Shown here: positions 1-64,000 of the stretch, piece by piece
How positions within the stretch are numbered: position 1 is the stretch's first letter
Layout of the letters: each line of letters begins with the position of its first letter
Assembly: GCF_017744015.1 (NCBI RefSeq)
Contig: NZ_JAGHRA010000010.1
Coordinates: 62,001-126,000 of the forward strand
Direction of reading: 5' to 3'
Length of the DNA stretch: 64,000 bases
Source of the DNA: Paracoccus sp. R12_2
GTDB lineage: Bacteria; Pseudomonadota; Alphaproteobacteria; Rhodobacterales; Rhodobacteraceae
The notes under the pieces: model-generated
Seen by the model: only the letters and a program-made list of their open reading frames with translations
Database searches by the model: none
What the model was told of the DNA's origin: nothing
Program-made: the position numbers and the translations under genes

Positions 1-1
1 G

Positions 2-367
2 GTCACCTCGGGCGATCTTCTGGGCCAGACCTTCCTGTCCCGCGAATCGGGATCGGGCACGCGCATCCTGATGACCCGTTTTCTGGACCGCATCGGCGAG
101 GGCACGCCCTGGCGCGCGGTCGAAATGGGCACGAACGAGACGATCAAGCAGGCGGTGATGGCGGGGCTGGGGATCGCGCTGATCTCGCAGCATACCGTGA
201 CCGAGGAATTGCGGTCGGGGCGACTGGTGGCGCTGTCGGCGATCGGTCTGCCGATCCAGCGCAGCTGGTATCTGCTGCGGCAGGCGGATCGCGACATGAC
301 ACCGGCCACCGCGCGCGTCCATGCCGAGATCGAGGCGCTGCGCGGCAGTTTCCTGCCCACGATCTGA
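2..367 (+). CDS. LysR-family transcriptional regulator, C-terminal part (5' end outside window)
   Basis: The frame is open from the left edge and ends with TGA at 365-367, giving about 121 residues of a C-terminal effector-binding (periplasmic-binding-protein-like) domain. The visible segment FLSRESGSGTR is typical of the LysR substrate pocket in CysB/CbbR-type regulators, followed by a hydrophobic core GLGIALISQHTV and the usual C-terminal strand/helix. The DNA-binding N-terminus is missing, so neither target nor ligand can be read. It converges on flgD. A CbbR-like or CysB-like role is possible but not shown. Confidence 0.8.
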   Translation, partial: VTSGDLLGQTFLSRESGSGTRILMTRFLDRIGEGTPWRAVEMGTNETIKQAVMAGLGIALISQHTVTEELRSGRLVALSAIGLPIQRSWYLLRQADRDMTPATARVHAEIEALRGSFLPTI

Positions 368-400
368 AGACGAACCACGCGATGCGACCCGCCACCCGAC

Positions 401-415
401 CCGACGCGGCGTCGG
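401..415. terminator. small hairpin between convergent lysR and flgD
   Basis: A 6-bp inverted repeat, CCGACG at 401-406 and CGTCGG at 410-415 around a 3-base loop, lies in the 109-base gap between the stops of the LysR-type gene and flgD. There is no T-tract, so a terminator role is only a guess from position. Confidence 0.25.
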
Positions 416-476
416 ACCGACCCGAAACGCAGGCCGGTCACAGCGACCCGCCTACGCGGCCTTTCAATAGGGGCCG

Positions 477-1142
477 TCAGGCCGGATCGCGCAACGCCGC
501 GATGTCGGATGCGGGTGCCGAACTGCCGCCCTCGAAGATCAACTGCACGCCGTCGGAGCCGGTCTCGGCCTCGACGATGCGCGCATAGGCGCCGACCGCA
601 TCCTCGGAGATCACCTCGCCGTTGCGGCTGCTTTCGATGACGAAGGAATAGCGCCCGTCGGGCAGCTTGTCGCCGGCGGCGTCCCGACCGTACCAGTCGA
701 TCTGGCCGGCGCCGGGGCCGATTTCCTCGCGCGACACCTGCTGGCCGGTGGCTGTCAGTGTGACCAGCGTCACGGCGTCGGCCGCCGTATCAGGCCGGAC
801 ATCCAGCGTCACCGCCTTGTCGCCGAACCAGACCGGCTGCGTGGTCCGGGCCTCTTTGCCGATCCAGTCCGCGACCTGACCCAGCCCGCCGCCACCCAGC
901 TGCGCGATCATCTGGTTCAGCAGCTTGTTGGTCTGCGCCTGCTGTTCGACCCCCGAGAATGTCGCAAGCTGCACCGCGAATTCGGTCCCCTCCATGGGGT
1001 TCAGCGGATCCTGGTTCTGCAACTGCGCGGTCAGCATCTTCAGGAAGGTATCGAAATCCGCATTGCTGGTGGCGGTCGCGGCGGTGGTGGTGGTGGCGGT
1101 CGCGGCAACGGCCGCGGTGGAACTTCCAAGTGCGGAAATCAT
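477..1142 (-). CDS. flgD: flagellar hook capping/rod modification protein FlgD
   Basis: This 221-residue protein scaffolds polymerisation of the flagellar hook at the distal end of the rod. The N-terminal signature NADFDTFLKMLTAQLQNQDP, then NPMEGTEFAVQLATFSGVEQQ, is the conserved FlgD block (roughly residues 28-68). A Thr/Ala-rich leader precedes it, and an Ig-like FlgD C-terminal region with a YGRDAAGDKLPDGRYSF turn follows. The chosen ATG at 1142 has GAGAGGAAAAGGG directly upstream; an in-frame ATG 15 bases earlier lies inside that Shine-Dalgarno. It starts 11 bases after fliK and is presumably co-transcribed with it. Confidence 0.93.
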   Translation of the reverse strand: MISALGSSTAAVAATATTTTAATATSNADFDTFLKMLTAQLQNQDPLNPMEGTEFAVQLATFSGVEQQAQTNKLLNQMIAQLGGGGLGQVADWIGKEARTTQPVWFGDKAVTLDVRPDTAADAVTLVTLTATGQQVSREEIGPGAGQIDWYGRDAAGDKLPDGRYSFVIESSRNGEVISEDAVGAYARIVEAETGSDGVQLIFEGGSSAPASDIAALRDPA

Positions 1143-1153
1143 CCCTTTTCCTC

Positions 1154-2329
1154 TCACAATCTGATATCGATCCGGCGGTCGCCCGCCATCGTGGCTGACC
1201 CAAGCCGGACGGCATGGGCGATGATCTGACCGCTCATTTCGGCCGCCGGGACGGCGTCGGGAAGATCCGTGGCGCTGCGGTCCGGATGATCCTTCCGGCC
1301 GCGCCCTTCCTCGCGGAATTCCAGCGCCGCGCCGTTCAGACCGGCCTCGTCGAAATGGCTCTGCAGCATGGCCGCGTTGCGGCGAATCAGGTCCATGACC
1401 TCGGGCCTCTCGACCCAGACGGTGACATGCGGCGCGCGCTCGGACCCGGTCACGACCAACCGCACCCGCCCCAGTTCTTCGGGGGACAGGGCGATCTCGA
1501 TCCGGTCGTCGCGCGTGGTCACGACGGCGTCGGCGATCTGCCGGATCACCGCCTGCGGATGCAGATGCGCTGGACGCCAGTCGGGCTGCGCGGCGATGCC
1601 GCGGGGCATGTCGGAGAGACCGGCCGGTGTCGCAGGTGTCGCTTGCGGTTCGACCTGCGGCATGTCTGGAAACGGGGGCGCGGCCGGCGCCGCCCGCATG
1701 GCGGTGGTGCCCGGCTGATCGCCGCGCTCTGGTCGCGGAATGGGCGCGTCACGGGTGCCGGTCGCCAATGGCGTGCGATTCGTCTCGCCGTCTGCCTGCG
1801 GATCTGCTGTCTGGCTGGCCTCGACCTGGGCCTGAGCCTGGACCTGGGCCAGCGGCGCGGCCTCGGGCTTTGCCTGCTGCCCGGCACCGGCGGACGCAAG
1901 CGCCAGCGTCGACGATGCGTCCGACAGGCCCATCGTCTGTCCCGGCATCTGCGCCGCCTCGTCTGACTGGGGCATCGGCTGCAGATCAATTGCTGCACCA
2001 CCGCCAACCTGCGCGCTGATGCCCGACCAGCTTTCCAGCATCATCGCCACGGCGTCGGGCGATGCCGGGGGGGCGCTTGTCGGTACCTCCTCGGTCGCCG
2101 GATCCCCTCCGGCTTCCGGCTCGGTCGCGATATCGGGGGTTTCGCGCCGATCCCAGGCTTCTTCTGCCTTGTCGGCTGCGGGCGCGTCGGACGGCGACAC
2201 CTCATTCAATATCGCGTCGAACCGGTCCGCGCCCTCGTGATCGGCGGCAGCCGCGGCGCCTTGTGGCGACGCCGACCGGCCTTCGCCTGCCGCGACCGCG
2301 CCGAATGTCATGAATGCCGAACTGTCCAT
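1154..2329 (-). CDS. fliK: flagellar hook-length control protein FliK
   Basis: A protein of about 391 residues that measures hook length and switches export specificity. The first ~290 residues are low-complexity and rich in Ala, Gln, Pro and Asp, as usual for the FliK ruler. The conserved C-terminal domain is clear: IEIALSPEELGRVRLVV, then HVTVWVERPEVMDLIRRN and a LQSHFDEAGLNGAALEF segment. The start MDSSAFMTFG at 2329 follows AAGGGCG; an earlier in-frame ATG at 2371 would add 14 residues and has weaker context. Directly upstream of flgD on the same strand and divergent from cheL. Confidence 0.88.
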   Translation of the reverse strand: MDSSAFMTFGAVAAGEGRSASPQGAAAAADHEGADRFDAILNEVSPSDAPAADKAEEAWDRRETPDIATEPEAGGDPATEEVPTSAPPASPDAVAMMLESWSGISAQVGGGAAIDLQPMPQSDEAAQMPGQTMGLSDASSTLALASAGAGQQAKPEAAPLAQVQAQAQVEASQTADPQADGETNRTPLATGTRDAPIPRPERGDQPGTTAMRAAPAAPPFPDMPQVEPQATPATPAGLSDMPRGIAAQPDWRPAHLHPQAVIRQIADAVVTTRDDRIEIALSPEELGRVRLVVTGSERAPHVTVWVERPEVMDLIRRNAAMLQSHFDEAGLNGAALEFREEGRGRKDHPDRSATDLPDAVPAAEMSGQIIAHAVRLGSATMAGDRRIDIRL

Positions 2330-2431
2330 ATCCGCGCCCTTCGATTTCACGCATATGTAACGGCTAATCATTACCTATTATTTACCGATAGGCCCTAAAT
2401 TCCGAAATTCTGAACAATTCGGAGAGTCAGG

Positions 2432-2677
2432 ATGCAAATTCAGCATGTTTCCCTTGCGGCGCCCGCAACATCGGCGCCGACGCCAGCCGACCGGTTGGAA
2501 CAGGTATTTCTGGAAGAGATGTTGAAATATTGTGGCCCGCGCGCAGCCGAGGGGGCGTTCGCGGGCGGCGCGACGGAACAGCAATTCGAAAGTTTCCTCA
2601 CCCGCGAATACGCCGCGATCCTGGCGGAAAAGCTGGACCTGGGGTTCGGCGACATGATCGCGGGGGACGCGCAATGA
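2432..2677 (+). CDS. cheL: CheL-type flagellar rod-binding protein (FlgJ N-terminal domain)
   Basis: An 81-residue protein resembling the stand-alone rod-binding domain that alphaproteobacteria use in place of full-length FlgJ. The diagnostic features are ADRLEQVFLEEMLKYCGP near residues 19-36 and the C-terminal FLTREYAAILAEKLDLGFGDMI block. No muramidase domain is present, as expected for CheL. GGAGAGTCAGG precedes the ATG. Its TGA overlaps the ATG of the next gene (ATGA at 2674-2677), so the two are translationally coupled. Confidence 0.85.
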   Translation: MQIQHVSLAAPATSAPTPADRLEQVFLEEMLKYCGPRAAEGAFAGGATEQQFESFLTREYAAILAEKLDLGFGDMIAGDAQ

Positions 2678-2991
2678 AGACCTCGATCGCCCGAAATCTG
2701 GCATCTGTGAAGTCCGCGATCATCGCGGGCGATCCCATCACGGCGCTGATGACATTGGAAAAACTTGCAGCGACCTTGGAACGCGAGGGCTTGCCGCCTG
2801 CGGACCGGACCGCCCTGACGGACGCGATGTCCGAACTGATGGTCCTGGCCGAGGCGTCGCTGCGCGGGGCGCGGCAGGTCTCCGAGGAGGTGCAGGCCAT
2901 CATCCAGGCGGCGCGCAGCCTGCAGACATATGACAGCGATGGATGTCGCCGCACGGCACTGGTCACGGCGCCGGCGCCACGCCGATTTTGA
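2674..2991 (+). CDS. probable FlgN-like flagellar chaperone
   Basis: A 105-residue, mostly helical protein starting at the ATG that overlaps the cheL stop. It has an amphipathic heptad pattern (LMTLEKLAATLEREGL, then LMVLAEASLRGARQVSEEV) as in FlgN chaperones, which hold hook-associated proteins before export. Sequence-level family evidence is weak; the call rests on its small helical nature and position after cheL and before flagellin. It could be another flagellar accessory protein. Confidence 0.5.
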   Translation: MKTSIARNLASVKSAIIAGDPITALMTLEKLAATLEREGLPPADRTALTDAMSELMVLAEASLRGARQVSEEVQAIIQAARSLQTYDSDGCRRTALVTAPAPRRF

Positions 2992-3053
2992 CTAAAATGC
3001 GCGACGTTGCGGATTTGAGAGGAGGGCCGGAATTCACTATTTGTAAATGGCCA

Positions 3054-3061
3054 GCCGATTA
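3054..3061 (+). promoter_or_regulatory. candidate flagellar sigma-28 type -10 element
   Basis: GCCGATTA lies 107 bases upstream of the flagellin ATG and matches the sigma-28 -10 consensus GCCGATAA at 7 of 8 positions. The matching -35 (TAAA) is not convincing at the expected spacing, so this is a weak candidate. Confidence 0.25.
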
Positions 3062-3167
3062 GAACGGTGGACGTGCGAAGAAACGCACGGGGCATTTCAG
3101 CCCGCCAGGTCAGAAGGCCGGATCTCTCAATCGCGGGTGCAAAGCGCCCCATTTCACGGAGGACAAC

Positions 3168-4010
3168 ATGTCCAGCATTCTGACCAATAACGGCGCCATC
3201 GTCGCCCTGCAGACCCTGAAGTCGATCAACGCGGGTCTCGACAAGGCCCAATCCGAGATTTCGACCGGCAAGTCCATCGCCAATGCGCAGGACAATGCCG
3301 CGATCTGGGCGATCTCGAAGGTCATGGAAACCGACCAGGCGGCGTTCAAGACGATCCAGAGCGGCCTGAACGTGGCCGAGGCGACCGTCGCAACCGCCCG
3401 TGCGGGTGCCGAACAGGTGACCGACCTTCTGAACGAGATGAAGAATCTCGCGCTGAATGCCGGGACCGACGGCTTCGACTACGACAAGGTTCAGACCGAC
3501 ATCACCGCCAAAATGGCGCAGATCACCTCGATCGTTTCGGGCACGCAGATGAACGGCGTGAACCTGCTCAGCACGAACGGCATCGATGGCGGCGCGACCT
3601 TCACGGTCCTGGCGTCACTGGATCGTTCGGTCGCCACGGCCGCGACCACGTCGAACACCATCGTCGTGGACTCGGCTGATTTCGAGGCCAGCATCGTCGG
3701 TGGCACGCTGACCGCGATCACCGATCGCGCGACTGCGGACACCGCGGTTCACGATCTCGAGGTCCTGATCGAGGCCGCCGTGAACGGCGCCGCCGATCTG
3801 GGTTCGGCCGGCAAGCGCATCGCCGACCAGTCGGATTTCGTGGGCAAGCTGGCCGATTCGCTGAAAGCGGGCATCGGGTCGCTTGTGGACGCCGACATGG
3901 AAGAGGCGTCGGCCCGTCTGCAGGCGCTGCAGACCCAGCAGCAGCTGGGCATCCAGTCGCTGTCGATCGCCAACCAGGCGCCGTCGTCGATCCTGGCGCT
4001 GTTCCGCTGA
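3168..4010 (+). CDS. fliC: flagellin
   Basis: A 280-residue flagellin, the filament subunit. The conserved N-terminal D0/D1 region (SSILTNNGAIVALQTLKSIN, then DNAAIWAISKVMETD and the Q-x-G-LNVAEATV helix) spans residues 1-140. The C-terminal D1/D0 helix (LADSLKAGIGSLVDADMEEA, QTQQQLGIQSLSIANQ, ending ILALFR) spans about 215-280. The variable middle is very short, so the filament surface domain is minimal, as often in alphaproteobacteria. A strong GGAGG at 3161-3165 precedes the ATG. FlaF and FlbT, which control flagellin synthesis, follow directly. Confidence 0.95.
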   Translation: MSSILTNNGAIVALQTLKSINAGLDKAQSEISTGKSIANAQDNAAIWAISKVMETDQAAFKTIQSGLNVAEATVATARAGAEQVTDLLNEMKNLALNAGTDGFDYDKVQTDITAKMAQITSIVSGTQMNGVNLLSTNGIDGGATFTVLASLDRSVATAATTSNTIVVDSADFEASIVGGTLTAITDRATADTAVHDLEVLIEAAVNGAADLGSAGKRIADQSDFVGKLADSLKAGIGSLVDADMEEASARLQALQTQQQLGIQSLSIANQAPSSILALFR

Positions 4011-4018
4011 TGACATTG

Positions 4019-4040
4019 CGGGGCGCCTTCGGGCGCCCCG
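4019..4040 (+). terminator. GC-rich stem-loop with UUCG loop after flagellin
   Basis: A perfect 9-bp stem (C plus GGGGCGCC at 4019-4027 against GGCGCCCC plus G at 4032-4040) closed by the very stable tetraloop TTCG at 4028-4031, beginning 8 bases after the flagellin stop. No U-tract follows. It could terminate or attenuate transcription into flaF, or protect the 3' end of flagellin mRNA. Confidence 0.6.
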
Positions 4041-4076
4041 TTCCAGCTACACCACACCACATCGGGAATCACGACA

Positions 4077-4442
4077 TTGAACGCGGTAACACCCTTGTCT
4101 GAGACCGGCTATGGCGCCAACGCCGTCCGGACGGCGCGCGACGCCGAATACGATATCCTCTCGCGTGTCACCCGGCTGCTGAAGCAGTCCGACCGCACAG
4201 GTCGCAGTGCCGACACGGTCATGGCGGTGCACAAGAACAACCAGCTCTGGACGATCTTCGCGTCGGATCTTGCAGATCCACAGAACGGGCTGGCGGATGA
4301 GATCAAGGCAGGTCTGCTGTCCCTGGCCGGTTTCTCGCTGCGCCATGGCCACGCGGTGCTGTCGGGCTCCGCCACGACCGATGCGCTGATCGACATCAAC
4401 ATGTCCATCATGAAAGGATTGCGCGGCGAGGCTGACATATGA
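4077..4442 (+). CDS. flaF: flagellar biosynthesis regulator FlaF
   Basis: A 121-residue FlaF, which in alphaproteobacteria promotes flagellin synthesis and secretion and acts opposite FlbT. Recognisable segments are TARDAEYDILSRVTRLLK, NNQLWTIFASDLADPQNGL and the C-terminal DINMSIMKGLRG. The start appears to be TTG at 4077, because there is no ATG or GTG near the conserved N-terminus. Its TGA overlaps the flbT ATG (ATGA, 4439-4442). Confidence 0.92.
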   Translation: MNAVTPLSETGYGANAVRTARDAEYDILSRVTRLLKQSDRTGRSADTVMAVHKNNQLWTIFASDLADPQNGLADEIKAGLLSLAGFSLRHGHAVLSGSATTDALIDINMSIMKGLRGEADI

Positions 4443-4843
4443 GCGGCCTGGTCCTCAAGCTTGCCCCGAACGAGCGGGTGCTGATCAACGGTGCCGTGAT
4501 CGAGAATGGCGACCGCAGGTCGAAGATCGCGATCAAGACCCCGAACGCGAACGTGCTGCGCCTGAAGGACGCGATCCATCCGGATCGGGCATGCACGCCA
4601 GTGGCGCGGGCCTGCTATATCGCGCAGCTGATCCTGTCGGGGGATGCCGACCTGTCGCAGGGGCGCAAGCAGCTTCTGCTTGCGATGGAACAGTTGAGCC
4701 AGGTTTTCGACGATCGCGACAGTCGCAGGGTCCTTGCGGACGCGACGGACCACGCGGTCGATGGCAATGCCTATCAGGCCCTGCGAAGCCTGCGGCAGCT
4801 TCTTCCTAGAGAGGCGCGGCTGTTCGCTGCCCGGCAACAATGA
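4439..4843 (+). CDS. flbT: flagellin synthesis repressor FlbT
   Basis: A 134-residue FlbT, the post-transcriptional regulator that in Caulobacter binds the 5' leader of flagellin mRNA and destabilises it. The start MSGLVLKLAPNERVLINGAV and the block GDRRSKIAIKTPNANVLRLK are the family signature. It is translationally coupled to flaF. The flagellin gene sits about 430 bases upstream on the same strand, so its likely RNA target is local. Confidence 0.93.
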   Translation: MSGLVLKLAPNERVLINGAVIENGDRRSKIAIKTPNANVLRLKDAIHPDRACTPVARACYIAQLILSGDADLSQGRKQLLLAMEQLSQVFDDRDSRRVLADATDHAVDGNAYQALRSLRQLLPREARLFAARQQ

Positions 4844-4850
4844 GATTGGC

Positions 4851-5630
4851 ATGACGGCTGCGATCACCTTCGGCGCGGGCGGCCTGCTGGGATGGCGGGT
4901 TCTGAAGCAAAGCGAGGATCGGCAGATGGAAATTCTGTCGAAGGATCCGGTCCTGCAGCGCAACACCGCATATTTCAGGCAGAATATAGACACTACCTTG
5001 ACCGCCGAAGATCTGGTCAAGGACTATCGCTTGCTGAACGTGGCGCTGGGCGCCTTTGGTCTGGAAGCCGATATCTCGAACAAGGCCTTTATCAGGCAGG
5101 TCCTGGACTCGGATGTCAGCGACCGCACGTCACTGGTCAACCGGCTCAGCGACAAGCGGTATCTGCGACTGGCAGAGGCACTCGGCTTTGGCGCGGGCGC
5201 ACCTGCCGCGGACGAACTGGGCGCGAAGGTATCTGCCGCATATCTGCAGCGAGAGTTCGAACGGCGGGTCGGCGAAGGCGACGAAAACCTGCGCCTTGCC
5301 CTGAATGCACGCCGCGAACTGCAGGGATTTGCCGGTCGCGATTCGAAGGATTCGACCCTGTGGTTCGAGGTGATGGGAAACCCGCCGCTGCGCGAGGTGT
5401 TCGAAGGCGCATTCGGTTTCGGCAACGCCTATGGCAAGCTGTCCATCGATCGCCAGCTGGAGGAATTCACGAAGGCCTCTGAACGCTATCTGGGCAGCGC
5501 GTCCTTCGCGGATATCGCCACCGATCAGGGCATCGACAAACTGGTGCGCAACTTCCTTGCGCGCTCGCAACTGGAACAGGCTCAGGTCCAGAACCGCTAC
5601 AGCGCCGCACTGACCCTGCTGTCCTCGTAG
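4851..5630 (+). CDS. DUF1217 family flagellar-cluster protein
   Basis: A 259-residue, largely helical protein of the DUF1217 family, often found in alphaproteobacterial flagellar clusters; its molecular role is unknown. The N-terminus MTAAITFGAGGLLGWRVLKQ is followed by paired repeats of the type LVKDYRLLNVALGAFGLEAD and FIRQVLDSDVSDRTSLVNRL, and a later KLVRNFLARSQLEQ motif. The ATG at 4851, seven bases after the flbT stop, matches the family N-terminus; a longer frame exists upstream but overlaps flbT. Likely the last gene of the operon. Confidence 0.8.
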   Translation: MTAAITFGAGGLLGWRVLKQSEDRQMEILSKDPVLQRNTAYFRQNIDTTLTAEDLVKDYRLLNVALGAFGLEADISNKAFIRQVLDSDVSDRTSLVNRLSDKRYLRLAEALGFGAGAPAADELGAKVSAAYLQREFERRVGEGDENLRLALNARRELQGFAGRDSKDSTLWFEVMGNPPLREVFEGAFGFGNAYGKLSIDRQLEEFTKASERYLGSASFADIATDQGIDKLVRNFLARSQLEQAQVQNRYSAALTLLSS

Positions 5631-6108
5631 GACAACGATCTTTTCGGGTCATCCACACGCCATCGACCGGATCGGGCGTCGCACATGGCGGGTGGCCAGA
5701 CCCCACCCCGTGTCGCGACCTGGTGTTCGCAGACAGGGCGGCCCTCGCGATTCGCGAAAAATCCCGGACGACACGCGGTTCCTGTTATGTCAGGCAAGTC
5801 ACATCCCTCGGTCATCCGTGACCTCGGCGCCTGGCCATCGGTGAGCTTGACGCCCGGCCGCCGCAGGAACAGCAGGGTGCGATCAGCGGCTGGGCGCGCC
5901 TTCGGGCATGATCATTCGCGTTGGTCGCGGGCCCGACCGCATCTTCTGGATCCACCAGACGCCTTGCCGACCGGCGATCCGCGGCACGCGGCTTTTCGTG
6001 TCGCGGGACCGATTTCCTGCCGGATGCGGCTTCTTGCCTTGAACCCCGGGCGTGCTTGGCTATAACCCCGGACGATTTGCGCAGATCCAAGCCAGCCCCG
6101 GAGGCTCC
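5631..6108. other. 478-base intergenic region upstream of carB
   Basis: No convincing gene is visible between the DUF1217 gene and carB. Open frames here have arginine/proline-rich translations typical of non-coding high-GC DNA and no ribosome-binding site. The only supported element is the promoter just before carB. Confidence 0.6.
6039..6066 (+). promoter_or_regulatory. sigma-70-type promoter for carB
   Basis: TTGAAC at 6039-6044 and TATAAC at 6061-6066 are separated by 16 bases, 43 bases before the carB ATG. The -10 matches consensus at 5 of 6 positions and the -35 at 4 of 6. The implied leader is about 35 bases, with no room for a large leader structure. Confidence 0.5.
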
Positions 6109-9100
6109 ATGCCGAAAAGAACCGATATCAAGTCCATCCTGATCATCGGGGCAGGGCCCATCGTCATCGGGCAGGCCTGCGAGTTCGACTATTCCGGCGC
6201 ACAGGCCTGCAAGGCCCTGCGCGAGGAAGGCTATCGGGTGATCCTCGTGAACTCGAATCCCGCGACGATCATGACCGATCCGGAAATGGCCGACGCGACC
6301 TATATCGAACCGATCACGCCCGGCATCGTCGAAAAGATCATCGCCAAGGAACGCCCCGATGCGCTGCTGCCAACGATGGGCGGGCAGACCGGTCTTAACA
6401 CCGCGCTGGCGCTGGCCGATGCAGGGGTTCTGAACCGTTACGGCGTCGAACTGATCGGGGCGCAGCGCTCGGCGATCGAGATGGCCGAGGATCGCAAGCT
6501 GTTCCGCGAGGCGATGGACCGGATCGGTCTGGAAAACCCGCGCGCCACCATCATTGCCGCACCCAAGCTGGCCAGCGGCAAATACGACATCAATGCCGGC
6601 GTCCAGCAGGCGGTCGAGGCGCTGGAGGATATCGGCCTGCCCGCCATCATCCGTCCCGCCTATACGCTGGGCGGGACCGGCGGCGGTGTCGCCTATAACC
6701 GCGATGACTATGAACGGATCGTGCGGTCGGGGCTGGATGCCAGCCCGGTCGCGCAGGTGCTGATCGACGAAAGCCTGCTGGGCTGGAAGGAATACGAGAT
6801 GGAGGTGGTGCGCGACCGCGCCGACAACGCCATCATCGTCTGTTCCATCGAGAACGTCGATCCGATGGGGGTTCACACGGGCGATTCGATCACCGTCGCC
6901 CCCGCCCTGACCCTGACCGATCGCGAATATCAGCGGATGCGGAACGGCAGCATCGCGGTCCTGCGCGAGATCGGCGTAGAGACCGGCGGCTCGAACGTGC
7001 AATGGGCCATCAATCCCGAGGATGGCCGGATGGTGGTGATCGAGATGAACCCCCGCGTCAGCCGCTCCTCGGCGCTGGCGTCCAAGGCGACCGGCTTCCC
7101 GATCGCCAAGATCGCCGCGAAGCTGGCCGTGGGCTATACACTGGACGAGTTGGACAATGACATCACCAAGGTCACGCCCGCGTCGTTCGAGCCCTCGATC
7201 GACTATGTCGTGACCAAGATCCCGCGCTTCGCGTTCGAGAAATTCCCCGGATCGAAGCCAGAGCTGACCACCGCCATGAAATCAGTGGGCGAGGTCATGG
7301 CGATCGGACGCAGCTTCCATGAATCGCTGCAGAAGGCCCTGACCTCGATGGAGAACGGCCTGACCGGACTGGATGAAATCGTCATCGAGGGCGCGGCGGA
7401 ACAGGGCAAGCCCGCCGTCATCGCCGCGCTGTCCAAGCAGACCCCGGACCGCATCCGCATCATTGCCGAGGCGATGCGCTTCGGCCTCTCCGATGACGAG
7501 ATCCAGCGTGTCACCAGCTTCGATCCGTGGTTCCTGTCGCGGATCCGCGAGATCATCGACGCCGAACACCGCGTCCGCGAAAACGGCCTGCCCGTCGATG
7601 CCGACGCCCTGCGCGCGCTGAAGATGATGGGCTTTACCGATGCCCGGCTGGCGCATCTTACGGGCGGTGAGGAATCCGATATCCGCCGCGCCCGCGCCGC
7701 CGTCGGCATCCGTCCCGTGTTCAAGCGCATCGATACCTGCGCCGCCGAATTCGAGGCCCAGACCCCCTACATGTATTCCACCTACGAGGCCCCGGCGATG
7801 GGCGACGTGGAATGCGAATCCCGCCCCACCGACGCCAAGAAGGTCGTCATCCTCGGCGGCGGCCCGAACCGCATCGGCCAGGGCATCGAATTCGACTATT
7901 GCTGCTGCCATGCCTGTTTCGCGCTGACCGACGCGGGCTATGAGACCATCATGGTCAACTGCAACCCGGAAACCGTCTCGACCGACTACGACACCTCGGA
8001 CCGGCTGTATTTCGAACCGCTGACCCTGGAACATGTGCTGGAAATCCTGCGCGTGGAACAGGAAAACGGCACGCTGCACGGCGTCATCGTCCAGTTCGGC
8101 GGCCAGACGCCGCTGAAGCTGGCCAACGATCTGGAGGCCGAGGGGATCCCGATCCTGGGCACCACCCCCGACGCCATCGACCTGGCCGAGGATCGCGAAC
8201 GGTTCCAGGACCTGCTGAACCGCCTGAACCTCAAGCAGCCGATCAACGGCATCGCCAGCAGCGACGATCAGGCCATCGCCATCGCCGAACGCATCGGCTT
8301 CCCGCTGGTCATCCGCCCCTCCTACGTGCTGGGCGGCCGCGCGATGGAGATCGTGCGCGACATGGACCACCTGAAACGCTACATCACCGAGGCGGTGACC
8401 GTCTCGGGCAAGAACCCGGTGCTTCTGGACAGCTACCTGTCCGGCGCGATCGAGGTTGATGTGGACGCGCTGTCGGATGGCGACAATGTCCACGTCGCCG
8501 GCATCATGGAACATATCGAGGAGGCGGGCGTCCATTCCGGCGACAGCGCCTGTTCGCTGCCCCCGCACACGCTGGACGCCGCCACGATCCAGGAACTGAA
8601 ACGCCAGACCACCGCGATGGCCCGCGCCCTGCGCGTGGTCGGGCTGATGAATGTCCAGTTCGCGCTGAAGGACGGTCAGATCTACGTGCTCGAGGTCAAT
8701 CCCCGCGCCTCGCGCACCGTGCCCTTCGTCGCCAAGGCCACCGACAGCGCCATCGCCTCCATCGCCGCGCGCCTGATGGCGGGCGAGCCGATGTCGAACT
8801 TCCCCGAACGCGCGCCCTATCCCGAAGGCGTCGGCCCCGAGGATGATCTGCCCTTTGCCGACCCGCTGACGCTGGCCGACCCGATCACGCCGTGGTTTTC
8901 GGTGAAAGAGGCCGTGCTGCCCTTCGCCCGCTTCCCCGGCGTCGATACGCTATTAGGCCCCGAAATGCGCTCGACCGGCGAGGTGATGGGCTGGGACCGC
9001 AACTTCCCGCGCGCCTTCCTCAAGGCGCAGCTTGGCGCGGGCACGCTGCTGCCCTTCGAAGGCCGCATCTTCATCTCGATCAAGGATGCCGACAAATCCG

Positions 9101-9447
9101 ACGCGCTGGCCGACGCCGCCCGCGATCTGGTCCAGATGGGCTTTTCGCTGGTCGCCACCTCGGGCACGGCCGATTTCCTGGGCCAGCACGGCGTCGCCAC
9201 GACCCGCGTGAACAAGGTCTATGAGGGCCGCCCGAACATCGTCGACCGCCTCAAGAACGGCGATATCGCCATGGTCCTGAACACGACCGAGGGCACCCAG
9301 GCCATCGCCGACAGCCGCGAAATCCGCGCCGTCGCGCTGTATGACAAGATCCCCTACTTCACCACGGCCGCCGGCAGCATCGCCGCCGTGGCGGCGATCA
9401 AGTCACGCGAGGAGGGGGAAGTCGGGGTGAGGAGCTTGCAGGCTTAG
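6109..9447 (+). CDS. carB: carbamoyl-phosphate synthase large subunit
   Basis: A 1112-residue CarB, which makes carbamoyl phosphate from bicarbonate, ammonia (delivered by the CarA glutaminase) and two ATP, for arginine and pyrimidine synthesis. The two homologous ATP-grasp halves are evident: [19 protein letters not shown] near the start and [19 protein letters not shown] near residue 580, each followed by the [10 protein letters not shown] / [15 protein letters not shown] strand. The last ~140 residues are the MGS-like allosteric domain. GGAGG precedes the ATG. carA is not in the window. The 3' end touches the AT-rich insert. Confidence 0.98.
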
Positions 9448-9448
9448 G
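9438..9448. repeat. left copy of a short imperfect direct repeat around the AT-rich insert
   Basis: GCAGGCTTAGG overlaps the last codons of carB. A 10-of-11 match, GCAGGCTGAGG, lies at 10968-10978 beyond the AT-rich genes. The pair could mark the ends of an insertion, but the match is short and could be chance. Confidence 0.3.
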
Positions 9449-9461
9449 TGACTAGTGTCAC
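9448..9461. repeat. inverted repeat directly after carB
   Basis: GTGAC-TAGT-GTCAC begins at the base after the carB stop codon. The 5-bp stem is too short for a confident terminator; it lies exactly where composition changes from GC-rich to AT-rich. Confidence 0.3.
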
Positions 9462-9532
9462 GTGTTGCTAGGAGCGCGAAACCGCGCTGACTGATTAAGT
9501 AACGGCACGAGATAAGTTTGCGGAGCGTCAGT

Positions 9533-10264
9533 ATGCGTCAAGCCACCAACTTTCGTTCCAACCTAAGTCTGCGACGAACCTTAATCGAACTTAACACTCA
9601 AGTGGACCATCTAAAGGATTGGATCGCTTTAAACGGCTCCTCCGATTCATTCTCAAGTCTGAGTAAGTCTTTTGAAGATCGCGATCATCTGCCACAGGTC
9701 GTTTTCGATATTCTTGTACTGGAAGATCGGCGTTTTTTCAAACATCGGGGGGCGGAGTTTAGATCAATCCCCCGCGGACTAAAGAGGCGAGTTCGGACCG
9801 GGAAGATTGGCGGGACTAGTACTATCGATCAACTACTAGTAAGGACCTGTATTCAAAGAAGCGAAAGAACGTTCGCAAGGAAGGCTCGTGAAACGCTGCT
9901 CGCTCTTCTGATTAATTTACACTGTGGAAAAGACGAGATTGCACTCTCGTTTGTTAATTCGGCCTATTTCGGGTCCCGAATGTATGGCGCTGACTCTGCC
10001 TCTATTCTGCTATTCGGATTACAGGCAATTCAATTGCGGGGCGACTATAGCGCATTTGTTGCAAGCTTGCTCCCATATCCCGTGCCGGTTAACGTTTCAA
10101 AGTTTGTTAGGACGGTGCATAGTTTTTCTCATCCATTCGACCTTCTTCGCGCATTCGAGGTCAGCAACCCTTGGTGGGTTGGCCGGGTTAGAGCGAGAAT
10201 GGAGTATCTCAAGGACCTCCGGCCTAAATATTCAGCAGCCTCTTTATTAGCCGCCAGTCGCTGA
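9533..10264 (+). CDS. orphan GT51 (penicillin-binding-protein type) transglycosylase-domain protein
   Basis: A 243-residue protein carrying the signature blocks of the GT51 peptidoglycan glycosyltransferase fold: LEDRRFFKHRG at 63-73 (catalytic Glu64), GGTSTIDQLLVRT at 93-105, RKARETLLALLIN at 116-128 (second Glu120) and KDEIALSFVNSAYFG at 133-147. Unlike MtgA or class A PBPs it shows no N-terminal membrane anchor, no signal peptide and no transpeptidase domain. The invariant HxGxD has Glu (HRGAEF), and the usual STITQQL is STIDQLL. ATG at 9533 follows CGGAGCG. Base composition and codon use (many A/T-ending codons, AGA, TTA) differ sharply from neighbours, indicating recent acquisition. Substrate and role are unknown. 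Confidence 0.72.
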   Translation: MRQATNFRSNLSLRRTLIELNTQVDHLKDWIALNGSSDSFSSLSKSFEDRDHLPQVVFDILVLEDRRFFKHRGAEFRSIPRGLKRRVRTGKIGGTSTIDQLLVRTCIQRSERTFARKARETLLALLINLHCGKDEIALSFVNSAYFGSRMYGADSASILLFGLQAIQLRGDYSAFVASLLPYPVPVNVSKFVRTVHSFSHPFDLLRAFEVSNPWWVGRVRARMEYLKDLRPKYSAASLLAASR

Positions 10265-10814
10265 TATATTCGTTCTTCGGATCCTTCCAGTCGTAAATCT
10301 TTTGGAGAGATCCTATTTTTTCTTCTGAGATCAGCCCCGATAGTTTCTTGCAATACTGAAAAACTTTTGTAGAAATGATAGAAAGCTCACCATCGAGCGA
10401 GGCGATCTGCATTTCTAAAGGAGCGTCCTGTTTAAGGAGTTTTACTACGAGATTTCCGTGCTCTACAATTTTGTTGTTGAGCTTGTTTTCGAAATAGAGA
10501 ACTTCGGAATATGACGTGTAGTAGAAGAGTCGGTATCTTATCTCGTTGTAGCTTTCCGAGTATAGCTTCACGGCGGCGCGATATTCGTCTATGATTCTAT
10601 CTTTATTAACATCAGATAAATTCAGCAGCAGGAACCTCTGTGCGACGATTCTCTTGTCAAAGGCTGTCGCAATGTCGCTAACTAGCGCCGTTGCCTCCTT
10701 AGTTTCTCGAACTCGAATTTCTTCCCTAGTTGCGCGTAGCCAGTGCATCCTTTGGAAGCGCGCGGTTACAAAAATGCCGACGAAAGCAAGGAGTGCCGCT
10801 AAGGGTATGTTCAT
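10224..10814 (-). CDS. unknown membrane-anchored coiled-coil-like protein
   Basis: A 196-residue protein of no family I recognise. Residues 3-20 (IPLAALLAFVGIFVTARF) form a single N-terminal transmembrane helix, followed by a positively charged patch and about 170 residues of charged, helix-prone cytoplasmic sequence with heptad character (IRVRETKEATALVSDIATAF, then YFENKLNNKIVEHGNLVVKL). AAGAGG lies 8 bases before the ATG at 10814. Its 3' end overlaps the convergent GT51-domain gene by 41 bases. Composition is AT-rich like that gene, so the two probably arrived together. A small membrane effector or regulator is conceivable; nothing shows it directly. Confidence 0.6.
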   Translation of the reverse strand: MNIPLAALLAFVGIFVTARFQRMHWLRATREEIRVRETKEATALVSDIATAFDKRIVAQRFLLLNLSDVNKDRIIDEYRAAVKLYSESYNEIRYRLFYYTSYSEVLYFENKLNNKIVEHGNLVVKLLKQDAPLEMQIASLDGELSIISTKVFQYCKKLSGLISEEKIGSLQKIYDWKDPKNEYISDWRLIKRLLNI

Positions 10815-10870
10815 GGCGCTTGCCTCTTAGGTCAACCTTTGCAAGCTTATGATCGCACGATTAATGGTGC

Positions 10871-10886
10871 TTGGCCAGGGGGCCAA
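10871..10886. repeat. inverted repeat upstream of the membrane-protein gene
   Basis: TTGGCC-AGGG-GGCCAA forms a 6-bp stem with a 4-base loop, 57 bases upstream of the ATG at 10814 and close to the right compositional border of the AT-rich insert. It could be an operator or a border element. Confidence 0.35.
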
Positions 10887-10967
10887 AGACTGGCCCGGGT
10901 AGCGCCAGCTCTGGCTGAGGAAATCCATCCGTCCGTCCGCGTGCAGTCACGACCCTGACAGCTTAGC

Positions 10968-10978
10968 GCAGGCTGAGG
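10968..10978. repeat. right copy of the short imperfect direct repeat
   Basis: GCAGGCTGAGG differs at one base from GCAGGCTTAGG at 9438-9448. Both copies also follow a GCTT within a few bases upstream. It lies where GC-rich composition resumes. Confidence 0.3.
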
Positions 10979-11023
10979 GGGCGTCAAACATTGATGCGCG
11001 CCGCGGCTGTCGCGTCTGGCCCC

Positions 11024-11551
11024 TCACACCTCCCCGATCCCGTTCCGCTTCTTCATCTCCTCCATCAGCGCCTGCCGCGCCACGGGGGACATCGTGGTGA
11101 CGCGCTGGGGCATCGGCACGCCGCCCTTGTCGCGCCAGCCCTCGGGGTTTTCGGGGCCCAGCATGTCGTCGCGCTTGCGCTGATACTCTCCGAACTCGGG
11201 GCGCGGGCCATCCAGCATCTGATCCTCGCGCCGGGCCAGGTAATCCATCGTCTCGCCGCCATGGATCAGCCCGGCCAGGCGCGCATGCATCCAGACCGAC
11301 ATCAGCCGGTTGACGCGCACCTGCCAGTCCGGCCCCATGCTGCGAAAGAATTTCACGATGTCCTCGTCCAGCCGCAGGGTGACGCGGGTCCTGGGTCGGG
11401 CGGGTTTCTCGCGGGCGATCTGGTGCCATTCCTCGGGGATCCGCATCCGGTCCAGGATGGTGCTGTGCAGGTCCCATTCCAGTTGCCGCATCGCGTCGGC
11501 CATGTAGTGGTAATTGACCCGCCGCGTCTCTTCCGCCTTGCCGATGCCCAT
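11024..11551 (-). CDS. BrnA-like ribbon-helix-helix protein
   Basis: A 175-residue protein whose middle (about residues 55-92: RVTLRLDEDIVKFFRSMGPD, then RVNRLMSVWMHARLAGLI) matches the ribbon-helix-helix DNA-binding domain of BrnA-type antitoxins. It is longer than classic BrnA, with about 50 residues before and 80 after the domain. No BrnT toxin gene lies adjacent: upstream is divergent serB and downstream the AT-rich insert. It may be a free-standing regulator; activity as an antitoxin is not supported by context. Confidence 0.65.
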   Translation of the reverse strand: MGIGKAEETRRVNYHYMADAMRQLEWDLHSTILDRMRIPEEWHQIAREKPARPRTRVTLRLDEDIVKFFRSMGPDWQVRVNRLMSVWMHARLAGLIHGGETMDYLARREDQMLDGPRPEFGEYQRKRDDMLGPENPEGWRDKGGVPMPQRVTTMSPVARQALMEEMKKRNGIGEV

Positions 11552-11615
11552 CGCCGTGCCGCCCCGTTGCTTGCCAGTGTCTGCCCGTGACGACGGTGGC
11601 GCGGGGTGGTTAACG

Positions 11616-11631
11616 CGGCCTTAACAGGCCG
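11616..11631. promoter_or_regulatory. inverted repeat in the brnA-like/serB divergent region
   Basis: CGGCCT-TAAC-AGGCCG, a 6-bp stem with a 4-base spacer, lies in the 191-base gap between the divergent starts. Given the RHH gene on one side it is a plausible autoregulatory operator; this is inference. Confidence 0.3.
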
Positions 11632-11742
11632 TGCGTTGTCGGTGTACGCGCTGTGCACGCCCGGTGCTGCGCGGGTGCACGGCTTGTGCGGCGGCGATCT
11701 TCGGCCTAGACGGCGTGCCGAGGATGCCCAAGGAAGACCGCC

Positions 11743-12621
11743 ATGCACACCGTCTCGCTGATCGCCGCGCCCACCGTCGCCAATCTGGAAAGCGCGCTGC
11801 TTGACGGGCTGGCAAAGTCCTGGGATGGCGGCAGCCCGCGCTGGCTGAACCCTGGAATCGCTGGGGAATTCGACATTCCGGCGCTGCCCGACGACGCCGA
11901 ACAGGTCTGGTCGGACCTGCAGACGATCGGCATAGACCTGGCCATTCAGCCCACCGCCGCGCGGCATAAATCGATCCTGCTGGCCGACATGGATTCAACC
12001 ATGATCGATCAGGAATGCATCGACGAAATCGCCGCCTTCGCCGGCGCCGGCCCCCGCGTCGCCGCCATCACCGCCCGCGCCATGAATGGCGAACTGAACT
12101 TTCACGAGGCGCTGGTCGAACGCGTCAACCTGTTGGCGGGATTGCAGGAATCGGTGATCGACGAAGTCCTGGCGACGCGCATCACGCTGGCGTCGGGCGG
12201 TCGCGAACTGGTCGCCACGATGCGCGCGAACGGCGGATATGCGGCGCTGGTCTCGGGCGGGTTCACCTCATTCACGGGCCCGGTCGCCGCCCGGCTCGGG
12301 TTTGATGAGCATCGTGCCAATACACTGCTGGCCGAAAGCGGGGTGCTGACCGGCCATGTCGCCCTGCCTGTGCTGGGCCGCGAGGCAAAGATCGAGGCTT
12401 TGCGCGACGTGGCCGTCGCGCGCGGTCTGACCCCCGACGACGTGCTTGCGGTCGGCGACGGCGCCAACGATCTGGGCATGCTGCAACTGGCCGGCACCGG
12501 CGTCGCCCTGCACGCAAAGCCCGCCGTCGCCGCGCAGGCGAAGCTGCGTATCAACCACGGCGATCTGACCGCGCTGCTGTATCTTCAGGGATACCGCGCG
12601 ACCGAGTTCGTCACGGACTGA
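11743..12621 (+). CDS. serB: phosphoserine phosphatase SerB
   Basis: A 292-residue HAD-superfamily phosphatase for the last step of serine biosynthesis. Motif I is LLADMDSTMID with the nucleophile Asp82 and Asp84, motif II LVSGGFTSF, and motif III/IV the VGDGANDLGML block. An N-terminal ACT-like region of about 75 residues precedes the HAD core, as in proteobacterial SerB. AAGGAAG precedes the ATG. Its 3' end overlaps the convergent nitronate monooxygenase-like gene by 11 bases. Confidence 0.96.
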   Translation: MHTVSLIAAPTVANLESALLDGLAKSWDGGSPRWLNPGIAGEFDIPALPDDAEQVWSDLQTIGIDLAIQPTAARHKSILLADMDSTMIDQECIDEIAAFAGAGPRVAAITARAMNGELNFHEALVERVNLLAGLQESVIDEVLATRITLASGGRELVATMRANGGYAALVSGGFTSFTGPVAARLGFDEHRANTLLAESGVLTGHVALPVLGREAKIEALRDVAVARGLTPDDVLAVGDGANDLGMLQLAGTGVALHAKPAVAAQAKLRINHGDLTALLYLQGYRATEFVTD

Positions 12622-13618
12622 TCGCGGCGATTGTCTCGGCCGCAGGCCTTGCGACCGCAGCCGCCGCCCCGGTGCCGGCCCAGAACGCGCCAAACCGGGT
12701 TTCTCCGGTTGCCAGGGCCGCGGCGTTCAACGCTTTTCCTGCATCGTAAGTCACGGGATAGGCAGGGGCTTCAGCGTCATCTATCGCGGTGAAAAGATTT
12801 TCCAGTCCGCGTGCCGGCCGGCCCGATATCGCCCGGGTCATGCGGGTGCGGCCAGTACCCATCGCCTCTCGGTGGGGCGCTGAGGTCGCGGCTTCGGGGG
12901 CAAGCAGGAATGCCGTCCCGCATTGCACGGCCACAGCCCCGTCGGCGATGGCGGCACGTGCGTCCTGTCGCGTCATGATCGCCCCGGCAGCGACGACCGG
13001 CAGTCCCAGTCCGGCAATCTGGCGCAGCAGCGGCCGTGTCTGCAAGCCGGGATCCTCGGCATCGGGATCGAACATGCCGCGATGGCCGCCGGCCTGCCAG
13101 CCCTGCGCCACGATCACGTCCAGACCTGCGGCCACGATCAGGCGCGCTTCGGCCAGATTCGTGGCGGTGGCCATCAGAGCCGCGCCTGTCTGACGCAGGG
13201 CGGCAATCTGGTCCGCAGTGGGCAGGCCGAAATGAAAGCTGATCGCGGCGGGCCTGACCTCTTGCAGCAGCCGCATCATCGGGTCGTTGACCCGAAAGCT
13301 TTGATAGATTTCGGACAGGGATTGCGGAGGCTGGGCTTTGAACCGCGCAAATTCGGGCCGCAGTCGGTCCAGCCAGGCTGCTTCGCGCGCCGCGTTCCGG
13401 ACCGCCGGGGCGTGGCAGAAAAGGTTCACCGCAAAGGGACGCGCGGTCAGCGCGCGTGTCTGTGCGATGGCGCTTCTTGCCCCGGCCACATCCAGTGCCC
13501 CAAGCGCGACCGAACCCAGCCCACCGGCATTGCATGCGGCCGCTGCCAGCGCCGGCGTTGATACGCCCGCCATCGGGGCCTGAACGATCGGATGCCGCAG
13601 ATCCAGCTGTTCCAGCAT
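12611..13618 (-). CDS. nitronate monooxygenase (2-nitropropane dioxygenase-like) family protein
   Basis: A 335-residue FMN-dependent TIM-barrel enzyme. The start HPIVQAPMAGVSTPALAAA, the IVAQGWQAGGHRG loop and VVAAGAIMTRQDARAAIADG followed by GAVAVQCGTAFLL are characteristic of the class I NMO family, which oxidises alkyl nitronates such as propionate-3-nitronate. The ATG at 13618 is preceded by GAGGGG. The family also contains enoyl reductases, so the true substrate is not certain. Divergent from the TSUP transporter. Confidence 0.85.
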   Translation of the reverse strand: MLEQLDLRHPIVQAPMAGVSTPALAAAACNAGGLGSVALGALDVAGARSAIAQTRALTARPFAVNLFCHAPAVRNAAREAAWLDRLRPEFARFKAQPPQSLSEIYQSFRVNDPMMRLLQEVRPAAISFHFGLPTADQIAALRQTGAALMATATNLAEARLIVAAGLDVIVAQGWQAGGHRGMFDPDAEDPGLQTRPLLRQIAGLGLPVVAAGAIMTRQDARAAIADGAVAVQCGTAFLLAPEAATSAPHREAMGTGRTRMTRAISGRPARGLENLFTAIDDAEAPAYPVTYDAGKALNAAALATGETRFGAFWAGTGAAAAVARPAAETIAAISP

Positions 13619-13726
13619 GACGTGATCCCCTCGTTTTCCCTGCCAAGCTATCTCACGCCGGGAACGGCGAAGGAACCCCGTTGCCCAGGGCTTTACAATC
13701 CGGTGTCCGCAGCGCAATGGCCGATC

Positions 13727-14485
13727 ATGCTGGATCTAAGCCTGAATCTTGTCTTGGTGCTGATCGCCGCGGGTTTTGCGGCGGGGTTCGTGGATGCCAT
13801 TGCCGGCGGTGGTGGCCTGATTACCGTTCCGGCGCTGATGCTGGCGGGGGTGCCGCCGGCGCAGGCGTTGGCCACCAACAAGGTGCAGGGCGTGTTCGGG
13901 GCGGCGACAGCGGCGATCAGCTATGCCGCGCGCGGCCTTGTGGATCTGCGTCAGCAATGGCACCTTGCGCTGCTGGCCGGGGCCGGAGGCATTCTGGGCG
14001 CCGCGCTTGTGACCCGTCTGCCGACCGAGGGTTTGCGGCTGGCCTTGCCGGTAGTTCTGATCGGAATCGCGGTCTTCTTCGCGGTGAAGCCGGGCCTGGA
14101 TGATCTGGACCGGTTGCGCCGGATGTCGCCCGCACTGTTGGGCGCGCTGGTCGTGCCGCTGATCGGTTTCTATGACGGCTTGATCGGACCCGGCGCCGGG
14201 TCTTTCTACATGATCGCGTTCGTGTCGCTGGCTGGATACGGCGTCTTGAAAGCCACTGCGCATACCAAGCTTCTGAACCTGTTTTCCAATCTGGGTGGAT
14301 TGCTGACCTTTGCCTTGGTCGGATCGCCGCTTTGGGGGCTGGGGTTGATGATGGGGCTGGCCCAGGTTGCCGGGGCGGCTTTGGGCGCCCGGCTGGCGGC
14401 GCGGATCGGATCGCGCCTGATCAAGCCGCTGCTTGTGCTGACCTCGACCGTGCTGGCGCTGCGACTGATCTGGGAGATGATCTGA
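13727..14485 (+). CDS. TSUP (TauE/SafE) family permease
   Basis: A 252-residue membrane protein with about eight hydrophobic segments. The N-terminal repeat contains GFVDAIAGGGGLITVPALML, and the second half the matching GFYDGLIGPGAGSFYMIAF, the two TauE/SafE half-motifs. These proteins export sulfite, sulfoacetate or other sulfur/organic anions; the substrate here cannot be read. I chose ATG 13727, immediately before the first transmembrane helix; the longer upstream frame overlaps the divergent gene and lacks membrane-protein character. Confidence 0.88.
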   Translation: MLDLSLNLVLVLIAAGFAAGFVDAIAGGGGLITVPALMLAGVPPAQALATNKVQGVFGAATAAISYAARGLVDLRQQWHLALLAGAGGILGAALVTRLPTEGLRLALPVVLIGIAVFFAVKPGLDDLDRLRRMSPALLGALVVPLIGFYDGLIGPGAGSFYMIAFVSLAGYGVLKATAHTKLLNLFSNLGGLLTFALVGSPLWGLGLMMGLAQVAGAALGARLAARIGSRLIKPLLVLTSTVLALRLIWEMI

Positions 14486-14494
14486 CGGCCGTCC

Positions 14495-14514
14495 GCGGGC
14501 GGGCCGGCGCCCGC
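14495..14514. terminator. GC-rich hairpin downstream of the TSUP gene
   Basis: GCGGGCG at 14495-14501 pairs with CGCCCGC at 14508-14514 around a 6-base loop, 10 bases after the TSUP stop and before the convergent asparaginase stop. There is no clear T-run. Confidence 0.4.
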
Positions 14515-14614
14515 TCTGCCAAGGGACGCCGACCGATCTTCGCCCGGAGGGAGGCGGTGGGGGAACCGCCCTCATCGGCATTCAAGCAGAAAACTGCGTC
14601 GGATTCGTGACGAT

Positions 14615-15601
14615 TCAGGCCGGAAATCCCGGCGCGGTTCGCATTTCTCCGGTCACCATGCCGCGCCAGTTGCGGATCGGGCCGGTCAGAAAAGTCTGGA
14701 CTGCGGGCTGGGCGCGATCCAGCACGCCCAGATGGACGAGGATGGCGGTGATCGCGGCTTCTGCCGCACGGGTGCCGCCATCGGCAATCTTCAGCGCGAC
14801 GCCCAGACCCTGTTCCGGCAGGATGGCGACGAAGACGGCTTCTGCCCCGGTCTTTGCCGCGACATGCCCGCCCATTGCCCGCATCAGCAATGTGCAGGCC
14901 CTGCCTTCCCCCGCGACCAATTCGGGATGGGCCCGCATGGCGTCAACCAGCCGCTTCATGGCCCGGCCGCGACGATCCGATCCGGGATTGGCGAATGCCG
15001 CCATCGCGCGTCCAAGCCCCTCGAGCGAGCATGACCAGTTCGGCGCCGAACAGCCGTCGATCCCATAGCCGGGGCTGATCTCGTCGGTGACTTCCTCGAA
15101 GGCGGTCTTCACCGCCTGCTGGACCGGATGATCGGCATCGACATAGTCGGGGCCACCGCGCAGATGCTGGTTCAGCGTCAGGAACCCCGCATGCTTGCCC
15201 GAGCAGTTGTTGTGCAGCTGGCAGGGGCTTTCATCCGAACATGTCAGGCGGCGGTTCTCGTCGCGGTCGCGGGGCATGTGGCTGCCGCAGCGCAGATCCG
15301 CCTCGGACAGGCCAAGGGTGTTCAGCCAATCGCCGACCGCGCTGACATGCATCCGCGCGCCGCTGTGGCTGGCGCAGGCCAGGGCCAGTTGTCGTTCGGT
15401 CAGGCCTGCGGCGTCGGCCGCACCGCTTTCGACCAAAGGCAGCGCCTGCACCATCTTGCACGATGATCGCGGAAATATGATCCGCGATGGTTCGCCCCAG
15501 GCCTCGACCACGCCCCTGCGGTCGCAGACCACCGCGTGCCCGCGATGCAGGCTTTCGCGCTGGCCTCCGCGCCATAATTCGATCAATTTGGCTGAACGCA
15601 T
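14615..15601 (-). CDS. class 3 (rhizobial-type) L-asparaginase
   Basis: A 328-residue asparaginase of the Rhizobium etli AnsA-like class, which hydrolyses L-asparagine to aspartate and ammonia and is unrelated to E. coli AnsB. Key residues are visible: FPRSSCKMVQ with Ser46/47 and Lys49, the NNCSGKHAGF block with Cys133 and Lys136, and GIDGCSAP with Cys184, the Cys/Lys set that binds zinc in this class. The ATG at 15601 has GGGGAG upstream. Convergent with the TSUP gene, divergent from the IalB-family gene. Confidence 0.9.
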   Translation of the reverse strand: MRSAKLIELWRGGQRESLHRGHAVVCDRRGVVEAWGEPSRIIFPRSSCKMVQALPLVESGAADAAGLTERQLALACASHSGARMHVSAVGDWLNTLGLSEADLRCGSHMPRDRDENRRLTCSDESPCQLHNNCSGKHAGFLTLNQHLRGGPDYVDADHPVQQAVKTAFEEVTDEISPGYGIDGCSAPNWSCSLEGLGRAMAAFANPGSDRRGRAMKRLVDAMRAHPELVAGEGRACTLLMRAMGGHVAAKTGAEAVFVAILPEQGLGVALKIADGGTRAAEAAITAILVHLGVLDRAQPAVQTFLTGPIRNWRGMVTGEMRTAPGFPA

Positions 15602-15755
15602 CGCAATCTCCCCCTGACAATTGCGCGATTTCATGCCTTGCGCTCTTTTTCGCGCAATGATTTTGGCTATCCTGATTGCAGAAGGTTGAAAAGACCACAG
15701 CAATCGGCAAGAACGCCGGGCAAAGCGGCGAAGCGAAACGGCAGGAGGCCAGAGC

Positions 15756-16277
15756 ATGAAGAATACCACGCTGCGCGGCATGGCAGCCATTGCGGTCCTG
15801 ATGGCGGGGCTGGGTTCGGCGGTCGCACAGGAATCGACGAATGTGGTGGCGACCGAGGATGACTGGACCGTCTTCGCGGCCGACGATCCGCGGGAATGCT
15901 GGGCGGTTTCACCCCCGAAATCCACGCTGAACACCAAGGACGGCGAAGAGGTCGAGGTGACGCGGGGCGACATCCGCCTGTATGTCGCCTATCGTCCAGG
16001 CAACAACGGCGAGGTCTCGTTCACCGGCGGCTATCCGTTCGCCCCCGGCTCGACGGTCGAGGTCGATATCGGCGGACAGAAGTTCAACCTGTTCACCGAA
16101 GGCGAGAATGCCTGGACCGGCAGCCCGTCCGAGGATCAGAAGCTGATCGGCGCCTTGCGCGCAGGGTCGTCCGTCGTGGTCACCGGCCGTTCTTCCCGTG
16201 GCACGACGACCAAGGACACGTTCAGCCTGATCGGCATTACCGCCGCGACCAACAGCGCAAAATCGCGCTGCGAGTGA
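15756..16277 (+). CDS. invasion-associated locus B (IalB) family periplasmic protein
   Basis: A 173-residue secreted protein. A signal peptide with a probable SAVA-Q cleavage near residue 24 is followed by the IalB-like beta domain: DDWTVFAADDPRECWAVSPP, the strand IRLYVAYRPGNNGEVSFTGG, and the two-Cys pattern (Cys ~48 and the final Cys). IalB was named for Bartonella erythrocyte invasion, but the family is common in free-living alphaproteobacteria, where its role is not known. GGCAGGAGG lies upstream of the ATG. Confidence 0.85.
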   Translation: MKNTTLRGMAAIAVLMAGLGSAVAQESTNVVATEDDWTVFAADDPRECWAVSPPKSTLNTKDGEEVEVTRGDIRLYVAYRPGNNGEVSFTGGYPFAPGSTVEVDIGGQKFNLFTEGENAWTGSPSEDQKLIGALRAGSSVVVTGRSSRGTTTKDTFSLIGITAATNSAKSRCE

Positions 16278-16403
16278 TCCCTTCGCGGTCGGGCCTTCCA
16301 GCCCTGCCGTGACAAGGATGGCGGACTGCAAGGCAGAGGCCGGTTGAATTGCCGGCCCATTTCGCTTATCTGCGGATCTTTCACGCGCAACTCTGGTAAA
16401 TCC

Positions 16404-17576
16404 ATGTCCGCTCCGATCACGCAGGATGTCCTGACCATTCCCCGCAAGCTGCCGGAAGGCGGTCGGGTGAACATTGTCGGGTTTACCCGCGAACAGCTTC
16501 ACGACGCGCTGATTGCCGCGGGCACGCCCGAGCGGCAGGCGAAGATGCGTGTCGGGCAGGTCTGGCAATGGGTCTATCACTGGGGCGTGCGCGATTTCGC
16601 GGCGATGACCAATCTGGCCAAGGATTATCGCGCGCTGCTGGCCGACCGGTTCGAGATTTCGCTGCCCGAGGTGGTGACGCGTCAGGTCAGCGCTGATGGC
16701 ACGCGCAAGTATCTGCTGCGGATTGCCGGCGGGCACGAGGTCGAGGCGGTCTATATCCCCGAGGAAGGGCGCGGAACATTGTGCGTCAGCAGCCAGGTGG
16801 GCTGCACGCTGACCTGTTCCTTCTGCCACACCGGCACGCAAAAGCTGGTCCGCAACCTGACACCGGGCGAGATCGTCGGTCAGTTGATGATCGCCCGCGA
16901 CGATCTGGACGAATGGCCCACGCAGGGCGCACCGAAGAACGAGACACGTCTGATCAGCAACATGGTGCTGATGGGCATGGGCGAGCCGCTTTATAATTTC
17001 GAGGGCGTGCGTGATGCGATGAAAGTGGTGATGGACGGCGAGGGGCTGTCCCTGTCACGCCGCCGCATCACCCTGTCGACCAGCGGTGTCGTGCCCGAAA
17101 TCGCGCGCACCGCCGAGGAAATCGGCTGCCTTCTGGCGGTCAGCTTTCATGCGACCACCGACGAGGTGCGTGACAGGCTGGTGCCGATCAACAAGCGCTG
17201 GAACATTCAGACCCTGCTGGATGCGCTGCGCGAGTATCCCCGGCTTTCCAATTCCGAACGGATCACCTTCGAATATGTGATGCTGGACGGGGTTAACGAC
17301 AGCGATGAAGACGCGCGCAGGCTGGTCAGGCTGATCCAGGGCATTCCGGCCAAGATCAACCTGATCCCGTTCAACGAATGGCCCGGTGCGCCCTATCAGC
17401 GATCAAGCTGGGAACGCATCGAATCTTTTGCGGATATCGTCCACAAGGCAGGCTATGCCAGCCCGATCCGCACCCCGCGCGGCGAGGATATCATGGCGGC
17501 GTGCGGTCAGTTGAAATCCGCCACCGAACGCGGCCGCAAGAGCCGTGCCCAGATCGCGGCCGAGGCGGCGGGATAA
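16404..17576 (+). CDS. rlmN: dual-specificity 23S rRNA/tRNA adenine-C2 methyltransferase RlmN
   Basis: A 390-residue radical SAM enzyme that methylates C2 of A2503 in 23S rRNA and A37 in some tRNAs. The CxxxCxxC cluster site is [12 protein letters not shown] (Cys134, Cys138, Cys141). The conserved second-site cysteine sits in the C-terminal [23 protein letters not shown] and [10 protein letters not shown] are further RlmN blocks. The chosen ATG at 16404 gives the usual length; an upstream in-frame ATG would add 20 unconserved residues. Confidence 0.96.
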
Positions 17577-17661
17577 TCGCGCGGCCGGGGCGGTCTTGGC
17601 GAATCTCCGGCGTCTTGTCTGTGGAAAACCGGCAGATACACCTCCTTACCGGAAACGCGTC

Positions 17662-18201
17662 ATGGACTTTTCAACGGACTACACCGCTCACGCTGACGCA
17701 ATCACCCAGCTCTTTCATTCTGCCTTCACCGCATCGGAAGGTGCGGAAGAGGGAGCGCTGATCAGCGATCTTGCGCGTCGAATCATGCTGGAGACGTCTG
17801 CCGAGGACCTGCGTGTCCTGACGGCTTGGCAAGATGGAACGCTTGTCGGGGGTGCCTTCTTCACACGGCTTGTCTATCCCGAGGATCGGCGTTCCGTCTT
17901 CCTGATCGCGCCCGTTGCAGTCGCGCCCGAACGGCAGGGTCAAGGCATCGGACAACTTCTTCTTCGTCGCGGCCTTGATGCACTGCGCCAGGAAGGGGTG
18001 GGCATCGCCGTCACCTATGGCGACCCGTCCTTCTACGGTCGGGTCGGGTTCAAGGCGATGTCACAGACCGACATGGCCGCCCCGCAACCGTTGCAACAAC
18101 CACAGGGCTGGATCGGCCTGTCGTTGACCAGGCAGCCGCTGACACCGGTGCGCGGGCCATGCCGCTGCGTCGCGGCCTTCGACGACCCGGCATTCTGGTG
18201 A
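17662..18201 (+). CDS. GNAT-family N-acetyltransferase
   Basis: A 179-residue acetyltransferase of the YhbS-like GNAT subgroup. The acetyl-CoA loop is VAVAPERQGQGIGQLLLRRG and the late motif is GDPSFYGRVGFKA. The substrate is not predictable. The ATG at 17662 gives the canonical N-terminus MDFSTDYTAHADAI; longer frames run back into rlmN. Convergent with the LOG gene. Confidence 0.88.
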   Translation: MDFSTDYTAHADAITQLFHSAFTASEGAEEGALISDLARRIMLETSAEDLRVLTAWQDGTLVGGAFFTRLVYPEDRRSVFLIAPVAVAPERQGQGIGQLLLRRGLDALRQEGVGIAVTYGDPSFYGRVGFKAMSQTDMAAPQPLQQPQGWIGLSLTRQPLTPVRGPCRCVAAFDDPAFW

Positions 18202-18301
18202 TGTCGGCAACAGGCATGGTGCCGGTCGCCGTTTCATCCTGAAATTGGACTGGGGCCAACAGCCGCGAATTCTGGCTTGCAAGCCTCAATGATCAATGGC
18301 G

Positions 18302-19126
18302 CTAACAGGGTTCTTCCCACGCGTCGATGATCGCCACCGCCTCCTCGGCTGTTTCGACATAGTGGAACAGGTCCAGATCGGATTCGCTGATCGTGCCCGC
18401 TTCGGCCAGTGCCTCCCAATTCAGGATCCTGTCCCAGAACTCGGCCCCGAACAGCAGGATCGGGATCGGCTTCATCCGCTTGGTCTGCACCAGTGTCAGC
18501 GTCTCGAACAACTCGTCCAGCGTCCCGAAGCCGCCGGGAAAGACGGTGATCGCCCGCGCGCGCATCAGGAAATGCATCTTGCGGATCGCGAAATAATGGA
18601 AATTGAAGCACAGATCCGGCGTGACATAGCGGTTCGGCGCCTGCTCGTGCGGCAGCACGATACCCAGCCCGATCGACGCGCCACCGGCTTCTTCGGCGCC
18701 CATGTTGCCGGCCTCCATCACGCCCGGCCCGCCGCCGGTGCAGATGACGAATTCACGGCCATAGGTTTCCAGGCTGCGCCGCGTCATCTCGCGTGCGAAA
18801 AGCCTTGCCTGCTCGTAATATTTCGCCAGGTCCGCCAGCGTTTTCGTGCGGGCTTGGTCGGCGTGTTCGGGCGACGGGATGCGTGCGCCGCCGAACATGA
18901 CGACAGTGGATTCGACCCCGCGTTCGTCCATCACCATCTGCGGCTTCAGCAGTTCCAGTTGCAGCCGCAGCGGGCGCAGTTCCTCTCGCAGCATGAAATC
19001 GCGGTCGGTGAAGGCCAGCCGATAGGCGGGAGACCGCGTCTGCGGCGTGTCGGGAATGCGATCGGCGCGGGCCGCGTCCTCGTCGCTGTGCGGAAAGGGG
19101 TGGGCGCGGTCTTCCTTGTCGGTCAT
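18302..19126 (-). CDS. LOG family protein (nucleoside-5'-monophosphate phosphoribohydrolase type)
   Basis: A 274-residue LOG/TIGR00730-like protein. The two signature motifs are present: TGGGPGVMEAGNMGA and PGGFGTLDELFE. LOG enzymes cleave the N-glycosidic bond of cytokinin riboside or other nucleoside monophosphates; in bacteria without cytokinins the natural substrate is usually a purine nucleotide. It carries an extra ~70-residue N-terminal helical region compared with the ~190-residue plant type, as in other proteobacterial long forms. GAGG precedes the ATG. Confidence 0.87.
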   Translation of the reverse strand: MTDKEDRAHPFPHSDEDAARADRIPDTPQTRSPAYRLAFTDRDFMLREELRPLRLQLELLKPQMVMDERGVESTVVMFGGARIPSPEHADQARTKTLADLAKYYEQARLFAREMTRRSLETYGREFVICTGGGPGVMEAGNMGAEEAGGASIGLGIVLPHEQAPNRYVTPDLCFNFHYFAIRKMHFLMRARAITVFPGGFGTLDELFETLTLVQTKRMKPIPILLFGAEFWDRILNWEALAEAGTISESDLDLFHYVETAEEAVAIIDAWEEPC

Positions 19127-19240
19127 CGAAAGCCTCGGAGGTGTTTCGCGGTCCGCGCGGATTGCGCGGCGCTTTTCACAGGCTTATAGCCCTGACGTGA
19201 CAGTTTCCACCCGGACGCGACATATCGAGGAGAGGCCGCG

Positions 19241-20062
19241 ATGACCCAAGCCCTGGAACATGCCATCGAAACCGCGTGGGACAACCGCGCCGACATCAGC
19301 AGCGCCACGCAGGGTCAGGTCCGCGAGGCCGTCGATGAGGCACTGAACCGGCTGGACACGGGCGAACTGCGTGTCGCCGAAAAGCGCGGTGCCGACTGGC
19401 ATGTGAACCAGTGGGCGAAAAAGGCCGTGCTGCTGTCGTTCCGCCTGAACGACATGACAGAAATGTCGGGCGGTCCGCAGGGCGCCAACTGGTGGGACAA
19501 GGTGCCATCGAAATTCGCGGGCTGGGGAGACAACCAGTGGCGCGCCGCCGGGTTCCGCGCGGTGCCCGGCGCGATCGTGCGGCGCAGCGCCTTCATCGGC
19601 AAGGGGGCGGTGCTGATGCCGTCCTTCGTGAACCTTGGCGCGCATGTGGGCGAGGGCACGATGGTGGACACATGGGCCACGGTGGGATCCTGCGCGCAGA
19701 TCGGGAAGCACGTGCATCTGTCGGGCGGCGTCGGCATCGGCGGCGTGCTGGAACCCCTGCAGGCCGGACCGACGATCATCGAGGACGAATGCTTCATCGG
19801 CGCGCGCTCCGAAGTGGTCGAGGGTTGCATTGTCCGCGAAGGGTCCGTGCTGGGCATGGGCGTGTTCATTGGCCAATCCACCAAGATCGTGGACCGAGAG
19901 ACCGGGCAGGTCATGTATGGCGAGGTGCCCGCCGGGTCGGTCGTCGTCGCAGGCTCGATGCCATCCAAGAACGGCGTGAACCTGTATTGCGCCGTGATCG
20001 TCAAGCGGGTGGATGCAAGAACGCGCGCCAAGACATCGGTCAACGAATTGCTGCGCGATTGA
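19241..20062 (+). CDS. dapD: tetrahydrodipicolinate N-succinyltransferase DapD
   Basis: A 273-residue left-handed beta-helix succinyltransferase of the lysine/meso-DAP pathway. Hexapeptide repeats run from about residue 105 ([19 protein letters not shown]) through [10 protein letters not shown] and [25 protein letters not shown] precedes the ATG. The stop overlaps the TTG start of the next gene. Confidence 0.97.
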
Positions 20063-20511
20063 CGACGCTTTACATCGACGCGGATGCCTGCCCGGTCAAG
20101 GCCGAGGCCGAACGTGTGGCGACCCGCCTGCAGGTGCCGATGGTTCTGGTCTGCAATGGCGGGTTGCGGCCGTCGCCGAATCCGCTGGTGTCCCTGCGGA
20201 TCGTGGCCGAGGGGCCGGATGAGGCCGACAAATGGATCGCCGAGGCATGCGGACCCGGTGACGTGGTGGTGACGGCCGATCTGCCATTGGCCGATCGCTG
20301 CCTGAAGGCAGGCGCGCAGGTGCTGCAGCATGACGGCGAGGTGCTGTCCGCGGCAAATATCGGCCCGCGCCTGGCGACCCGTGACCTGATGGCCGATATC
20401 CGGTCGGCCAATCCCTTTCATCAGGGTGGCGGCGCCGGGTTTTCCAAGGCCGACCGGTCTCGTTTCCTGCAATCTCTGGATCGACTGTTGCAGAGCGCAT
20501 TGCGCGACTAG
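20059..20511 (+). CDS. YaiI/YqxD (DUF188) family protein
   Basis: A 150-residue protein with the DUF188 signature [19 protein letters not shown] at the N-terminus and [20 protein letters not shown] plus [15 protein letters not shown] later. The fold is PIN/NYN-like and a nuclease-type role has been suggested, without an established function. The start is TTG at 20059, in a TTGA overlap with the dapD stop; no ATG is available near the conserved N-terminus. Confidence 0.85.
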
Positions 20512-20584
20512 GGATGCGAACTTTCGGCGCCGGATGCCGTTGCCTTGCAGCTTGCCGCGATCCGCGGCGCCTGAGGGGATGGGA

Positions 20585-21163
20585 ATGGCAGAGCATGTCA
20601 GCATCGTCGGACTGATCGAACGCGTCGAGAATGCGTCCGGCGACAAGATGACAAGCGTCGCGCAGATTCTGCGTGCGCTGGGGCAGAACTCGTTCACGCC
20701 AAACCTGCTGATCCCGGCTTTGGCGGTGCTGTCGCCGCTGTCGGGGGTGCCGCTGGTTTCCACGTTCTGCGGCTGCCTGATCGCCCTGGTCTCGGCGCAG
20801 ATGCTGCTGGGGCGCGATCACATCTGGCTGCCGCGGGCGCTGATGGCGCGCCAGATCGGAACGGCACGGCTGCGGCAGGTCGGCGCGTTCATCAAGCGGC
20901 CGGCGCGCTGGCTGGACCGGGTGACGCGGCCCAGGCTGCAGATCCTGTCGCAGCCGCCCTTCAGCGTCATGGCGCGAGTGATCTGCCTGGTCGGTGGCAT
21001 GTCGATGCCATTCCTTGAACTGGTTCCGTTCACCTCGTCGATCGTCGGGGCGGTGGTCGCGCTGCTTGCGTTCGGCATGCTGGCGCGGGACGGGGTTTTC
21101 ACGCTTGTGGCGTTCGTGGCGGTTCTGCTTCTGGCCGGGGGGCTGGTCTGGTTGCTTGTCTGA
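20585..21163 (+). CDS. ExoD-family exopolysaccharide synthesis protein
   Basis: A 192-residue membrane protein of the ExoD family, linked in Sinorhizobium to exopolysaccharide production and alkali tolerance. The N-terminal cytoplasmic part ends in LRALGQNSFTPNLLIPALAV, followed by hydrophobic helices around residues 45-75, 135-155 and 160-190. ATG 20585 has GAGGGG 6 bases upstream; ATG 20579 would sit inside it. The transcript ends in the 21160-21180 hairpin. Confidence 0.8.
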   Translation: MAEHVSIVGLIERVENASGDKMTSVAQILRALGQNSFTPNLLIPALAVLSPLSGVPLVSTFCGCLIALVSAQMLLGRDHIWLPRALMARQIGTARLRQVGAFIKRPARWLDRVTRPRLQILSQPPFSVMARVICLVGGMSMPFLELVPFTSSIVGAVVALLAFGMLARDGVFTLVAFVAVLLLAGGLVWLLV

Positions 21164-21180
21164 GGCTGCGGCCGCCTCAG
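21160..21180. terminator. bidirectional hairpin built from two facing stop codons
   Basis: CTGAGGC at 21160-21166 pairs perfectly with GCCTCAG at 21174-21180 around a 7-base loop. The TGA of the ExoD gene and the TGA of the convergent crotonase gene lie in opposite arms of the stem. It would form in both transcripts; no T-tract is present. Confidence 0.5.
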
Positions 21181-21977
21181 CCCTGTGGCTTGATCTTGTT
21201 GGCCGTGCCCTTCGCGAACGCCTCCAGCCGTGCCTTGGCGGCGTCCTGTGTGTTGACTACACCTGCCACGACCGCCTCGGCATAGGCCGCGTCCAGCGCG
21301 CTCATGTTCTGCATGTGGCTGATGGCCGAACAGATCGCGAAATTGGACAGCGGCGGATTCTGGGCCGCGTTCCTTGCGATCTCCCATGCCTTGGCCTCTG
21401 CGTCCTCGACCAGGTACTGGCACAGGCCGACATCGACGGCTTCCTGTCCGCGATACAGCCGGCCCGACAGCATCATGTCGATCATGCGCGCCTTGCCGAT
21501 CAGATCCGCGACCCGGATCGTCGCGCCGCCGCCGGTGAACAACCCGCGCTGGCCTTCGGGCAGGCCGAAATAGCTGTCGGTCCCCGCCACCCGGATATGC
21601 GCGGCGGACGCCAGTTCAAGTCCGCCGCCGACGACCGCGCCCTTCAGCACCGCGATGATCGGGACACCGCCATATTCCATCTTGTTGAACGCCTCGTGCC
21701 AGCGCAGGCAGACATGCATGAAATCGCTTGCCGAGCGGTTCTCGCGGTGATGTTCCACCAGATCCAGCCCGGCGCTGAAGTGATCGCCGTTCGCACGCAG
21801 GATCGCGGCTTTCACGCCCGCCCGCGGCAGTGTCGAGAAGATGTCGACCAGTTCGTCGATGGTTGCCAGATCCAGCGCATTGCGTTTCTCGGGGCGGTTC
21901 AGCGTGACGGTCGCGATGCCGTCGTCATCGACCTCCAGCAGGATGTTTTGCAGCCTCAGATTGCCGATATCGCGCAT
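21177..21977 (-). CDS. enoyl-CoA hydratase/isomerase (crotonase) family protein
   Basis: A 266-residue crotonase. The core [17 protein letters not shown], the oxyanion-hole segment [11 protein letters not shown] and [18 protein letters not shown] are clear. A Gly-rich loop [13 protein letters not shown] replaces the catalytic-Glu-bearing loop of classical hydratases, so the reaction (isomerase, hydratase or other acyl-CoA chemistry) is unclear. Convergent with exoD. Confidence 0.9.
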
Positions 21978-22043
21978 GATACCCTCCCTAGTTTTGGCTG
22001 TGGCATAGCGCGGGTGGCGGGCCTGGTCGAGGGGGTTGAAGCA

Positions 22044-22970
22044 TCAGGTCTGGCCGATCAGCGCCATCACCACCGGCACGGTCAGGATGCTGGCCGCTGT
22101 CGAGATCAGGATCGCCGCCGAAACGCGCTGTTGCGCGACGCCGAAATATTGCGCGAGGATATAGACATTTCCCGCCACCGGCAGTGCCGCTGCAGCCATC
22201 ATCACGCCCGCCGCGAACGGGGCGACGCCGCAGGCCCAGGATGCCAGCCCGACCGCCGCCGGATGCAGCACCAGCTTGGCGAAGCTGAGCCATCCCGACG
22301 CTGCCACGCGCTGCAGTCGCCGTGCGGCCAGGCTGGCGCCGATGGCGAACAGGGCACCGGGTGTGGCTGCGGCGCCAAGCAGCGTCAGGAATTCGGCGAA
22401 CGGCCCCGGCATCGGCAGCCGCATCTGCGCCCAGATCAGGCCGGCGACCATCGACAGGATCATCGGATTGGCGACGATGCCGCGCATCACCGGCAGGATC
22501 GTGCGCAGCCGCAACCCACCGCTGCGCGAGGCATGGATGATCAGCGTGATCAGGGTCGAAAACACCAGCATGTCGATGGTCAGCACCATCAGAACCGGTC
22601 CGACCGCGCGTTCGCCCAGCAACACAACCAGCATCGGCACGCCAAGAAAGCCGGTATTGCCGATCATGCAGCACTGCGCTTCCATCGCGGCCTCGGGCAC
22701 GGGCAGGCCGCGCCAGCGGGCGACGGCCATGCCGATCGCCCACACGGCGGTCGATCCGGCCAGATAGGCCAGCACGAAGCGCAGGTCGAACAGCGCCGCC
22801 AGATCAAGGCTTGCGGCAAACCGGAACAGCATCGCCGACAGCGCGAAGAAGAAGACGAACTTCGTCAGCCACGCTGCGCCTTCTTCGGGAAAGAACCGCG
22901 ATCGCGCGGCCAGCCAGCCAAGCCCGATCAGGCCGAAGAACGGCAGTGTTTTCAGAAACACTGCCAGCAT
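22044..22970 (-). CDS. AEC (auxin efflux carrier) family transporter
   Basis: A 308-residue integral membrane protein with about ten hydrophobic segments and the AEC signatures CCMIGNTGFLGVPMLVVLLG and NPMILSMVAGLIW. Bacterial AEC proteins export small carboxylates such as malate or malonate; the substrate here is unknown. It stands alone on the minus strand between the crotonase and mbfA genes. Confidence 0.88.
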   Translation of the reverse strand: MLAVFLKTLPFFGLIGLGWLAARSRFFPEEGAAWLTKFVFFFALSAMLFRFAASLDLAALFDLRFVLAYLAGSTAVWAIGMAVARWRGLPVPEAAMEAQCCMIGNTGFLGVPMLVVLLGERAVGPVLMVLTIDMLVFSTLITLIIHASRSGGLRLRTILPVMRGIVANPMILSMVAGLIWAQMRLPMPGPFAEFLTLLGAAATPGALFAIGASLAARRLQRVAASGWLSFAKLVLHPAAVGLASWACGVAPFAAGVMMAAAALPVAGNVYILAQYFGVAQQRVSAAILISTAASILTVPVVMALIGQT

Positions 22971-23136
22971 CAGAGGCGCTGCGCGATCGTCGGAAGGACG
23001 GTCGGAATGCGTGGATATACAGGCAGGTCGCGGCGTGCGCGCCCGTTGGTCCGCCTCGGTCGAGCCGCATCATTCGCGCGCCCCGGATCGATTCCTGTTG
23101 CTTGCCGACAGGTCAAGCCGCCCCCTTTTTTCGGGG

Positions 23137-24117
23137 TCAGCCCGAACCGATCAGCACCCCCGTCGCGAAGACCAAACCACCGCCCACGACGACTTGCAAG
23201 GCCGCCCGCCAGAACGGTGTCTTCATCCAGCGGTTCTGGATCCACGCGATGGCCCACAACTCGACGAACACCACGATGCAGGCGATGATCGTCGCGGTCC
23301 AGAAATGCGGGATCAGATAGGGCAGGGCGTGGCCCAGCCCGCCGACCGCCGTCATCACCCCCGAGGCGACGCCGCGCTTGATCGGCGAGCCGCGTCCCGA
23401 CACCACGCCGTCATCCGATGCGGCCTCGGTAAAGCCCATGCTGATCCCGGCACCAAGGCTGGCGGCCAGTCCGACCAGAAACGTCGTCCCGGTGTCCTGC
23501 GTGGCGAAGGCGGTGGCAAAGATCGGCGCCAGGGTCGAGACGGATCCGTCCATCAGCCCCGCCAAACCCGGCTGCACCCAGGTCAGGACGAATTCGCGGT
23601 GGGCGACGGCGTCCTCTTCCTCGCGGGCCTCGTCGGTCAGGTTTTCTCCGGCAAGTTCGCCGGCGCGGACTTCGTGGCCCCGTTCGGCGGCGGCCAGATC
23701 GCCCAACAGCTTGCGCGTGGCGGCGTCGGAACTGGCCTGCGCGGCGCGCGCGTAGAAATCGGCAGCGTCGTGTTCCATCAGCGCGGCCTCGCGGCGGATA
23801 GTTTCCAGCGACAGGTTCTGCATCATCCAGGCAGGACGTCGGCTGTAATATCCGGCCACATGCTCGCGCCGGATGACCGGGATCGCCTCGCCGAAACGGG
23901 CGCGATACCCTTCGATCAGTCTGGCGCGGTGATCATCCTCTTCCTCGCCCATCCCGTCGAAGATGGCGGCGGTGGCCGGATAATCGGTCCGCAGGAACTC
24001 GGCCCAATTGCGATAGATGCGGGCATCATCCTCTTCCGACGAAATGGCCAGGGCCAGGATCTCGCGTTCGGTCAGGTCGGAAAACCGCTTTCGGTTGCCA
24101 GGTATTCGCATCGTCAT
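23137..24117 (-). CDS. mbfA: MbfA-type membrane-bound ferritin / VIT iron exporter
   Basis: A 326-residue two-domain protein. Residues 1-165 are a ferritin-like four-helix domain with metal-ligand Glu/His residues (LAISSEEDDARIYRNWAEFL, EEEDDHRARLIEGY, AALMEHDAADFY, LAAAERGHE). Residues ~190-326 are a VIT1/CCC1-like membrane domain (GLAGLMDGSVSTLAPIFATA, AASLGAGISMGFTEA). In Agrobacterium and Bradyrhizobium MbfA exports iron and protects against peroxide, under Irr control. Here the ATG lies 6 bases after the tusA-like stop, so it is the last gene of a five-gene operon rather than having its own promoter. Confidence 0.9.
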   Translation of the reverse strand: MTMRIPGNRKRFSDLTEREILALAISSEEDDARIYRNWAEFLRTDYPATAAIFDGMGEEEDDHRARLIEGYRARFGEAIPVIRREHVAGYYSRRPAWMMQNLSLETIRREAALMEHDAADFYARAAQASSDAATRKLLGDLAAAERGHEVRAGELAGENLTDEAREEEDAVAHREFVLTWVQPGLAGLMDGSVSTLAPIFATAFATQDTGTTFLVGLAASLGAGISMGFTEAASDDGVVSGRGSPIKRGVASGVMTAVGGLGHALPYLIPHFWTATIIACIVVFVELWAIAWIQNRWMKTPFWRAALQVVVGGGLVFATGVLIGSG

Positions 24118-24123
24118 GTTCTG

Positions 24124-24387
24124 CTATCCACACATGTCCTTCGCCCCACGGGCTGGTGAACGCGCCTGGACCGTGTATTCGCGTGCACCTTTGTCCAGGT
24201 CGCGCACCCCGATCATGACATGACCTGCCTCGCGACAGAAATGCGGCACATCGACCGCCGCCATCGGATCGGTGGCAATCAGCCTCAGCCGGGTTCCCGG
24301 CGCGACACCGGCCAGGGCCTTGCGCAGCCGCAACACAGGCAGGGGGCACAGAAGCCCGCGCGCGTCGATCGTGCCATCGGGATTCAC
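24124..24387 (-). CDS. TusA-family sulfur carrier
   Basis: An 87-residue TusA-like protein. TIDARGLLCPLPVLRLRKAL contains the conserved Cys (residue 14) that carries persulfide sulfur, within the diagnostic CPxP motif. It is placed by sulfur-transfer chemistry, for example in thiouridine, molybdenum cofactor or sulfur-oxidation pathways. I chose GTG 24387, which overlaps the upstream TGA as GTGA; another GTG 27 bases earlier would overlap the upstream gene more. Confidence 0.82.
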   Translation of the reverse strand: MNPDGTIDARGLLCPLPVLRLRKALAGVAPGTRLRLIATDPMAAVDVPHFCREAGHVMIGVRDLDKGAREYTVQARSPARGAKDMCG

Positions 24388-24902
24388 GCCGCGCCCGTCG
24401 TCTGCGCCACGCACCAGCGATCCAGTTCGTCGGGCGCGATGCGTTCGGCCAGATCGCCGCAGAACCGCGCGAAATCGGCCCTTTGTTCGGCCGGCACGTG
24501 CAGAAGCACCGGCAGTTCATCCGTGACTGCCTGGGCGATGATCGCGCGAAACCCGCGACCCACCGCCTCTTGCCGTCCGAATTTCGGCAGGATCAGCAAT
24601 TCGGCGCCAGCCAGCCGCGCGCCGACTCGCGCCGCCGCCATTTCCAGCGCACCGGCATCAAGCCGGCAGCCGCTGGAACCACGCCCCAGCGACTGGGAAA
24701 TGCGGATCGGGCGATCTTCTTCGCCGATCACGATCACGTCCATGTCGCAGGCGCAATCCTCGCCCAGATCAAGATTTCTCTGTACGGCACCCGCGACGCG
24801 CAGGCCGGCATCCTTCAGGTCGCACGCCAGCCGCGCCAGCATCCGGTCCGCCTCGCCAGGGGGGGCGTCGTCAGGAAGTCCGAACCATCCCAGTGTCGCC
24901 AT
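24384..24902 (-). CDS. DUF2478 family protein
   Basis: A 172-residue protein of the DUF2478 family, which has a P-loop-NTPase-derived fold and is usually encoded near molybdate transport or Mo-enzyme genes. Recognisable blocks are LACDLKDAGLRVAGAVQ, the family hallmark SLGRGSSGCRLDAGALEMA, and a late LPVLLHVPAEQRADFARFCG. Two Cys in EDCACDMDV could bind metal. No canonical Walker A is visible. It starts 9 bases after the response regulator and overlaps tusA. Confidence 0.75.
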   Translation of the reverse strand: MATLGWFGLPDDAPPGEADRMLARLACDLKDAGLRVAGAVQRNLDLGEDCACDMDVIVIGEEDRPIRISQSLGRGSSGCRLDAGALEMAAARVGARLAGAELLILPKFGRQEAVGRGFRAIIAQAVTDELPVLLHVPAEQRADFARFCGDLAERIAPDELDRWCVAQTTGAA

Positions 24903-24911
24903 GGCCCCGCC

Positions 24912-25535
24912 TCAGACCCCGCTGTCCAGTGCAAATTTCATCAATCCGTTGATTCCGTCCACGCCAAGCTTTTTCTTCAAAGAGGAAGACGTGTTCGCGG
25001 CGGTCTTGTAGCTTACGCCAAGTTCGTCGGCGATGGCCTGCAGGCTGAGGCCGCGGCCGATCAGACCCAGCACCTGCCGTTCGCGGTCAGACAATGCGGC
25101 CAGCGGATCTGCGCTGGCCCCGGCGCGCAACGTCGCCAGCGCCACAGCCTGCCGTGCCGACAGATAGAATTCGCCCGCCTCCAGCGTCCTCACGGCCTCG
25201 CGAAAATCGGCCGGAGGGGCATTCTTGGACAGAAAACCCTGCGCGCCGGCCTGCAGCGCGCGGGCCGCGAAGCCCGTCTGGTCGTTCATCGAGAAGATGA
25301 GGATGCGTGCGTCCGGCGCCAGCGCCTTCAGAGGCGCCACCAGATCAAGCCCGCCGGTGCCCGGCAGGCTGATATCCAGCACGATCAGCGCAGGTGCCGG
25401 TGCGTGGGCCAACTGCGCCAACGCATCCTCGCCCGACATCGCCTGTCCGACGGGGTCATAGCCCAGGTCGCGCAACAGGCGGCTGGCGCCCAGATGCGTG
25501 ATCGGATGATCGTCGATGACCAGCGCTGTCTTCAT
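24912..25535 (-). CDS. NarL/FixJ-family response regulator
   Basis: A 207-residue two-component regulator. The receiver domain carries the acidic pair in ALVIDDHP and the phospho-acceptor Asp in LIVLDISLPG; the Lys is in GFLSKNAPP. The C-terminal LuxR-type helix-turn-helix is LSDRERQVLGLIGRGLSLQA followed by IADELGVSYKTAANTSSSLK. The start at 25535 gives MKTALVIDDHP; an ATG at 25550 overlaps the kinase stop and would add five residues. The kinase upstream is its obvious partner. Confidence 0.93.
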   Translation of the reverse strand: MKTALVIDDHPITHLGASRLLRDLGYDPVGQAMSGEDALAQLAHAPAPALIVLDISLPGTGGLDLVAPLKALAPDARILIFSMNDQTGFAARALQAGAQGFLSKNAPPADFREAVRTLEAGEFYLSARQAVALATLRAGASADPLAALSDRERQVLGLIGRGLSLQAIADELGVSYKTAANTSSSLKKKLGVDGINGLMKFALDSGV

Positions 25536-25546
25536 TCCCTGTGGCC

Positions 25547-26872
25547 TCATTGCGCCCGCAGATGGGGCAGGCTTGCCTCGATCCGGGTTCCGTTGCGGTC
25601 CGATGACAGGGTCAGGACGCCGCCAAGCAGGGTGATCCGTTCCCGCATCCCGGTCAGCCCGGTGCCCTCGCGGCTGTCCCCGGCAAATCCTTCGCCGTCA
25701 TCGGTCAGGATCATGCGCCAATGTGCCGGATCGGTCCAGAGCCGGATCGCAAGCCGGTCGGCACCGGAATGGCGCATCGCATTGGTGGTTCCCTCCTGCA
25801 GGATCCGGAACAGGGTGACGGCGGTCGCCTCGTCGGGTTCCGGCAGGCCATCGGCGATGTCCAAGTCGATGCGGATCTCGGGGAAGCGTCGTCGCAGATC
25901 GGCGACGTAATCGGACAGCACCGTGGCCAGCGGCAGCTGGCCGATCGCGGCGGGGCGCAGGTCGCCCAGAAGGGCGCGGTTGACCCGTGCGATCTGTTCG
26001 GCGATCTCGGCGATGGCGTCCGCATGACCGCGGATCATGTCGTCTGAGGCGGCCTCGTGCAGTGCATCGATTTCGACCCGAAGTCCGAACAGGCATGGAC
26101 CCATCTCGTCGTGAAGATCGCGGGCAATGGCCTTGCGTTCGGCGTCGCCGCGCCCGACCACCTGGCGTTGCAGCCGGCTGGTGTCGATCCGTGCCTTCTC
26201 AAGTGCGTCCGCAAGACGGTCGACACCTGCGGCAAGGGGCGCAAGATCGGGCTGGGGCAGGGTGCCGACCCGCGCCGACAGATCGCCACGGGTCAGTTCC
26301 GCCAGCCGCCCTGTGATGCGCTGAACGGGCCTCAGGGCGCGTCGTGTTGCGATCAGGATCAGCAGCGCCTGTGCCCCCGCGGCCAGGGCAGCCAGTCCCA
26401 GAACGGTGCGAACCTGTTCCCACGCCGCCGCGATCTCGGGGCCGGGTTCGCTGGCGATATAGACATATCCGCGCAGCCGGCCCTCGATGCTGACCGGCAG
26501 CCGGGTCTCGTGCGGTTCCGGGGCAACCAGCGCCGCGAACCAGCGCGGGGCGGTGGCCTGTCGGGATGCCGGCATGAAGGGCTCTCGCACGATGCCCTCT
26601 CGCGCATCCAGAATGCCGATATGGGTGTGACGTGGCGGGATCAGACGTTCTGGCAGCAGCGCCATCAATCGGTCGGGCGGCACCGCGCCCTGCATGGTTC
26701 CGATTGTCGCCAGCACAAGTGATCTGGCCGTCTGGGCGGCCAGCTCGGTCTCGACCGAGATCTCGCGGCGCAGATTGCCAAGACTTGCCGCTGACAGCGC
26801 CGCGAACAGCAGCAACTGCACGACGAGAATCACCAGAAAGACGCGCGAGGTCAGGTTCAGCCGGTTCAACAT
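25547..26872 (-). CDS. NarX/UhpB-type sensor histidine kinase
   Basis: A 441-residue membrane kinase. TM1 spans about residues 10-30, an extracytoplasmic sensor region ~35-150, TM2 ~156-177, then a HAMP linker and HisKA_3 dimerisation domain with AIARDLHDEMGPCLFGL (phospho-His254). The HATPase_c domain has an N-box EGTTNAMRHSG and G-boxes DDGEGFAG and GTGLTGMRERI. No metal-binding motif stands out in the sensor region. There is no clear Shine-Dalgarno before the ATG at 26872. It is the first gene of the operon ending in mbfA. Confidence 0.92.
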   Translation of the reverse strand: MLNRLNLTSRVFLVILVVQLLLFAALSAASLGNLRREISVETELAAQTARSLVLATIGTMQGAVPPDRLMALLPERLIPPRHTHIGILDAREGIVREPFMPASRQATAPRWFAALVAPEPHETRLPVSIEGRLRGYVYIASEPGPEIAAAWEQVRTVLGLAALAAGAQALLILIATRRALRPVQRITGRLAELTRGDLSARVGTLPQPDLAPLAAGVDRLADALEKARIDTSRLQRQVVGRGDAERKAIARDLHDEMGPCLFGLRVEIDALHEAASDDMIRGHADAIAEIAEQIARVNRALLGDLRPAAIGQLPLATVLSDYVADLRRRFPEIRIDLDIADGLPEPDEATAVTLFRILQEGTTNAMRHSGADRLAIRLWTDPAHWRMILTDDGEGFAGDSREGTGLTGMRERITLLGGVLTLSSDRNGTRIEASLPHLRAQ

Positions 26873-27010
26873 GACGGCCAGATTGGCCGATCCCTTGCCC
26901 CGCGTCCATGATCGCGCATGGCTGCGGTGTGATGCGCCGCGCGCCGCGATTTCCGATGCCGTCCGATGACGGGGTTTTCGTCGCCCGCCTTGGCGCGTAG
27001 AACCCGATGG

Positions 27011-27463
27011 ATGAGCCACTATGACGAACTTGCGGCGCGGATCAGCGCCTTGACCCAGGGCGAGACCGACGAGGTCGCGCTGATGGCCACGCTGGCCTGC
27101 GAAATCCATCATTCGGATGACCGCTTTGACTGGACCGGTTTTTATCGCGTGGTAGGACCTGAACTGCTGAAGATCGGCCCCTACCAGGGCGGGCATGGGT
27201 GCTTGGTCATCCCGTTCTCTCGCGGCGTGTGCGGCGCGGCGGCGCGGACCGGGCAGGTGCAGCTTGTGGCCGACGTGGACGCCTTTCCCGGTCACATCGC
27301 CTGCGCCAGTTCCACGCGATCCGAGATCGTCTTGCCGGTCTTTGGCGCCGGGGGGCGGCTGATCGGGGTGCTGGACATCGACAGCGACCGGGTTGATGCT
27401 TTCACCGCCGAGGATGCGGCGCGGCTGAGGGAGATCCTGGATGACGTCTTCGCAGAACTTTGA
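27011..27463 (+). CDS. free methionine-(R)-sulfoxide reductase (fRMsr, GAF domain)
   Basis: A 150-residue GAF-domain enzyme that reduces free methionine-R-sulfoxide. The three cysteines of the family are present: HGCLVIPFSRGVCG (Cys64, Cys74) and HIACASSTRSEIVLPV (Cys98, the presumed catalytic residue). DWTGFYRV and IGVLDIDSD complete the signature. The ATG at 27011 is the family start. Its 3' end overlaps the GFA gene by 23 bases. Confidence 0.9.
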   Translation: MSHYDELAARISALTQGETDEVALMATLACEIHHSDDRFDWTGFYRVVGPELLKIGPYQGGHGCLVIPFSRGVCGAAARTGQVQLVADVDAFPGHIACASSTRSEIVLPVFGAGGRLIGVLDIDSDRVDAFTAEDAARLREILDDVFAEL

Positions 27464-27833
27464 AATCCGGGGACAGTGCCTGTGCGGCGCGGTCCGGTTT
27501 TCTGGCCGGGCCGGTGGCCCCGAGGTGACAGCCTGCCATTGCGGCCAGTGCCGTCGCTGGTCGGGCCATGTCTGGGCGTCGTTCCATCTGGATGCGCCGG
27601 TGATCGATGGCGAGGCGCTGCGCTGGTACCAGTCCTCGCCCGAGGCCGAGCGGGGTTTCTGTTCGGTATGCGGCACGTCGCTGTTCTGGCGGCCGAACGG
27701 TCGCGAGACGCTGTCCGTGTCGCCCGGCGCGATCGAAAACCCGACGGGGTTGCGGATGGACGAACATATCTATGTCGCGGACAAGGGCGACTATTACCGG
27801 ATCGCGGACGGGCTGCCGCAGCAGGACCAGTAG
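27441..27833 (+). CDS. GFA family (glutathione-dependent formaldehyde-activating-like) zinc protein
   Basis: A 130-residue protein with the GFA/CENP-V zinc-site pattern: GQCLCGAVRF, ACHCGQCRRWSG and FCSVCGTSLFWRP. The prototype Gfa binds glutathione and zinc, but most homologues have no proven reaction, and this small copy should not be called a formaldehyde-activating enzyme. GAGGGAG precedes the ATG inside the end of the fRMsr gene. Confidence 0.88.
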   Translation: MTSSQNFEIRGQCLCGAVRFSGRAGGPEVTACHCGQCRRWSGHVWASFHLDAPVIDGEALRWYQSSPEAERGFCSVCGTSLFWRPNGRETLSVSPGAIENPTGLRMDEHIYVADKGDYYRIADGLPQQDQ

Positions 27834-27836
27834 ACG

Positions 27837-28463
27837 ATGATCTGGGAGACGCTGGCCAACATCCCCGCCGCACAGCTGACGGCGTTCATCGCAGGCGGGC
27901 TGGTGCTGAACTTCGCGCCCGGTCAGGACGTGTTCTTCGCAAGCGCCTGTGGCATCCAGGGCGGGCCGCGCGCGGGCGCGTTGGCGGGTCTTGGTGTCGG
28001 TCTGGGCGTGCTGATGCATCTGACCATGGCGACCGTTGGTCTGGGCGCTGTCGTCGCGGCCCACCCGCAGGCCCTGCTGGCCATCAAATATGCGGGCGCC
28101 GCCTATCTTTTGTGGCTGGCGTGGAAAAGCTGGACTGCGGGGCCTGTCGATCCCTCGGCGCGCGGCAGTGTCAGACCATGGAACATCATCCGGCGCGGCT
28201 TCATGTCGAATGCACTGAACCCCAAGCCGGTGCTGTTCCTGCTGGCCTTTCTGCCGCAATTCACCAATCCGGCATGGGGGCCGGTCTGGCAGCAGATCCT
28301 TGGGCTGGGCCTGATCTTTGCAGTGACCGGAACGATCGTGACGATGGGCTATGGCATCGTGGGCGGGCTGGCGGGCCATGTCATCGGACGCAATCTGGGC
28401 GTCGTCAACAAGATCGCGGCGGTGATGTTCGCCGGCCTCGCCCTGCGCCTTGTCACGAAATGA
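27837..28463 (+). CDS. LysE-family translocator
   Basis: A 208-residue membrane protein with six hydrophobic stretches and the LysE/RhtB signature NFAPGQDVFFASACGIQGG, then GAAYLLWLAWKSW and RRGFMSNALNPKPVLFLLAF. The family exports amino acids such as lysine, threonine or homoserine lactone; the substrate is unknown. It starts 3 bases after the GFA stop; its TGA overlaps the next ATG. Confidence 0.9.
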   Translation: MIWETLANIPAAQLTAFIAGGLVLNFAPGQDVFFASACGIQGGPRAGALAGLGVGLGVLMHLTMATVGLGAVVAAHPQALLAIKYAGAAYLLWLAWKSWTAGPVDPSARGSVRPWNIIRRGFMSNALNPKPVLFLLAFLPQFTNPAWGPVWQQILGLGLIFAVTGTIVTMGYGIVGGLAGHVIGRNLGVVNKIAAVMFAGLALRLVTK

Positions 28464-29107
28464 GCTTCGTCTATTCCCCGCCTCCGGATGCGCCCGAGAT
28501 CATTCATGTCGATCACGAAATCCTTGTGGTGAACAAGCCGTCCGGGCTGTTGTCGGTGCCGGGGCGCGGACCGGACCGGGCCGATTGCCTGATCGAGCGT
28601 CTGCGCGGTGCGTTTCCGACCGTGCTTCTGGTCCACAGGCTGGATCTGGACACGTCGGGCGTGATCATTTTCGGCCTGACCCCGCATGCGCAGCGGCATC
28701 TGTCCAAGCAGTTCGAAGATCGGCGCACAAAGAAAGCCTATGTCGCGCGCGTGGCAGGTCGCTTGCAGCCGGACACCGGGCGTGTGGACCTGCCGCTGAT
28801 CGTGGACTGGCCGAACCGACCCCGACAAAAGGTCGATCACGATACGGGTAAGCCCGCGCGAACCGATTGGCGGGTGATGCGTGCGGGCGATGACGAAACG
28901 CGGGTCAGGCTGTTTCCGCTGACCGGGCGCAGCCATCAGCTGCGCGTCCACATGGCCGAAACCGGCCATGCCATACTGGGTGATCCGCTTTACGCCACCG
29001 GCGATGCGGCGGCGCACCCGCGCCTGATGCTGCACGCCGAAAGCCTGCGGATCAAACATCCCGAAAGCGGCGTGCAGCAAGGTTTCAACGCGCCGGTGCC
29101 GTTCTAG
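28460..29107 (+). CDS. RluA-family RNA pseudouridine synthase
   Basis: A 215-residue pseudouridine synthase of the RluA family. The catalytic motif is VHRLDLDTSGV with Asp62. The N-terminal IIHVDHEILVVNKPSGLLSV and the late LFPLTGRSHQLRVHM and HAILGDPLY blocks are typical. There is no S4 domain, and the size is close to E. coli RluA (tRNA U32/23S U746), but the modified site cannot be assigned. ATG 28460 is in an ATGA overlap with lysE. Convergent 4-base overlap with the MBL gene. Confidence 0.92.
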   Translation: MSFVYSPPPDAPEIIHVDHEILVVNKPSGLLSVPGRGPDRADCLIERLRGAFPTVLLVHRLDLDTSGVIIFGLTPHAQRHLSKQFEDRRTKKAYVARVAGRLQPDTGRVDLPLIVDWPNRPRQKVDHDTGKPARTDWRVMRAGDDETRVRLFPLTGRSHQLRVHMAETGHAILGDPLYATGDAAAHPRLMLHAESLRIKHPESGVQQGFNAPVPF

Positions 29108-29877
29108 GCCTCGCCGTCGGGATACCAGTTCGCGATCACGACCTCGGAGTCCGAGCCGCCATCAAGGACAAACTGCGCGAATTCCTGGATATCGCTGCCA
29201 CGATGGTGATAGGGAAAGACCACCGCAGGCTTGAACGCTGCCACGGCGTCGGCGGCCTGCTGCACGGTCATCGTGTAGGGCAGGTTCATCGGCAGGAATG
29301 CCACCGCGATATCAGTCAGAGCCTGCATCTCAGGCGTGGGCTCGGTGTCGCCGGCGATGTAGAAACGCTTGCCACCGATCGTCAGGACATAGCCATTGTC
29401 GCGCCCTTCCGGATGGTACTGCATCCGGTCTTCGGTCGTGTTGTGGGCCGGAACAGCCTCGATCTGCATACCCAGTGCCTCGGCCATGTCGCCATTCGCC
29501 ATGGTGCTGGCCTGTTCTTTCAGCGCATCCGGCAGCATTTCGTGGACCGCAGGGTTGGTGATCAGCCGCACGTCGGGCAGGGCCTCCAGCGTGGGAAGAT
29601 CGTAGTGGTCACCATGTTCGTGCGTAATCAGGATAAGCGAGGGTTGCGGCAGATCCGCGTATTGTTCGGCGCCGCCAACCGGATCGACATAGATCACCCC
29701 GCCCGGCGTCTCGACCACCATCGAGGCATGATCGACCGGGTGGAAGACGACATTGCCGCCTTCGACAGGATAGCTGAATTCCGACGCGCCCTGTTGTGCG
29801 GCGGCAAAGCGGGGCAGGGCGGTGACGCCCAGGGCGGCGACGGCAAGGGAAAGTCCGGTGCGGCGGGTGATCTGCAT
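29104..29877 (-). CDS. Tat-exported MBL-fold metal-dependent hydrolase
   Basis: A 257-residue protein. It begins with a twin-arginine signal (ITRRTGLSLAVAALG) and a probable AAA-Q cleavage near residue 28. The mature part is a metallo-beta-lactamase-like domain with the metal motif THEHGDHYD, a YIAGDTEPTPEM strand and VVFPYHHRG near the C-terminus, in the UlaG-like subgroup. The substrate is unknown. Tat export suggests the metal cofactor is loaded before translocation. Confidence 0.85.
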   Translation of the reverse strand: MQITRRTGLSLAVAALGVTALPRFAAAQQGASEFSYPVEGGNVVFHPVDHASMVVETPGGVIYVDPVGGAEQYADLPQPSLILITHEHGDHYDLPTLEALPDVRLITNPAVHEMLPDALKEQASTMANGDMAEALGMQIEAVPAHNTTEDRMQYHPEGRDNGYVLTIGGKRFYIAGDTEPTPEMQALTDIAVAFLPMNLPYTMTVQQAADAVAAFKPAVVFPYHHRGSDIQEFAQFVLDGGSDSEVVIANWYPDGEA

Positions 29878-30003
29878 GGGGAATCCTCCTGTTCACAGGT
29901 GCGCGCTGAGAACCAAACCCGGATCGGCGGTCCGGGTTCCCTCTGGTTGCTGACGCGCGGGCGCTGGCCTAGAACGGCGGATGACCGGCAGCGGAGGCCA
30001 AGG

Positions 30004-31059
30004 ATGACACATCTGTGGGTGCGGGCGGAAAGTCGCGCGAATGAAGACCGGGTGGGCATCACCCCCGACGGCGTCGCCACGCTGATCAGGAACGGCATGC
30101 GCGTCACCGTCGAAGACAGTCCGCGCCGGATCATCCCGACCGCGGAGTATCGCAAGGCAGGCGCCGACATCGCGCGCGAAGGCAGCTGGCCCGATGCGCC
30201 GGCGGATGCCATCGTCTTCGGCCTGAAGGAACTGCCCGATGACGGATCGGCACTGACCCACCGCCACATCATGTTCGGCCACGCCTTCAAGGGCCAGCCC
30301 GCCGGACAGCTGCTGCTGCGGCGGTTTCGGGCTGGCGGCGGCACGCTGTATGATCTGGAATACCTGCTGGACGAGGACGGGCGCAGGCTGGCCGCATTCG
30401 GATACTGGGCTGGATATGCCGGCGCGGCGGTGTCGTTGAAATGCTGGGCGGCGCAGCAGCAGGGGGGCGTCTGTGGGCCCGTCCACGCCTATGCCGACAA
30501 GAACCTGCTGATCGAGGATTTGCGCGCCCGGATGGATGCCACCGGTCGTCCGCGTCCGCATGCCATCGTGATCGGCGCCAAGGGGCGGGTCGGCAGCGGT
30601 GCGGCGGATCTGATGACCGCGATGGGTGTGCCGGTCACACGCTGGGACATCGAGGAAACTGCCCATGGCGGCCCGTTCCCCCAGGTGCTGGCGCACGAGA
30701 TCTTCATCAACGCCATCCTTGCCCGGCCCGGTGCCCCGGTCTTCGTACCGGCCGAGGCGGTCAATCCCGGGCGTGCGCTGACCGTGATCGGCGACGTTGC
30801 CTGCGATCCGACCAGCGATTTTTCCCCGATCAAGGTCTATGACCGCACGACGACATGGGATGCGCCGGCGTTGCGCTTGGCCGACGATCCGCCGCTGGAC
30901 GTGATGGCCATCGACAACCTGCCATCGATGCTGCCGCGCGAAAGTTCGGCCGACTATGCGGCGCAGCTGCTGCCGGTTCTGGCCCGACTTGACGACATCG
31001 ACGCCGGCGCGTGGGGGCGCGCGCGGGCGATTTTTCGCGACAATCTGAACGAGGTTTGA
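30004..31059 (+). CDS. saccharopine dehydrogenase, LYS1-type (lysine-forming/NAD+)
   Basis: A 351-residue enzyme resembling fungal LYS1, which interconverts saccharopine with lysine and 2-oxoglutarate. The N-terminal alanine-dehydrogenase-like domain includes LWVRAESRANEDRVGITPDG and FGLKELPDDGS; the nucleotide-binding segment is AIVIGAKGRVGSGAADL; and IDNLPSMLPRESSADYAAQL is the family C-terminal hallmark. GGAGGCCAAGG precedes the ATG. The next gene, one base downstream of its stop, encodes the other saccharopine dehydrogenase type. Confidence 0.88.
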   Translation: MTHLWVRAESRANEDRVGITPDGVATLIRNGMRVTVEDSPRRIIPTAEYRKAGADIAREGSWPDAPADAIVFGLKELPDDGSALTHRHIMFGHAFKGQPAGQLLLRRFRAGGGTLYDLEYLLDEDGRRLAAFGYWAGYAGAAVSLKCWAAQQQGGVCGPVHAYADKNLLIEDLRARMDATGRPRPHAIVIGAKGRVGSGAADLMTAMGVPVTRWDIEETAHGGPFPQVLAHEIFINAILARPGAPVFVPAEAVNPGRALTVIGDVACDPTSDFSPIKVYDRTTTWDAPALRLADDPPLDVMAIDNLPSMLPRESSADYAAQLLPVLARLDDIDAGAWGRARAIFRDNLNEV

Positions 31060-31060
31060 C

Positions 31061-32200
31061 ATGACTATCCACTGGATCGGAACCGGCCTCAGCGCCATCC
31101 CCGGCCTGCGTCGCCTGCTGCAATCTGGTGCCGACGTGACCGTCTGGAACCGCACCGAGGCGAAGGCCCGGGCCGAGGTCGGCGATCTGACCGACGATAT
31201 CCGCGCCTACAGTTTCGATGACTTGGCCGATGCGGTCGGAAAGGGCGATATCATCGTGTCGATGCTGCCCGCCGATCAGCATGTCGGGTTGGCCAGACTG
31301 GCGATCGCGAACGGCGCGCATTTCGTCAGTTCCAGCTATGTGGCACCCGAGATGGCCGCGCTGGCAGACGATGCCAAAGAGGCCGGCGTGGTGCTGATGA
31401 ACGAGGTCGGGCTGGACCCCGGCATCGATCACCTGATGGCCCATGATCTGGTCGCGGACTACAAGCTGCAGGCCGCCCGTCCAGGTGATGTGGTGCGCTT
31501 CACCTCTTATTGCGGTGGCGTGCCCAAACACCCCAACCCATTTCGCTACAAGTTCAGCTGGTCGCCCCTTGGGGTTCTGCGGGCGCTTCGATCGCCCTCG
31601 AAATCGCTGCGCGGCGGGGCGGTGCGCGATGTCGCCCGGCCATGGGACGCGATCGAGCCCTATGATGCGCCGCTGCCGGTGCCGGAACGGTTCGAAGTCT
31701 ATCCGAACCGCGATTCGTTGCCCTTCATCCGCCAATACGGCTTTGATACCGATTGGGACGTGCAGGATTTCGTGCGTGGCACCCTGCGTCTGAAGGGGTG
31801 GCAGCAGGCATGGTCTCCGGTCTTTGCCGAGGTCGAGACGTTGTCAGGACCCGAAGGCGATGACCGGCTGCGCGAAATGGCCGATCAGTTCTGGCGCGAC
31901 AACGCCTATGCATCGGGCGAACCCGATCGCGTCGTGCTGTTCGTCGCGCTGCGGGCCGAACGGGATGGCAAGATCGTCTGGCACAAGGAATGGGTTCTGG
32001 ACGCACATGGCGACGCCAAGGGCAGCGCGATGGCACAGCTTGTCTCGGTCCCGGTGTCGATGGCCGTGCAGGCGGTGGCCGATGGCCGTGTGGCGCCGGG
32101 CGTTCACGCCGCCCCGGACGATCCGTTGCTGGTGGCCGATTGGCTGGTCGAGATAGGCGAGATCGCCCAGCACATGGCGAAGGTTGATCACCTGCGTTGA
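31061..32200 (+). CDS. saccharopine dehydrogenase, LYS9-type (glutamate-forming)
   Basis: A 379-residue protein of the saccharopine reductase/LYS9 family, interconverting saccharopine with glutamate and aminoadipate semialdehyde. The N-terminal Rossmann region reads WIGTGLSAIPGLRRLLQSGA and IIVSMLPADQHV; the substrate domain has VGLDPGIDHLMAHDL and SYCGGVPKHPNPFRYKFSWS. The canonical GxGxxG is degenerate (GTGLSA). With the preceding gene it would run lysine to aminoadipate semialdehyde via saccharopine as two separate polypeptides. Confidence 0.88.
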   Translation: MTIHWIGTGLSAIPGLRRLLQSGADVTVWNRTEAKARAEVGDLTDDIRAYSFDDLADAVGKGDIIVSMLPADQHVGLARLAIANGAHFVSSSYVAPEMAALADDAKEAGVVLMNEVGLDPGIDHLMAHDLVADYKLQAARPGDVVRFTSYCGGVPKHPNPFRYKFSWSPLGVLRALRSPSKSLRGGAVRDVARPWDAIEPYDAPLPVPERFEVYPNRDSLPFIRQYGFDTDWDVQDFVRGTLRLKGWQQAWSPVFAEVETLSGPEGDDRLREMADQFWRDNAYASGEPDRVVLFVALRAERDGKIVWHKEWVLDAHGDAKGSAMAQLVSVPVSMAVQAVADGRVAPGVHAAPDDPLLVADWLVEIGEIAQHMAKVDHLR

Positions 32201-32282
32201 CGCGGACGTGATGGGGTGCGGCTTCCGCCGCGCCACGACGCGTGTCAGGCTGAATGCAAGTTGGTTGACGAGGAGATTTTCG

Positions 32283-33458
32283 ATGAAGCGATTGACGGTC
32301 GTCGCGGCGACTACCCTGTTCGCAGGATGCGCCATTGCACAGGGTTTCAACGATCGTCCGGCCAACGCGCCGGGTCAGACGCCAGCCTTCGAGAACCAGA
32401 CCCGCGCACCGGGCCTGCGAGCCTTGTCCCTGCGGCGCGAGGTCGTCGCGGACGGTCTGGAAAATCCCTGGGGCATGGCGCAGTTGCCCGACGGCAGCTG
32501 GCTGGTCACCGAAAAGCCGGGACGGCTGCGCATGATATCACCCGATGGCGCGGTCTCAGATCCGATACCGGGTCTTCCGAGAGCGGACCCCGAGGCGCAG
32601 GGGGGTCTGCTGGACGTGATCGTTGATCAGAATTTCGACCAGACCCGCCGTATCTGGGTCAGCTTTTCCGAACGCCAGCCGAACAACGACACGGCGACCG
32701 CAGTTGCGACCGGGGTGTTGTCCGCGGATGGTCGGCAGGTCGAGGACGCGAAGCTGATCTGGCGGCAGACGCCGTGGCCGTCGGCACTGCATTACGGATC
32801 CCGGCTGGTGCTGGACGGCAAGGGTGGCCTGTTCGTCACCACCGGCGAACGTGGCGGCAACGAGGCACGTCACGAGGCTCAGAACACCGCGAACACGCTT
32901 GGCACCGTGGTGCGGATCGACCCGTTGTCGGGGGCGCCGATGGGAGCGGACCTTGGCGGCGATGCGTTGCCCGAGATCTGGTCCTATGGCCACCGGAACA
33001 TGCAGGGTGCGGCGCTGGCGGCCGACGGAACGCTGTGGACTGTCGAACATGGTCCGCAAGGCGGGGACGAGCTGAATCGGCCCGAGGCGGGAAAGAACTA
33101 TGGCTGGCCCGATGTCAGCTATGGTGCCGAATATGGCGGCGGCACCATCACTGGCGGGCTGACGCAGAAAGAAGGCACTGAACAGCCGGTCTATTACTGG
33201 GATCCCGTGATCGCACCGGGTGGAATGACCTTCTATGACGGCGAAATGTTTCCCGACTGGAACGGCGACCTGCTGATCGGCGGGTTGCAATCGGGATCCC
33301 TGGTCCGGTTGGAACTGTCAGGCAATCGCGTGACCGGAGAGGCCCGGCATGTCGAGGGCATAGGGCGGGTGCGGGATGTCGCGGTGGCGCAGGACGGGGC
33401 GATCATGGTGCTGACCGACGACGCCAACGGCGCCCTGATCCGCCTGACCGCACGCTGA
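32283..33458 (+). CDS. secreted PQQ-type glucose/sorbosone dehydrogenase-like beta-propeller
   Basis: A 391-residue protein of the GSDH family (soluble aldose sugar dehydrogenase, Asd/YliI-like). A signal sequence (TVVAATTLFAGCAIAQG) could be cut as a lipoprotein at Cys15 (FAGC, an imperfect lipobox) or after AIA. Propeller motifs include LENPWGMAQLPDGSWLVTEK, LFVTTGERGG, IWSYGHRNMQG, VEHGPQGGDELNRPEAGKNY and WDPVIAPGGMTFYDG. Members bind PQQ and oxidise aldoses in the periplasm; the native substrate is uncertain. GAGGAG precedes the ATG. Confidence 0.88.
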   Translation: MKRLTVVAATTLFAGCAIAQGFNDRPANAPGQTPAFENQTRAPGLRALSLRREVVADGLENPWGMAQLPDGSWLVTEKPGRLRMISPDGAVSDPIPGLPRADPEAQGGLLDVIVDQNFDQTRRIWVSFSERQPNNDTATAVATGVLSADGRQVEDAKLIWRQTPWPSALHYGSRLVLDGKGGLFVTTGERGGNEARHEAQNTANTLGTVVRIDPLSGAPMGADLGGDALPEIWSYGHRNMQGAALAADGTLWTVEHGPQGGDELNRPEAGKNYGWPDVSYGAEYGGGTITGGLTQKEGTEQPVYYWDPVIAPGGMTFYDGEMFPDWNGDLLIGGLQSGSLVRLELSGNRVTGEARHVEGIGRVRDVAVAQDGAIMVLTDDANGALIRLTAR

Positions 33459-33474
33459 TCCAGTCCAATCGATA

Positions 33475-33498
33475 CCCGCCGCCGGATCTGGCGGCGGG
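33475..33498. terminator. strong 9-bp hairpin between convergent genes
   Basis: CCCGCCGCC at 33475-33483 and GGCGGCGGG at 33490-33498 form a perfect 9-bp stem with a 6-base loop, 16 bases after the GSDH stop and 17 bases before the stop of the small minus-strand gene. There is no T-run, but the symmetry suits a bidirectional terminator. Confidence 0.55.
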
Positions 33499-33515
33499 GA
33501 TGGTCGTCGACGTCG

Positions 33516-33695
33516 TCACTTGCCACCTTCGTCGTTTTCCTCGGAAATCGGATCGGCATTGCCTTCCCGACCCTCCGAATCGTCATGACGCCGGGTCTTG
33601 TGTCGATCGTGATTTTCCTCGCTGATCGGTCTGGCGCCGGTGTCCTGGCCTTGATCGGGCGAAGATTTGTCCTGATTGCTGCGTTCGTCGCTCAT
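33516..33695 (-). CDS. small highly hydrophilic protein (59 aa) with internal repeat
   Basis: A 59-residue frame beginning MSDERSNQDKSSPDQG and ending EENDEGGK. It contains only charged and polar residues with Gly/Pro, has no hydrophobic core and is predicted to be disordered. The hexapeptide PISEEN occurs twice, about 25 residues apart. AAGGA lies 8 bases before the ATG, and codon use is high-GC at third positions like the neighbours, which supports it as a real gene. No family is recognised. It lies downstream of the DUF3775 gene on the same strand. Confidence 0.6.
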   Translation of the reverse strand: MSDERSNQDKSSPDQGQDTGARPISEENHDRHKTRRHDDSEGREGNADPISEENDEGGK

Positions 33696-33790
33696 GGTTG
33701 AATCCTTCCGAAGATCGCGCCGTCATCATCAGGTCCGGCACGTTTCGACATCTCAACGACGGGCAGAGGGTGGTTGTTCCGGCGGGCGTT

Positions 33791-34162
33791 TCAAACGGGC
33801 TTCTGCAGCGCGTCCTCGGCATCCTCGGGCGAGATGCCAAGTGCGTCCATCCCGGATTCCAGCAGATCTGCAAGACGCGGCTCGCCCATCAGGTAATCCT
33901 GGGTCGGCGTGGTCCGCTCGACCCGTGCCGTGGCAATCGCTTCGGCCAGTTCCTCGGGCTCGAAGCTTTCGCGTCCGATCCACATCACTGCGACCAGACT
34001 TGCCTGTTCGTCCTCGTTCAGGTTTTCGATGAAATCATGCAACTCGGTCCGGGTTCCATGCTGACGTCGTTCGCCTTCATGCGCCCAGGCGTTGATGCCG
34101 CTTTCATATTCACGGGCGCGGATGATGATATGGGCGATCTTGTCGGGGCTGATCTGCAGCAT
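33791..34162 (-). CDS. DUF3775 family protein
   Basis: A 123-residue acidic protein with the DUF3775 signature LQISPDKIAHIIIRAREYES at the N-terminus and NEDEQASLVAVMWIGRESFE in the middle, ending with PRLADLLESGMDALGISPED. The family is widespread in alphaproteobacteria, with no known function. GGAGACCCGCC precedes the ATG. It lies 48 bases after mutL on the same strand and may be co-transcribed with it. Confidence 0.8.
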   Translation of the reverse strand: MLQISPDKIAHIIIRAREYESGINAWAHEGERRQHGTRTELHDFIENLNEDEQASLVAVMWIGRESFEPEELAEAIATARVERTTPTQDYLMGEPRLADLLESGMDALGISPEDAEDALQKPV

Positions 34163-34210
34163 GGCGGGTCTCCGGCGGATGCCCAGTTGTGATCCCGCCC
34201 GCGCGTCCCG

Positions 34211-36034
34211 TCAATCCTTCCGGCCGAACAGACGTTCAATATCGGACAGGCGCAGCTTGACCCATGTCGGGCGACCGTGGTTGCACTGGCCGGATTTCGG
34301 CGTGCGTTCCATTTCGCGCAGCAGGGCGTTCATTTCGTCCGCGCCCATGCGGCGCCCCGAACGGACCGAGCCGTGGCAGGCCATCGATGACAGCACCGCA
34401 TCGATGCGCGCGCGCAGCCGGTCTGTGCTGCCCTGATCCGACAGATCGTCCAGAATGTCGCGGATCAGCGCGGCGGCATTCAGTCGTGTCAGCATGGCGG
34501 GCGCTTCGCGCACGGCGATTGCGCCGCTGCCGAATGCCTCGATCACAAGGCCCAGATCGGCAAGTTCATCGGCGATTGACAGCAGCCGGACGGCGTCACT
34601 GTCGGGCAGTTCGACGATCTCGGGGATCAGCAGGGCCTGGCTTGCGATGCCGGTCGCGTCGGCCTGCGCCTTCAGCCGTTCATAGACCAGGCGTTCATGC
34701 GCCGCGTGCTGATCGACGATCACCAGCCCGTCCTGCGTCTGGGCGATGATATAATTTTCGTGGATCTGCGCCCGCGCGGCGCCCAGGGGGGCGTCGTCGG
34801 CGAATTCCCGGGGCGTGTCTTCGAACCGGGCCGAAGGCGCTTCGGCAAATCCCGGCTGCGGGTCGGGGGCCTGCAGGTCCAAAGCGGCGCGGACGGCACC
34901 GCCCGAGGGGCGGTAGTCCATCTGATAGGTGCGGGTCGGCCGGTTCGGGGTGTCGGATTCGGGCCGGAACGCGGCCAGCGTCGCGTCGCCCACGGTAGAT
35001 GAGGCCCGATGTCCCGCATTCGCCAGCCCATGCCGCAATCCGCTGACGATCAGTCCGCGCGCGGACTGAGGATCGCGGAACCGCACCTCGGCCTTGGCGG
35101 GGTGGACATTGACGTCGACCAGCTGCGGATCGCAGGTCAGGTACAGAACTGCCGCCGGATGCCGCCCCTGCGCAAGCACATCCATGTATCCCGCCCTCAG
35201 CGCCCCGGTCAGCAGCTTGTCGCGCACCGGGCGGCCGTTGACATACAGGTGCTGCGCTATTGCCGCACCGCGGGAATAGGTCGGCAGGGCGGCAAAGCCT
35301 GTCAGGGTCAGACCGTCGCGTTCGGCGTCCAGTGCGATGGTGTTGTCGATAAACTCGGGCCCCATGACGCGGGCCAGTCGCGCCTGCAGCGCGCCGAACA
35401 ACTCGCCCTGTTCGGCGTCGGCGCGAAAGACCTCTCGCCCATCCGCGGTCAGCGTGAACCCGACCCAGGGCTCTGCCATCGCCAGCCGGCGCAGCGTGTC
35501 TGCGACGGCCTGCGTTTCGGCGCGTTCGCTGCGCATGAATTTCAGCCGTGCCGGTGTCGCGAAGAACAGGTCGCGCAGTTCGACCACCGTGCCCGGATTG
35601 CCGGGGGCGGGCCTGACGGAACCGGCCTTGCCCGCAGTCACGGTGATCTGGGCGCCGTCCGCGCCGCGCGCGCGCGATGTGATCGTCAGCCGCCCGACCG
35701 CCCCCAGCGATGGCAGCGCCTCGCCGCGAAAGCCGAAGCTGCGAATGGCCAGAAGATCGCTGCCGTCGATCTTGCTGGTGGCATGGCGGGACAGGGCCAG
35801 CGGCAGATCATCGGGTGTCATGCCGCAACCGTCATCCGCGACGCGGATCAGGCGTTTCCCGCCATCCTCGATGGCGACCTCGATCCGCGATGCGCCTGCG
35901 TCCAGCGCGTTCTCGACCAGTTCCTTGACCGCCGAGGCCGGGCGTTCCACCACCTCGCCCGCCGCGATCCGGTTCGCGGTCGCCTCGTCCAGTTGCCGGA
36001 TGATCGGGCGGATATTGGGGGCATGGCTGTTCAT
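34211..36034 (-). CDS. mutL: DNA mismatch repair protein MutL (endonuclease-type)
   Basis: A 607-residue MutL. The GHKL ATPase domain has KELVENALDAGASRIEV, VADDGCGM and RSFGFRGEALPSLGAVG. The C-terminal dimerisation domain carries the latent endonuclease motif DQHAAHERLVYE, matching DQHA-x2-E-x4-E, together with CHGSVRSG and CNHGRPTWV, the metal-site motifs of MutL from organisms without MutH. Start MNSHAPNIRPIIRQLDE at 36034. It directs strand-specific repair after MutS recognition. Confidence 0.97.
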   Translation of the reverse strand: MNSHAPNIRPIIRQLDEATANRIAAGEVVERPASAVKELVENALDAGASRIEVAIEDGGKRLIRVADDGCGMTPDDLPLALSRHATSKIDGSDLLAIRSFGFRGEALPSLGAVGRLTITSRARGADGAQITVTAGKAGSVRPAPGNPGTVVELRDLFFATPARLKFMRSERAETQAVADTLRRLAMAEPWVGFTLTADGREVFRADAEQGELFGALQARLARVMGPEFIDNTIALDAERDGLTLTGFAALPTYSRGAAIAQHLYVNGRPVRDKLLTGALRAGYMDVLAQGRHPAAVLYLTCDPQLVDVNVHPAKAEVRFRDPQSARGLIVSGLRHGLANAGHRASSTVGDATLAAFRPESDTPNRPTRTYQMDYRPSGGAVRAALDLQAPDPQPGFAEAPSARFEDTPREFADDAPLGAARAQIHENYIIAQTQDGLVIVDQHAAHERLVYERLKAQADATGIASQALLIPEIVELPDSDAVRLLSIADELADLGLVIEAFGSGAIAVREAPAMLTRLNAAALIRDILDDLSDQGSTDRLRARIDAVLSSMACHGSVRSGRRMGADEMNALLREMERTPKSGQCNHGRPTWVKLRLSDIERLFGRKD

Positions 36035-36092
36035 GCCACCAGATTTAGCAAGAAGCGGGCCGTCCCGCCAGCGATTCGGCGGCAAGCGTCGG

Positions 36093-37454
36093 CTAGTTGA
36101 CCGCCGCTTCCGGTTCGGTCTGGCTGGCCTCGGCCTCTTGCCCGGTCGCGCTGTCGTCCAGCCCCTCCGGGCGACCGACCAGAACAAAGCGCAGCTCGTC
36201 CGAACGCAGCAGCCGATCTGCGACGCGTTGGACGTCGCTGGCCGTCACGGCCTCAACCTTGTCGTTACGGGTGTTGACGTAGTCGATCGGAAAACCTGCA
36301 AGCTGCATTCCCGAAAGAATCGACGCGATCTTGCGGTTGCCATCGAAGCGCAGCGGGTATTCGCCGGTCAGATAGGTCTTGGCGTCGTTCAGTTCCTGTT
36401 CGGTCACGCCGTCCTCGGCCATGCGATCCCATTCCTGGCGGATCAGTTGCAGGGCCTGTTCGATATTGGCGTTCGACCCGGCCATACCGCCTTGCCATGT
36501 CTGACCGTAAAGCCCCGTCGCCAGACCGGTCCCGATGCCATAGGTCAGCCCGCGCTTCTCGCGGATCTCGTCCATCAGACGCGAACTGAAACCGCCGCCG
36601 CCAAGGATGTGGTTCGCGACATAGGCTGCGAAATAGTCCGGATCGTCGATTGGCAGGCCCGGCCCGGCGAAGCTGACGATCGTCTGCGGGCTGTCCCAGT
36701 CGATCACCGTGACCCCGCCGCTCAACTGCAGCTCTGCCTGTTCGGGCAGCGGCGCGGTTCCCTTTTCGGGCAACCCGCCAAGAACCTGATCCAGCAGGAC
36801 GCCAAGCTCGTCCGGGGTGATGTCGCCGGCGGCGCCGATCACCACCCTGTCGCGGGCCAGAACGCGGTTCTTGGCCGCGACCAGATCCTTGCGGGTCAAC
36901 GCGGCGTTCGAATCGGCGGTGCCGTTGATCGAGGTTGCATAGGGATGATCGCCCCAGGCCTGCGACGCCATTTCCTTGGCGGCGATGGATTGCGGATCGG
37001 TCGCCTCGGACCGGATGATCGCCTGGACCTGGGCGCGCACCCGTTCGACCGCGTCCTCGTCAAAGCGCGGCTGGGTCAGGGCCTGCGCCAGCAATCCTGC
37101 GGCCTGGTCGCGATTTTCGGTCAGGGCGCGCATCCTGATCGACAGCGCGTCGTCGCTGACATCGAAGGACAGGTCGGCGCCCAGATCCTCGACCGCCTGG
37201 GCGAAGCCGGTTGCATCCAGCTTGCCCGCCCCCTCTTCCAGAAGGCCGGTCATCAGGTTGATCGCGCCGCGCCTGCCCGGTGCTTCCAGGCTGGCGCCGC
37301 CCTGGAAGTCCAGGCTGAGGGCCGTGAAGGGGATCGAGTGATCCTCGACCAGCCAGGCTTCGATGCCGCCGGGTGATGTAACCTTCTGGATGTCGATCGC
37401 GTGGGCCGGAACGGCCAGAACGGCAAGGAACAGGGCAATGGCGGCGCGGATCAT
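36093..37454 (-). CDS. M16-family peptidase-like protein, non-catalytic partner
   Basis: A 453-residue exported protein with a signal peptide (IRAAIALFLAVLAVPAHA). It has the two M16 halves but lacks the HxxEH zinc motif. It keeps the substrate-binding Arg-Tyr segment EKRGLTYGIGTGL and NHILGGGGFSSRLMDEI. This is the inactive subunit expected to pair with the active M16 protein encoded just upstream (4-base overlap), forming a periplasmic heterodimeric clamshell protease. Confidence 0.9.
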   Translation of the reverse strand: MIRAAIALFLAVLAVPAHAIDIQKVTSPGGIEAWLVEDHSIPFTALSLDFQGGASLEAPGRRGAINLMTGLLEEGAGKLDATGFAQAVEDLGADLSFDVSDDALSIRMRALTENRDQAAGLLAQALTQPRFDEDAVERVRAQVQAIIRSEATDPQSIAAKEMASQAWGDHPYATSINGTADSNAALTRKDLVAAKNRVLARDRVVIGAAGDITPDELGVLLDQVLGGLPEKGTAPLPEQAELQLSGGVTVIDWDSPQTIVSFAGPGLPIDDPDYFAAYVANHILGGGGFSSRLMDEIREKRGLTYGIGTGLATGLYGQTWQGGMAGSNANIEQALQLIRQEWDRMAEDGVTEQELNDAKTYLTGEYPLRFDGNRKIASILSGMQLAGFPIDYVNTRNDKVEAVTASDVQRVADRLLRSDELRFVLVGRPEGLDDSATGQEAEASQTEPEAAVN

Positions 37455-38932
37455 TCTTGCACCTCGTCGGCGGTAGTGGCGTTTCGGGCAGGGCGCAGCG
37501 GCGGGCGATCCCCATCGGAGTCAGGGGCACGCGACGCAGGCACGGGTCGCGCGGATTTCGCGGCCCGGTTCTGCGCCGGCGAGGACTTGGCTTGCTGCTG
37601 CGTCTCTTCGGGCAGCAGCCAGCCCGTCACCGTCGCGTCGCTGGTCAACAGATCCTGCGCCGCCGCACGCACATCCTGTGCCGTCACCGATGCCAGGATG
37701 TCGGGCCAGTCGTTCACATCCTCGATGGTCAGCCCCGTGGCCAGACCCTGGCCATAGTCATAGGCACGGCCATGGGCCGAATCGCGGGCATAGATTCGGG
37801 CGGCGCGGATGCGGGTCTTGACCCGTTCCAGATCATCCTCGTCAGGGCCCGCTTCAAGGAATTTCGCAAGGCTCTGATCCAGAAGCTGTTCTGCCTGCTC
37901 GGTCGACATGTCCTGCGCAGGCACCATCGAGATCGAGAAGGTGGTCGGATCGACCGCCAGCCCGTCATAGCCCGCGCCGACCCAGATGGCCTTGCCCGTC
38001 AGTGCCAGTTCGCGGCCCAGGACCGAGGTCTGCATCGACCCGCCCAGAAGTTCGGACAGGACCGTCAGTGCGGCGGCGCGCCGCTGATCGCCCGAATTGC
38101 GTTCCGTCGCCAGATAGCTGCGGATCAGCGTCGGCTGCGCGACGCGCGCATCATGCATCTGCATGCGCCGGGGGGATTTCTGTGCCGGCTCCTGCGGTCG
38201 GACACGCGGTTCTGCCTGCCCCTTTGCAGGGATCGGGCCGTAATATGTTTCGGCAAGTTCGCGGGCCTTTTCGGGCGTCACATCACCGGCAAGGATCAGC
38301 ACGGCCTCGTTCGGCGAATAGTGGCTGTCATACCAGTCGATGGCATCCTCGCGCGTCAGCCCTTCCATCTCTTGACGCCAGCCGATGATCGGGCGGCCAT
38401 AGGGGTGATTGTAGAACTGAACCGCGTCGCGTTCCTCGGAAAACAGGGCCCGCGGATCGCTGTCCACGCGCTGCGCACGTTCCTCCAGTACCACCTGACG
38501 TTCGGCCTGCCAGTCGTCCTCGCCGATCTTCAGGTTCTGCATGCGGTCCGATTCCATCTCCATGACAAGAGGCAGGCGGTCGCTGGCGATGCGCTGAAAA
38601 TAGGCCGTGTAGTCGTAAGAGGTGAAGGCGTTGTCCATGCCGCCATTGGCGGTGACGGTCTTCGACAACTCGCCCGGCTCCAGCTTGTCGGTGCCCTTGA
38701 ACATCAGGTGTTCAAGATAATGCGCGATGCCCGACTTGCCCGGCATCTCGTCGGCGGCGCCGATCTTGTACCAGACCATCTGCACGATGACCGGGGCGCG
38801 GTGATCCTCGATCACAACGGTTTCCAGGCCGTTTGGCAGGGTGAAATGGCTGATTCCCTCGGGCATCTCAGCGAATGCCGGAAATGCGGTGAGGCACAGG
38901 GCCAGTGCGGTGGGCAGGACAGGGTGATGCAT
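37451..38932 (-). CDS. M16-family zinc metallopeptidase, catalytic subunit
   Basis: A 493-residue exported protease. A signal peptide ends near AFPAFA-E. The inverted zinc motif is HYLEH at residues 71-75, with the distal Glu in ERQVVLEERAQR about 76 residues later. The C-terminal ~50 residues are a Pro/Ser/Arg-rich tail outside the M16 fold. AGGAGG precedes the ATG at 38932; a longer frame begins 60 bases earlier without a signal. Substrates are probably periplasmic peptides. Confidence 0.92.
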   Translation of the reverse strand: MHHPVLPTALALCLTAFPAFAEMPEGISHFTLPNGLETVVIEDHRAPVIVQMVWYKIGAADEMPGKSGIAHYLEHLMFKGTDKLEPGELSKTVTANGGMDNAFTSYDYTAYFQRIASDRLPLVMEMESDRMQNLKIGEDDWQAERQVVLEERAQRVDSDPRALFSEERDAVQFYNHPYGRPIIGWRQEMEGLTREDAIDWYDSHYSPNEAVLILAGDVTPEKARELAETYYGPIPAKGQAEPRVRPQEPAQKSPRRMQMHDARVAQPTLIRSYLATERNSGDQRRAAALTVLSELLGGSMQTSVLGRELALTGKAIWVGAGYDGLAVDPTTFSISMVPAQDMSTEQAEQLLDQSLAKFLEAGPDEDDLERVKTRIRAARIYARDSAHGRAYDYGQGLATGLTIEDVNDWPDILASVTAQDVRAAAQDLLTSDATVTGWLLPEETQQQAKSSPAQNRAAKSARPVPASRAPDSDGDRPPLRPARNATTADEVQE

Positions 38933-39139
38933 CCGGGGCTCGACCTCCTCTTTCACGGGCGGAAATCTGAACCGGGGGGCGGTGCGGCGCAAGACGGTCT
39001 CGCGGTATTGTGTGTGTCAAGCCTACCTGCCGGAGCGGGCGCGCCGCCCGCAAATGACCGCCGATATGCGAATTCAGTCTGTTCTTCGCAAGCTATCCGG
39101 CTGACCCGCAGCGCATCGTGCTGCAAGCCTGCGCGACGA

Positions 39140-39661
39140 TCACTCTACTGTGGGGGTCGGAGAGGTCGACGTCCGCGCCCCGGCACGCTGCCAGCGCAGC
39201 TGCTCGGCGCTGGGGTCCAGCGCCATCGGGCGATAGGCGCGCTGATAGACCGAGGTGCCGAACAGCGCCTCCAGCGGACGGCGCGCGTTCCGCGAACGCC
39301 AGCGCAGATCTGCCTCGGCCAGCGTTGTGCGGATGCCGGGATTGTTGCCGCGACGTGATGCGTAGGCGACCAGCGCCTGATCCGAGGCCGCGATGCCCTG
39401 ATCGGCCAAGCGACCGGGATTGCCGCCAAGCGCCGCAACCGCGTCGGCCTGCGGCGTAGGATCGGTGATGTTCGCACCGCCGGGGCTCGGCGTCGGCAAC
39501 ACCGCCAGGTCGGGTGGCATCGACAGGGGTTTGGTCGGCAGGATCGCAAATTCGTCGGGGCTGTTCTGGCCAGACTCGATATTCATCAGACGCGGGTCGC
39601 CGCTGCAGGCCGAAAGCCCGGCCGCTGCCGCAAATCCGATTACCAGCGCGAATGCTCGCAT
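39140..39661 (-). CDS. DUF3035 family lipoprotein
   Basis: A 173-residue protein with a lipoprotein signal: [19 protein letters not shown], lipobox LSAC with Cys19. The mature part has [20 protein letters not shown], the conserved block of DUF3035, a family of alphaproteobacterial lipoproteins of unknown role. AGGGGCAGG precedes the ATG at 39661. It lies 29 bases after lspA, whose product would process this kind of lipoprotein, and upstream of the M16 pair. Confidence 0.82.
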
Positions 39662-39690
39662 CACCTGCCCCTTTATCATTCGCGCCCGTT

Positions 39691-40341
39691 CTAGCCGGAT
39701 TTTTTTCCCCCGTCACGGGGGTTGTCCTTGCCCTGGGCCTGACGACGCGGCTTGCGGGCGGATTTGTCGTCACCGGTCTTGTCCTGTGGCATCAGCACAA
39801 GACCGATCGCCCCCGCGAAGATGGCGATGTCGGCGACATTGAAACTGTACGGGTTCTGCCAGCCAGGCAGCGACATGTTCAGGAAATCCGCGACCGCGCC
39901 ATAGGCCAGTCGGTCGATCACGTTGCCGATCGCGCCGCCGATCAGCAATCCCCCGGCGACGCGGGCAAAGCGGCTGGCGGCGCTGCGCCACAACCACACC
40001 CAGACCCACAGGCAGATCGCCACGGCGATCGCGATCAGCAGCCAGCGCGTGAGATCCTGTTCCGAGGACAGCAGCCCGAAATTCACACCCTGGTTCCATG
40101 CCATCCGCAGGTTCAGCCATGGCGGCAGCACATCCAGATTGCGCAGCTGATCCAGCCGCAGCACATGAACGACCCAGTATTTCAGCAGCTGATCGAACAT
40201 GATGATCGCCACGGCGATCCAGGCGGTCAGCCGCATGTCGCCGCGCTGCGGCGGCTTTGGCTTGCGCGGTCGCCGCGGCGTCCTGGGTTTCGGTGCGGGC
40301 TCGGGCGTTTGCCCGTCCTCGAAAGGCAGTTCCTGTTGCAT
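39691..40341 (-). CDS. lspA: lipoprotein signal peptidase LspA
   Basis: Signal peptidase II, the inner-membrane aspartyl protease that removes prolipoprotein signal peptides. Core motifs are [42 protein letters not shown] (catalytic Asp) and FNVADIAI (second Asp). At 216 residues it is longer than usual (~160), with a Pro/Lys/Arg-rich N-terminal stretch of 35 residues and a basic C-terminal tail. The ATG at 40341 shares its A with the purH stop (TGATG); MRLTAWI at 40236 is an alternative start that removes the extension. Confidence 0.93.
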
Positions 40342-41930
40342 CAGTGTCGGAAATGTCGCTGGCCGGTGAAGACCATTGCCAGACCCAGCCGGTCGGCGGC
40401 GGCGATCACCTCGTCGTCCCGCATCGAGCCGCCGGGCTGGATCACCGCCTTGGCGCCGGCCTCGGCCAGCGCCTCGATTCCGTCGGCGAAGGGGAAGAAC
40501 GCATCCGATGCGACCACCGCGCCGATGGTCAGCGGCAAGGGCAGGCCAAGCGCCTCGGCCATGTCTTCGGATTTGCGGCGCCCGATTCGGGTCGAATCGA
40601 CGCGGCTCATCTGCCCCGCGCCGACGCCGACCGTGGCGCGGTCCTTGGCATAGACGATGGCGTTAGACTTGACGTGCTTGGCCACGGTCCAGGCAAAAAG
40701 CATGTCGGCCAGTTCCGCCTCCGAGGGCTGGCGCCGGGTCACGATCTTCAGCGCGTCTACGCCGACATGGCCGTTATCGCGTCCCTGGGCCAGAAATCCG
40801 CCCGCGACCTGACGGAAGGTCATGCCTGCTGCGCGCGGATCGGGCAGGCTGCCTGTCGTCAGCAATCGCAGGTTCTTCTTGGCGGCGAAGATGCGCTTTG
40901 CGTCCTCGTCGGCATCCGGCGCGATCACCACCTCGGTGAAGATCTTCACGATTTCCTCGGCGGTGGCGCCATCCAGAGGTTGGTTCAGCGCGACGATCCC
41001 CCCGAAGGCCGACGTGCGGTCGCAGTCGAAGGCACGCTTGTAGGCATCGATCGCGGTCGTGCCGCGCGCGACGCCGCAGGGATTTGCGTGCTTGATGATC
41101 GCGCAGGCCGGGCCGTCCGCTGGGTCGAATTCGGCCACCAGTTCGAACGCTGCATCGGTGTCGTTGATGTTGTTATAGGACAACTCCTTGCCTTGCCATT
41201 GGCGCGCGGACGCAACGCCGGGACGCGCTTCTCCGGTCACATAGAAGGCTGCTGTCTGATGCGGATTCTCGCCATATCGCAACCCCTGGGCCAGGGTGCC
41301 GGCAAAGGCACGGCGGCGCGGCATTTCCTCGTCGATCGCGTCGGCCATCCAGTTCGAAACCGCCGCGTCATAGGCGGCGGTGCGGGCGTAGGCGATCTGC
41401 GCCTGACGACGGCGGAACTCGTAGGTCGTGCGGTCGTCGTTGTCGTCCAGTTCGGCCAGCAGCGCGTCATAGTCCTGCACGTCCACGATCACCGTAACGA
41501 AGCCGTGATTCTTGGCCGCGGCCCGGATCATCGCGGGACCGCCGATATCGATATTCTCGATGCAATCGTCATAGCCCGCACCGCTGGCGACCGTGGCTTC
41601 GAACGGATACAGGCTCACCACCAGCAGATCGATCGGCCCGATCCCATGGGCCTCCATCGCGGCCAGATGCTCTTGGTTGTCGCGCAGCGCCAAGAGGCCG
41701 CCGTGAACCGCCGGATGCAGCGTCTTCACGCGGCCATCCATCATTTCCGGAAAGCCGGTCACGTCGGCAACGTCGGTCACGGTCAATCCCGCCTCTCGCA
41801 TCGCCTTGGCGCTGCCGCCGGTGGACAGCAGTTCCACGCCTCGCGCCTCCAGCTTGCGGGCGAACTCGATCAGGCCGGTCTTGTCGGACACCGAGATCAG
41901 CGCACGTTTCAGGGCGATGGGATGGGACAT
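40341..41930 (-). CDS. purH: bifunctional AICAR transformylase/IMP cyclohydrolase PurH
   Basis: A 529-residue enzyme for the last two steps of IMP synthesis. The N-terminal MGS-like cyclohydrolase domain has [19 protein letters not shown] and [19 protein letters not shown]. The transformylase part has [45 protein letters not shown] and [16 protein letters not shown] 41930 follows GAGG. It is 192 bases downstream of rsmB on the same strand. Confidence 0.97.
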
Positions 41931-42122
41931 GGGCAAGCCTCGCATCTGGATTTTGCCGCTCACCTAAACCCGATACAGGCGAAGGTCCAGCGTCGCCGGC
42001 GTCAAGACAATCCGCTGGTCCGGGGTCGGCGGCATGCCTTGGGGTGCAGGTGGGTCAGAAAAACCAGCCGTCTCGGATCACCAGATCCGCCGTGGATCGT
42101 CCTGGCCGCTAATGCCACCCGC

Positions 42123-43376
42123 TCAGCCCCGCCGCAGTCGCGCCATGTAGAACCCGTCCATGCCGCCCAGATCCGACCAGTAATCCGGGCGCAGTCGCAA
42201 CCCGCCTTCGGCTGTGATCCAGTCCGGCTGGATACCCGCGATTTCGGGCGCCTCGACCGTGACACCCGCATGGCGTGACAAGGCGGCGGCGATCTGAGCC
42301 TCGCCTTCGTCCGGCAGCAGCGAGCACACCGCGTAGACAAGGCGTCCACCGGGCGGGATCAACTGCAGCGCATGATCGATCAGCCGTGCCTGCAGATCGA
42401 CCAGTTCCGCGATCCCGGTCCCGTCGCGCAGAAACGGCAGATCGGGATGCCGACGTATGGTGCCGGTGGCCGAGCAGGGGGCGTCCAGCAGCACCGCGTC
42501 GAACGGCGTGTCCGGCCGCCATTCCAGCGCGTCGGCAGTGACCAGTTCCGCCTGCAAACTGCAGCGGCGCAGATTTTCGGAGACCCGCTTCAGGCGCGGG
42601 GCGCTGATATCGACCGCTGTGACATGTGCCCCGGCAGCCGACAGTTGCAGCGTCTTTCCGCCCGGCGCGGCGCACAGATCGGCGATCCGTTCGCCTGGCG
42701 CAGGATCCAGCAGCCGAACCGGCAGCGCGGCGGCGGCATCCTGAACCCACCAATCGCCGGACGCAAACCCCGGCAGGGCGGATACCTGCACAGAACCGCG
42801 CAGCCGCGACGAGCCGGTCGGCAGAACCTCGGCCCCGTCCATTCGCGCGGCGCCGGGCTTCAGGGACAGATCCAACGCGGCGCCGGTCTGATGTGCGGTC
42901 TCGATCCGGCGGGCCGCATCCTCGCCCCATGCCGCCTGCACCCGCTTGCGCAGCCAGTCCGGCATTTGCTGAGGCGGCAGATCCGCCCAGCCCTCGTGGC
43001 GCGCGACCTTGCGCAGGACGGCGTTGACCATGCCCGCGGCGGCCTGACCACGCTTGCCCAGTCCGCGTGTCAGATTGACGGCCGCATCCACCACCCCGTG
43101 GGCTGCGCCGCCCAGTTCCAGCAATTCGACCGTGGCCAGTCGCAGCACATCGGCGACCTGCGGCGCAGGCTTGCGGGCGACGTAGCCTGCCAGAACCGCG
43201 TCGGCGCGATCGTGGTTGCGCAAAGTTTCCGCCGCAAGCCGCGCGGCGCGGGCCTGATCCGAGGGCGTCAGCGCCTTCAGCGCCCCGGCCTGATCCGACA
43301 GCGACACCCCCTCGCGCACGCCCTGAAGCAGTCGCAATGCGCCTTTTCGCGCCTGATCGGACCCCGGCTTTGCCAA
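42123..43376 (-). CDS. rsmB: RsmB/NOP-family rRNA cytosine-C5 methyltransferase
   Basis: A 417-residue protein with an N-terminal NusB-like RNA-binding domain (residues ~5-130, GAAHGVVDAAVNLTRGLG) and a Rossmann methyltransferase domain: ADLCAAPGGKTLQLSA (SAM), VLLDAPCSATGTIRRHPD (motif IV Cys) and AVCSLLPDEGEAQI (motif VI catalytic Cys). Target C967 of 16S rRNA is known for E. coli RsmB. The start is TTG at 43376 with AAGGAAAG upstream. Confidence 0.9.
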   Translation of the reverse strand: MAKPGSDQARKGALRLLQGVREGVSLSDQAGALKALTPSDQARAARLAAETLRNHDRADAVLAGYVARKPAPQVADVLRLATVELLELGGAAHGVVDAAVNLTRGLGKRGQAAAGMVNAVLRKVARHEGWADLPPQQMPDWLRKRVQAAWGEDAARRIETAHQTGAALDLSLKPGAARMDGAEVLPTGSSRLRGSVQVSALPGFASGDWWVQDAAAALPVRLLDPAPGERIADLCAAPGGKTLQLSAAGAHVTAVDISAPRLKRVSENLRRCSLQAELVTADALEWRPDTPFDAVLLDAPCSATGTIRRHPDLPFLRDGTGIAELVDLQARLIDHALQLIPPGGRLVYAVCSLLPDEGEAQIAAALSRHAGVTVEAPEIAGIQPDWITAEGGLRLRPDYWSDLGGMDGFYMARLRRG

Positions 43377-43447
43377 ATCGCTTTCCTTCGCCTAGATGTT
43401 GTTGAATTAGTGACACCGACCCTTAAGCCCAATCGGGGGATGTTTCC

Positions 43448-43624
43448 ATGAATGATCGACCCGATCTTCCGCCCGCCGCGCAACGTGCGCTTGCCGAGGC
43501 CGAAGAACGTCGCAGACAGGCCGCGAAGATGGCGCCACCTCCCGTCGAATACGGCGGGCGCGACGGACCGGAACCGGTGCGCTTTGGCGACTATGAAAAG
43601 AACGGCATCGCGGTGGATTTCTGA
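43448..43624 (+). CDS. DUF1674 protein (SDHAF4-like succinate dehydrogenase assembly factor)
   Basis: A 58-residue protein, MNDRPDLPPAAQRALAEAEE onward, ending in the DUF1674 signature YGGRDGPEPVRFGDYEKNG followed by IAVDF. Mitochondrial members (SDHAF4/Sdh8) bind the flavinylated SdhA subunit and shield it before complex II assembly. GGGGGA precedes the ATG. It lies 2 bases upstream of the amidase gene and is divergent from rsmB. Confidence 0.85.
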   Translation: MNDRPDLPPAAQRALAEAEERRRQAAKMAPPPVEYGGRDGPEPVRFGDYEKNGIAVDF

Positions 43625-43626
43625 TC

Positions 43627-44961
43627 ATGGATTGGTTGCGTGCCTCGGCGGTTCAGCAGGGCCGGGCGATCATGGCCGGGCTTCTTGACCCGATCGACCA
43701 GACCGAAGCCTATCTTGATGCGGCCAAGGCCCATCCCGACGGCAAGCGGATCTACGCACGTCTGACCGCGGCGCGCGCCCGATCCGAGGCGGTTGCGGCC
43801 CATGATCGTGCCAAGGTCGAGCTGCGCCACGGCATCCTTGACGGTGTGGCGATCAGCTGGAAAGACAATATCGACAGCGGCGGCACGGTGACCGAGGCCG
43901 GATCCAGGCTTCTGGAGGCGCGGGTTCCGCGCAAGGACGCGACCGTGCTGGCGCGATGCGCCCGGACCGGGCTGGTCTGTCTGGGCAAGACCCACATGAC
44001 CGAGCTGGCATTTTCCGGTCTGGGGCTGAACCCGAATACCGCGACCCCGCCCAATGGTCTGGACCCGGCGCTTGCTCCGGGCGGATCGTCCTCGGGCGCG
44101 GCGGTGTCGGTGGCGCTGGGTCTGGCGGCGGCAGCGATCGGGTCGGATACCGGCGGCTCGATCCGGGTGCCTGCTGCGTGGAACGGGCTGGTGGGGTTCA
44201 AGCCGACCCATGACAGCCTGCCCGAGAAGGGCGTCGTTCCGCTGTGCCGCAAGTTCGATGTGGTCGGGCCGATCGCCAGAACCGTCGAGGATTGTGCCGA
44301 ATTGCTGGCGGTGATGGCGAACCGCAAGGCCGTCGATCTGCATGGCGCGCAGGCGTCGGGGCTGCGGCTGATGGTGCTGGACGGGCTGCCTTTCGACGAT
44401 GCCGGTGAAGGCCCCGTGACCGCGTTTCAGGATGCGGTGGAACGGCTGGCCCGTGCCGGCGCCCAGATAACCCATGTGGCGACCGAATGGCTGGACAAGG
44501 CGATGGCGCTGTCGCCGCAACTGTTCGCGCCGGAAGCCTATGGGATCTGGCGGGCGCAGATCGAAGATGCGCCCGAACTGATGTGGAACCCGATCCTTGA
44601 ACGATTCCGCGGCGGCGCCGAGGTCAGCGCGCCGGACTATGTCGCGGCCTGGGAACAACTTGTCCGCATCCGCCGGAAATGGGTCAAGGACGTGGCGTCG
44701 TCATTCGATGCGGTGATCCTGCCGACGGTGCCGATCCTGCCGCCAGACGCGAAGCGGTTGATGGAGGACGAGGCGTATTTCGTCCGCGCGAACCTGCTGA
44801 CCCTGCGCAATACAAGGATCGCAAACCTGTTGGGCTTGCCTGCGGCAACCCTGCCGACGGGGCATCCGGGATGCGGGATCATGATGATGGGACATGCCGG
44901 GCGCGACGGCCATCTGCTGCGCGTGGCTGCCGCCACCGAAGCTGCGCTGGACGCGGACTGA
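43627..44961 (+). CDS. amidase-signature family amidase
   Basis: A 444-residue amidase-signature hydrolase. The catalytic triad Ser-cisSer-Lys is visible: Lys in ISWKDNIDSGG (about residue 80), the cis-Ser in LAPGGSSSGAAVSVALG, and the nucleophile in GSDTGGSIRVPAAWNG. The family includes GatA, but the lack of a gatCAB context and the C-terminal sequence favour a general amide hydrolase. The substrate is unknown. Convergent with radC. Confidence 0.9.
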   Translation: MDWLRASAVQQGRAIMAGLLDPIDQTEAYLDAAKAHPDGKRIYARLTAARARSEAVAAHDRAKVELRHGILDGVAISWKDNIDSGGTVTEAGSRLLEARVPRKDATVLARCARTGLVCLGKTHMTELAFSGLGLNPNTATPPNGLDPALAPGGSSSGAAVSVALGLAAAAIGSDTGGSIRVPAAWNGLVGFKPTHDSLPEKGVVPLCRKFDVVGPIARTVEDCAELLAVMANRKAVDLHGAQASGLRLMVLDGLPFDDAGEGPVTAFQDAVERLARAGAQITHVATEWLDKAMALSPQLFAPEAYGIWRAQIEDAPELMWNPILERFRGGAEVSAPDYVAAWEQLVRIRRKWVKDVASSFDAVILPTVPILPPDAKRLMEDEAYFVRANLLTLRNTRIANLLGLPAATLPTGHPGCGIMMMGHAGRDGHLLRVAAATEAALDAD

Positions 44962-44976
44962 ACGCCGCTGCGGCGC

Positions 44977-45762
44977 CTATAGCAGCCCTTCGGACCGAAA
45001 GCTGAGTTCGCGGGACTTTCCGATGATCAGGTGGTCGTGGACGGTGATGCCCATGCTGTCCGCCGCCCGTGCCACGCGCGCGGTCATTGTGATGTCCGAA
45101 TCTGATGGTGTCGGATCGCCCGAGGGGTGGTTGTGGACAAGGATCACGGCCGAGGCGTTCAGTTCCAATGCGCGCCGGATGATCTCTCGCGGATAGACCG
45201 GAACATGATCGACCGTTCCACGCCCCTGTTCCTCGTCCGCGATCAGCACGTTTTTGCGGTCCAGATACAGCACGCGAAACTGTTCGACCTCGCGATGCGC
45301 CATCGTCGTGTGACAGTAGTCAAGCAGTGCATCCCAGCCCGACAGGACGGGCCGGTTCATGATCCGGGCGCGCGACAGACGCTGTGCTGCCGCCTCGACG
45401 ATCTTCAGTTCGACGATGACTGCGGGACCGACCCCGTCAATTTCGGCCAGCCGGGCAGGAGGGGCCGATAGAACCCGGTTGAAGTCACCGAAACTGTCGA
45501 TAAGTCGCCGGGCCAGCGGCTTGACATCCTGTCGCGGAATGGCGCGGAACAGGACAAGTTCCAGCATTTCGTAATCCGGCATCGCGGCCACGCCGCCCTG
45601 CATGAAGCGGTCGCGAAGCCGCGCCCGGTGGTCGGCAAGATAAGATGGTGCGCCCGCGCCCTGCTTCCGCGTGGGTATGACCGCGACTGGTATCGCCACG
45701 TCGTCGGAAGCGGGCGAGAACAAGGGCAGCGGCATTTCGCCAAAGGCGCGATTCTGGTCCAT
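44977..45762 (-). CDS. radC: RadC/YicR family JAB-domain protein
   Basis: A 261-residue RadC-like protein. An N-terminal helix-hairpin-helix region (LAEIDGVGPAVIVELKIVEA) is followed by the JAB1/MPN metalloprotein domain with the JAMM-like motif VHNHPSGDPTPSDSD. The historical DNA-repair annotation is not well founded; the biochemical role is unresolved. It lies 58 bases downstream of dnaJ on the same strand. Confidence 0.92.
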   Translation of the reverse strand: MDQNRAFGEMPLPLFSPASDDVAIPVAVIPTRKQGAGAPSYLADHRARLRDRFMQGGVAAMPDYEMLELVLFRAIPRQDVKPLARRLIDSFGDFNRVLSAPPARLAEIDGVGPAVIVELKIVEAAAQRLSRARIMNRPVLSGWDALLDYCHTTMAHREVEQFRVLYLDRKNVLIADEEQGRGTVDHVPVYPREIIRRALELNASAVILVHNHPSGDPTPSDSDITMTARVARAADSMGITVHDHLIIGKSRELSFRSEGLL

Positions 45763-45820
45763 GACGACAGTCTGGCGCGGCAGGGGTGAAGAAAGCGTTA
45801 ACGCCTGCCGCGCCGTGCGA

Positions 45821-46987
45821 TCATCGTGTCATGTCGTCCCAGAAACCTTTGACCTTCTTGAAGAAGCTGTCGGACTGCGGGCTGTTGTCGGCTTTCACTG
45901 CCTCGAACTCTCGCAGCAGTTCTTTTTGCCGGGTCGTCAGGTTTACCGGCGTCTCTACTGCAAGTTCGATCAGCATGTCGCCATGTTCCCCGCCTGCACC
46001 CGCGCCGTGGCGCAAAGGCGGCATGCCCTTGCCGCGCAGACGCATCTGGCGGCCGGACTGGCTGCCTGCGGGAACCTTGACGCGGGCGCGGCCGCCATCG
46101 ATCGTCGGCACCTCGACCTCGCCGCCCAGGGCTGCCGTGGCCATGCCGACAGGCACCTGGCAGGCCAGCATCCTGCCGTCGCGGATGAAGATCTCGTGCT
46201 CCTGCACCTCGATGAAGATATACAGATCGCCCGCAGGGCCGCCGCGCAACCCGGCCTCGCCTTCGCCTGCCAGGCGGATGCGGGTGCCGGTTTCGACGCC
46301 GGCGGGGATGTTCACCGACAATGTGCGGTCCTTTTCGATCCGGCCGGCACCGTGGCATGCCTTGCAGGGGTTCTTGACGATCTGGCCCGCGCCGCCGCAG
46401 GTCGGGCAGCTGCGTTCGACGGTGAAGAAACCCTGCTGCGCGCGCACCTTGCCCATACCGGCACAGGTCGGGCATGTCGCCGGCTGAGTGGCGCCTTCGG
46501 CACCCGTCCCCTCGCATTCCTCGCAAGCGGCCGAGCCGCGGACGGAGATGGTCTTCTGCAGGCCCCTGTAGGCGTCTTCCAGCGAGACATGCAGGTTATA
46601 GCGCAGATCCTGGCCACGCTGCGCCCGCGAACGGCCGCCGCCCGGGCCGCGCCGTCCCATCATGTCGCCGAAAAGATCCTCGAACACATCTGCGAAGGCG
46701 CTTCCGAAATCGCCCGGATGGCCGCCACGCGCGCCGCCGAACCCACCGCCCATGCCGCCATTCTCGAACGCGGCGTGGCCGAAGCGATCATAGGCCGCCT
46801 TCTTCTGGTCGTCCTTCAGGCAGTCATAGGCCTCGTTTACTTCCTTGAAACGTGCCTCGGACTGGCTGTCGTCCTTGTTGCGGTCTGGGTGAAGCTCTTT
46901 CGCCTTGCCGCGATAGGCTTTCTTGATTTCTTCCGACGAGGCCCCGCGGGTGACGCCCAGAACCTCGTAATAGCAACGCTTGGCCAT
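45821..46987 (-). CDS. dnaJ: chaperone protein DnaJ
   Basis: A 388-residue type I J-protein, co-chaperone of DnaK. The J-domain includes [11 protein letters not shown] (HPD), the Gly/Phe linker follows ([13 protein letters not shown]), then four CxxCxGxG zinc repeats ([32 protein letters not shown]) and the two C-terminal beta domains. AGGAAACCAC precedes the ATG. The gene lies 79 bases after dnaK with an intercistronic hairpin. Confidence 0.98.
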
Positions 46988-47017
46988 GTGGTTTCCTGTT
47001 CACTTCCCCAAGAAGGC

Positions 47018-47047
47018 GGGCCGGCCCGCTGGTTGGCGGACCGGCCC
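47018..47047 (-). terminator. dnaK-dnaJ intercistronic attenuator hairpin
   Basis: On the transcribed strand GGGCCGGTCCGC and GCGGGCCGGCCC form a 12-bp stem with one G-U pair and a 6-base loop (CAACCA). It lies 19 bases after the dnaK stop and is followed by a T-containing GCCTTCTTGG. It probably lowers dnaJ expression relative to dnaK, or stabilises processed dnaK mRNA. Confidence 0.55.
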
Positions 47048-47066
47048 GGACGGGGTGCGGCCCGGA

Positions 47067-48983
<1,917 letters not shown>

Positions 48984-49095
48984 GAGTTTCTAACCTCTCT
49001 TGCGGCGATATCTTGGGCTGTGGGTCCGTTGCGGCCCCCGCAGTCCGATCCCAGTGATTGTTCAGCTCCGGACATGCCCGGAGGCTTCGGGGGTG

Positions 49096-49124
49096 TATAT
49101 AGGGATGGTTTTCAGGCCCGCAAG
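49096..49124 (-). promoter_or_regulatory. sigma-32 (RpoH)-type heat-shock promoter for dnaK
   Basis: Reading leftward, CTTGCG (49124-49119) is followed after 14 bases by CCCTATATA (49104-49096), close to the RpoH pattern CTTG...CCCCATNT and to alphaproteobacterial heat-shock -10 boxes. The implied start is about 105 bases before the dnaK ATG. Confidence 0.6.
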
Positions 49125-49188
49125 CGTCCCGCCGGTCCAAATTGCATGGCATTTCGACCGAAACCTGCCGGATGCGAACCGAACCTGC

Positions 49189-50094
49189 CTAATGTCCAGC
49201 GCTCCAGCTGAGCGATTCGTATTTGCGGGTTGTGAAGTTGATCAGCAGGCCCAGCATCATCGCCGCAAGCGAAAACCAGATCGCATAATAGGGGTCGGTT
49301 TTCTGTGGCGTGTAGTTCACGAAGATATCGCCGCGGGCCTGGTCGATGATGTGGAACAGCGGATTCCAGATGAACCACGGCAGCATGAAGTTCGGCAGAA
49401 CATTTGCGACGAACATCTTGCCCGACGCGAACATGTTGATGCGCTGATAGACCGTGGTCAGCAGTTGCGACGCTTTCGGCGCCCAAGGCCGGATGCCCAG
49501 AAACACCAGCCCGACGCATGCGCCCGAAAACCATGCCTGCAGGTACATCGCCACGCAGCCTACCGGATGGGCCAGTGTCACCGGATTGAGCAGCACATGA
49601 TACAGTCCAAGAATGGCAAGGATGCTGATCGTCTGCCGATACAACACCGCCAAAGCCGCCGCGGCGATCAGCACCGCGGGATTAAGGGGCTCGTGCTGGG
49701 TAAGCCCTCCGGATACGGAATGGCTGCTGGCCACGGCGCCGACGGATTTCACATGCGTCATGAACAGGAAAATGCCCGACATGATGTACATCATGAAGTC
49801 GCCACGGATCGGCGATTGCCGGATGCCGATCACCAGGAAGATCAGCAGGAAAGCAGCCATGAACACGACGGTCTGCAGGATGGTCAGCAGCAGTCCGATG
49901 ACAGCGTTCCGGTGATCGGTCCGCAGGTTATAGACCGTCTGGTGATAGATCAGCGCCAGCGTCGTGCCGGCGGCTTGTATCAGGTTCTGGTTGCGGCGCT
50001 GGATAAACAATCTTCGGGTCCGTTCGTGGTATCCTTGCGGTGCTGCCCGTGTCGGGTTGGAAAGGCCGCGGAAGGACCGGAAAAGGTCGCGCAT
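49189..50094 (-). CDS. KpsM/Wzm-like polysaccharide ABC-2 permease
   Basis: A 301-residue membrane protein of the ABC-2 transporter family that exports capsular or O-antigen polysaccharides. About six hydrophobic segments follow a cytoplasmic N-terminal region; characteristic stretches include YIMSGIFLFMTHVKSVGAVA, LNPAVLIAAAALAVLYRQTI and MLPWFIWNPLFHIIDQARGD (residues ~230-250). No ATP-binding partner lies in the window. The start at 50094 is tentative, as no clear Shine-Dalgarno is seen. Confidence 0.85.
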   Translation of the reverse strand: MRDLFRSFRGLSNPTRAAPQGYHERTRRLFIQRRNQNLIQAAGTTLALIYHQTVYNLRTDHRNAVIGLLLTILQTVVFMAAFLLIFLVIGIRQSPIRGDFMMYIMSGIFLFMTHVKSVGAVASSHSVSGGLTQHEPLNPAVLIAAAALAVLYRQTISILAILGLYHVLLNPVTLAHPVGCVAMYLQAWFSGACVGLVFLGIRPWAPKASQLLTTVYQRINMFASGKMFVANVLPNFMLPWFIWNPLFHIIDQARGDIFVNYTPQKTDPYYAIWFSLAAMMLGLLINFTTRKYESLSWSAGH

Positions 50095-50195
50095 GACGGG
50101 TGCTTGCCCAAGCCTTTCATGGCGATCATAAGGGGGCGCGGCCGGTCGCACAATCGTGCGGTGGCGTCGGGGCGACAGATGGGAAGGAAAACTGG

Positions 50196-50993
50196 ATGCA
50201 ATTTGATCGACTGACCACCGAGATGCGCCGTCTCGCCCTTCAGGCCGGGGCCCGGATCATGGAGATCTACGAGGCCGAGGACTTCGAGGTTCGCGCGAAA
50301 TCGGACGATTCGCCTGTGACCGAGGCTGACGAGGCCGCAGATGCGCTGATCGCCGCCGGGCTGCGAGAGGCATTTCCCGATCTTCCGCTGGTCACCGAGG
50401 AGCAGGCGGCGACGCATGGTCAGGCGGTTTCCACGTTCCTGATCGTCGATCCGCTGGACGGGACCAAGGAATTCGTTCAGCGCCGCGGCGATTTCACCGT
50501 GAATATTGCCTATGTCGAAAACGGTGTGCCGATTCGCGGCGTTGTCTATGCGCCTGCCAAGGGACGGCTTTTCTACACCACCGCCGATGGCCGCTCGGTA
50601 GAAGAGCGCGGCCCGTTCGGCGAGCAGCCGGGTGAAACGCAGTCGGTCGGGGTGAACCCGATGCCCGACAATCGCGGGCTGATGGTTGTCGCCTCGAAGT
50701 CGCATCGTGACGAGGCGACGGATACCTATATCGCGCAGTACGGAGTGCGCGACATGACCAGTGCCGGATCTTCGCTGAAGTTCTGCCTTGTGGCGACCGG
50801 CGAGGCTGACCTGTATCCGCGTCTTGGCCGCACGATGGAATGGGATACGGCTGCAGGTGACGCGGTGCTGCGCGGCGCCGGTGGCGAGGTCGTGCGTTTC
50901 GACGATCATACACCGCTTGCCTATGGAAAGCCCGGTTTCGAGAACCCGTTCTTCATCGCCTATGCTCCGGGCGTTCTGCTGGCGAAGGCCTGA
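50196..50993 (+). CDS. cysQ: 3'(2'),5'-bisphosphate nucleotidase CysQ
   Basis: A 265-residue lithium-sensitive-type phosphatase that converts 3'-phosphoadenosine 5'-phosphate (PAP) to AMP. The metal-site motifs are PLVTEEQAA, DPLDGTKEFVQRRGDF and the late MEWDTAAGDAVLRGAGG. GGAAGGA precedes the ATG. PAP is the by-product of sulfotransferases, so it fits the sulfotransferase gene about 7 kb downstream. Confidence 0.93.
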   Translation: MQFDRLTTEMRRLALQAGARIMEIYEAEDFEVRAKSDDSPVTEADEAADALIAAGLREAFPDLPLVTEEQAATHGQAVSTFLIVDPLDGTKEFVQRRGDFTVNIAYVENGVPIRGVVYAPAKGRLFYTTADGRSVEERGPFGEQPGETQSVGVNPMPDNRGLMVVASKSHRDEATDTYIAQYGVRDMTSAGSSLKFCLVATGEADLYPRLGRTMEWDTAAGDAVLRGAGGEVVRFDDHTPLAYGKPGFENPFFIAYAPGVLLAKA

Positions 50994-50998
50994 TCCGG

Positions 50999-51799
50999 AT
51001 GTCGGTCCTTGTCGTCATACCCGCCCGCCACGCCTCGACCCGCTATCCTGGCAAGCCGCTTGTCGATCTGACAGGGGCGTCGGGCAGCAAACGCAGCCTG
51101 ATCCGGCGCAGCTGGGACGCCGCGATGACGGTCACCGGCGTGGATCAGGTCATCGTCGCGACGGACGATGACCGCATTCGGGACCACGCGGAAGGCTTTG
51201 GCGCACAGGTGGTCATGACATCCACCTTGTGCCGCAACGGAACCGAGCGTTGTGCCGAAGCGGTTGCCAATCTTGGCCTGTCGCCCGAGATCGTCGTCAA
51301 CTTGCAGGGTGACGCGCCGCTGACGCCGGCATGGTTCGTCGAGGACCTGATCGCAGGGCTGCGCGCCGATGCGCGGGCCGATGTCGCGACGCCGGTGTTG
51401 CGTTGTTCCGGGCGGATGCGGGCCGATCTGATCGCAGATCGCATGGCTGGTCGGGTCGGTGGCACGACCGCCGTCTTTGGCCATGACCGGCAGGCGCTGT
51501 ATTTTTCAAAGGAAGTCATCCCCTTCGCGCCCGGTGAATTCGGCGATGACCAGCCAAGCCCGGTGTTTCACCATGTCGGCGTCTATGCCTATCGGCCCGC
51601 CGCGCTGACCGCTTATGCGGATTGGCCCGAAGGGCCGCTGGAACAGCTGGAAGGACTTGAGCAGTTGCGTTTCCTTGAACGGGGTCGGCGCATCCTGTGT
51701 GTCGAGGTCGAAGCGCGTGGACGACAATTTTGGGAACTGAACAATCCCGAGGATGTTGCGAGGATCGAAGAGATGATGCGCGAGATGCGCATCGAGTGA
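50999..51799 (+). CDS. kdsB: KdsB-like 3-deoxy-manno-octulosonate cytidylyltransferase
   Basis: A 266-residue CMP-Kdo synthetase activating Kdo for LPS core or capsule linker. Motifs are VVIPARHASTRYPGKPLVDL, VATDDDRIRDHAEGFG, TSTLCRNGTERCAEA, VVNLQGDAPLTP and FHHVGVYAYRPAALTAY. Compared with E. coli KdsB, QGDxP reads QGDAP and the loop ALYFSKEVIPFAP is slightly longer. It begins 5 bases after cysQ. Confidence 0.88.
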   Translation: MSVLVVIPARHASTRYPGKPLVDLTGASGSKRSLIRRSWDAAMTVTGVDQVIVATDDDRIRDHAEGFGAQVVMTSTLCRNGTERCAEAVANLGLSPEIVVNLQGDAPLTPAWFVEDLIAGLRADARADVATPVLRCSGRMRADLIADRMAGRVGGTTAVFGHDRQALYFSKEVIPFAPGEFGDDQPSPVFHHVGVYAYRPAALTAYADWPEGPLEQLEGLEQLRFLERGRRILCVEVEARGRQFWELNNPEDVARIEEMMREMRIE

Positions 51800-51866
51800 A
51801 CCAAGTGCGGGAAAAGCCGTGATGCGACCTGGATCGGCGAATGTCCGTCGAAATGAACCGAATGGG

Positions 51867-51896
51867 TTGGCGTGCCCCTGCCCAAGGCAGTATCCT
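51867..51896 (+). promoter_or_regulatory. possible promoter upstream of galU
   Basis: TTGGCG at 51867-51872 and TATCCT at 51891-51896 are spaced by 18 bases, 87 bases before the galU ATG in a 183-base gap. Each box matches consensus at 4 of 6 positions. Confidence 0.25.
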
Positions 51897-51982
51897 GAGC
51901 CTTGCGTCCGCACGCCGTCCGCGCTGTGTGTGGCGCTGCCGGCACGTCTGTCGTCCTTGAACAGGAACAAAGGTATTCATCA

Positions 51983-52879
51983 ATGAGTCGCAAGGTAACA
52001 AAGGCCATTTTCCCCGTGGCCGGTCTGGGGACACGCTTTCTTCCCGCCACGAAAAGCATCCCGAAAGAGATCATGACGCTGGTGGACAGGCCGTTGATTC
52101 AATATGCGATCGACGAGGCGCGTGCCGCAGGCATCAAGGAATTCATCTTCGTCACCTCGCGCGGCAAGGGTGCGCTTGAAGACTATTTCGACCATGCGCA
52201 CGAACTGGAATCCAGCCTGAAGAAATCCGGCAAGACCGAGCTTCTGGACGTGTTGCGGTCGACGAACATGGAATCGGGTGCCATCGCCTATATCCGGCAG
52301 CACAAGGCGCTTGGCCTTGGCCACGCCGTATGGTGTGCCCGCCGTCTGGTCAACGAGGATGAACCCTTCGCGGTGATTCTGACGGATGACGTCATCATGG
52401 GCGAGCCACCCTGCCTTCAGCAGATGATCGAAGCCTATCGGGAGACCGGCGGCAGCATGGTCGCCACGATGGAAGTCGCGCCCGAAAAGGCGCAGTCCTA
52501 TGGTGTGCTGGATGTCAGCGAGGACATGGGCGCCATCGTCAAGGCCCGGGGCATGGTCGAGAAGCCAGCACCGGGAACCGCGCCCTCGAATCTTGCAGTC
52601 ATCGGTCGCTATATCCTTGCCCCGACGGTCATGCAGAACCTCAACAAGCTGAAGGCCGGTTCCGGTGGCGAGATCCAGCTGACCGATGCCATCGCGGACG
52701 AAATTGCCGCCGATCGGGGCGTGTATGGCCTGCGCTTCCGCGGGCAACGGTTCGATTGCGGCTCGAAGGCAGGGTTCCTGCAGGCGACCGTCGCCTTCGG
52801 GCTGGAGCGGGACGAATTGCGGGAAGAGTTTTCCGAATATCTCAGCGATGTCGTCACCGCGCGGCGCGCGGCGGAGTAA
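51983..52879 (+). CDS. galU: UTP-glucose-1-phosphate uridylyltransferase GalU
   Basis: A 298-residue nucleotidyltransferase making UDP-glucose. Signature KAIFPVAGLGTRFLPATKSI, then EIMTLVDRPLIQYAIDEA and later GRYILAPTVM and FDCGSKAGFLQATV. AAAGG precedes ATG 51983. It lies 3 bases upstream of galE and is probably the first gene of the glycan operon. Confidence 0.97.
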   Translation: MSRKVTKAIFPVAGLGTRFLPATKSIPKEIMTLVDRPLIQYAIDEARAAGIKEFIFVTSRGKGALEDYFDHAHELESSLKKSGKTELLDVLRSTNMESGAIAYIRQHKALGLGHAVWCARRLVNEDEPFAVILTDDVIMGEPPCLQQMIEAYRETGGSMVATMEVAPEKAQSYGVLDVSEDMGAIVKARGMVEKPAPGTAPSNLAVIGRYILAPTVMQNLNKLKAGSGGEIQLTDAIADEIAADRGVYGLRFRGQRFDCGSKAGFLQATVAFGLERDELREEFSEYLSDVVTARRAAE

Positions 52880-52882
52880 GCC

Positions 52883-53869
52883 ATGACAGGGAAGGTGCTC
52901 GTGACCGGCGGCGCCGGTTATATCGGCTCGCATGCCTGCAAGGCACTGGCGGCGGCAGGACTTGTCCCGGTGACGTTCGACAATCTGTCGACGGGCTGGC
53001 GAGATGCGGTCAAGTTCGGCCCGCTGGTCCAGGGCGATCTGTTGGACCGTGCCGCGCTGGATAGGGCATTCGCTGAGCATCGGCCCGTCGCCGTTCTGCA
53101 TTTCGCGGCGCTCAGCCAGGTGGGCGAGGCAATGGCCGAGCCTGGCCGATACTGGCGCAACAATGTCGCAGGGTCGCTGAACCTGATCGAGGCGGCTGTC
53201 GCGGCGGGATGTCTGGATTTTGTCTTCAGTTCGACCTGCGCGACCTATGGTGACCGCGACGGCGAGGTTCTGGATGAGGATACGCCTCAAGTACCCCTGA
53301 ACGCCTATGGCGCCTCCAAACGCGCGATCGAGGATATGCTGGTCGATTTTGGCGCGGCCCACGGCTTGCGGCATGTCATTTTTCGCTATTTCAACGTCGC
53401 GGGCGCCGATCCCGACGCCGAGATCGGAGAATTTCACCGGCCCGAGACGCACCTGATCCCGCTGATTCTGGATGCGGTGGATGGAAAGCGCACGGCGCTG
53501 ACCATTCACGGCACCGACTATCCGACACCGGACGGAACCTGCATTCGCGACTATGTGCATGTCATGGATCTGGTTGATGCCCATGTTGCCGGGCTGGAGT
53601 GGCTGCGTTCTGGCAAGGGCAGCCAGGTGTTCTGCCTTGGAACCGGCGATGGGTTTTCGGTGCGCGAAGTCGTCGATGCGACCAGACATGTCACCAATCG
53701 GACGGTTCCGATGCAGGATGGGCCGCGCAGGGGCGGCGATGCCGTGAAGCTTGTGTGCGGCAGCCAGCGGGCGAAGGCGGAACTGGGCTGGCATCCCGGG
53801 CGCTCGACCATGAAGCAGATGATCGGCGACGCTTGGCGGTGGCACCAGAACGGCCACTACGAGCGCTGA
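52883..53869 (+). CDS. galE: UDP-glucose 4-epimerase GalE
   Basis: A 328-residue SDR-family epimerase interconverting UDP-glucose and UDP-galactose. NAD motif VTGGAGYIGSHACKAL at the N-terminus; catalytic SSTCATYG and YGASKRAIEDML (YxxxK); YFNVAGADPDAEIGE and DYPTPDGTCIRDYVHVMDL are GalE hallmarks. It starts 3 bases after galU and ends 1 base before the first glycosyltransferase. Confidence 0.96.
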   Translation: MTGKVLVTGGAGYIGSHACKALAAAGLVPVTFDNLSTGWRDAVKFGPLVQGDLLDRAALDRAFAEHRPVAVLHFAALSQVGEAMAEPGRYWRNNVAGSLNLIEAAVAAGCLDFVFSSTCATYGDRDGEVLDEDTPQVPLNAYGASKRAIEDMLVDFGAAHGLRHVIFRYFNVAGADPDAEIGEFHRPETHLIPLILDAVDGKRTALTIHGTDYPTPDGTCIRDYVHVMDLVDAHVAGLEWLRSGKGSQVFCLGTGDGFSVREVVDATRHVTNRTVPMQDGPRRGGDAVKLVCGSQRAKAELGWHPGRSTMKQMIGDAWRWHQNGHYER

Positions 53870-53870
53870 G

Positions 53871-54920
53871 ATGGAACGGGGCCGGCTGCGCAGGGCATGG
53901 TCGGCCTATCGGCTGCGCTGGAAGCGGCGTGAACTGATCTGGCGCGCCATCAGGTCGGGCCGCGAGCTGTCACCGCTTGCCGACCGCACCGCCGCGATTC
54001 GCAGCGATGACATTCTGTTATTCGCCACGATGCGGAACGAGGCGCGGCGTTTGCCCGAGTTCATGGATCATTATCGCGCGCTTGGCGTGCGTCATTTCCT
54101 GATAGTGGACAACGACAGCAGCGACGGTTCAGCCGATCTGCTTCGCGGGCAAGGCGATGTGTCGCTGTGGCGTGCGACCGGCAGTTACCGCGACAGCCGG
54201 TTCGGCATGGACTGGCTGGGTGCCTTGCTGTTCCGCCATGGCACCGGACATTGGTGCCTGACGGTGGATCTGGACGAGTTGCTTGTCTATCCCGGCTGCC
54301 AGACGCGGGATCTGGCGGAGTTGACCGTCGATCTGGCCTCGCGGCGCGCCGAGGCGATGGGTGCGCTGATGCTGGACCTCTATCCACGCGGGCCGCTGGG
54401 TCGTCCGGACGCGACAAAAAAGGCCGTGCTGACCGAACAACTGCCGTTCTTCGATGCGGGTCCATATCGCTGTCGGATACAGCAACCCAAACGTAATCGC
54501 TGGGTGCGGGGTGGGCCGCGCGAACGGGCGTTCTTCGCCGATGATCCAAGGCGCGCGCCGACGCTGAACAAGCTGCCGTTGGTGCGCTGGCAGCGCGGCT
54601 ATGTCTATGTCAACTCGACCCATTCCATGCTGCCGCCGCGGCTGAACGATCTGTATGACGGGCCGGGTGATCCGCGGCTGTCAGGCGTGTTGCTGCACGG
54701 AAAATTCCTGCCCGAGATCGTTGCGAAATCCCAAGAGGAACTGACGCGACGCCAGCATTTTGCCGATCCTGACGCCTATGCAGACTATCATCGCGCCCTG
54801 ACCGATGCGCCGGTGCTGTGGCATCCGGGTTCGGTGCGTTTTGACAATCCTGCACAATTGCAGGCGCTGGGGCTGATGAGTGCAGGCGATTCCGCAAAGG
54901 CAAACACCCACAAGGGGTGA
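53871..54920 (+). CDS. family 2-like glycosyltransferase, copy 1
   Basis: A 349-residue GT-A enzyme of the Glyco_tranf_2_4 type. ATMRNEARRLPEFMDHYRAL and VRHFLIVDNDSSDGSADLL form the nucleotide-sugar domain; the metal-binding DXD is GHWCLTVDLDELLVYP (Asp133, Asp135). It aligns collinearly with the next gene over the first ~140 residues and beyond, so the pair is a tandem duplication. It begins 1 base after the galE stop. Donor and acceptor sugars are unknown. Confidence 0.85.
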   Translation: MERGRLRRAWSAYRLRWKRRELIWRAIRSGRELSPLADRTAAIRSDDILLFATMRNEARRLPEFMDHYRALGVRHFLIVDNDSSDGSADLLRGQGDVSLWRATGSYRDSRFGMDWLGALLFRHGTGHWCLTVDLDELLVYPGCQTRDLAELTVDLASRRAEAMGALMLDLYPRGPLGRPDATKKAVLTEQLPFFDAGPYRCRIQQPKRNRWVRGGPRERAFFADDPRRAPTLNKLPLVRWQRGYVYVNSTHSMLPPRLNDLYDGPGDPRLSGVLLHGKFLPEIVAKSQEELTRRQHFADPDAYADYHRALTDAPVLWHPGSVRFDNPAQLQALGLMSAGDSAKANTHKG

Positions 54921-55005
54921 AAACTCTTGCCAAATCGCGGCTGAAACCGCATGTCGGGGCCATGATCCTGAAGGCCAGACTTCCTGCAAGAACGGGCATT
55001 TCCAG

Positions 55006-56034
55006 ATGACACCTCTTGGCCGTCTTCCGGTGCCCGACCGCATTCGCCGTAGGCTGGAAAGGCAATATCTGATCGGTCGCGCGGTTCGCCGACGCAGGGT
55101 GCTGCACGCGGTCGCCGACCGGACCGCGCTGATCCAGCCAAAGGATATCCTTGCCTTCGTCACCCAGCGTAACGAACGAATTCGCCTGCCTTATTTTCTG
55201 GATTACTATCGCAATCTGGGCGTGCGGCATTTCCTGTTCGTGGATAATGCCAGCGACGACGGCAGCAGTGATTTCCTGCGCGAACAGGCTGATGTTTCGC
55301 TGTGGTGGACCGACTCGAGTTACAAGCGGCATCGTTTCGGCATGGACTGGATCAACTGGTTGCTTCTGCGATATGGGCGCGGACATTGGTGCCTGACCGT
55401 TGATCCGGACGAATTCCTGATCTACCCGCATTGCGACACGCGTCCGCTGGACGCGCTGACGGACTGGCTGGATGCGTCCGGACGGCCGTCCTTTCCAGCG
55501 ATGCTTCTGGACATGTATCCCAAGGGCGGCATAGAGGATCAGATCTATCGCGAAGGTCAGGACCCCTTCGAGATCGCACGCTGGTTCGATCCCGCCAACT
55601 ATTCGATCAGCAAGAACCAATATCTCGGCAATCTCTGGATCCAGGGCGGTCCCAGAACGCGGGCGTTCTTTTCCTATGATCCCCTGACAGGGCCGGCACT
55701 GAACAAGATACCTCTGGTCAAGTGGCACTGGCGATATGCCTATGTCAGTTCGACCCATATGCTGCTGCCGCGTGGCCTGAACCATGTCTATGACGAGAGC
55801 GGCGGAGAAATGGCGTCGGGAAGTCTGCTGCACGCCAAGTTCCTGTCCACCTTCGCCCAGAAATCCGCCGAAGAGCTTGACCGACGCCAACACTATGCAA
55901 ACAGCAAGGAATACCGGGCGTACCATTCGGGCATGCAGCGCGGAACCACGTTGTGGTGCAGCGAATCGCGTGAATATCAGGATTGGCGGCAGCTGGAGGA
56001 TCTGGGGCTGATCAGCCGGGGTAACTGGGCATGA
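55006..56034 (+). CDS. family 2-like glycosyltransferase, copy 2
   Basis: A 342-residue paralogue of the preceding enzyme with the same layout: VTQRNERIRLPYFLDYYRNL, VRHFLFVDNASDDGSSDFL and the DXD in GHWCLTVDPDEFLIYP at the same residues (133, 135). The copies differ in the region around residues 165-220, where acceptor specificity usually lies. ATG 55006 matches the paralogue's N-terminus; a longer frame overlaps the preceding gene. The stop overlaps the next ATG by 4 bases. Confidence 0.85.
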   Translation: MTPLGRLPVPDRIRRRLERQYLIGRAVRRRRVLHAVADRTALIQPKDILAFVTQRNERIRLPYFLDYYRNLGVRHFLFVDNASDDGSSDFLREQADVSLWWTDSSYKRHRFGMDWINWLLLRYGRGHWCLTVDPDEFLIYPHCDTRPLDALTDWLDASGRPSFPAMLLDMYPKGGIEDQIYREGQDPFEIARWFDPANYSISKNQYLGNLWIQGGPRTRAFFSYDPLTGPALNKIPLVKWHWRYAYVSSTHMLLPRGLNHVYDESGGEMASGSLLHAKFLSTFAQKSAEELDRRQHYANSKEYRAYHSGMQRGTTLWCSESREYQDWRQLEDLGLISRGNWA

Positions 56035-57719
56035 GCTTTCAGGTGCGCCTTGGTGTGGTCCTGCTGTGCCACGCCGACCTGGATGTGGCCGCGCGAATGG
56101 CGCGAATATGGGCCGAAGGCGGTGCGCGTGTGGTGATCCATGTCGATGCCAAGGTTCCTGAATCTCGCCTTGGACCGATGAAGGCGGCGCTGGCCGGGCT
56201 GGATGGGGTCATGTATTCGCGCCGCCATCGGTGCGACTGGGGCCGGTTCAACCTTGTCCGGGCAACCCAGGACGCTGCCGAGGCGCTTCTGCATGAATAT
56301 CCCGACATCACGCATGTCTATCTGGCCTCGGGGGCATGTCTGCCGCTGCGGCCCATCGCCGACTTGATTGCCTTTCTGGCCGCCGACCCGCAGCGAGATC
56401 ACATTGAAAGTGTCAGCGCGCACGAAGTTGGCTGGGCGGTCGGAGGACTGAACGAGGAAAGGTTCACGCTGTACTTTCCGTTCGACTGGCGACGTCAGCG
56501 TTGGCTTTTCGACCGTTTCGTCGAATGGCAACGTCGGCTTGGGATTCGCCGTCGGCTGCCGCGCGGTGTGGCGCCGCATCTGGGTGCGCAGTGGTGGTGT
56601 CTGACAGCGGAAACACTACGCCTGATCCTGAACGACCCTCGGCGCGCCGAGTTCGATCGCTATTTCCGGCTTAGCTGGATCCCTGACGAAAGCTACTTCC
56701 AGACGCTGGTCCGGCGACATTCGGTCGATGTCGAAAGCCGTTCACTGACTCTGGCTCAATTCGACCACCAGGGGCGCCCGTATCAGCTGTATGACGATCA
56801 TATTCGCCTGCTTGAGGAGTCGCGCTGCTTCGTTGCCCGCAAGGCATGGCCGCGTGCGGCAAGATTGATGGCACATTTCCCGCGGCCCATGACGGGGCAC
56901 GCCGATATGTCCCCGCCACAGCCTGCGCGGTTCCAACGAATGATCAATCGCACGGTTATGCGGCGAGTTCTGGGGCGGCCGGGGCTTTACATGCAAAGCC
57001 GTTATCCGCGAAAGGACGCCGAGAACGGCAAGACCTCGGCGCCCTATGCCGTGTTTCAAGGCTTTTCAGACGTGTTTCCCGAATTCGAGACATGGTTGAC
57101 CGATCGGGTTTCGGGCGATGTGCATGGCCATCTATTCGGCCCCGAGGGTGTCGAGTTTGCCGGGCGCCCCGAGATCGGGCCGGGGGCCATCTCGTCGAAT
57201 TCCATGTTGCGCGATCACGACGCGCAGGGTTTCCTGACGGCGCTGATCCGCATCACCACGCGGATGCAGATCTTCCAGTTCAGTCCGCGCGACAACCAGG
57301 TCCTGAACTGGTTCATCGCAACCGACCCGAATGCACATCTGATTGTCGTGACCGGCGCGTGGATGCTGCCCTTGCTGCAATCGGGCATGCCATTCGACGA
57401 TATCCGGCGCGTCACAGCGCTGTTGCAACGCGGCGAGATCGAACAGCTTGACGTGCTGAATTCGGTATGGGTCAAGGCGCGGGTTCAGGTCCATGACCTC
57501 AGTGACTTTCTTTCCCGTCCGCTGGCCCTGCTGGACGAGGCCGTCCGACAGATCGACCCGCAGGCCGCACCGGTCACAGACCTTCCCAGGATGCGGGATC
57601 TGACGGGGCTGGATGACCTGTTGCGCCGGCTGCGCAATTCGGGACTGCGGCCTCGTCTGACCGGCGATGGGCTGCCCTTGACGAATATCGACGACGGCCA
57701 AAGGAGAAGCGCCGAATGA
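56031..57719 (+). CDS. GT14-type (core-2/I-branching-like) glycosyltransferase with DUF5928 C-terminal domain
   Basis: A 562-residue protein. Residues ~1-290 resemble bacterial beta-1,6-N-acetylglucosaminyltransferase-like GT14 enzymes: GVVLLCHADLDVAARMARIW, VVIHVDAKVPESRLGPM, YLASGACLPLRPIADLIAFL and LGAQWWCLTAETLRLI, SWIPDESYFQTLVRRHS. The remaining ~270 residues form a separate domain (DUF5928-like) with GHLFGPEGVEFAG and FSPRDNQVLNWFIATDPNAH. It is coupled by 4-base overlaps to both neighbours. Confidence 0.83.
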   Translation: MSFQVRLGVVLLCHADLDVAARMARIWAEGGARVVIHVDAKVPESRLGPMKAALAGLDGVMYSRRHRCDWGRFNLVRATQDAAEALLHEYPDITHVYLASGACLPLRPIADLIAFLAADPQRDHIESVSAHEVGWAVGGLNEERFTLYFPFDWRRQRWLFDRFVEWQRRLGIRRRLPRGVAPHLGAQWWCLTAETLRLILNDPRRAEFDRYFRLSWIPDESYFQTLVRRHSVDVESRSLTLAQFDHQGRPYQLYDDHIRLLEESRCFVARKAWPRAARLMAHFPRPMTGHADMSPPQPARFQRMINRTVMRRVLGRPGLYMQSRYPRKDAENGKTSAPYAVFQGFSDVFPEFETWLTDRVSGDVHGHLFGPEGVEFAGRPEIGPGAISSNSMLRDHDAQGFLTALIRITTRMQIFQFSPRDNQVLNWFIATDPNAHLIVVTGAWMLPLLQSGMPFDDIRRVTALLQRGEIEQLDVLNSVWVKARVQVHDLSDFLSRPLALLDEAVRQIDPQAAPVTDLPRMRDLTGLDDLLRRLRNSGLRPRLTGDGLPLTNIDDGQRRSAE

Positions 57720-59113
57720 TCCACGGTTTCCGCAGCTTCGTGATTTTCGCCGAGATGCGCACCGGCTCGAACCTGCTGGAGGCAACACTGAACCGGCTGA
57801 AGAAGGTCACCTGCTTCGGAGAGGCTTTCAATCCCTATATGATGGGTTGGCCGGACAAGGACGAAATGCAGGGAATCACCCGCGACGAGCGCGAGGCAGA
57901 TCCCATGCCGCTGTTGCGGAAACTGACCGACAAACCCGGACATTTGCCAGGTTTCCGCTATTTCCACGATCATGATCCGCGTGTGTTCGATGCGATCATG
58001 GACAATCACGCCTGCGCCAAGATCGTGCTGACCCGCAACCCCCTGGACAGCTATGTATCGACGCGGCTGGCACGGGAAACGAACCAATGGAAGCTGAACG
58101 AGACGGAAACCCCGATTCCCGCCCGAACCACCTATGACAGCGCCGAATTTCATCGGATGCTGTCCGATGTCGAGGCGTTTCAGCGCCGGATCATCCACCG
58201 TCTGCAAATCAGCGGGCAGTCCGCGTTCTGGCTGGAATATGACGATCTGCGCGATCCGGAGGTGATGACCGGTTTGCTGCATTGGCTGGGCCGGCGCGAT
58301 CTGGACAAGGTTGATGCGGCCCGCGATCAGGTGCCGCAGAACCCGCGCGAGTTGGCCGACAAGGTCGGCAACTTCGATCAGATGCGGACGGATCTGGCCA
58401 AGCTTGACGTGTTCGGACTGCACAGGATTCCCAATTTCGAACCTCGTCGTGGCCCTGCCGTTCCCAGCTACATTGTCTGCGATGCAGGGGCAGGGCTGTT
58501 GCATCTGCCGGTTCAAGGCGGCCCGGTCGAGATGACGCATGGCTGGCTGCGGGCGCTGGGACCGGTGACCGGCGAGCATACGCAGAACATCCTGCGGCAG
58601 TGGAAACGTGATCGCCCCGGGCATCGCAGCTTTGCGGTGCTGCGCCATCCTCTGCACCGTGCCTGGGACGCCTTTCTTCATCTTCTGACCAACGCCCGGC
58701 CTGAGCTGCGGCAATTGATGCGCGATGTCCATCGCGTGGCGCTGCCCGAGGATGCGGCGTTGGCCGAGCTGGGCGATGATCAAAGCGCGGCGTTGTTCCG
58801 CGATTTTCTTGGCTTCCTGCGCCGCAATCTCAACGCCCAGACGACGTTGCCCACCCATCCGCATTGGGCGTCACAGACCGAGGTTCTGGCAGGATATTCC
58901 CGCTTTACGCAGCCCGACATGCTGGTCCGAGAGTCGCGCCTTGCCGAGGACCTAGGGTTTCTGTGCCGGCAGGTGGGCATAGAGGAGGCAAGGCTGGACC
59001 GGATCGCCGCCGAGGCATGGCCCGCATTCCTTGATGAACCCGATCTGGTCGCAGCGGCAAAGTCGGCCTACTTGCGCGACTATATCGCCTTCGGGTTCCC
59101 GGACAGGCCCTGA
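57716..59113 (+). CDS. NodH-like carbohydrate sulfotransferase
   Basis: A 465-residue sulfotransferase. The PAPS 5'-phosphosulfate loop is FVIFAEMRTGSNLLEATLN (residues 8-26) and the 3'-phosphate motif is AKIVLTRNPLDSYVSTRL (101-118). A second motif of this type, SFAVLRHPLHRAWDAFLHL (305-323), occurs in the C-terminal half without an obvious second PAPS loop, suggesting a fused degenerate sulfotransferase-like domain. It is the last gene of the glycan operon; PAPS would supply sulfate and CysQ would remove PAP. Confidence 0.82.
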   Translation: MIHGFRSFVIFAEMRTGSNLLEATLNRLKKVTCFGEAFNPYMMGWPDKDEMQGITRDEREADPMPLLRKLTDKPGHLPGFRYFHDHDPRVFDAIMDNHACAKIVLTRNPLDSYVSTRLARETNQWKLNETETPIPARTTYDSAEFHRMLSDVEAFQRRIIHRLQISGQSAFWLEYDDLRDPEVMTGLLHWLGRRDLDKVDAARDQVPQNPRELADKVGNFDQMRTDLAKLDVFGLHRIPNFEPRRGPAVPSYIVCDAGAGLLHLPVQGGPVEMTHGWLRALGPVTGEHTQNILRQWKRDRPGHRSFAVLRHPLHRAWDAFLHLLTNARPELRQLMRDVHRVALPEDAALAELGDDQSAALFRDFLGFLRRNLNAQTTLPTHPHWASQTEVLAGYSRFTQPDMLVRESRLAEDLGFLCRQVGIEEARLDRIAAEAWPAFLDEPDLVAAAKSAYLRDYIAFGFPDRP

Positions 59114-59148
59114 GGGCCGGCGACCCGTGTCGCGCGCCCCCAGGTCGT

Positions 59149-60537
59149 TCAGGCTTTCAGCAAAGCCGCAAGTTCAGCCTGTTTTTCATTGACCAGTGCC
59201 TCGTCCCCATCGGCCTCAAGGTTCAGCCGCACGACGGGCTCGGTATTGGACTTCCGCAGGTTGAAGCGCCAGTTGCCGAAGTTCAGCGACACGCCGTCCA
59301 GATCGTCGCGACTTTCTGCCTGCGACTGATAACGGTCGATCAGCCGGGCGATCGCCGCGTCGGGATCGTCGATGTGATAGTTCGTCTCGCCCGAGGATGG
59401 ATAAAGCCGCATCCGCTCCGACAGCAGTTCTGCCAGCGTCTTGCCCTTGCGCGACAGCAATTCGACCATCAGCAGCCAAGGGATCATCCCGCTGTCGCAA
59501 AAATAGAAGTCGCGGAAATAGTGATGGGCGGACATCTCGCCGCCATAGATCGCGCCAACATCGCGCATCTTGCGTTTGATGAAGGCGTGCCCGGTCTTGG
59601 AGACCACAGCCTCGCCGCCCGCTTCTTCGATCATCGCGCGGGTGTTCATGATGACGCGCGGATCATGGACGATCTTCTCGCCAGGTGACTTTTCCAGGAA
59701 CGCCGCGCCCAGAAGCCCCACGATGTATTCGCCCGGGATGAAGCGACCATTTTCGTCGAAGAAGAAACACCGGTCGAAATCGCCGTCCCAGGCCACCCCC
59801 AGGTCGGCGTTCTCGGCCTGCACCTTCTGGACGGTGGGCGGCTGGTTTTCCGGCAGCAGGGGATTCGGAATGCCGTTGGGAAAGCTGCTGTCGACATCAT
59901 GGTGCATCCGCACGAAGGTCAGCGGGGCACCGCGCCGTTCCAGTTCGGCGGCAATCGCGTCGAAGGTCGGACCCGCGGTTCCGTTGCCGGCGTTGACCAC
60001 GATCTTCATGGGGCGCAGCGCATCGATCTGGACGAAGTCGGCCATGGCTTTCGCGTATTCTGCGCGCGCGTGGCTGAAATCGGTGACACTGCCCTTGGTC
60101 GCGGCCTTGAAATCGCCGCCCGTTGCCAGCGCGACGATCGGCGGCAGTTCGGTTGCCGGGTCCAGCGGCGCCGAGCCGCGTCCAACGATCTTCATGCCGT
60201 TGTAGTTGATCGGATTGTGTGACGCCGTCACCTCGATCCCGCCATCGGTATCGTGAAAGCCGGTGTGGAAATAGACCTCTTCGGTGCCGGCCAGTCCCAA
60301 GTCCAGCACGTCGGCGCCACCATCGGTCAACCCCTCGATCAGCGCATCGGCAAGCTGGGGCGAGGTTTCGCGGCTGTCGCGTCCTACCACCACCCTCTTT
60401 GCGTCACGGGCCTGGGCAAAGGCGCGACCGATGCGGTAGGCAACGTCCTGATCCAGATTCTTGCCCAGTTCGCCGCGGACATCGTATGCCTTGAAGCAGG
60501 TGATCTCTCGGTGGCCAAGGCTGGTCGTGTCGGTCAT
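59149..60537 (-). CDS. manB: phosphomannomutase/phosphoglucomutase ManB
   Basis: A 462-residue alpha-D-phosphohexomutase of the CpsG/ManB type. The N-terminal FKAYDVRGELGKNLDQDVAY, the phosphoserine loop EVTASHNPINYNGMKIV, the metal loop GVAWDGDFDRCFFF and the sugar loop GGEMSAHHYF are clear, with the phosphate-binding RKSNTEPVVRL at the end. It interconverts mannose- or glucose-6-P and -1-P, feeding GDP-mannose or UDP-glucose. ATG 60537 follows GGGGGGA. Convergent with the sulfotransferase gene. Confidence 0.93.
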   Translation of the reverse strand: MTDTTSLGHREITCFKAYDVRGELGKNLDQDVAYRIGRAFAQARDAKRVVVGRDSRETSPQLADALIEGLTDGGADVLDLGLAGTEEVYFHTGFHDTDGGIEVTASHNPINYNGMKIVGRGSAPLDPATELPPIVALATGGDFKAATKGSVTDFSHARAEYAKAMADFVQIDALRPMKIVVNAGNGTAGPTFDAIAAELERRGAPLTFVRMHHDVDSSFPNGIPNPLLPENQPPTVQKVQAENADLGVAWDGDFDRCFFFDENGRFIPGEYIVGLLGAAFLEKSPGEKIVHDPRVIMNTRAMIEEAGGEAVVSKTGHAFIKRKMRDVGAIYGGEMSAHHYFRDFYFCDSGMIPWLLMVELLSRKGKTLAELLSERMRLYPSSGETNYHIDDPDAAIARLIDRYQSQAESRDDLDGVSLNFGNWRFNLRKSNTEPVVRLNLEADGDEALVNEKQAELAALLKA

Positions 60538-60793
60538 GGCGCAAATCCCCCCTGCGCGTTGGTTCTGATAAGCGCTAACATGATGGCTGCAAAATTCAAG
60601 CGGCGCCAGCCCGCGCGGACTGGCAAGATTGCCCATATGTCGCGATAGATGCCCGCGATGTCGGTTGGTATGGCGCGATCCGGCCCATGGACCGATTAGC
60701 TTGCCACGCGGTCGGCGACTGGTCCCTAGTGCCGGGATGACGCGGCGTGCCGTGCAGGATAGACCGGCCAAAGGCCACCAAGGAGGATCGCGA

Positions 60794-61195
60794 ATGGACA
60801 CCAAAACCCTGATCGCCGCCTATTTCGAGGCATTCAACGCTGGCCAAACCGACCGGATGCTGGATCTGTTGCATGACGAAGTCGAACATCACGTCAATGA
60901 GGGCCAGATCCGGCGCGGAAAGGACCTGTTCGCCCAGTTCAACGCCCATATGGCGCGTTGCTACAAGGAGAATCTGACAGATATCGTCGTTTTCGCGAGC
61001 GAGGATGGTGATCGGGCCGCCGCGGAATTCGTGGTGAACGGCAGCTATCTTGAAACCGACGAGGGGCTGCCCGAGGCGAATGGTCAGACCTACCGTCTGC
61101 CCGCAGGATCCTTTTTCACCATCCGGGACGGCAAGATCGCCCGCGTCACGACCTATTACAATCTTGCCGACTGGGTGCGGCAGGTCAACCAATGA
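60794..61195 (+). CDS. SnoaL/NTF2-like (ketosteroid isomerase-related) protein
   Basis: A 133-residue alpha+beta cone-barrel protein. IAAYFEAFNAGQTDRMLDLL, HHVNEGQIRRGKDLFAQF and FFTIRDGKIARVTTYYNLAD are characteristic of the KSI-related family. Enzymatic function is unknown. AAGGAGG precedes the ATG. Its stop overlaps the GNAT start by 4 bases; three genes here form one unit. Confidence 0.82.
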   Translation: MDTKTLIAAYFEAFNAGQTDRMLDLLHDEVEHHVNEGQIRRGKDLFAQFNAHMARCYKENLTDIVVFASEDGDRAAAEFVVNGSYLETDEGLPEANGQTYRLPAGSFFTIRDGKIARVTTYYNLADWVRQVNQ

Positions 61196-61776
61196 CGGTG
61201 AAGACACGCATCCTGACCGGCGATTCGCTGACCAGCGCGTTGCCCGATGTTGCACGGCTTCGCATGGCGGTCTTTCGCGACTGGCCGTATCTTTACGATG
61301 GCGATGCCGAATACGAAGAGAATTATCTTCAGGCCTACAGGTCGCCAGGCGCCGTCGTCGTCGCGGCGCTGGACGGCGACCGGATCGTGGGGGCGGCCAC
61401 CGGCGCGCCGATGGCTGATCATGCCGCCGACTTCGGCGCCGCCTTCGCGGATCGTCCGGAATCGCTGTCCGAGATTTTCTACTGTGCGGAATCGGTGCTG
61501 TTGCCGGAATATCGGGGGCGCGGGCTCGGCCACGCCTTCTTCGACGCCAGAGAGGCGCATGCCCGTGGGCTGGGCGCGCGCTATTCGGCGTTCTGCCGCG
61601 TGATCCGGCCCGACGGGCATCCCGCGCAACCCGCAGATTATCGACCGCTGGATGGATTCTGGCGCAAGCGCGGCTATACATCGCTTGACGGGGTCACGGC
61701 GGAGTTTGCGTGGCGCGACATCGGGGCCGAGCACGAAACCGAAAAGCAACTGCAATTCTGGATGAGAGAACTATGA
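61192..61776 (+). CDS. GNAT-family N-acetyltransferase
   Basis: A 194-residue acetyltransferase. LRMAVFRDWPYLYDGDAEYE opens the fold and the acetyl-CoA loop is SVLLPEYRGRGLGHAFF. The late RPLDGFWRKRGYTSLDGV is conserved in the group. The substrate is unknown. It overlaps the NTF2-like gene before it and the nitrilase-family gene after it by 4 bases each. Confidence 0.85.
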   Translation: MTVKTRILTGDSLTSALPDVARLRMAVFRDWPYLYDGDAEYEENYLQAYRSPGAVVVAALDGDRIVGAATGAPMADHAADFGAAFADRPESLSEIFYCAESVLLPEYRGRGLGHAFFDAREAHARGLGARYSAFCRVIRPDGHPAQPADYRPLDGFWRKRGYTSLDGVTAEFAWRDIGAEHETEKQLQFWMREL

Positions 61777-62627
61777 AGATCGCCGCAGCCGCCTATCCCG
61801 TCGACTGGCTGGAAGATTTCGATGCCTACGAGGCCAAGATCAGTCGCTGGGTGCAGGATTCCGAGGGCGCCGATCTTCTTGTTTTCCCCGAATATGGCGC
61901 GATGGAACTTGCCTCGCTTGGGGGTCGTGAGGTCGCTTGGGATCTGGAATCGTCGCTGCAAGAGGTGGCACGTCACGCCGCGGCGGCGGGCGATCTTCAC
62001 GCGCGCCTTGCCGCGCGCCACGGCTGTCACATCCTGGCCGCGTCCGGCCCGGTGTTCGAGGGGGCAAGGCCGGTGAACCGCGCCGTGTTGTTTGGTCCGA
62101 ACGGTCGGATCGGCCATCAGGACAAGCAGATCATGACGCGATTTGAACGCGATCCTTGGTGTGTTGTGGGCGGCAGCGGTCTGCGTGTGTTCGACACCGC
62201 GTTGGGGCGGATCGGTATCCTGATCTGTTATGACAGCGAGTTTCCCTTGCTTGGGCGGGTGCTGGCGGAAGCCGGCGTGGAAATCCTTCTTGTGCCAAGC
62301 TGCACCGATACCGTGGCCGGTTTTCACCGGGTCCGGATCGGCGCAATGGCGCGCGCGCTGGAAAGCCAGTGCGTCGTGGTTCACGCGCCGACGGTCGGTC
62401 AGGTGGACTGGAACCCGGCGATCGACGAAAATCGGGGCCGCGCGGCGATCTATGGCCCACCTGACGGTTTCTGGCCCGAGACGGGGATCGTGGCCGAGGG
62501 TCAGATGGACAGCGCCGGCTGGATCTTTGCCGAGATCGACGTTGCGCGGATCGGTCAAAGCCGCCGCGACGGCGCCGTGTTGCCATACGCGCACTGGCCC
62601 GAATCCGCGAAAAAGCCCCTTGTCTGA
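61773..62627 (+). CDS. carbon-nitrogen hydrolase (nitrilase superfamily)
   Basis: A 284-residue amidohydrolase with the Glu-Lys-Cys triad: LLVFPEYGAMEL (Glu), GHQDKQIMTRFE (Lys) and ILICYDSEFPLL (Cys). The C-terminal segment has VVVHAPTVGQVDWNPAID and DGFWPETGIVAEG. Substrate unknown; coupling to an acetyltransferase suggests paired N-acylation/deacylation of a small molecule, which is inference. Confidence 0.88.
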   Translation: MKIAAAAYPVDWLEDFDAYEAKISRWVQDSEGADLLVFPEYGAMELASLGGREVAWDLESSLQEVARHAAAAGDLHARLAARHGCHILAASGPVFEGARPVNRAVLFGPNGRIGHQDKQIMTRFERDPWCVVGGSGLRVFDTALGRIGILICYDSEFPLLGRVLAEAGVEILLVPSCTDTVAGFHRVRIGAMARALESQCVVVHAPTVGQVDWNPAIDENRGRAAIYGPPDGFWPETGIVAEGQMDSAGWIFAEIDVARIGQSRRDGAVLPYAHWPESAKKPLV

Positions 62628-62715
62628 AGTTTTTTCTGCGTCTATCTGACAGCCTTTACGTTTCTTTTACGAATATAGCCTTAACTGATCCAAGCGTGTG
62701 CCATATCTTGCGGTC

Positions 62716-63138
62716 ATGCTGTATGTGACCGACAATATAACGATTGAGGAATGGGAACTGTCCGAACAGTTCACCCGAGCCCAAGGGCCGGGCGGGCAGA
62801 ATGTGAACAAGGTGGCCACGGCGGTGGAACTGCGCTTCGAGGCTCAGCGTTCTCCAAATCTGAGCGATCCTGTGAAGCGCCGCCTTCAGCGGCTTGCCGG
62901 GCGCCGCTGGAATGCGGACGGTGCGATCCAGATCCTGGTTCAGGACACGCGCAGCCAAGCCCGCAACCGTGAAATCGCGCGCGAGCGGCTTGCCGAACTG
63001 ATCCGGCGCGCCACGGTCGCGCCGAAACGGCGAATCGCAACCCGGCCGACGCTTGGAAGCAAGAAGAGAAGATTGAAGGCCAAGGCCGTTCGCGGCCAGG
63101 TGAAGTCATTAAGAGGGAGGGTGGAGACCGAGGAATGA
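62716..63138 (+). CDS. arfB: alternative ribosome-rescue factor ArfB (YaeJ)
   Basis: A 140-residue peptidyl-tRNA hydrolase that rescues ribosomes stalled without a stop codon. The catalytic GGQ loop is RAQGPGGQNVNKVATAVELR (residues ~21-40) and the C-terminal tail is basic (KRRIATRPTLGSKKRRLKAK), as needed to enter the empty mRNA channel. ATG 62716 gives the family N-terminus MLYVTDNITIEEWEL; a GTG at 62698 is possible. The upstream leader is locally AT-rich. Confidence 0.93.
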   Translation: MLYVTDNITIEEWELSEQFTRAQGPGGQNVNKVATAVELRFEAQRSPNLSDPVKRRLQRLAGRRWNADGAIQILVQDTRSQARNREIARERLAELIRRATVAPKRRIATRPTLGSKKRRLKAKAVRGQVKSLRGRVETEE

Positions 63139-63626
63139 ACGCGTTGCGCAGTTCGCTTCGGATGCTGATGGGCAGACGCCCGCCTGCAATGCAGGTCGGG
63201 GCCATCTGTGTGGATCCTGACAACGGCAAGGTGCTGCTGGTGACAAGTCGCGGCACCGGACGGTGGATCATTCCCAAAGGTTGGCCGATGGAAGGTCGGA
63301 CGCTGCCCGGCGCCGCCGCGCAAGAGGCCTGGGAGGAGGCGGGCGTCGAAGGCCGCGTCGGCCACGAAGAAATCGGCCGCTATGTCTATGACAAGGAACA
63401 GGAAAGCGGTTTCTCGATCGCCGTCGAGGTGCGCGTTTTCCTGTTGAAGGTCACGCGTTTGGTTGCCGATTTTCCCGAATCCGATGAACGCAGCCGGCGC
63501 TGGGTGACCCCGGCCGAGGCCGCGCGCATGGTGGCCGAACCGGGGCTGAAACGTGTCCTGCGCGATCTTTCACGTTCCTCGTCTGACCCCGACATTGAAC
63601 CTGACGAACATGACGACCCGTCTTAG
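63135..63626 (+). CDS. NUDIX hydrolase (diphosphoinositol-polyphosphate phosphohydrolase-like subgroup)
   Basis: A 163-residue NUDIX protein. The Nudix box GRTLPGAAAQEAWEEAGVEG matches GX5EX7REUXEEXGU except that the first Glu is shifted and Arg is replaced (QEAWEEAG). The preceding RWIIPKGWPMEG resembles the DIPP/Ap4A group. An acidic C-terminal tail (SSSDPDIEPDEHDD) follows. Substrate unknown. The ATG overlaps the arfB stop by 4 bases. Confidence 0.88.
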   Translation: MNALRSSLRMLMGRRPPAMQVGAICVDPDNGKVLLVTSRGTGRWIIPKGWPMEGRTLPGAAAQEAWEEAGVEGRVGHEEIGRYVYDKEQESGFSIAVEVRVFLLKVTRLVADFPESDERSRRWVTPAEAARMVAEPGLKRVLRDLSRSSSDPDIEPDEHDDPS

Positions 63627-63647
63627 GATTCAGGGCGGCAAACATCC

Positions 63648-64000
63648 ATGGGCGGGCGCGGCATGATCCGGATGTCGCGTGGGTTTCATGTGCTGGACAA
63701 GGATCTTGGTCGCGTCACCCACGCCGAGGCGGCGCAGCGTCACGCCTTTCGGCCGGTCTGGCGGCTGGGACTGGCGATGTTGCTGGTGGTCGCGGGGCTT
63801 GTCGCTGCGATGGGGGCGGGTGCCGGTGAGCCTGCGTTGACCGGTCTGGTCGCCGGGCTTGTGGTCGCCGGATGGCTGGGCCTTGCGATCGGGTCGAACG
63901 ATGTCGCCAACTCGTTGGGACCGGCGGTCGGGGCCGGCGCAATCAGGCTTTTTCCCGGCCTGGTCCTGGTCGCCTTGGCCGAAATCGCGGGCGCCAGCCT
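63648..64000 (+). CDS. Pit-family inorganic phosphate transporter, N-terminal part (cut by window end)
   Basis: The frame is open to the right edge, giving about 117 residues. After a hydrophilic N-terminus (FHVLDKDLGRVTHAEAAQRH) come two hydrophobic helices and the Pit signature IGSNDVANSLGPAVGAGAI, which carries the Na+/H+-phosphate site. The start is uncertain: ATG at 63648 (AGGGCGG upstream), 63663 and 63672 are all in frame. A long N-terminal extension before the first helix is usual in the alphaproteobacterial form. Confidence 0.85.
   Translation, partial: MGGRGMIRMSRGFHVLDKDLGRVTHAEAAQRHAFRPVWRLGLAMLLVVAGLVAAMGAGAGEPALTGLVAGLVVAGWLGLAIGSNDVANSLGPAVGAGAIRLFPGLVLVALAEIAGAS

Follow-up and report, generated by a model that had tools for sequence, protein, structure and literature searches.

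A conserved glycosyltransferase-sulfotransferase cluster of Paracoccus as a candidate component of a scattered, capsule-like pathway of the ABC-transporter-dependent type

We analyzed a 64,000-nucleotide stretch of a Paracoccus genome (the window, within which cluster coordinates are counted) and found that a cluster of glycosyltransferase and sulfotransferase genes shares a conserved block with a gene for a polysaccharide export permease. On balance, we lean toward the reading that this cluster builds and sulfates a Kdo-lipid glycan, which KpsM would export together with distantly encoded KpsT, KpsE and KpsD in a dispersed ABC-transporter-dependent, capsule-like pathway. Family-level gene identities, conserved gene order and the co-occurrence of unlinked parts were directly observed; from these we infer one shared product, its Kdo-lipid anchor, sulfation, sugar content and chain length.

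On the forward strand, galE (UDP-glucose 4-epimerase, 52883..53869; TIGR01179 at 397.5 bits, above the cut-off of 262.3) is followed by gt2a (53871..54920; PF13704, E 7.6e-33) and gt2b (55006..56034; PF13704, E 8e-34), both encoding Glyco_tranf_2_4 glycosyltransferases, by gt14 (56031..57719), encoding a GT14 (Branch) enzyme with a DUF5927 tail, and by stf (57716..59113), encoding a PAPS-type sulfotransferase. All five translated frames begin with ATG, stop with TGA and are free of internal stops. An earlier note on this DNA had read galE, two glycosyltransferases, a GT14 enzyme and a sulfotransferase in series at 53871-59113; the series is borne out, with galE lying just before that interval. 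The junctions, which it had given as mostly 1-4 bases, are tight in three of four cases: galE and gt2a are 1 bp apart, and gt2b/gt14 and gt14/stf each share a 4-base ATGA overlap (spacing -4), the exception being the 85 bp gap between gt2a and gt2b. The two glycosyltransferases are indeed paralogous, with about 48-49% identity (49% over 329 residues) and PF13704 in both, and gt2b is 59-85% identical to the 18 gt2b sequences aligned from other loci.

GT14 consists of a Branch domain at about residues 1-290 (PF02485, E 2.9e-14, 53.7 bits against a cut-off of 23.4) and a tail at residues 270-549 that had previously been labeled DUF5928 and is instead DUF5927 (PF19349, E 9e-98); PF19350 (DUF5928) had no match in GT14 at E 0.1. 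Both PF02485 (E 0.001) and PF19349 were matched by 40/40 aligned GT14 sequences, throughout which a Pro-Asp-Glu site is invariant. The first domain has a C2GnT/XYLT1-like fold, with fold matches spanning residues 1-297. GT14 resembles core 2 beta-1,6-GlcNAc transferase and xylosyltransferase 1 in this domain and in the Pro-Asp-Glu site, and differs from them in its DUF5927 tail. A second GT14 gene, with DUF5928, lies unlinked in the same genome beside a gene for a second sulfotransferase (Sulfotransfer_2).

Stf joins a PAPS-type N half to a second, sulfotransferase-like C half without the usual first (P-loop) part. PF03567 matches residues 302-425 (E 2.7e-07; 31.4 bits, cut-off 22) and PF13469 matches residues 10-126 below its cut-off; among 44 Stf sequences, the two profiles matched 16/44 and 9/44, respectively (E 0.001). 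The protein carries the motifs RTGSN and TRNP..S..S, and RTGSN, R107, S112 and S115 are invariant in 44/44 sequences. We take RTGSN to be the 5'-PSB P-loop and R107/S112/S115 to be the 3'-PB Arg/Ser motif. The N half (residues 3-232) has the fold of Stf0 (PDB 1TEX; Z 12.6, rmsd 4.0, 198 aligned residues, 17% identity), with PAPS motifs common to both, and the list of fold matches spans residues 4-238. It also has a profile match to an LPS sulfotransferase named NodH (PDB 9VKI; E 4e-11), an entry not among the 50 fold matches listed for Stf. Relative to Stf0 and 9VKI, Stf has an extra sulfotransferase-like half, and identity is low. The motifs and the Stf0-like fold of the N half predict a sulfotransferase of the PAPS type, as had been proposed. 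Comparison of Stf with GT14-DUF5927 by hhalign gave no relation (probability 0.12%). The SalA aminolipid pathway was considered as the identity of Stf and dropped; the word "sulfotransferase" has a count of zero in the available part of that source (PMC8319176).

Three further genes lie upstream on the same strand: cysQ (50196..50993), encoding a 3'(2'),5'-bisphosphate nucleotidase for PAP removal (TIGR01331, 267.8 bits, above the cut-off of 228.8); kdsB (50999..51799), encoding a CMP-Kdo synthetase (NF003950, 349.7 bits, above the cut-off of 234); and galU (51983..52879), encoding a UDP-glucose pyrophosphorylase (TIGR01099, 324.2 bits, just under the cut-off of 326.8). At the family level, profile scans uphold the sulfotransferase and CysQ identities given earlier. 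The convergent neighbor of stf, a manB/cpsG-like phosphomannomutase gene (59149..60516, reverse strand; NF011943, E 1.4e-170, 568 bits, below the cut-off of 801, scanned as a longer frame reaching 60804), had been counted as part of the set. It is present in 25/49 Paracoccus loci and 0/31 others (counts that include loci truncated at contig ends) and probably lies outside the conserved block.

Gene order was counted in 80 named loci (49 Paracoccus, 31 other) fetched with Stf as bait. In 79/80 loci gt2b adjoins gt14, gt14 and stf are likewise adjacent in 79/80, and kpsM lies next to cysQ, divergently, in 65 of the 66 loci where both were found. The cluster gene order is not due to chance, and its conservation, which the earlier note had named as a check, extends to a kpsM, cysQ ... 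gt2b-gt14-stf block recurring across Rhodobacteraceae. An apparent gt14-stf fusion in one locus (L064) proved to be a reading-frame effect. Downstream of stf or gt14, several non-Paracoccus loci carry ptsN, hpf and the lptA/B/C region, as read by eye from translations.

The permease gene of the window, kpsM (49189..50151, reverse strand), lies 3.7 kb upstream of the cluster and is divergent from cysQ, with kdsB in between cysQ and the cluster. Its product is a KpsM/VexB-like ABC-2 polysaccharide export permease (NF050053, E 2.4e-10, 40.8 bits against a curated cut-off of 300; NF011723, E 8.9e-10, likewise below cut-off), for which a Pfam scan gave no match. The start codon is uncertain, and for many homologues the alignment does not begin until about residue 45. 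The earlier statement that no flippase is present therefore holds within 53871-59113 and misleads as to the surroundings. Among the ten frames scanned at 49-61 kb, we found no Wzx/Wzy flippase or polymerase and, apart from this cluster, no polysaccharide gene set near kpsM. The proposal that the acceptor may be a protein, a lipid or the LPS core for want of an exporter is not supported: the KpsM-like permease in the same conserved block and kpsT-kpsE-kdsA and kpsS-kpsD-kpsC elsewhere in the genome point instead to a glycan on a Kdo-lipid anchor with ABC export.

Neither of these two loci adjoins a kpsM gene. In the first (locus 2, contig C47), KpsE matches TIGR01010 at E 1.6e-53, yet under its cut-off, and KpsT has VexC as its best match, also under cut-off. 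In sampled relatives, kpsT and kpsE are adjacent in 12/12 cases, kdsA lies beside them in 8/12 and a match to the window kpsM is found there in 0/12. In the second (locus 3), KpsS and KpsC match PF05159 (Kdo transferase) at 172.6 and 217.6 bits against a Pfam cut-off of 20; KpsC carries four PF05159 stretches, and KpsS falls below the NCBIfam KpsS cut-off. Between them is encoded a KpsD-type outer membrane export protein (PF02563, 59.4 bits against 28), and kpsS-kpsD-kpsC recurred in 10/10 sampled relatives. The parts are far apart even in single-contig genomes; for example, G013 has gt14 at 1.25 Mb, the GT14-DUF5928 type at 1.79 Mb, kpsS at 2.13 Mb and kpsE at 2.54 Mb. The Paracoccus genome also encodes a second permease (contig C51), divergent from its own kpsE-kpsT pair and adjoining a UDP-sulfoquinovose synthase-like gene, which reaches 99.6 bits to the KpsM model, above the 40.8 bits of the window permease. 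Because the C51 permease outscores the window permease, itself a weak match, the pairing of the window KpsM with the C47 KpsT-KpsE is something that we infer.

Co-occurrence was determined in 50 Rhodobacteraceae genomes, a chosen and not random panel of 31 with strong, 3 with weak and 16 with negative results for Stf (the negatives drawn from 50, with 20 listed and G008, G033, G068 and G096 dropped at completeness <95%). The kpsM orthologue and long gt14 matches are present in the same 35/50 genomes, and both are absent in the other 15. A C47-type kpsE (E below 1e-90) was found in 35/35 of the kpsM + gt14 genomes versus 1/15 of those without, and the same counts were obtained for kpsS with a two-match kpsC (Fisher p 1.6e-11, without tree correction). 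These patterns could reflect shared descent only, with old family genes for separate glycans co-lost in reduced or divergent genomes. The panel was chosen, and a tree of 39/50 genomes (those with one APS kinase gene type, frames chosen by similarity), built under a simpler model and with bootstrap not settled, gave, in its best version, six co-loss changes, of which two fall on well supported branches, with a sign test that was not significant. We nevertheless regard descent alone as improbable: unlinked loci match near perfectly across the panel, the missing parts fit functionally (kpsM in the window; kpsT-E and kpsS-D-C elsewhere without kpsM), and the genomes without kpsM/gt14 turn up in several separate parts of the tree, itself weakly supported.

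The source genome encodes an APS kinase, so PAPS synthesis is present. Co-occurrence with PAPS genes, which had been suggested as a check, is not discriminating, because APS kinase was found in 34/34 panel genomes with any Stf match versus 14/16 without (Fisher p 0.098). Stf itself is missing from the locus in 3/35 kpsM + gt14 genomes (G057, G074, G178) and divergent in another (G056); thus, sulfation would not be obligatory.

The main rival is LPS decoration, in which the glycosyltransferases would extend the core or O-chain, Stf would sulfate it and kdsB would belong to LPS Kdo synthesis. We consider this unlikely. The gene is the only kdsB match in its genome and therefore must serve LPS too, the downstream genes read as an lpt region in several non-Paracoccus loci fit such a role, and a Kdo-lipid product is not on record; against this, the cluster co-occurs with kpsM, kpsE and kpsS/kpsC, which to our knowledge have no part in LPS core synthesis, and kpsM adjoins the cysQ of the block almost invariably. 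In line with the alternatives of the earlier note, the product could be a sulfated glycolipid or protein glycan that needs no export by KpsMTE, with kpsM serving another polymer; this would agree with the weak match of the window permease to the KpsM model, with the likeness of the GT14 first domain to C2GnT and human xylosyltransferase 1, both protein-acting, and with that of the Stf N half to Stf0, a glycolipid enzyme. However, the acceptor cannot be told from likeness of fold, the same 35/50 genomes contain both kpsM and gt14, and no second polysaccharide set lies by kpsM in the frames scanned, so we consider this quite unlikely.

In the export pathway that we favor, KdsA (locus 2) and KdsB (window) would supply CMP-Kdo, from which KpsS and KpsC (locus 3) would add beta-Kdo residues to a phosphatidylglycerol-type lipid. 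ABC-dependent capsules have such a beta-Kdo linker on phosphatidylglycerol, made by KpsS/KpsC, according to the part of PMC12220298 available. GT2b, GT2a and GT14-DUF5927 would then add sugars, partly from the UDP-Glc/UDP-Gal of GalU/GalE, with GT14 probably placing a beta-linked sugar in a metal-free reaction. Stf would move sulfate from PAPS onto the glycan, and CysQ would degrade the by-product PAP. For export of the product, KpsM (window) would pair with the KpsT and KpsE of locus 2 and with KpsD from locus 3. As no polymerase was recognised, the "capsule" may be an oligosaccharide.

More tentatively, and with somewhat less than even confidence, we suggest a capsule-like sulfated Kdo-lipid glycan that is conserved family-wide and not type-variable. 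It would be made by a fixed enzyme set including two C2GnT/xylosyltransferase-like GT14 enzymes, each beside its own sulfotransferase (GT14-DUF5927/Stf and GT14-DUF5928/Sulfotransfer_2), with genes over at least four loci. Rhodobacteraceae are widespread marine bacteria that live on algae and other surfaces. If the proposal is true, the shared sulfated glycan would be a candidate for phage or gene-transfer-agent binding, adhesion and biofilm formation, and DUF5927 and DUF5928, both of unknown function in Pfam, would gain a role. The analysis recasts the cluster as a testable pathway, the question being whether it feeds an exported Kdo-lipid glycan. The capsule genes linked to the Rhodobacter capsulatus gene transfer agent were set apart by their description, which in the available part of PMC10218006 ties them to wzc/wzb/wza export. 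No description of this cluster was recognised in searches of open-licence literature, judged by titles and abstract openings.

Overall, the Paracoccus system shares with E. coli K1/K5 Kps (group 2/3 ABC capsules) a KpsD-like protein, KpsS, a multi-domain KpsC and CMP-Kdo supply, and it has putative counterparts of KpsM, KpsT and KpsE. In contrast to E. coli, its parts occupy three or more unlinked loci, gt2b and gt14, to which a sulfotransferase is coupled, are family-conserved and not type-specific, and several members fall under NCBIfam cut-offs. As far as the available parts of the two sources describe them, Cobetia marina KMM 1449 (PMC11766843) and Vibrio sp. KMM 8419 (PMC11641403) likewise combine an ABC transporter, PAPS genes and sulfotransferases, and in Cobetia kpsSC are present as well and CysQ is assigned a role. 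Unlike Paracoccus, both have one large locus (about 70 and 80 genes, respectively) with rhamnose genes, Vibrio is described there as without kpsC, and both product structures have been solved, whereas the Paracoccus system is a genomic prediction. Sulfated ABC-exported capsules are thus already known, as in Cobetia, and the dispersed Paracoccus pathway would vary that theme.

The four reading frames claimed in an earlier note for this cluster are all present and intact. Two PF13704 glycosyltransferases (gt2a, 53871-54920; gt2b, 55006-56034), a GT14 enzyme with Branch and DUF5927 domains (gt14, 56031-57719) and a PAPS-type sulfotransferase (stf, 57716-59113; Pfam Sulfotransfer_2 in the C half and, below threshold, Sulfotransfer_3 in the N half) follow cysQ, kdsB, galU and galE on the forward strand, with junctions of +1 (galE/gt2a), +85 (gt2a/gt2b), -4 (gt2b/gt14) and -4 (gt14/stf) bases. 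CysQ, GalE and one KdsB model score above their NCBIfam cut-offs, and GalU just below. Encoded on the reverse strand is a KpsM/VexB-like permease (kpsM, 49189-50151; E 2.4e-10), whose 40.8 bits fall well short of the model's cut-off, 300. The assembly (G000) comprises 4.07 Mb in 51 contigs, and the nearest named relative found is Paracoccus salsus, with a 78% identical Stf. Elsewhere in the window, GC falls to 0.56 and 0.48 within 9001-11000 (the rest is mostly 0.60-0.69), where one ORF (9518-10264) carries a Transgly domain (PF00912) and two others (10224-10814 and 10947-11477) match nothing in Pfam at E 0.001.

A search at E 0.001 finds Stf-like matches in 245 of 295 Rhodobacteraceae genomes, although weak ones may represent other sulfotransferases. 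In 30/30 loci from this search, our own included, gt14 adjoins stf. Among 80 named loci (49 Paracoccus and 31 others, Stf being the bait for all), gt2b adjoins gt14 in 79 and gt14 adjoins stf in 79, and where both genes were found kpsM is divergent from and adjoins cysQ in 42/43 Paracoccus and 23/23 other loci. The gt2b/gt14 junction is a 4-base overlap in 41/48 Paracoccus and 18/27 other loci measured; at gt14/stf this overlap occurs in 27/48 Paracoccus, and the spacing is 0 to 12 in 30/30 others. More variable, with shortened loci counted in, are galE (detected in 46/49 Paracoccus and 15/31 other loci) and manB, the convergent phosphomannomutase neighbor of stf (25/49 and 0/31), and in one variant locus (L095) a GT2 separates kdsB from galU and a GT4 replaces gt2a. 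The constant core is therefore gt2b-gt14 with stf, together with kpsM-cysQ. A record titled as a Cytophagaceae MAG (L109, 2724-4154) carries a Rhodobacteraceae-like gt2b-gt14-stf (Stf 46%) and is probably mislabeled or a mixed bin.

The gt14 model (pLDDT 85.3, pTM 0.79) has a first domain resembling C2GnT (3otk_A; Z 26.8, rmsd 2.7, 272 aligned) and human xylosyltransferase 1 (6eja_A; Z 24.8, rmsd 3.2, 269 aligned); by sequence profile, XYLT1 (E 3.4e-9) outscores C2GnT (E 0.0044). P218-D219-E220 is invariant among 40 rows. Excerpts of PMC7185993 describe a glutamate as the catalytic base of GT14 enzymes and the loss of the DxD motif from the family.

For Stf, the AlphaFold2 model (mean pLDDT 87.6, pTM 0.51) has an N domain resembling Stf0 (1tex_D; Z 12.6, rmsd 4.0, 198 aligned; Foldseek E 1.8e-4), and RTGSN (15-19), R107, S112 and S115 are invariant across 44 aligned rows, of which 16 match PF03567 and nine PF13469 at E 0.001. 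The Sulfotransfer_2 match in the C half begins only at profile position 80, leaving unmatched the region that usually bears the first phosphate-binding motif, so the C half appears to be a degenerate second domain. One locus (L128, G056:C100:53000-70000, 10602-11777) encodes a short, 29% identical Stf of 391 aa in the expected place; this protein matches no Pfam model at E 0.001, and its gene lies in a stretch of unusually low third-position GC.

Other capsule-type genes of this genome lie apart from the window. Neither kpsS-kpsD-kpsC (contig C22) nor kpsT-kpsE-kdsA (contig C47) adjoins a kpsM, and neither set adjoins the window kpsM. In sampled relatives, among them G069, a genome without the window block, kpsS-kpsD-kpsC stays together in 10/10; kpsT and kpsE are adjacent at 12/12 sampled kpsE loci, with kdsA alongside in 8/12 and a match to the window kpsM in 0/12. 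A KpsM-like permease on contig C51, divergent from kpsE-kpsT (G000:C51:60000-77000, 8100-12473) and neighbored by a gene resembling UDP-sulfoquinovose synthase (NF041015, sub-threshold), outscores the window permease on the KpsM model (99.6 vs 40.8 bits); a third, weak match lies on C12. Because the C51 permease fits the model better, we infer the pairing of the window KpsM with the C47 KpsT-KpsE from co-occurrence, not similarity. In Celeribacter litoreus (L099, 16305-20738), two more sulfotransferase-like genes, read by eye with one Pfam-scanned, accompany another set of permease, ATPase and KpsE-like genes, which lies a few kb away from the block.

A further GT14-DUF5928 gene is divergent from a Sulfotransfer_2 gene (G000:C11:121000-129000, 3960-6513; PF03567 profile 3-252 of 252), and this pair recurs in 10/10 sampled family genomes, the sulfotransferase being 69-82% identical.

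Co-occurrence was assessed in 50 genomes chosen from the Stf search (31 strong, 3 weak, 16 none), requiring gt14 matches above 400 residues, kpsM at E 1e-15 and C47-type kpsE at E below 1e-90. Long gt14 and kpsM mark the identical set of 35 genomes (31 strong, 3 weak and G057). Within this set, G057, G074 and G178 have no Stf at the locus, and that of G056 is divergent (29%). C47-type kpsE is found in 35/35 genomes with the block vs 1/15 without, weaker relatives (E above 1e-35) being more widespread; kpsS with a nearby two-match kpsC frame (645-983 aa) likewise in 35/35 vs 1/15, with other PF05159 genes in G083, G094 and G101; and the second GT14, matched by its first domain only, in 34/35 (not G074) vs 1/15, with a partial match in G063. 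This second GT14 is of the DUF5928 type where checked (our genome and ten sampled genomes). The single exception is each time G069, which carries these three loci without the window block in a 300-contig assembly where a gap is possible. A weakly supported tree was built for 39 panel genomes from their gene of the ATP sulfurylase-APS kinase type. In its best form, the eight genomes without kpsM/gt14 require 6 changes, 2 of them on well-supported branches, and kpsE changed in parallel in an average of 1.8 out of 2 pairs, which a sign test does not find significant (p 0.5). The association of the loci is strong in counts but may reflect shared descent. Co-occurrence with PAPS synthesis genes, which the earlier note had proposed as a check, gave no separation, as APS kinase fails to discriminate in the panel.

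One pathway, its parts dispersed over the genome, is the most economical interpretation given that kdsA and kdsB fall in two of the loci; the main rival is that the window cluster decorates LPS. In a single dispersed pathway, the window block would contribute the permease, CMP-Kdo, sugars, glycosyltransferases and sulfation. No polymerase was recognised among the ten frames scanned between 49 and 61 kb, and gt2b-gt14 is constant over the loci seen, so the pathway may yield a sulfated glycan that is short and conserved instead of a polymer specific to each type.

In ABC-dependent capsules, a beta-Kdo linker is made on phosphatidylglycerol by KpsS and KpsC (PMC12220298), and export proceeds through KpsMT with KpsE and KpsD (PMC11041684). 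A search of the open-licence literature found no description of the dispersed arrangement, which may be new. Sulfated ABC-type capsules are already known as a kind from Cobetia, where kpsSC and sulfotransferases accompany them (PMC11766843).
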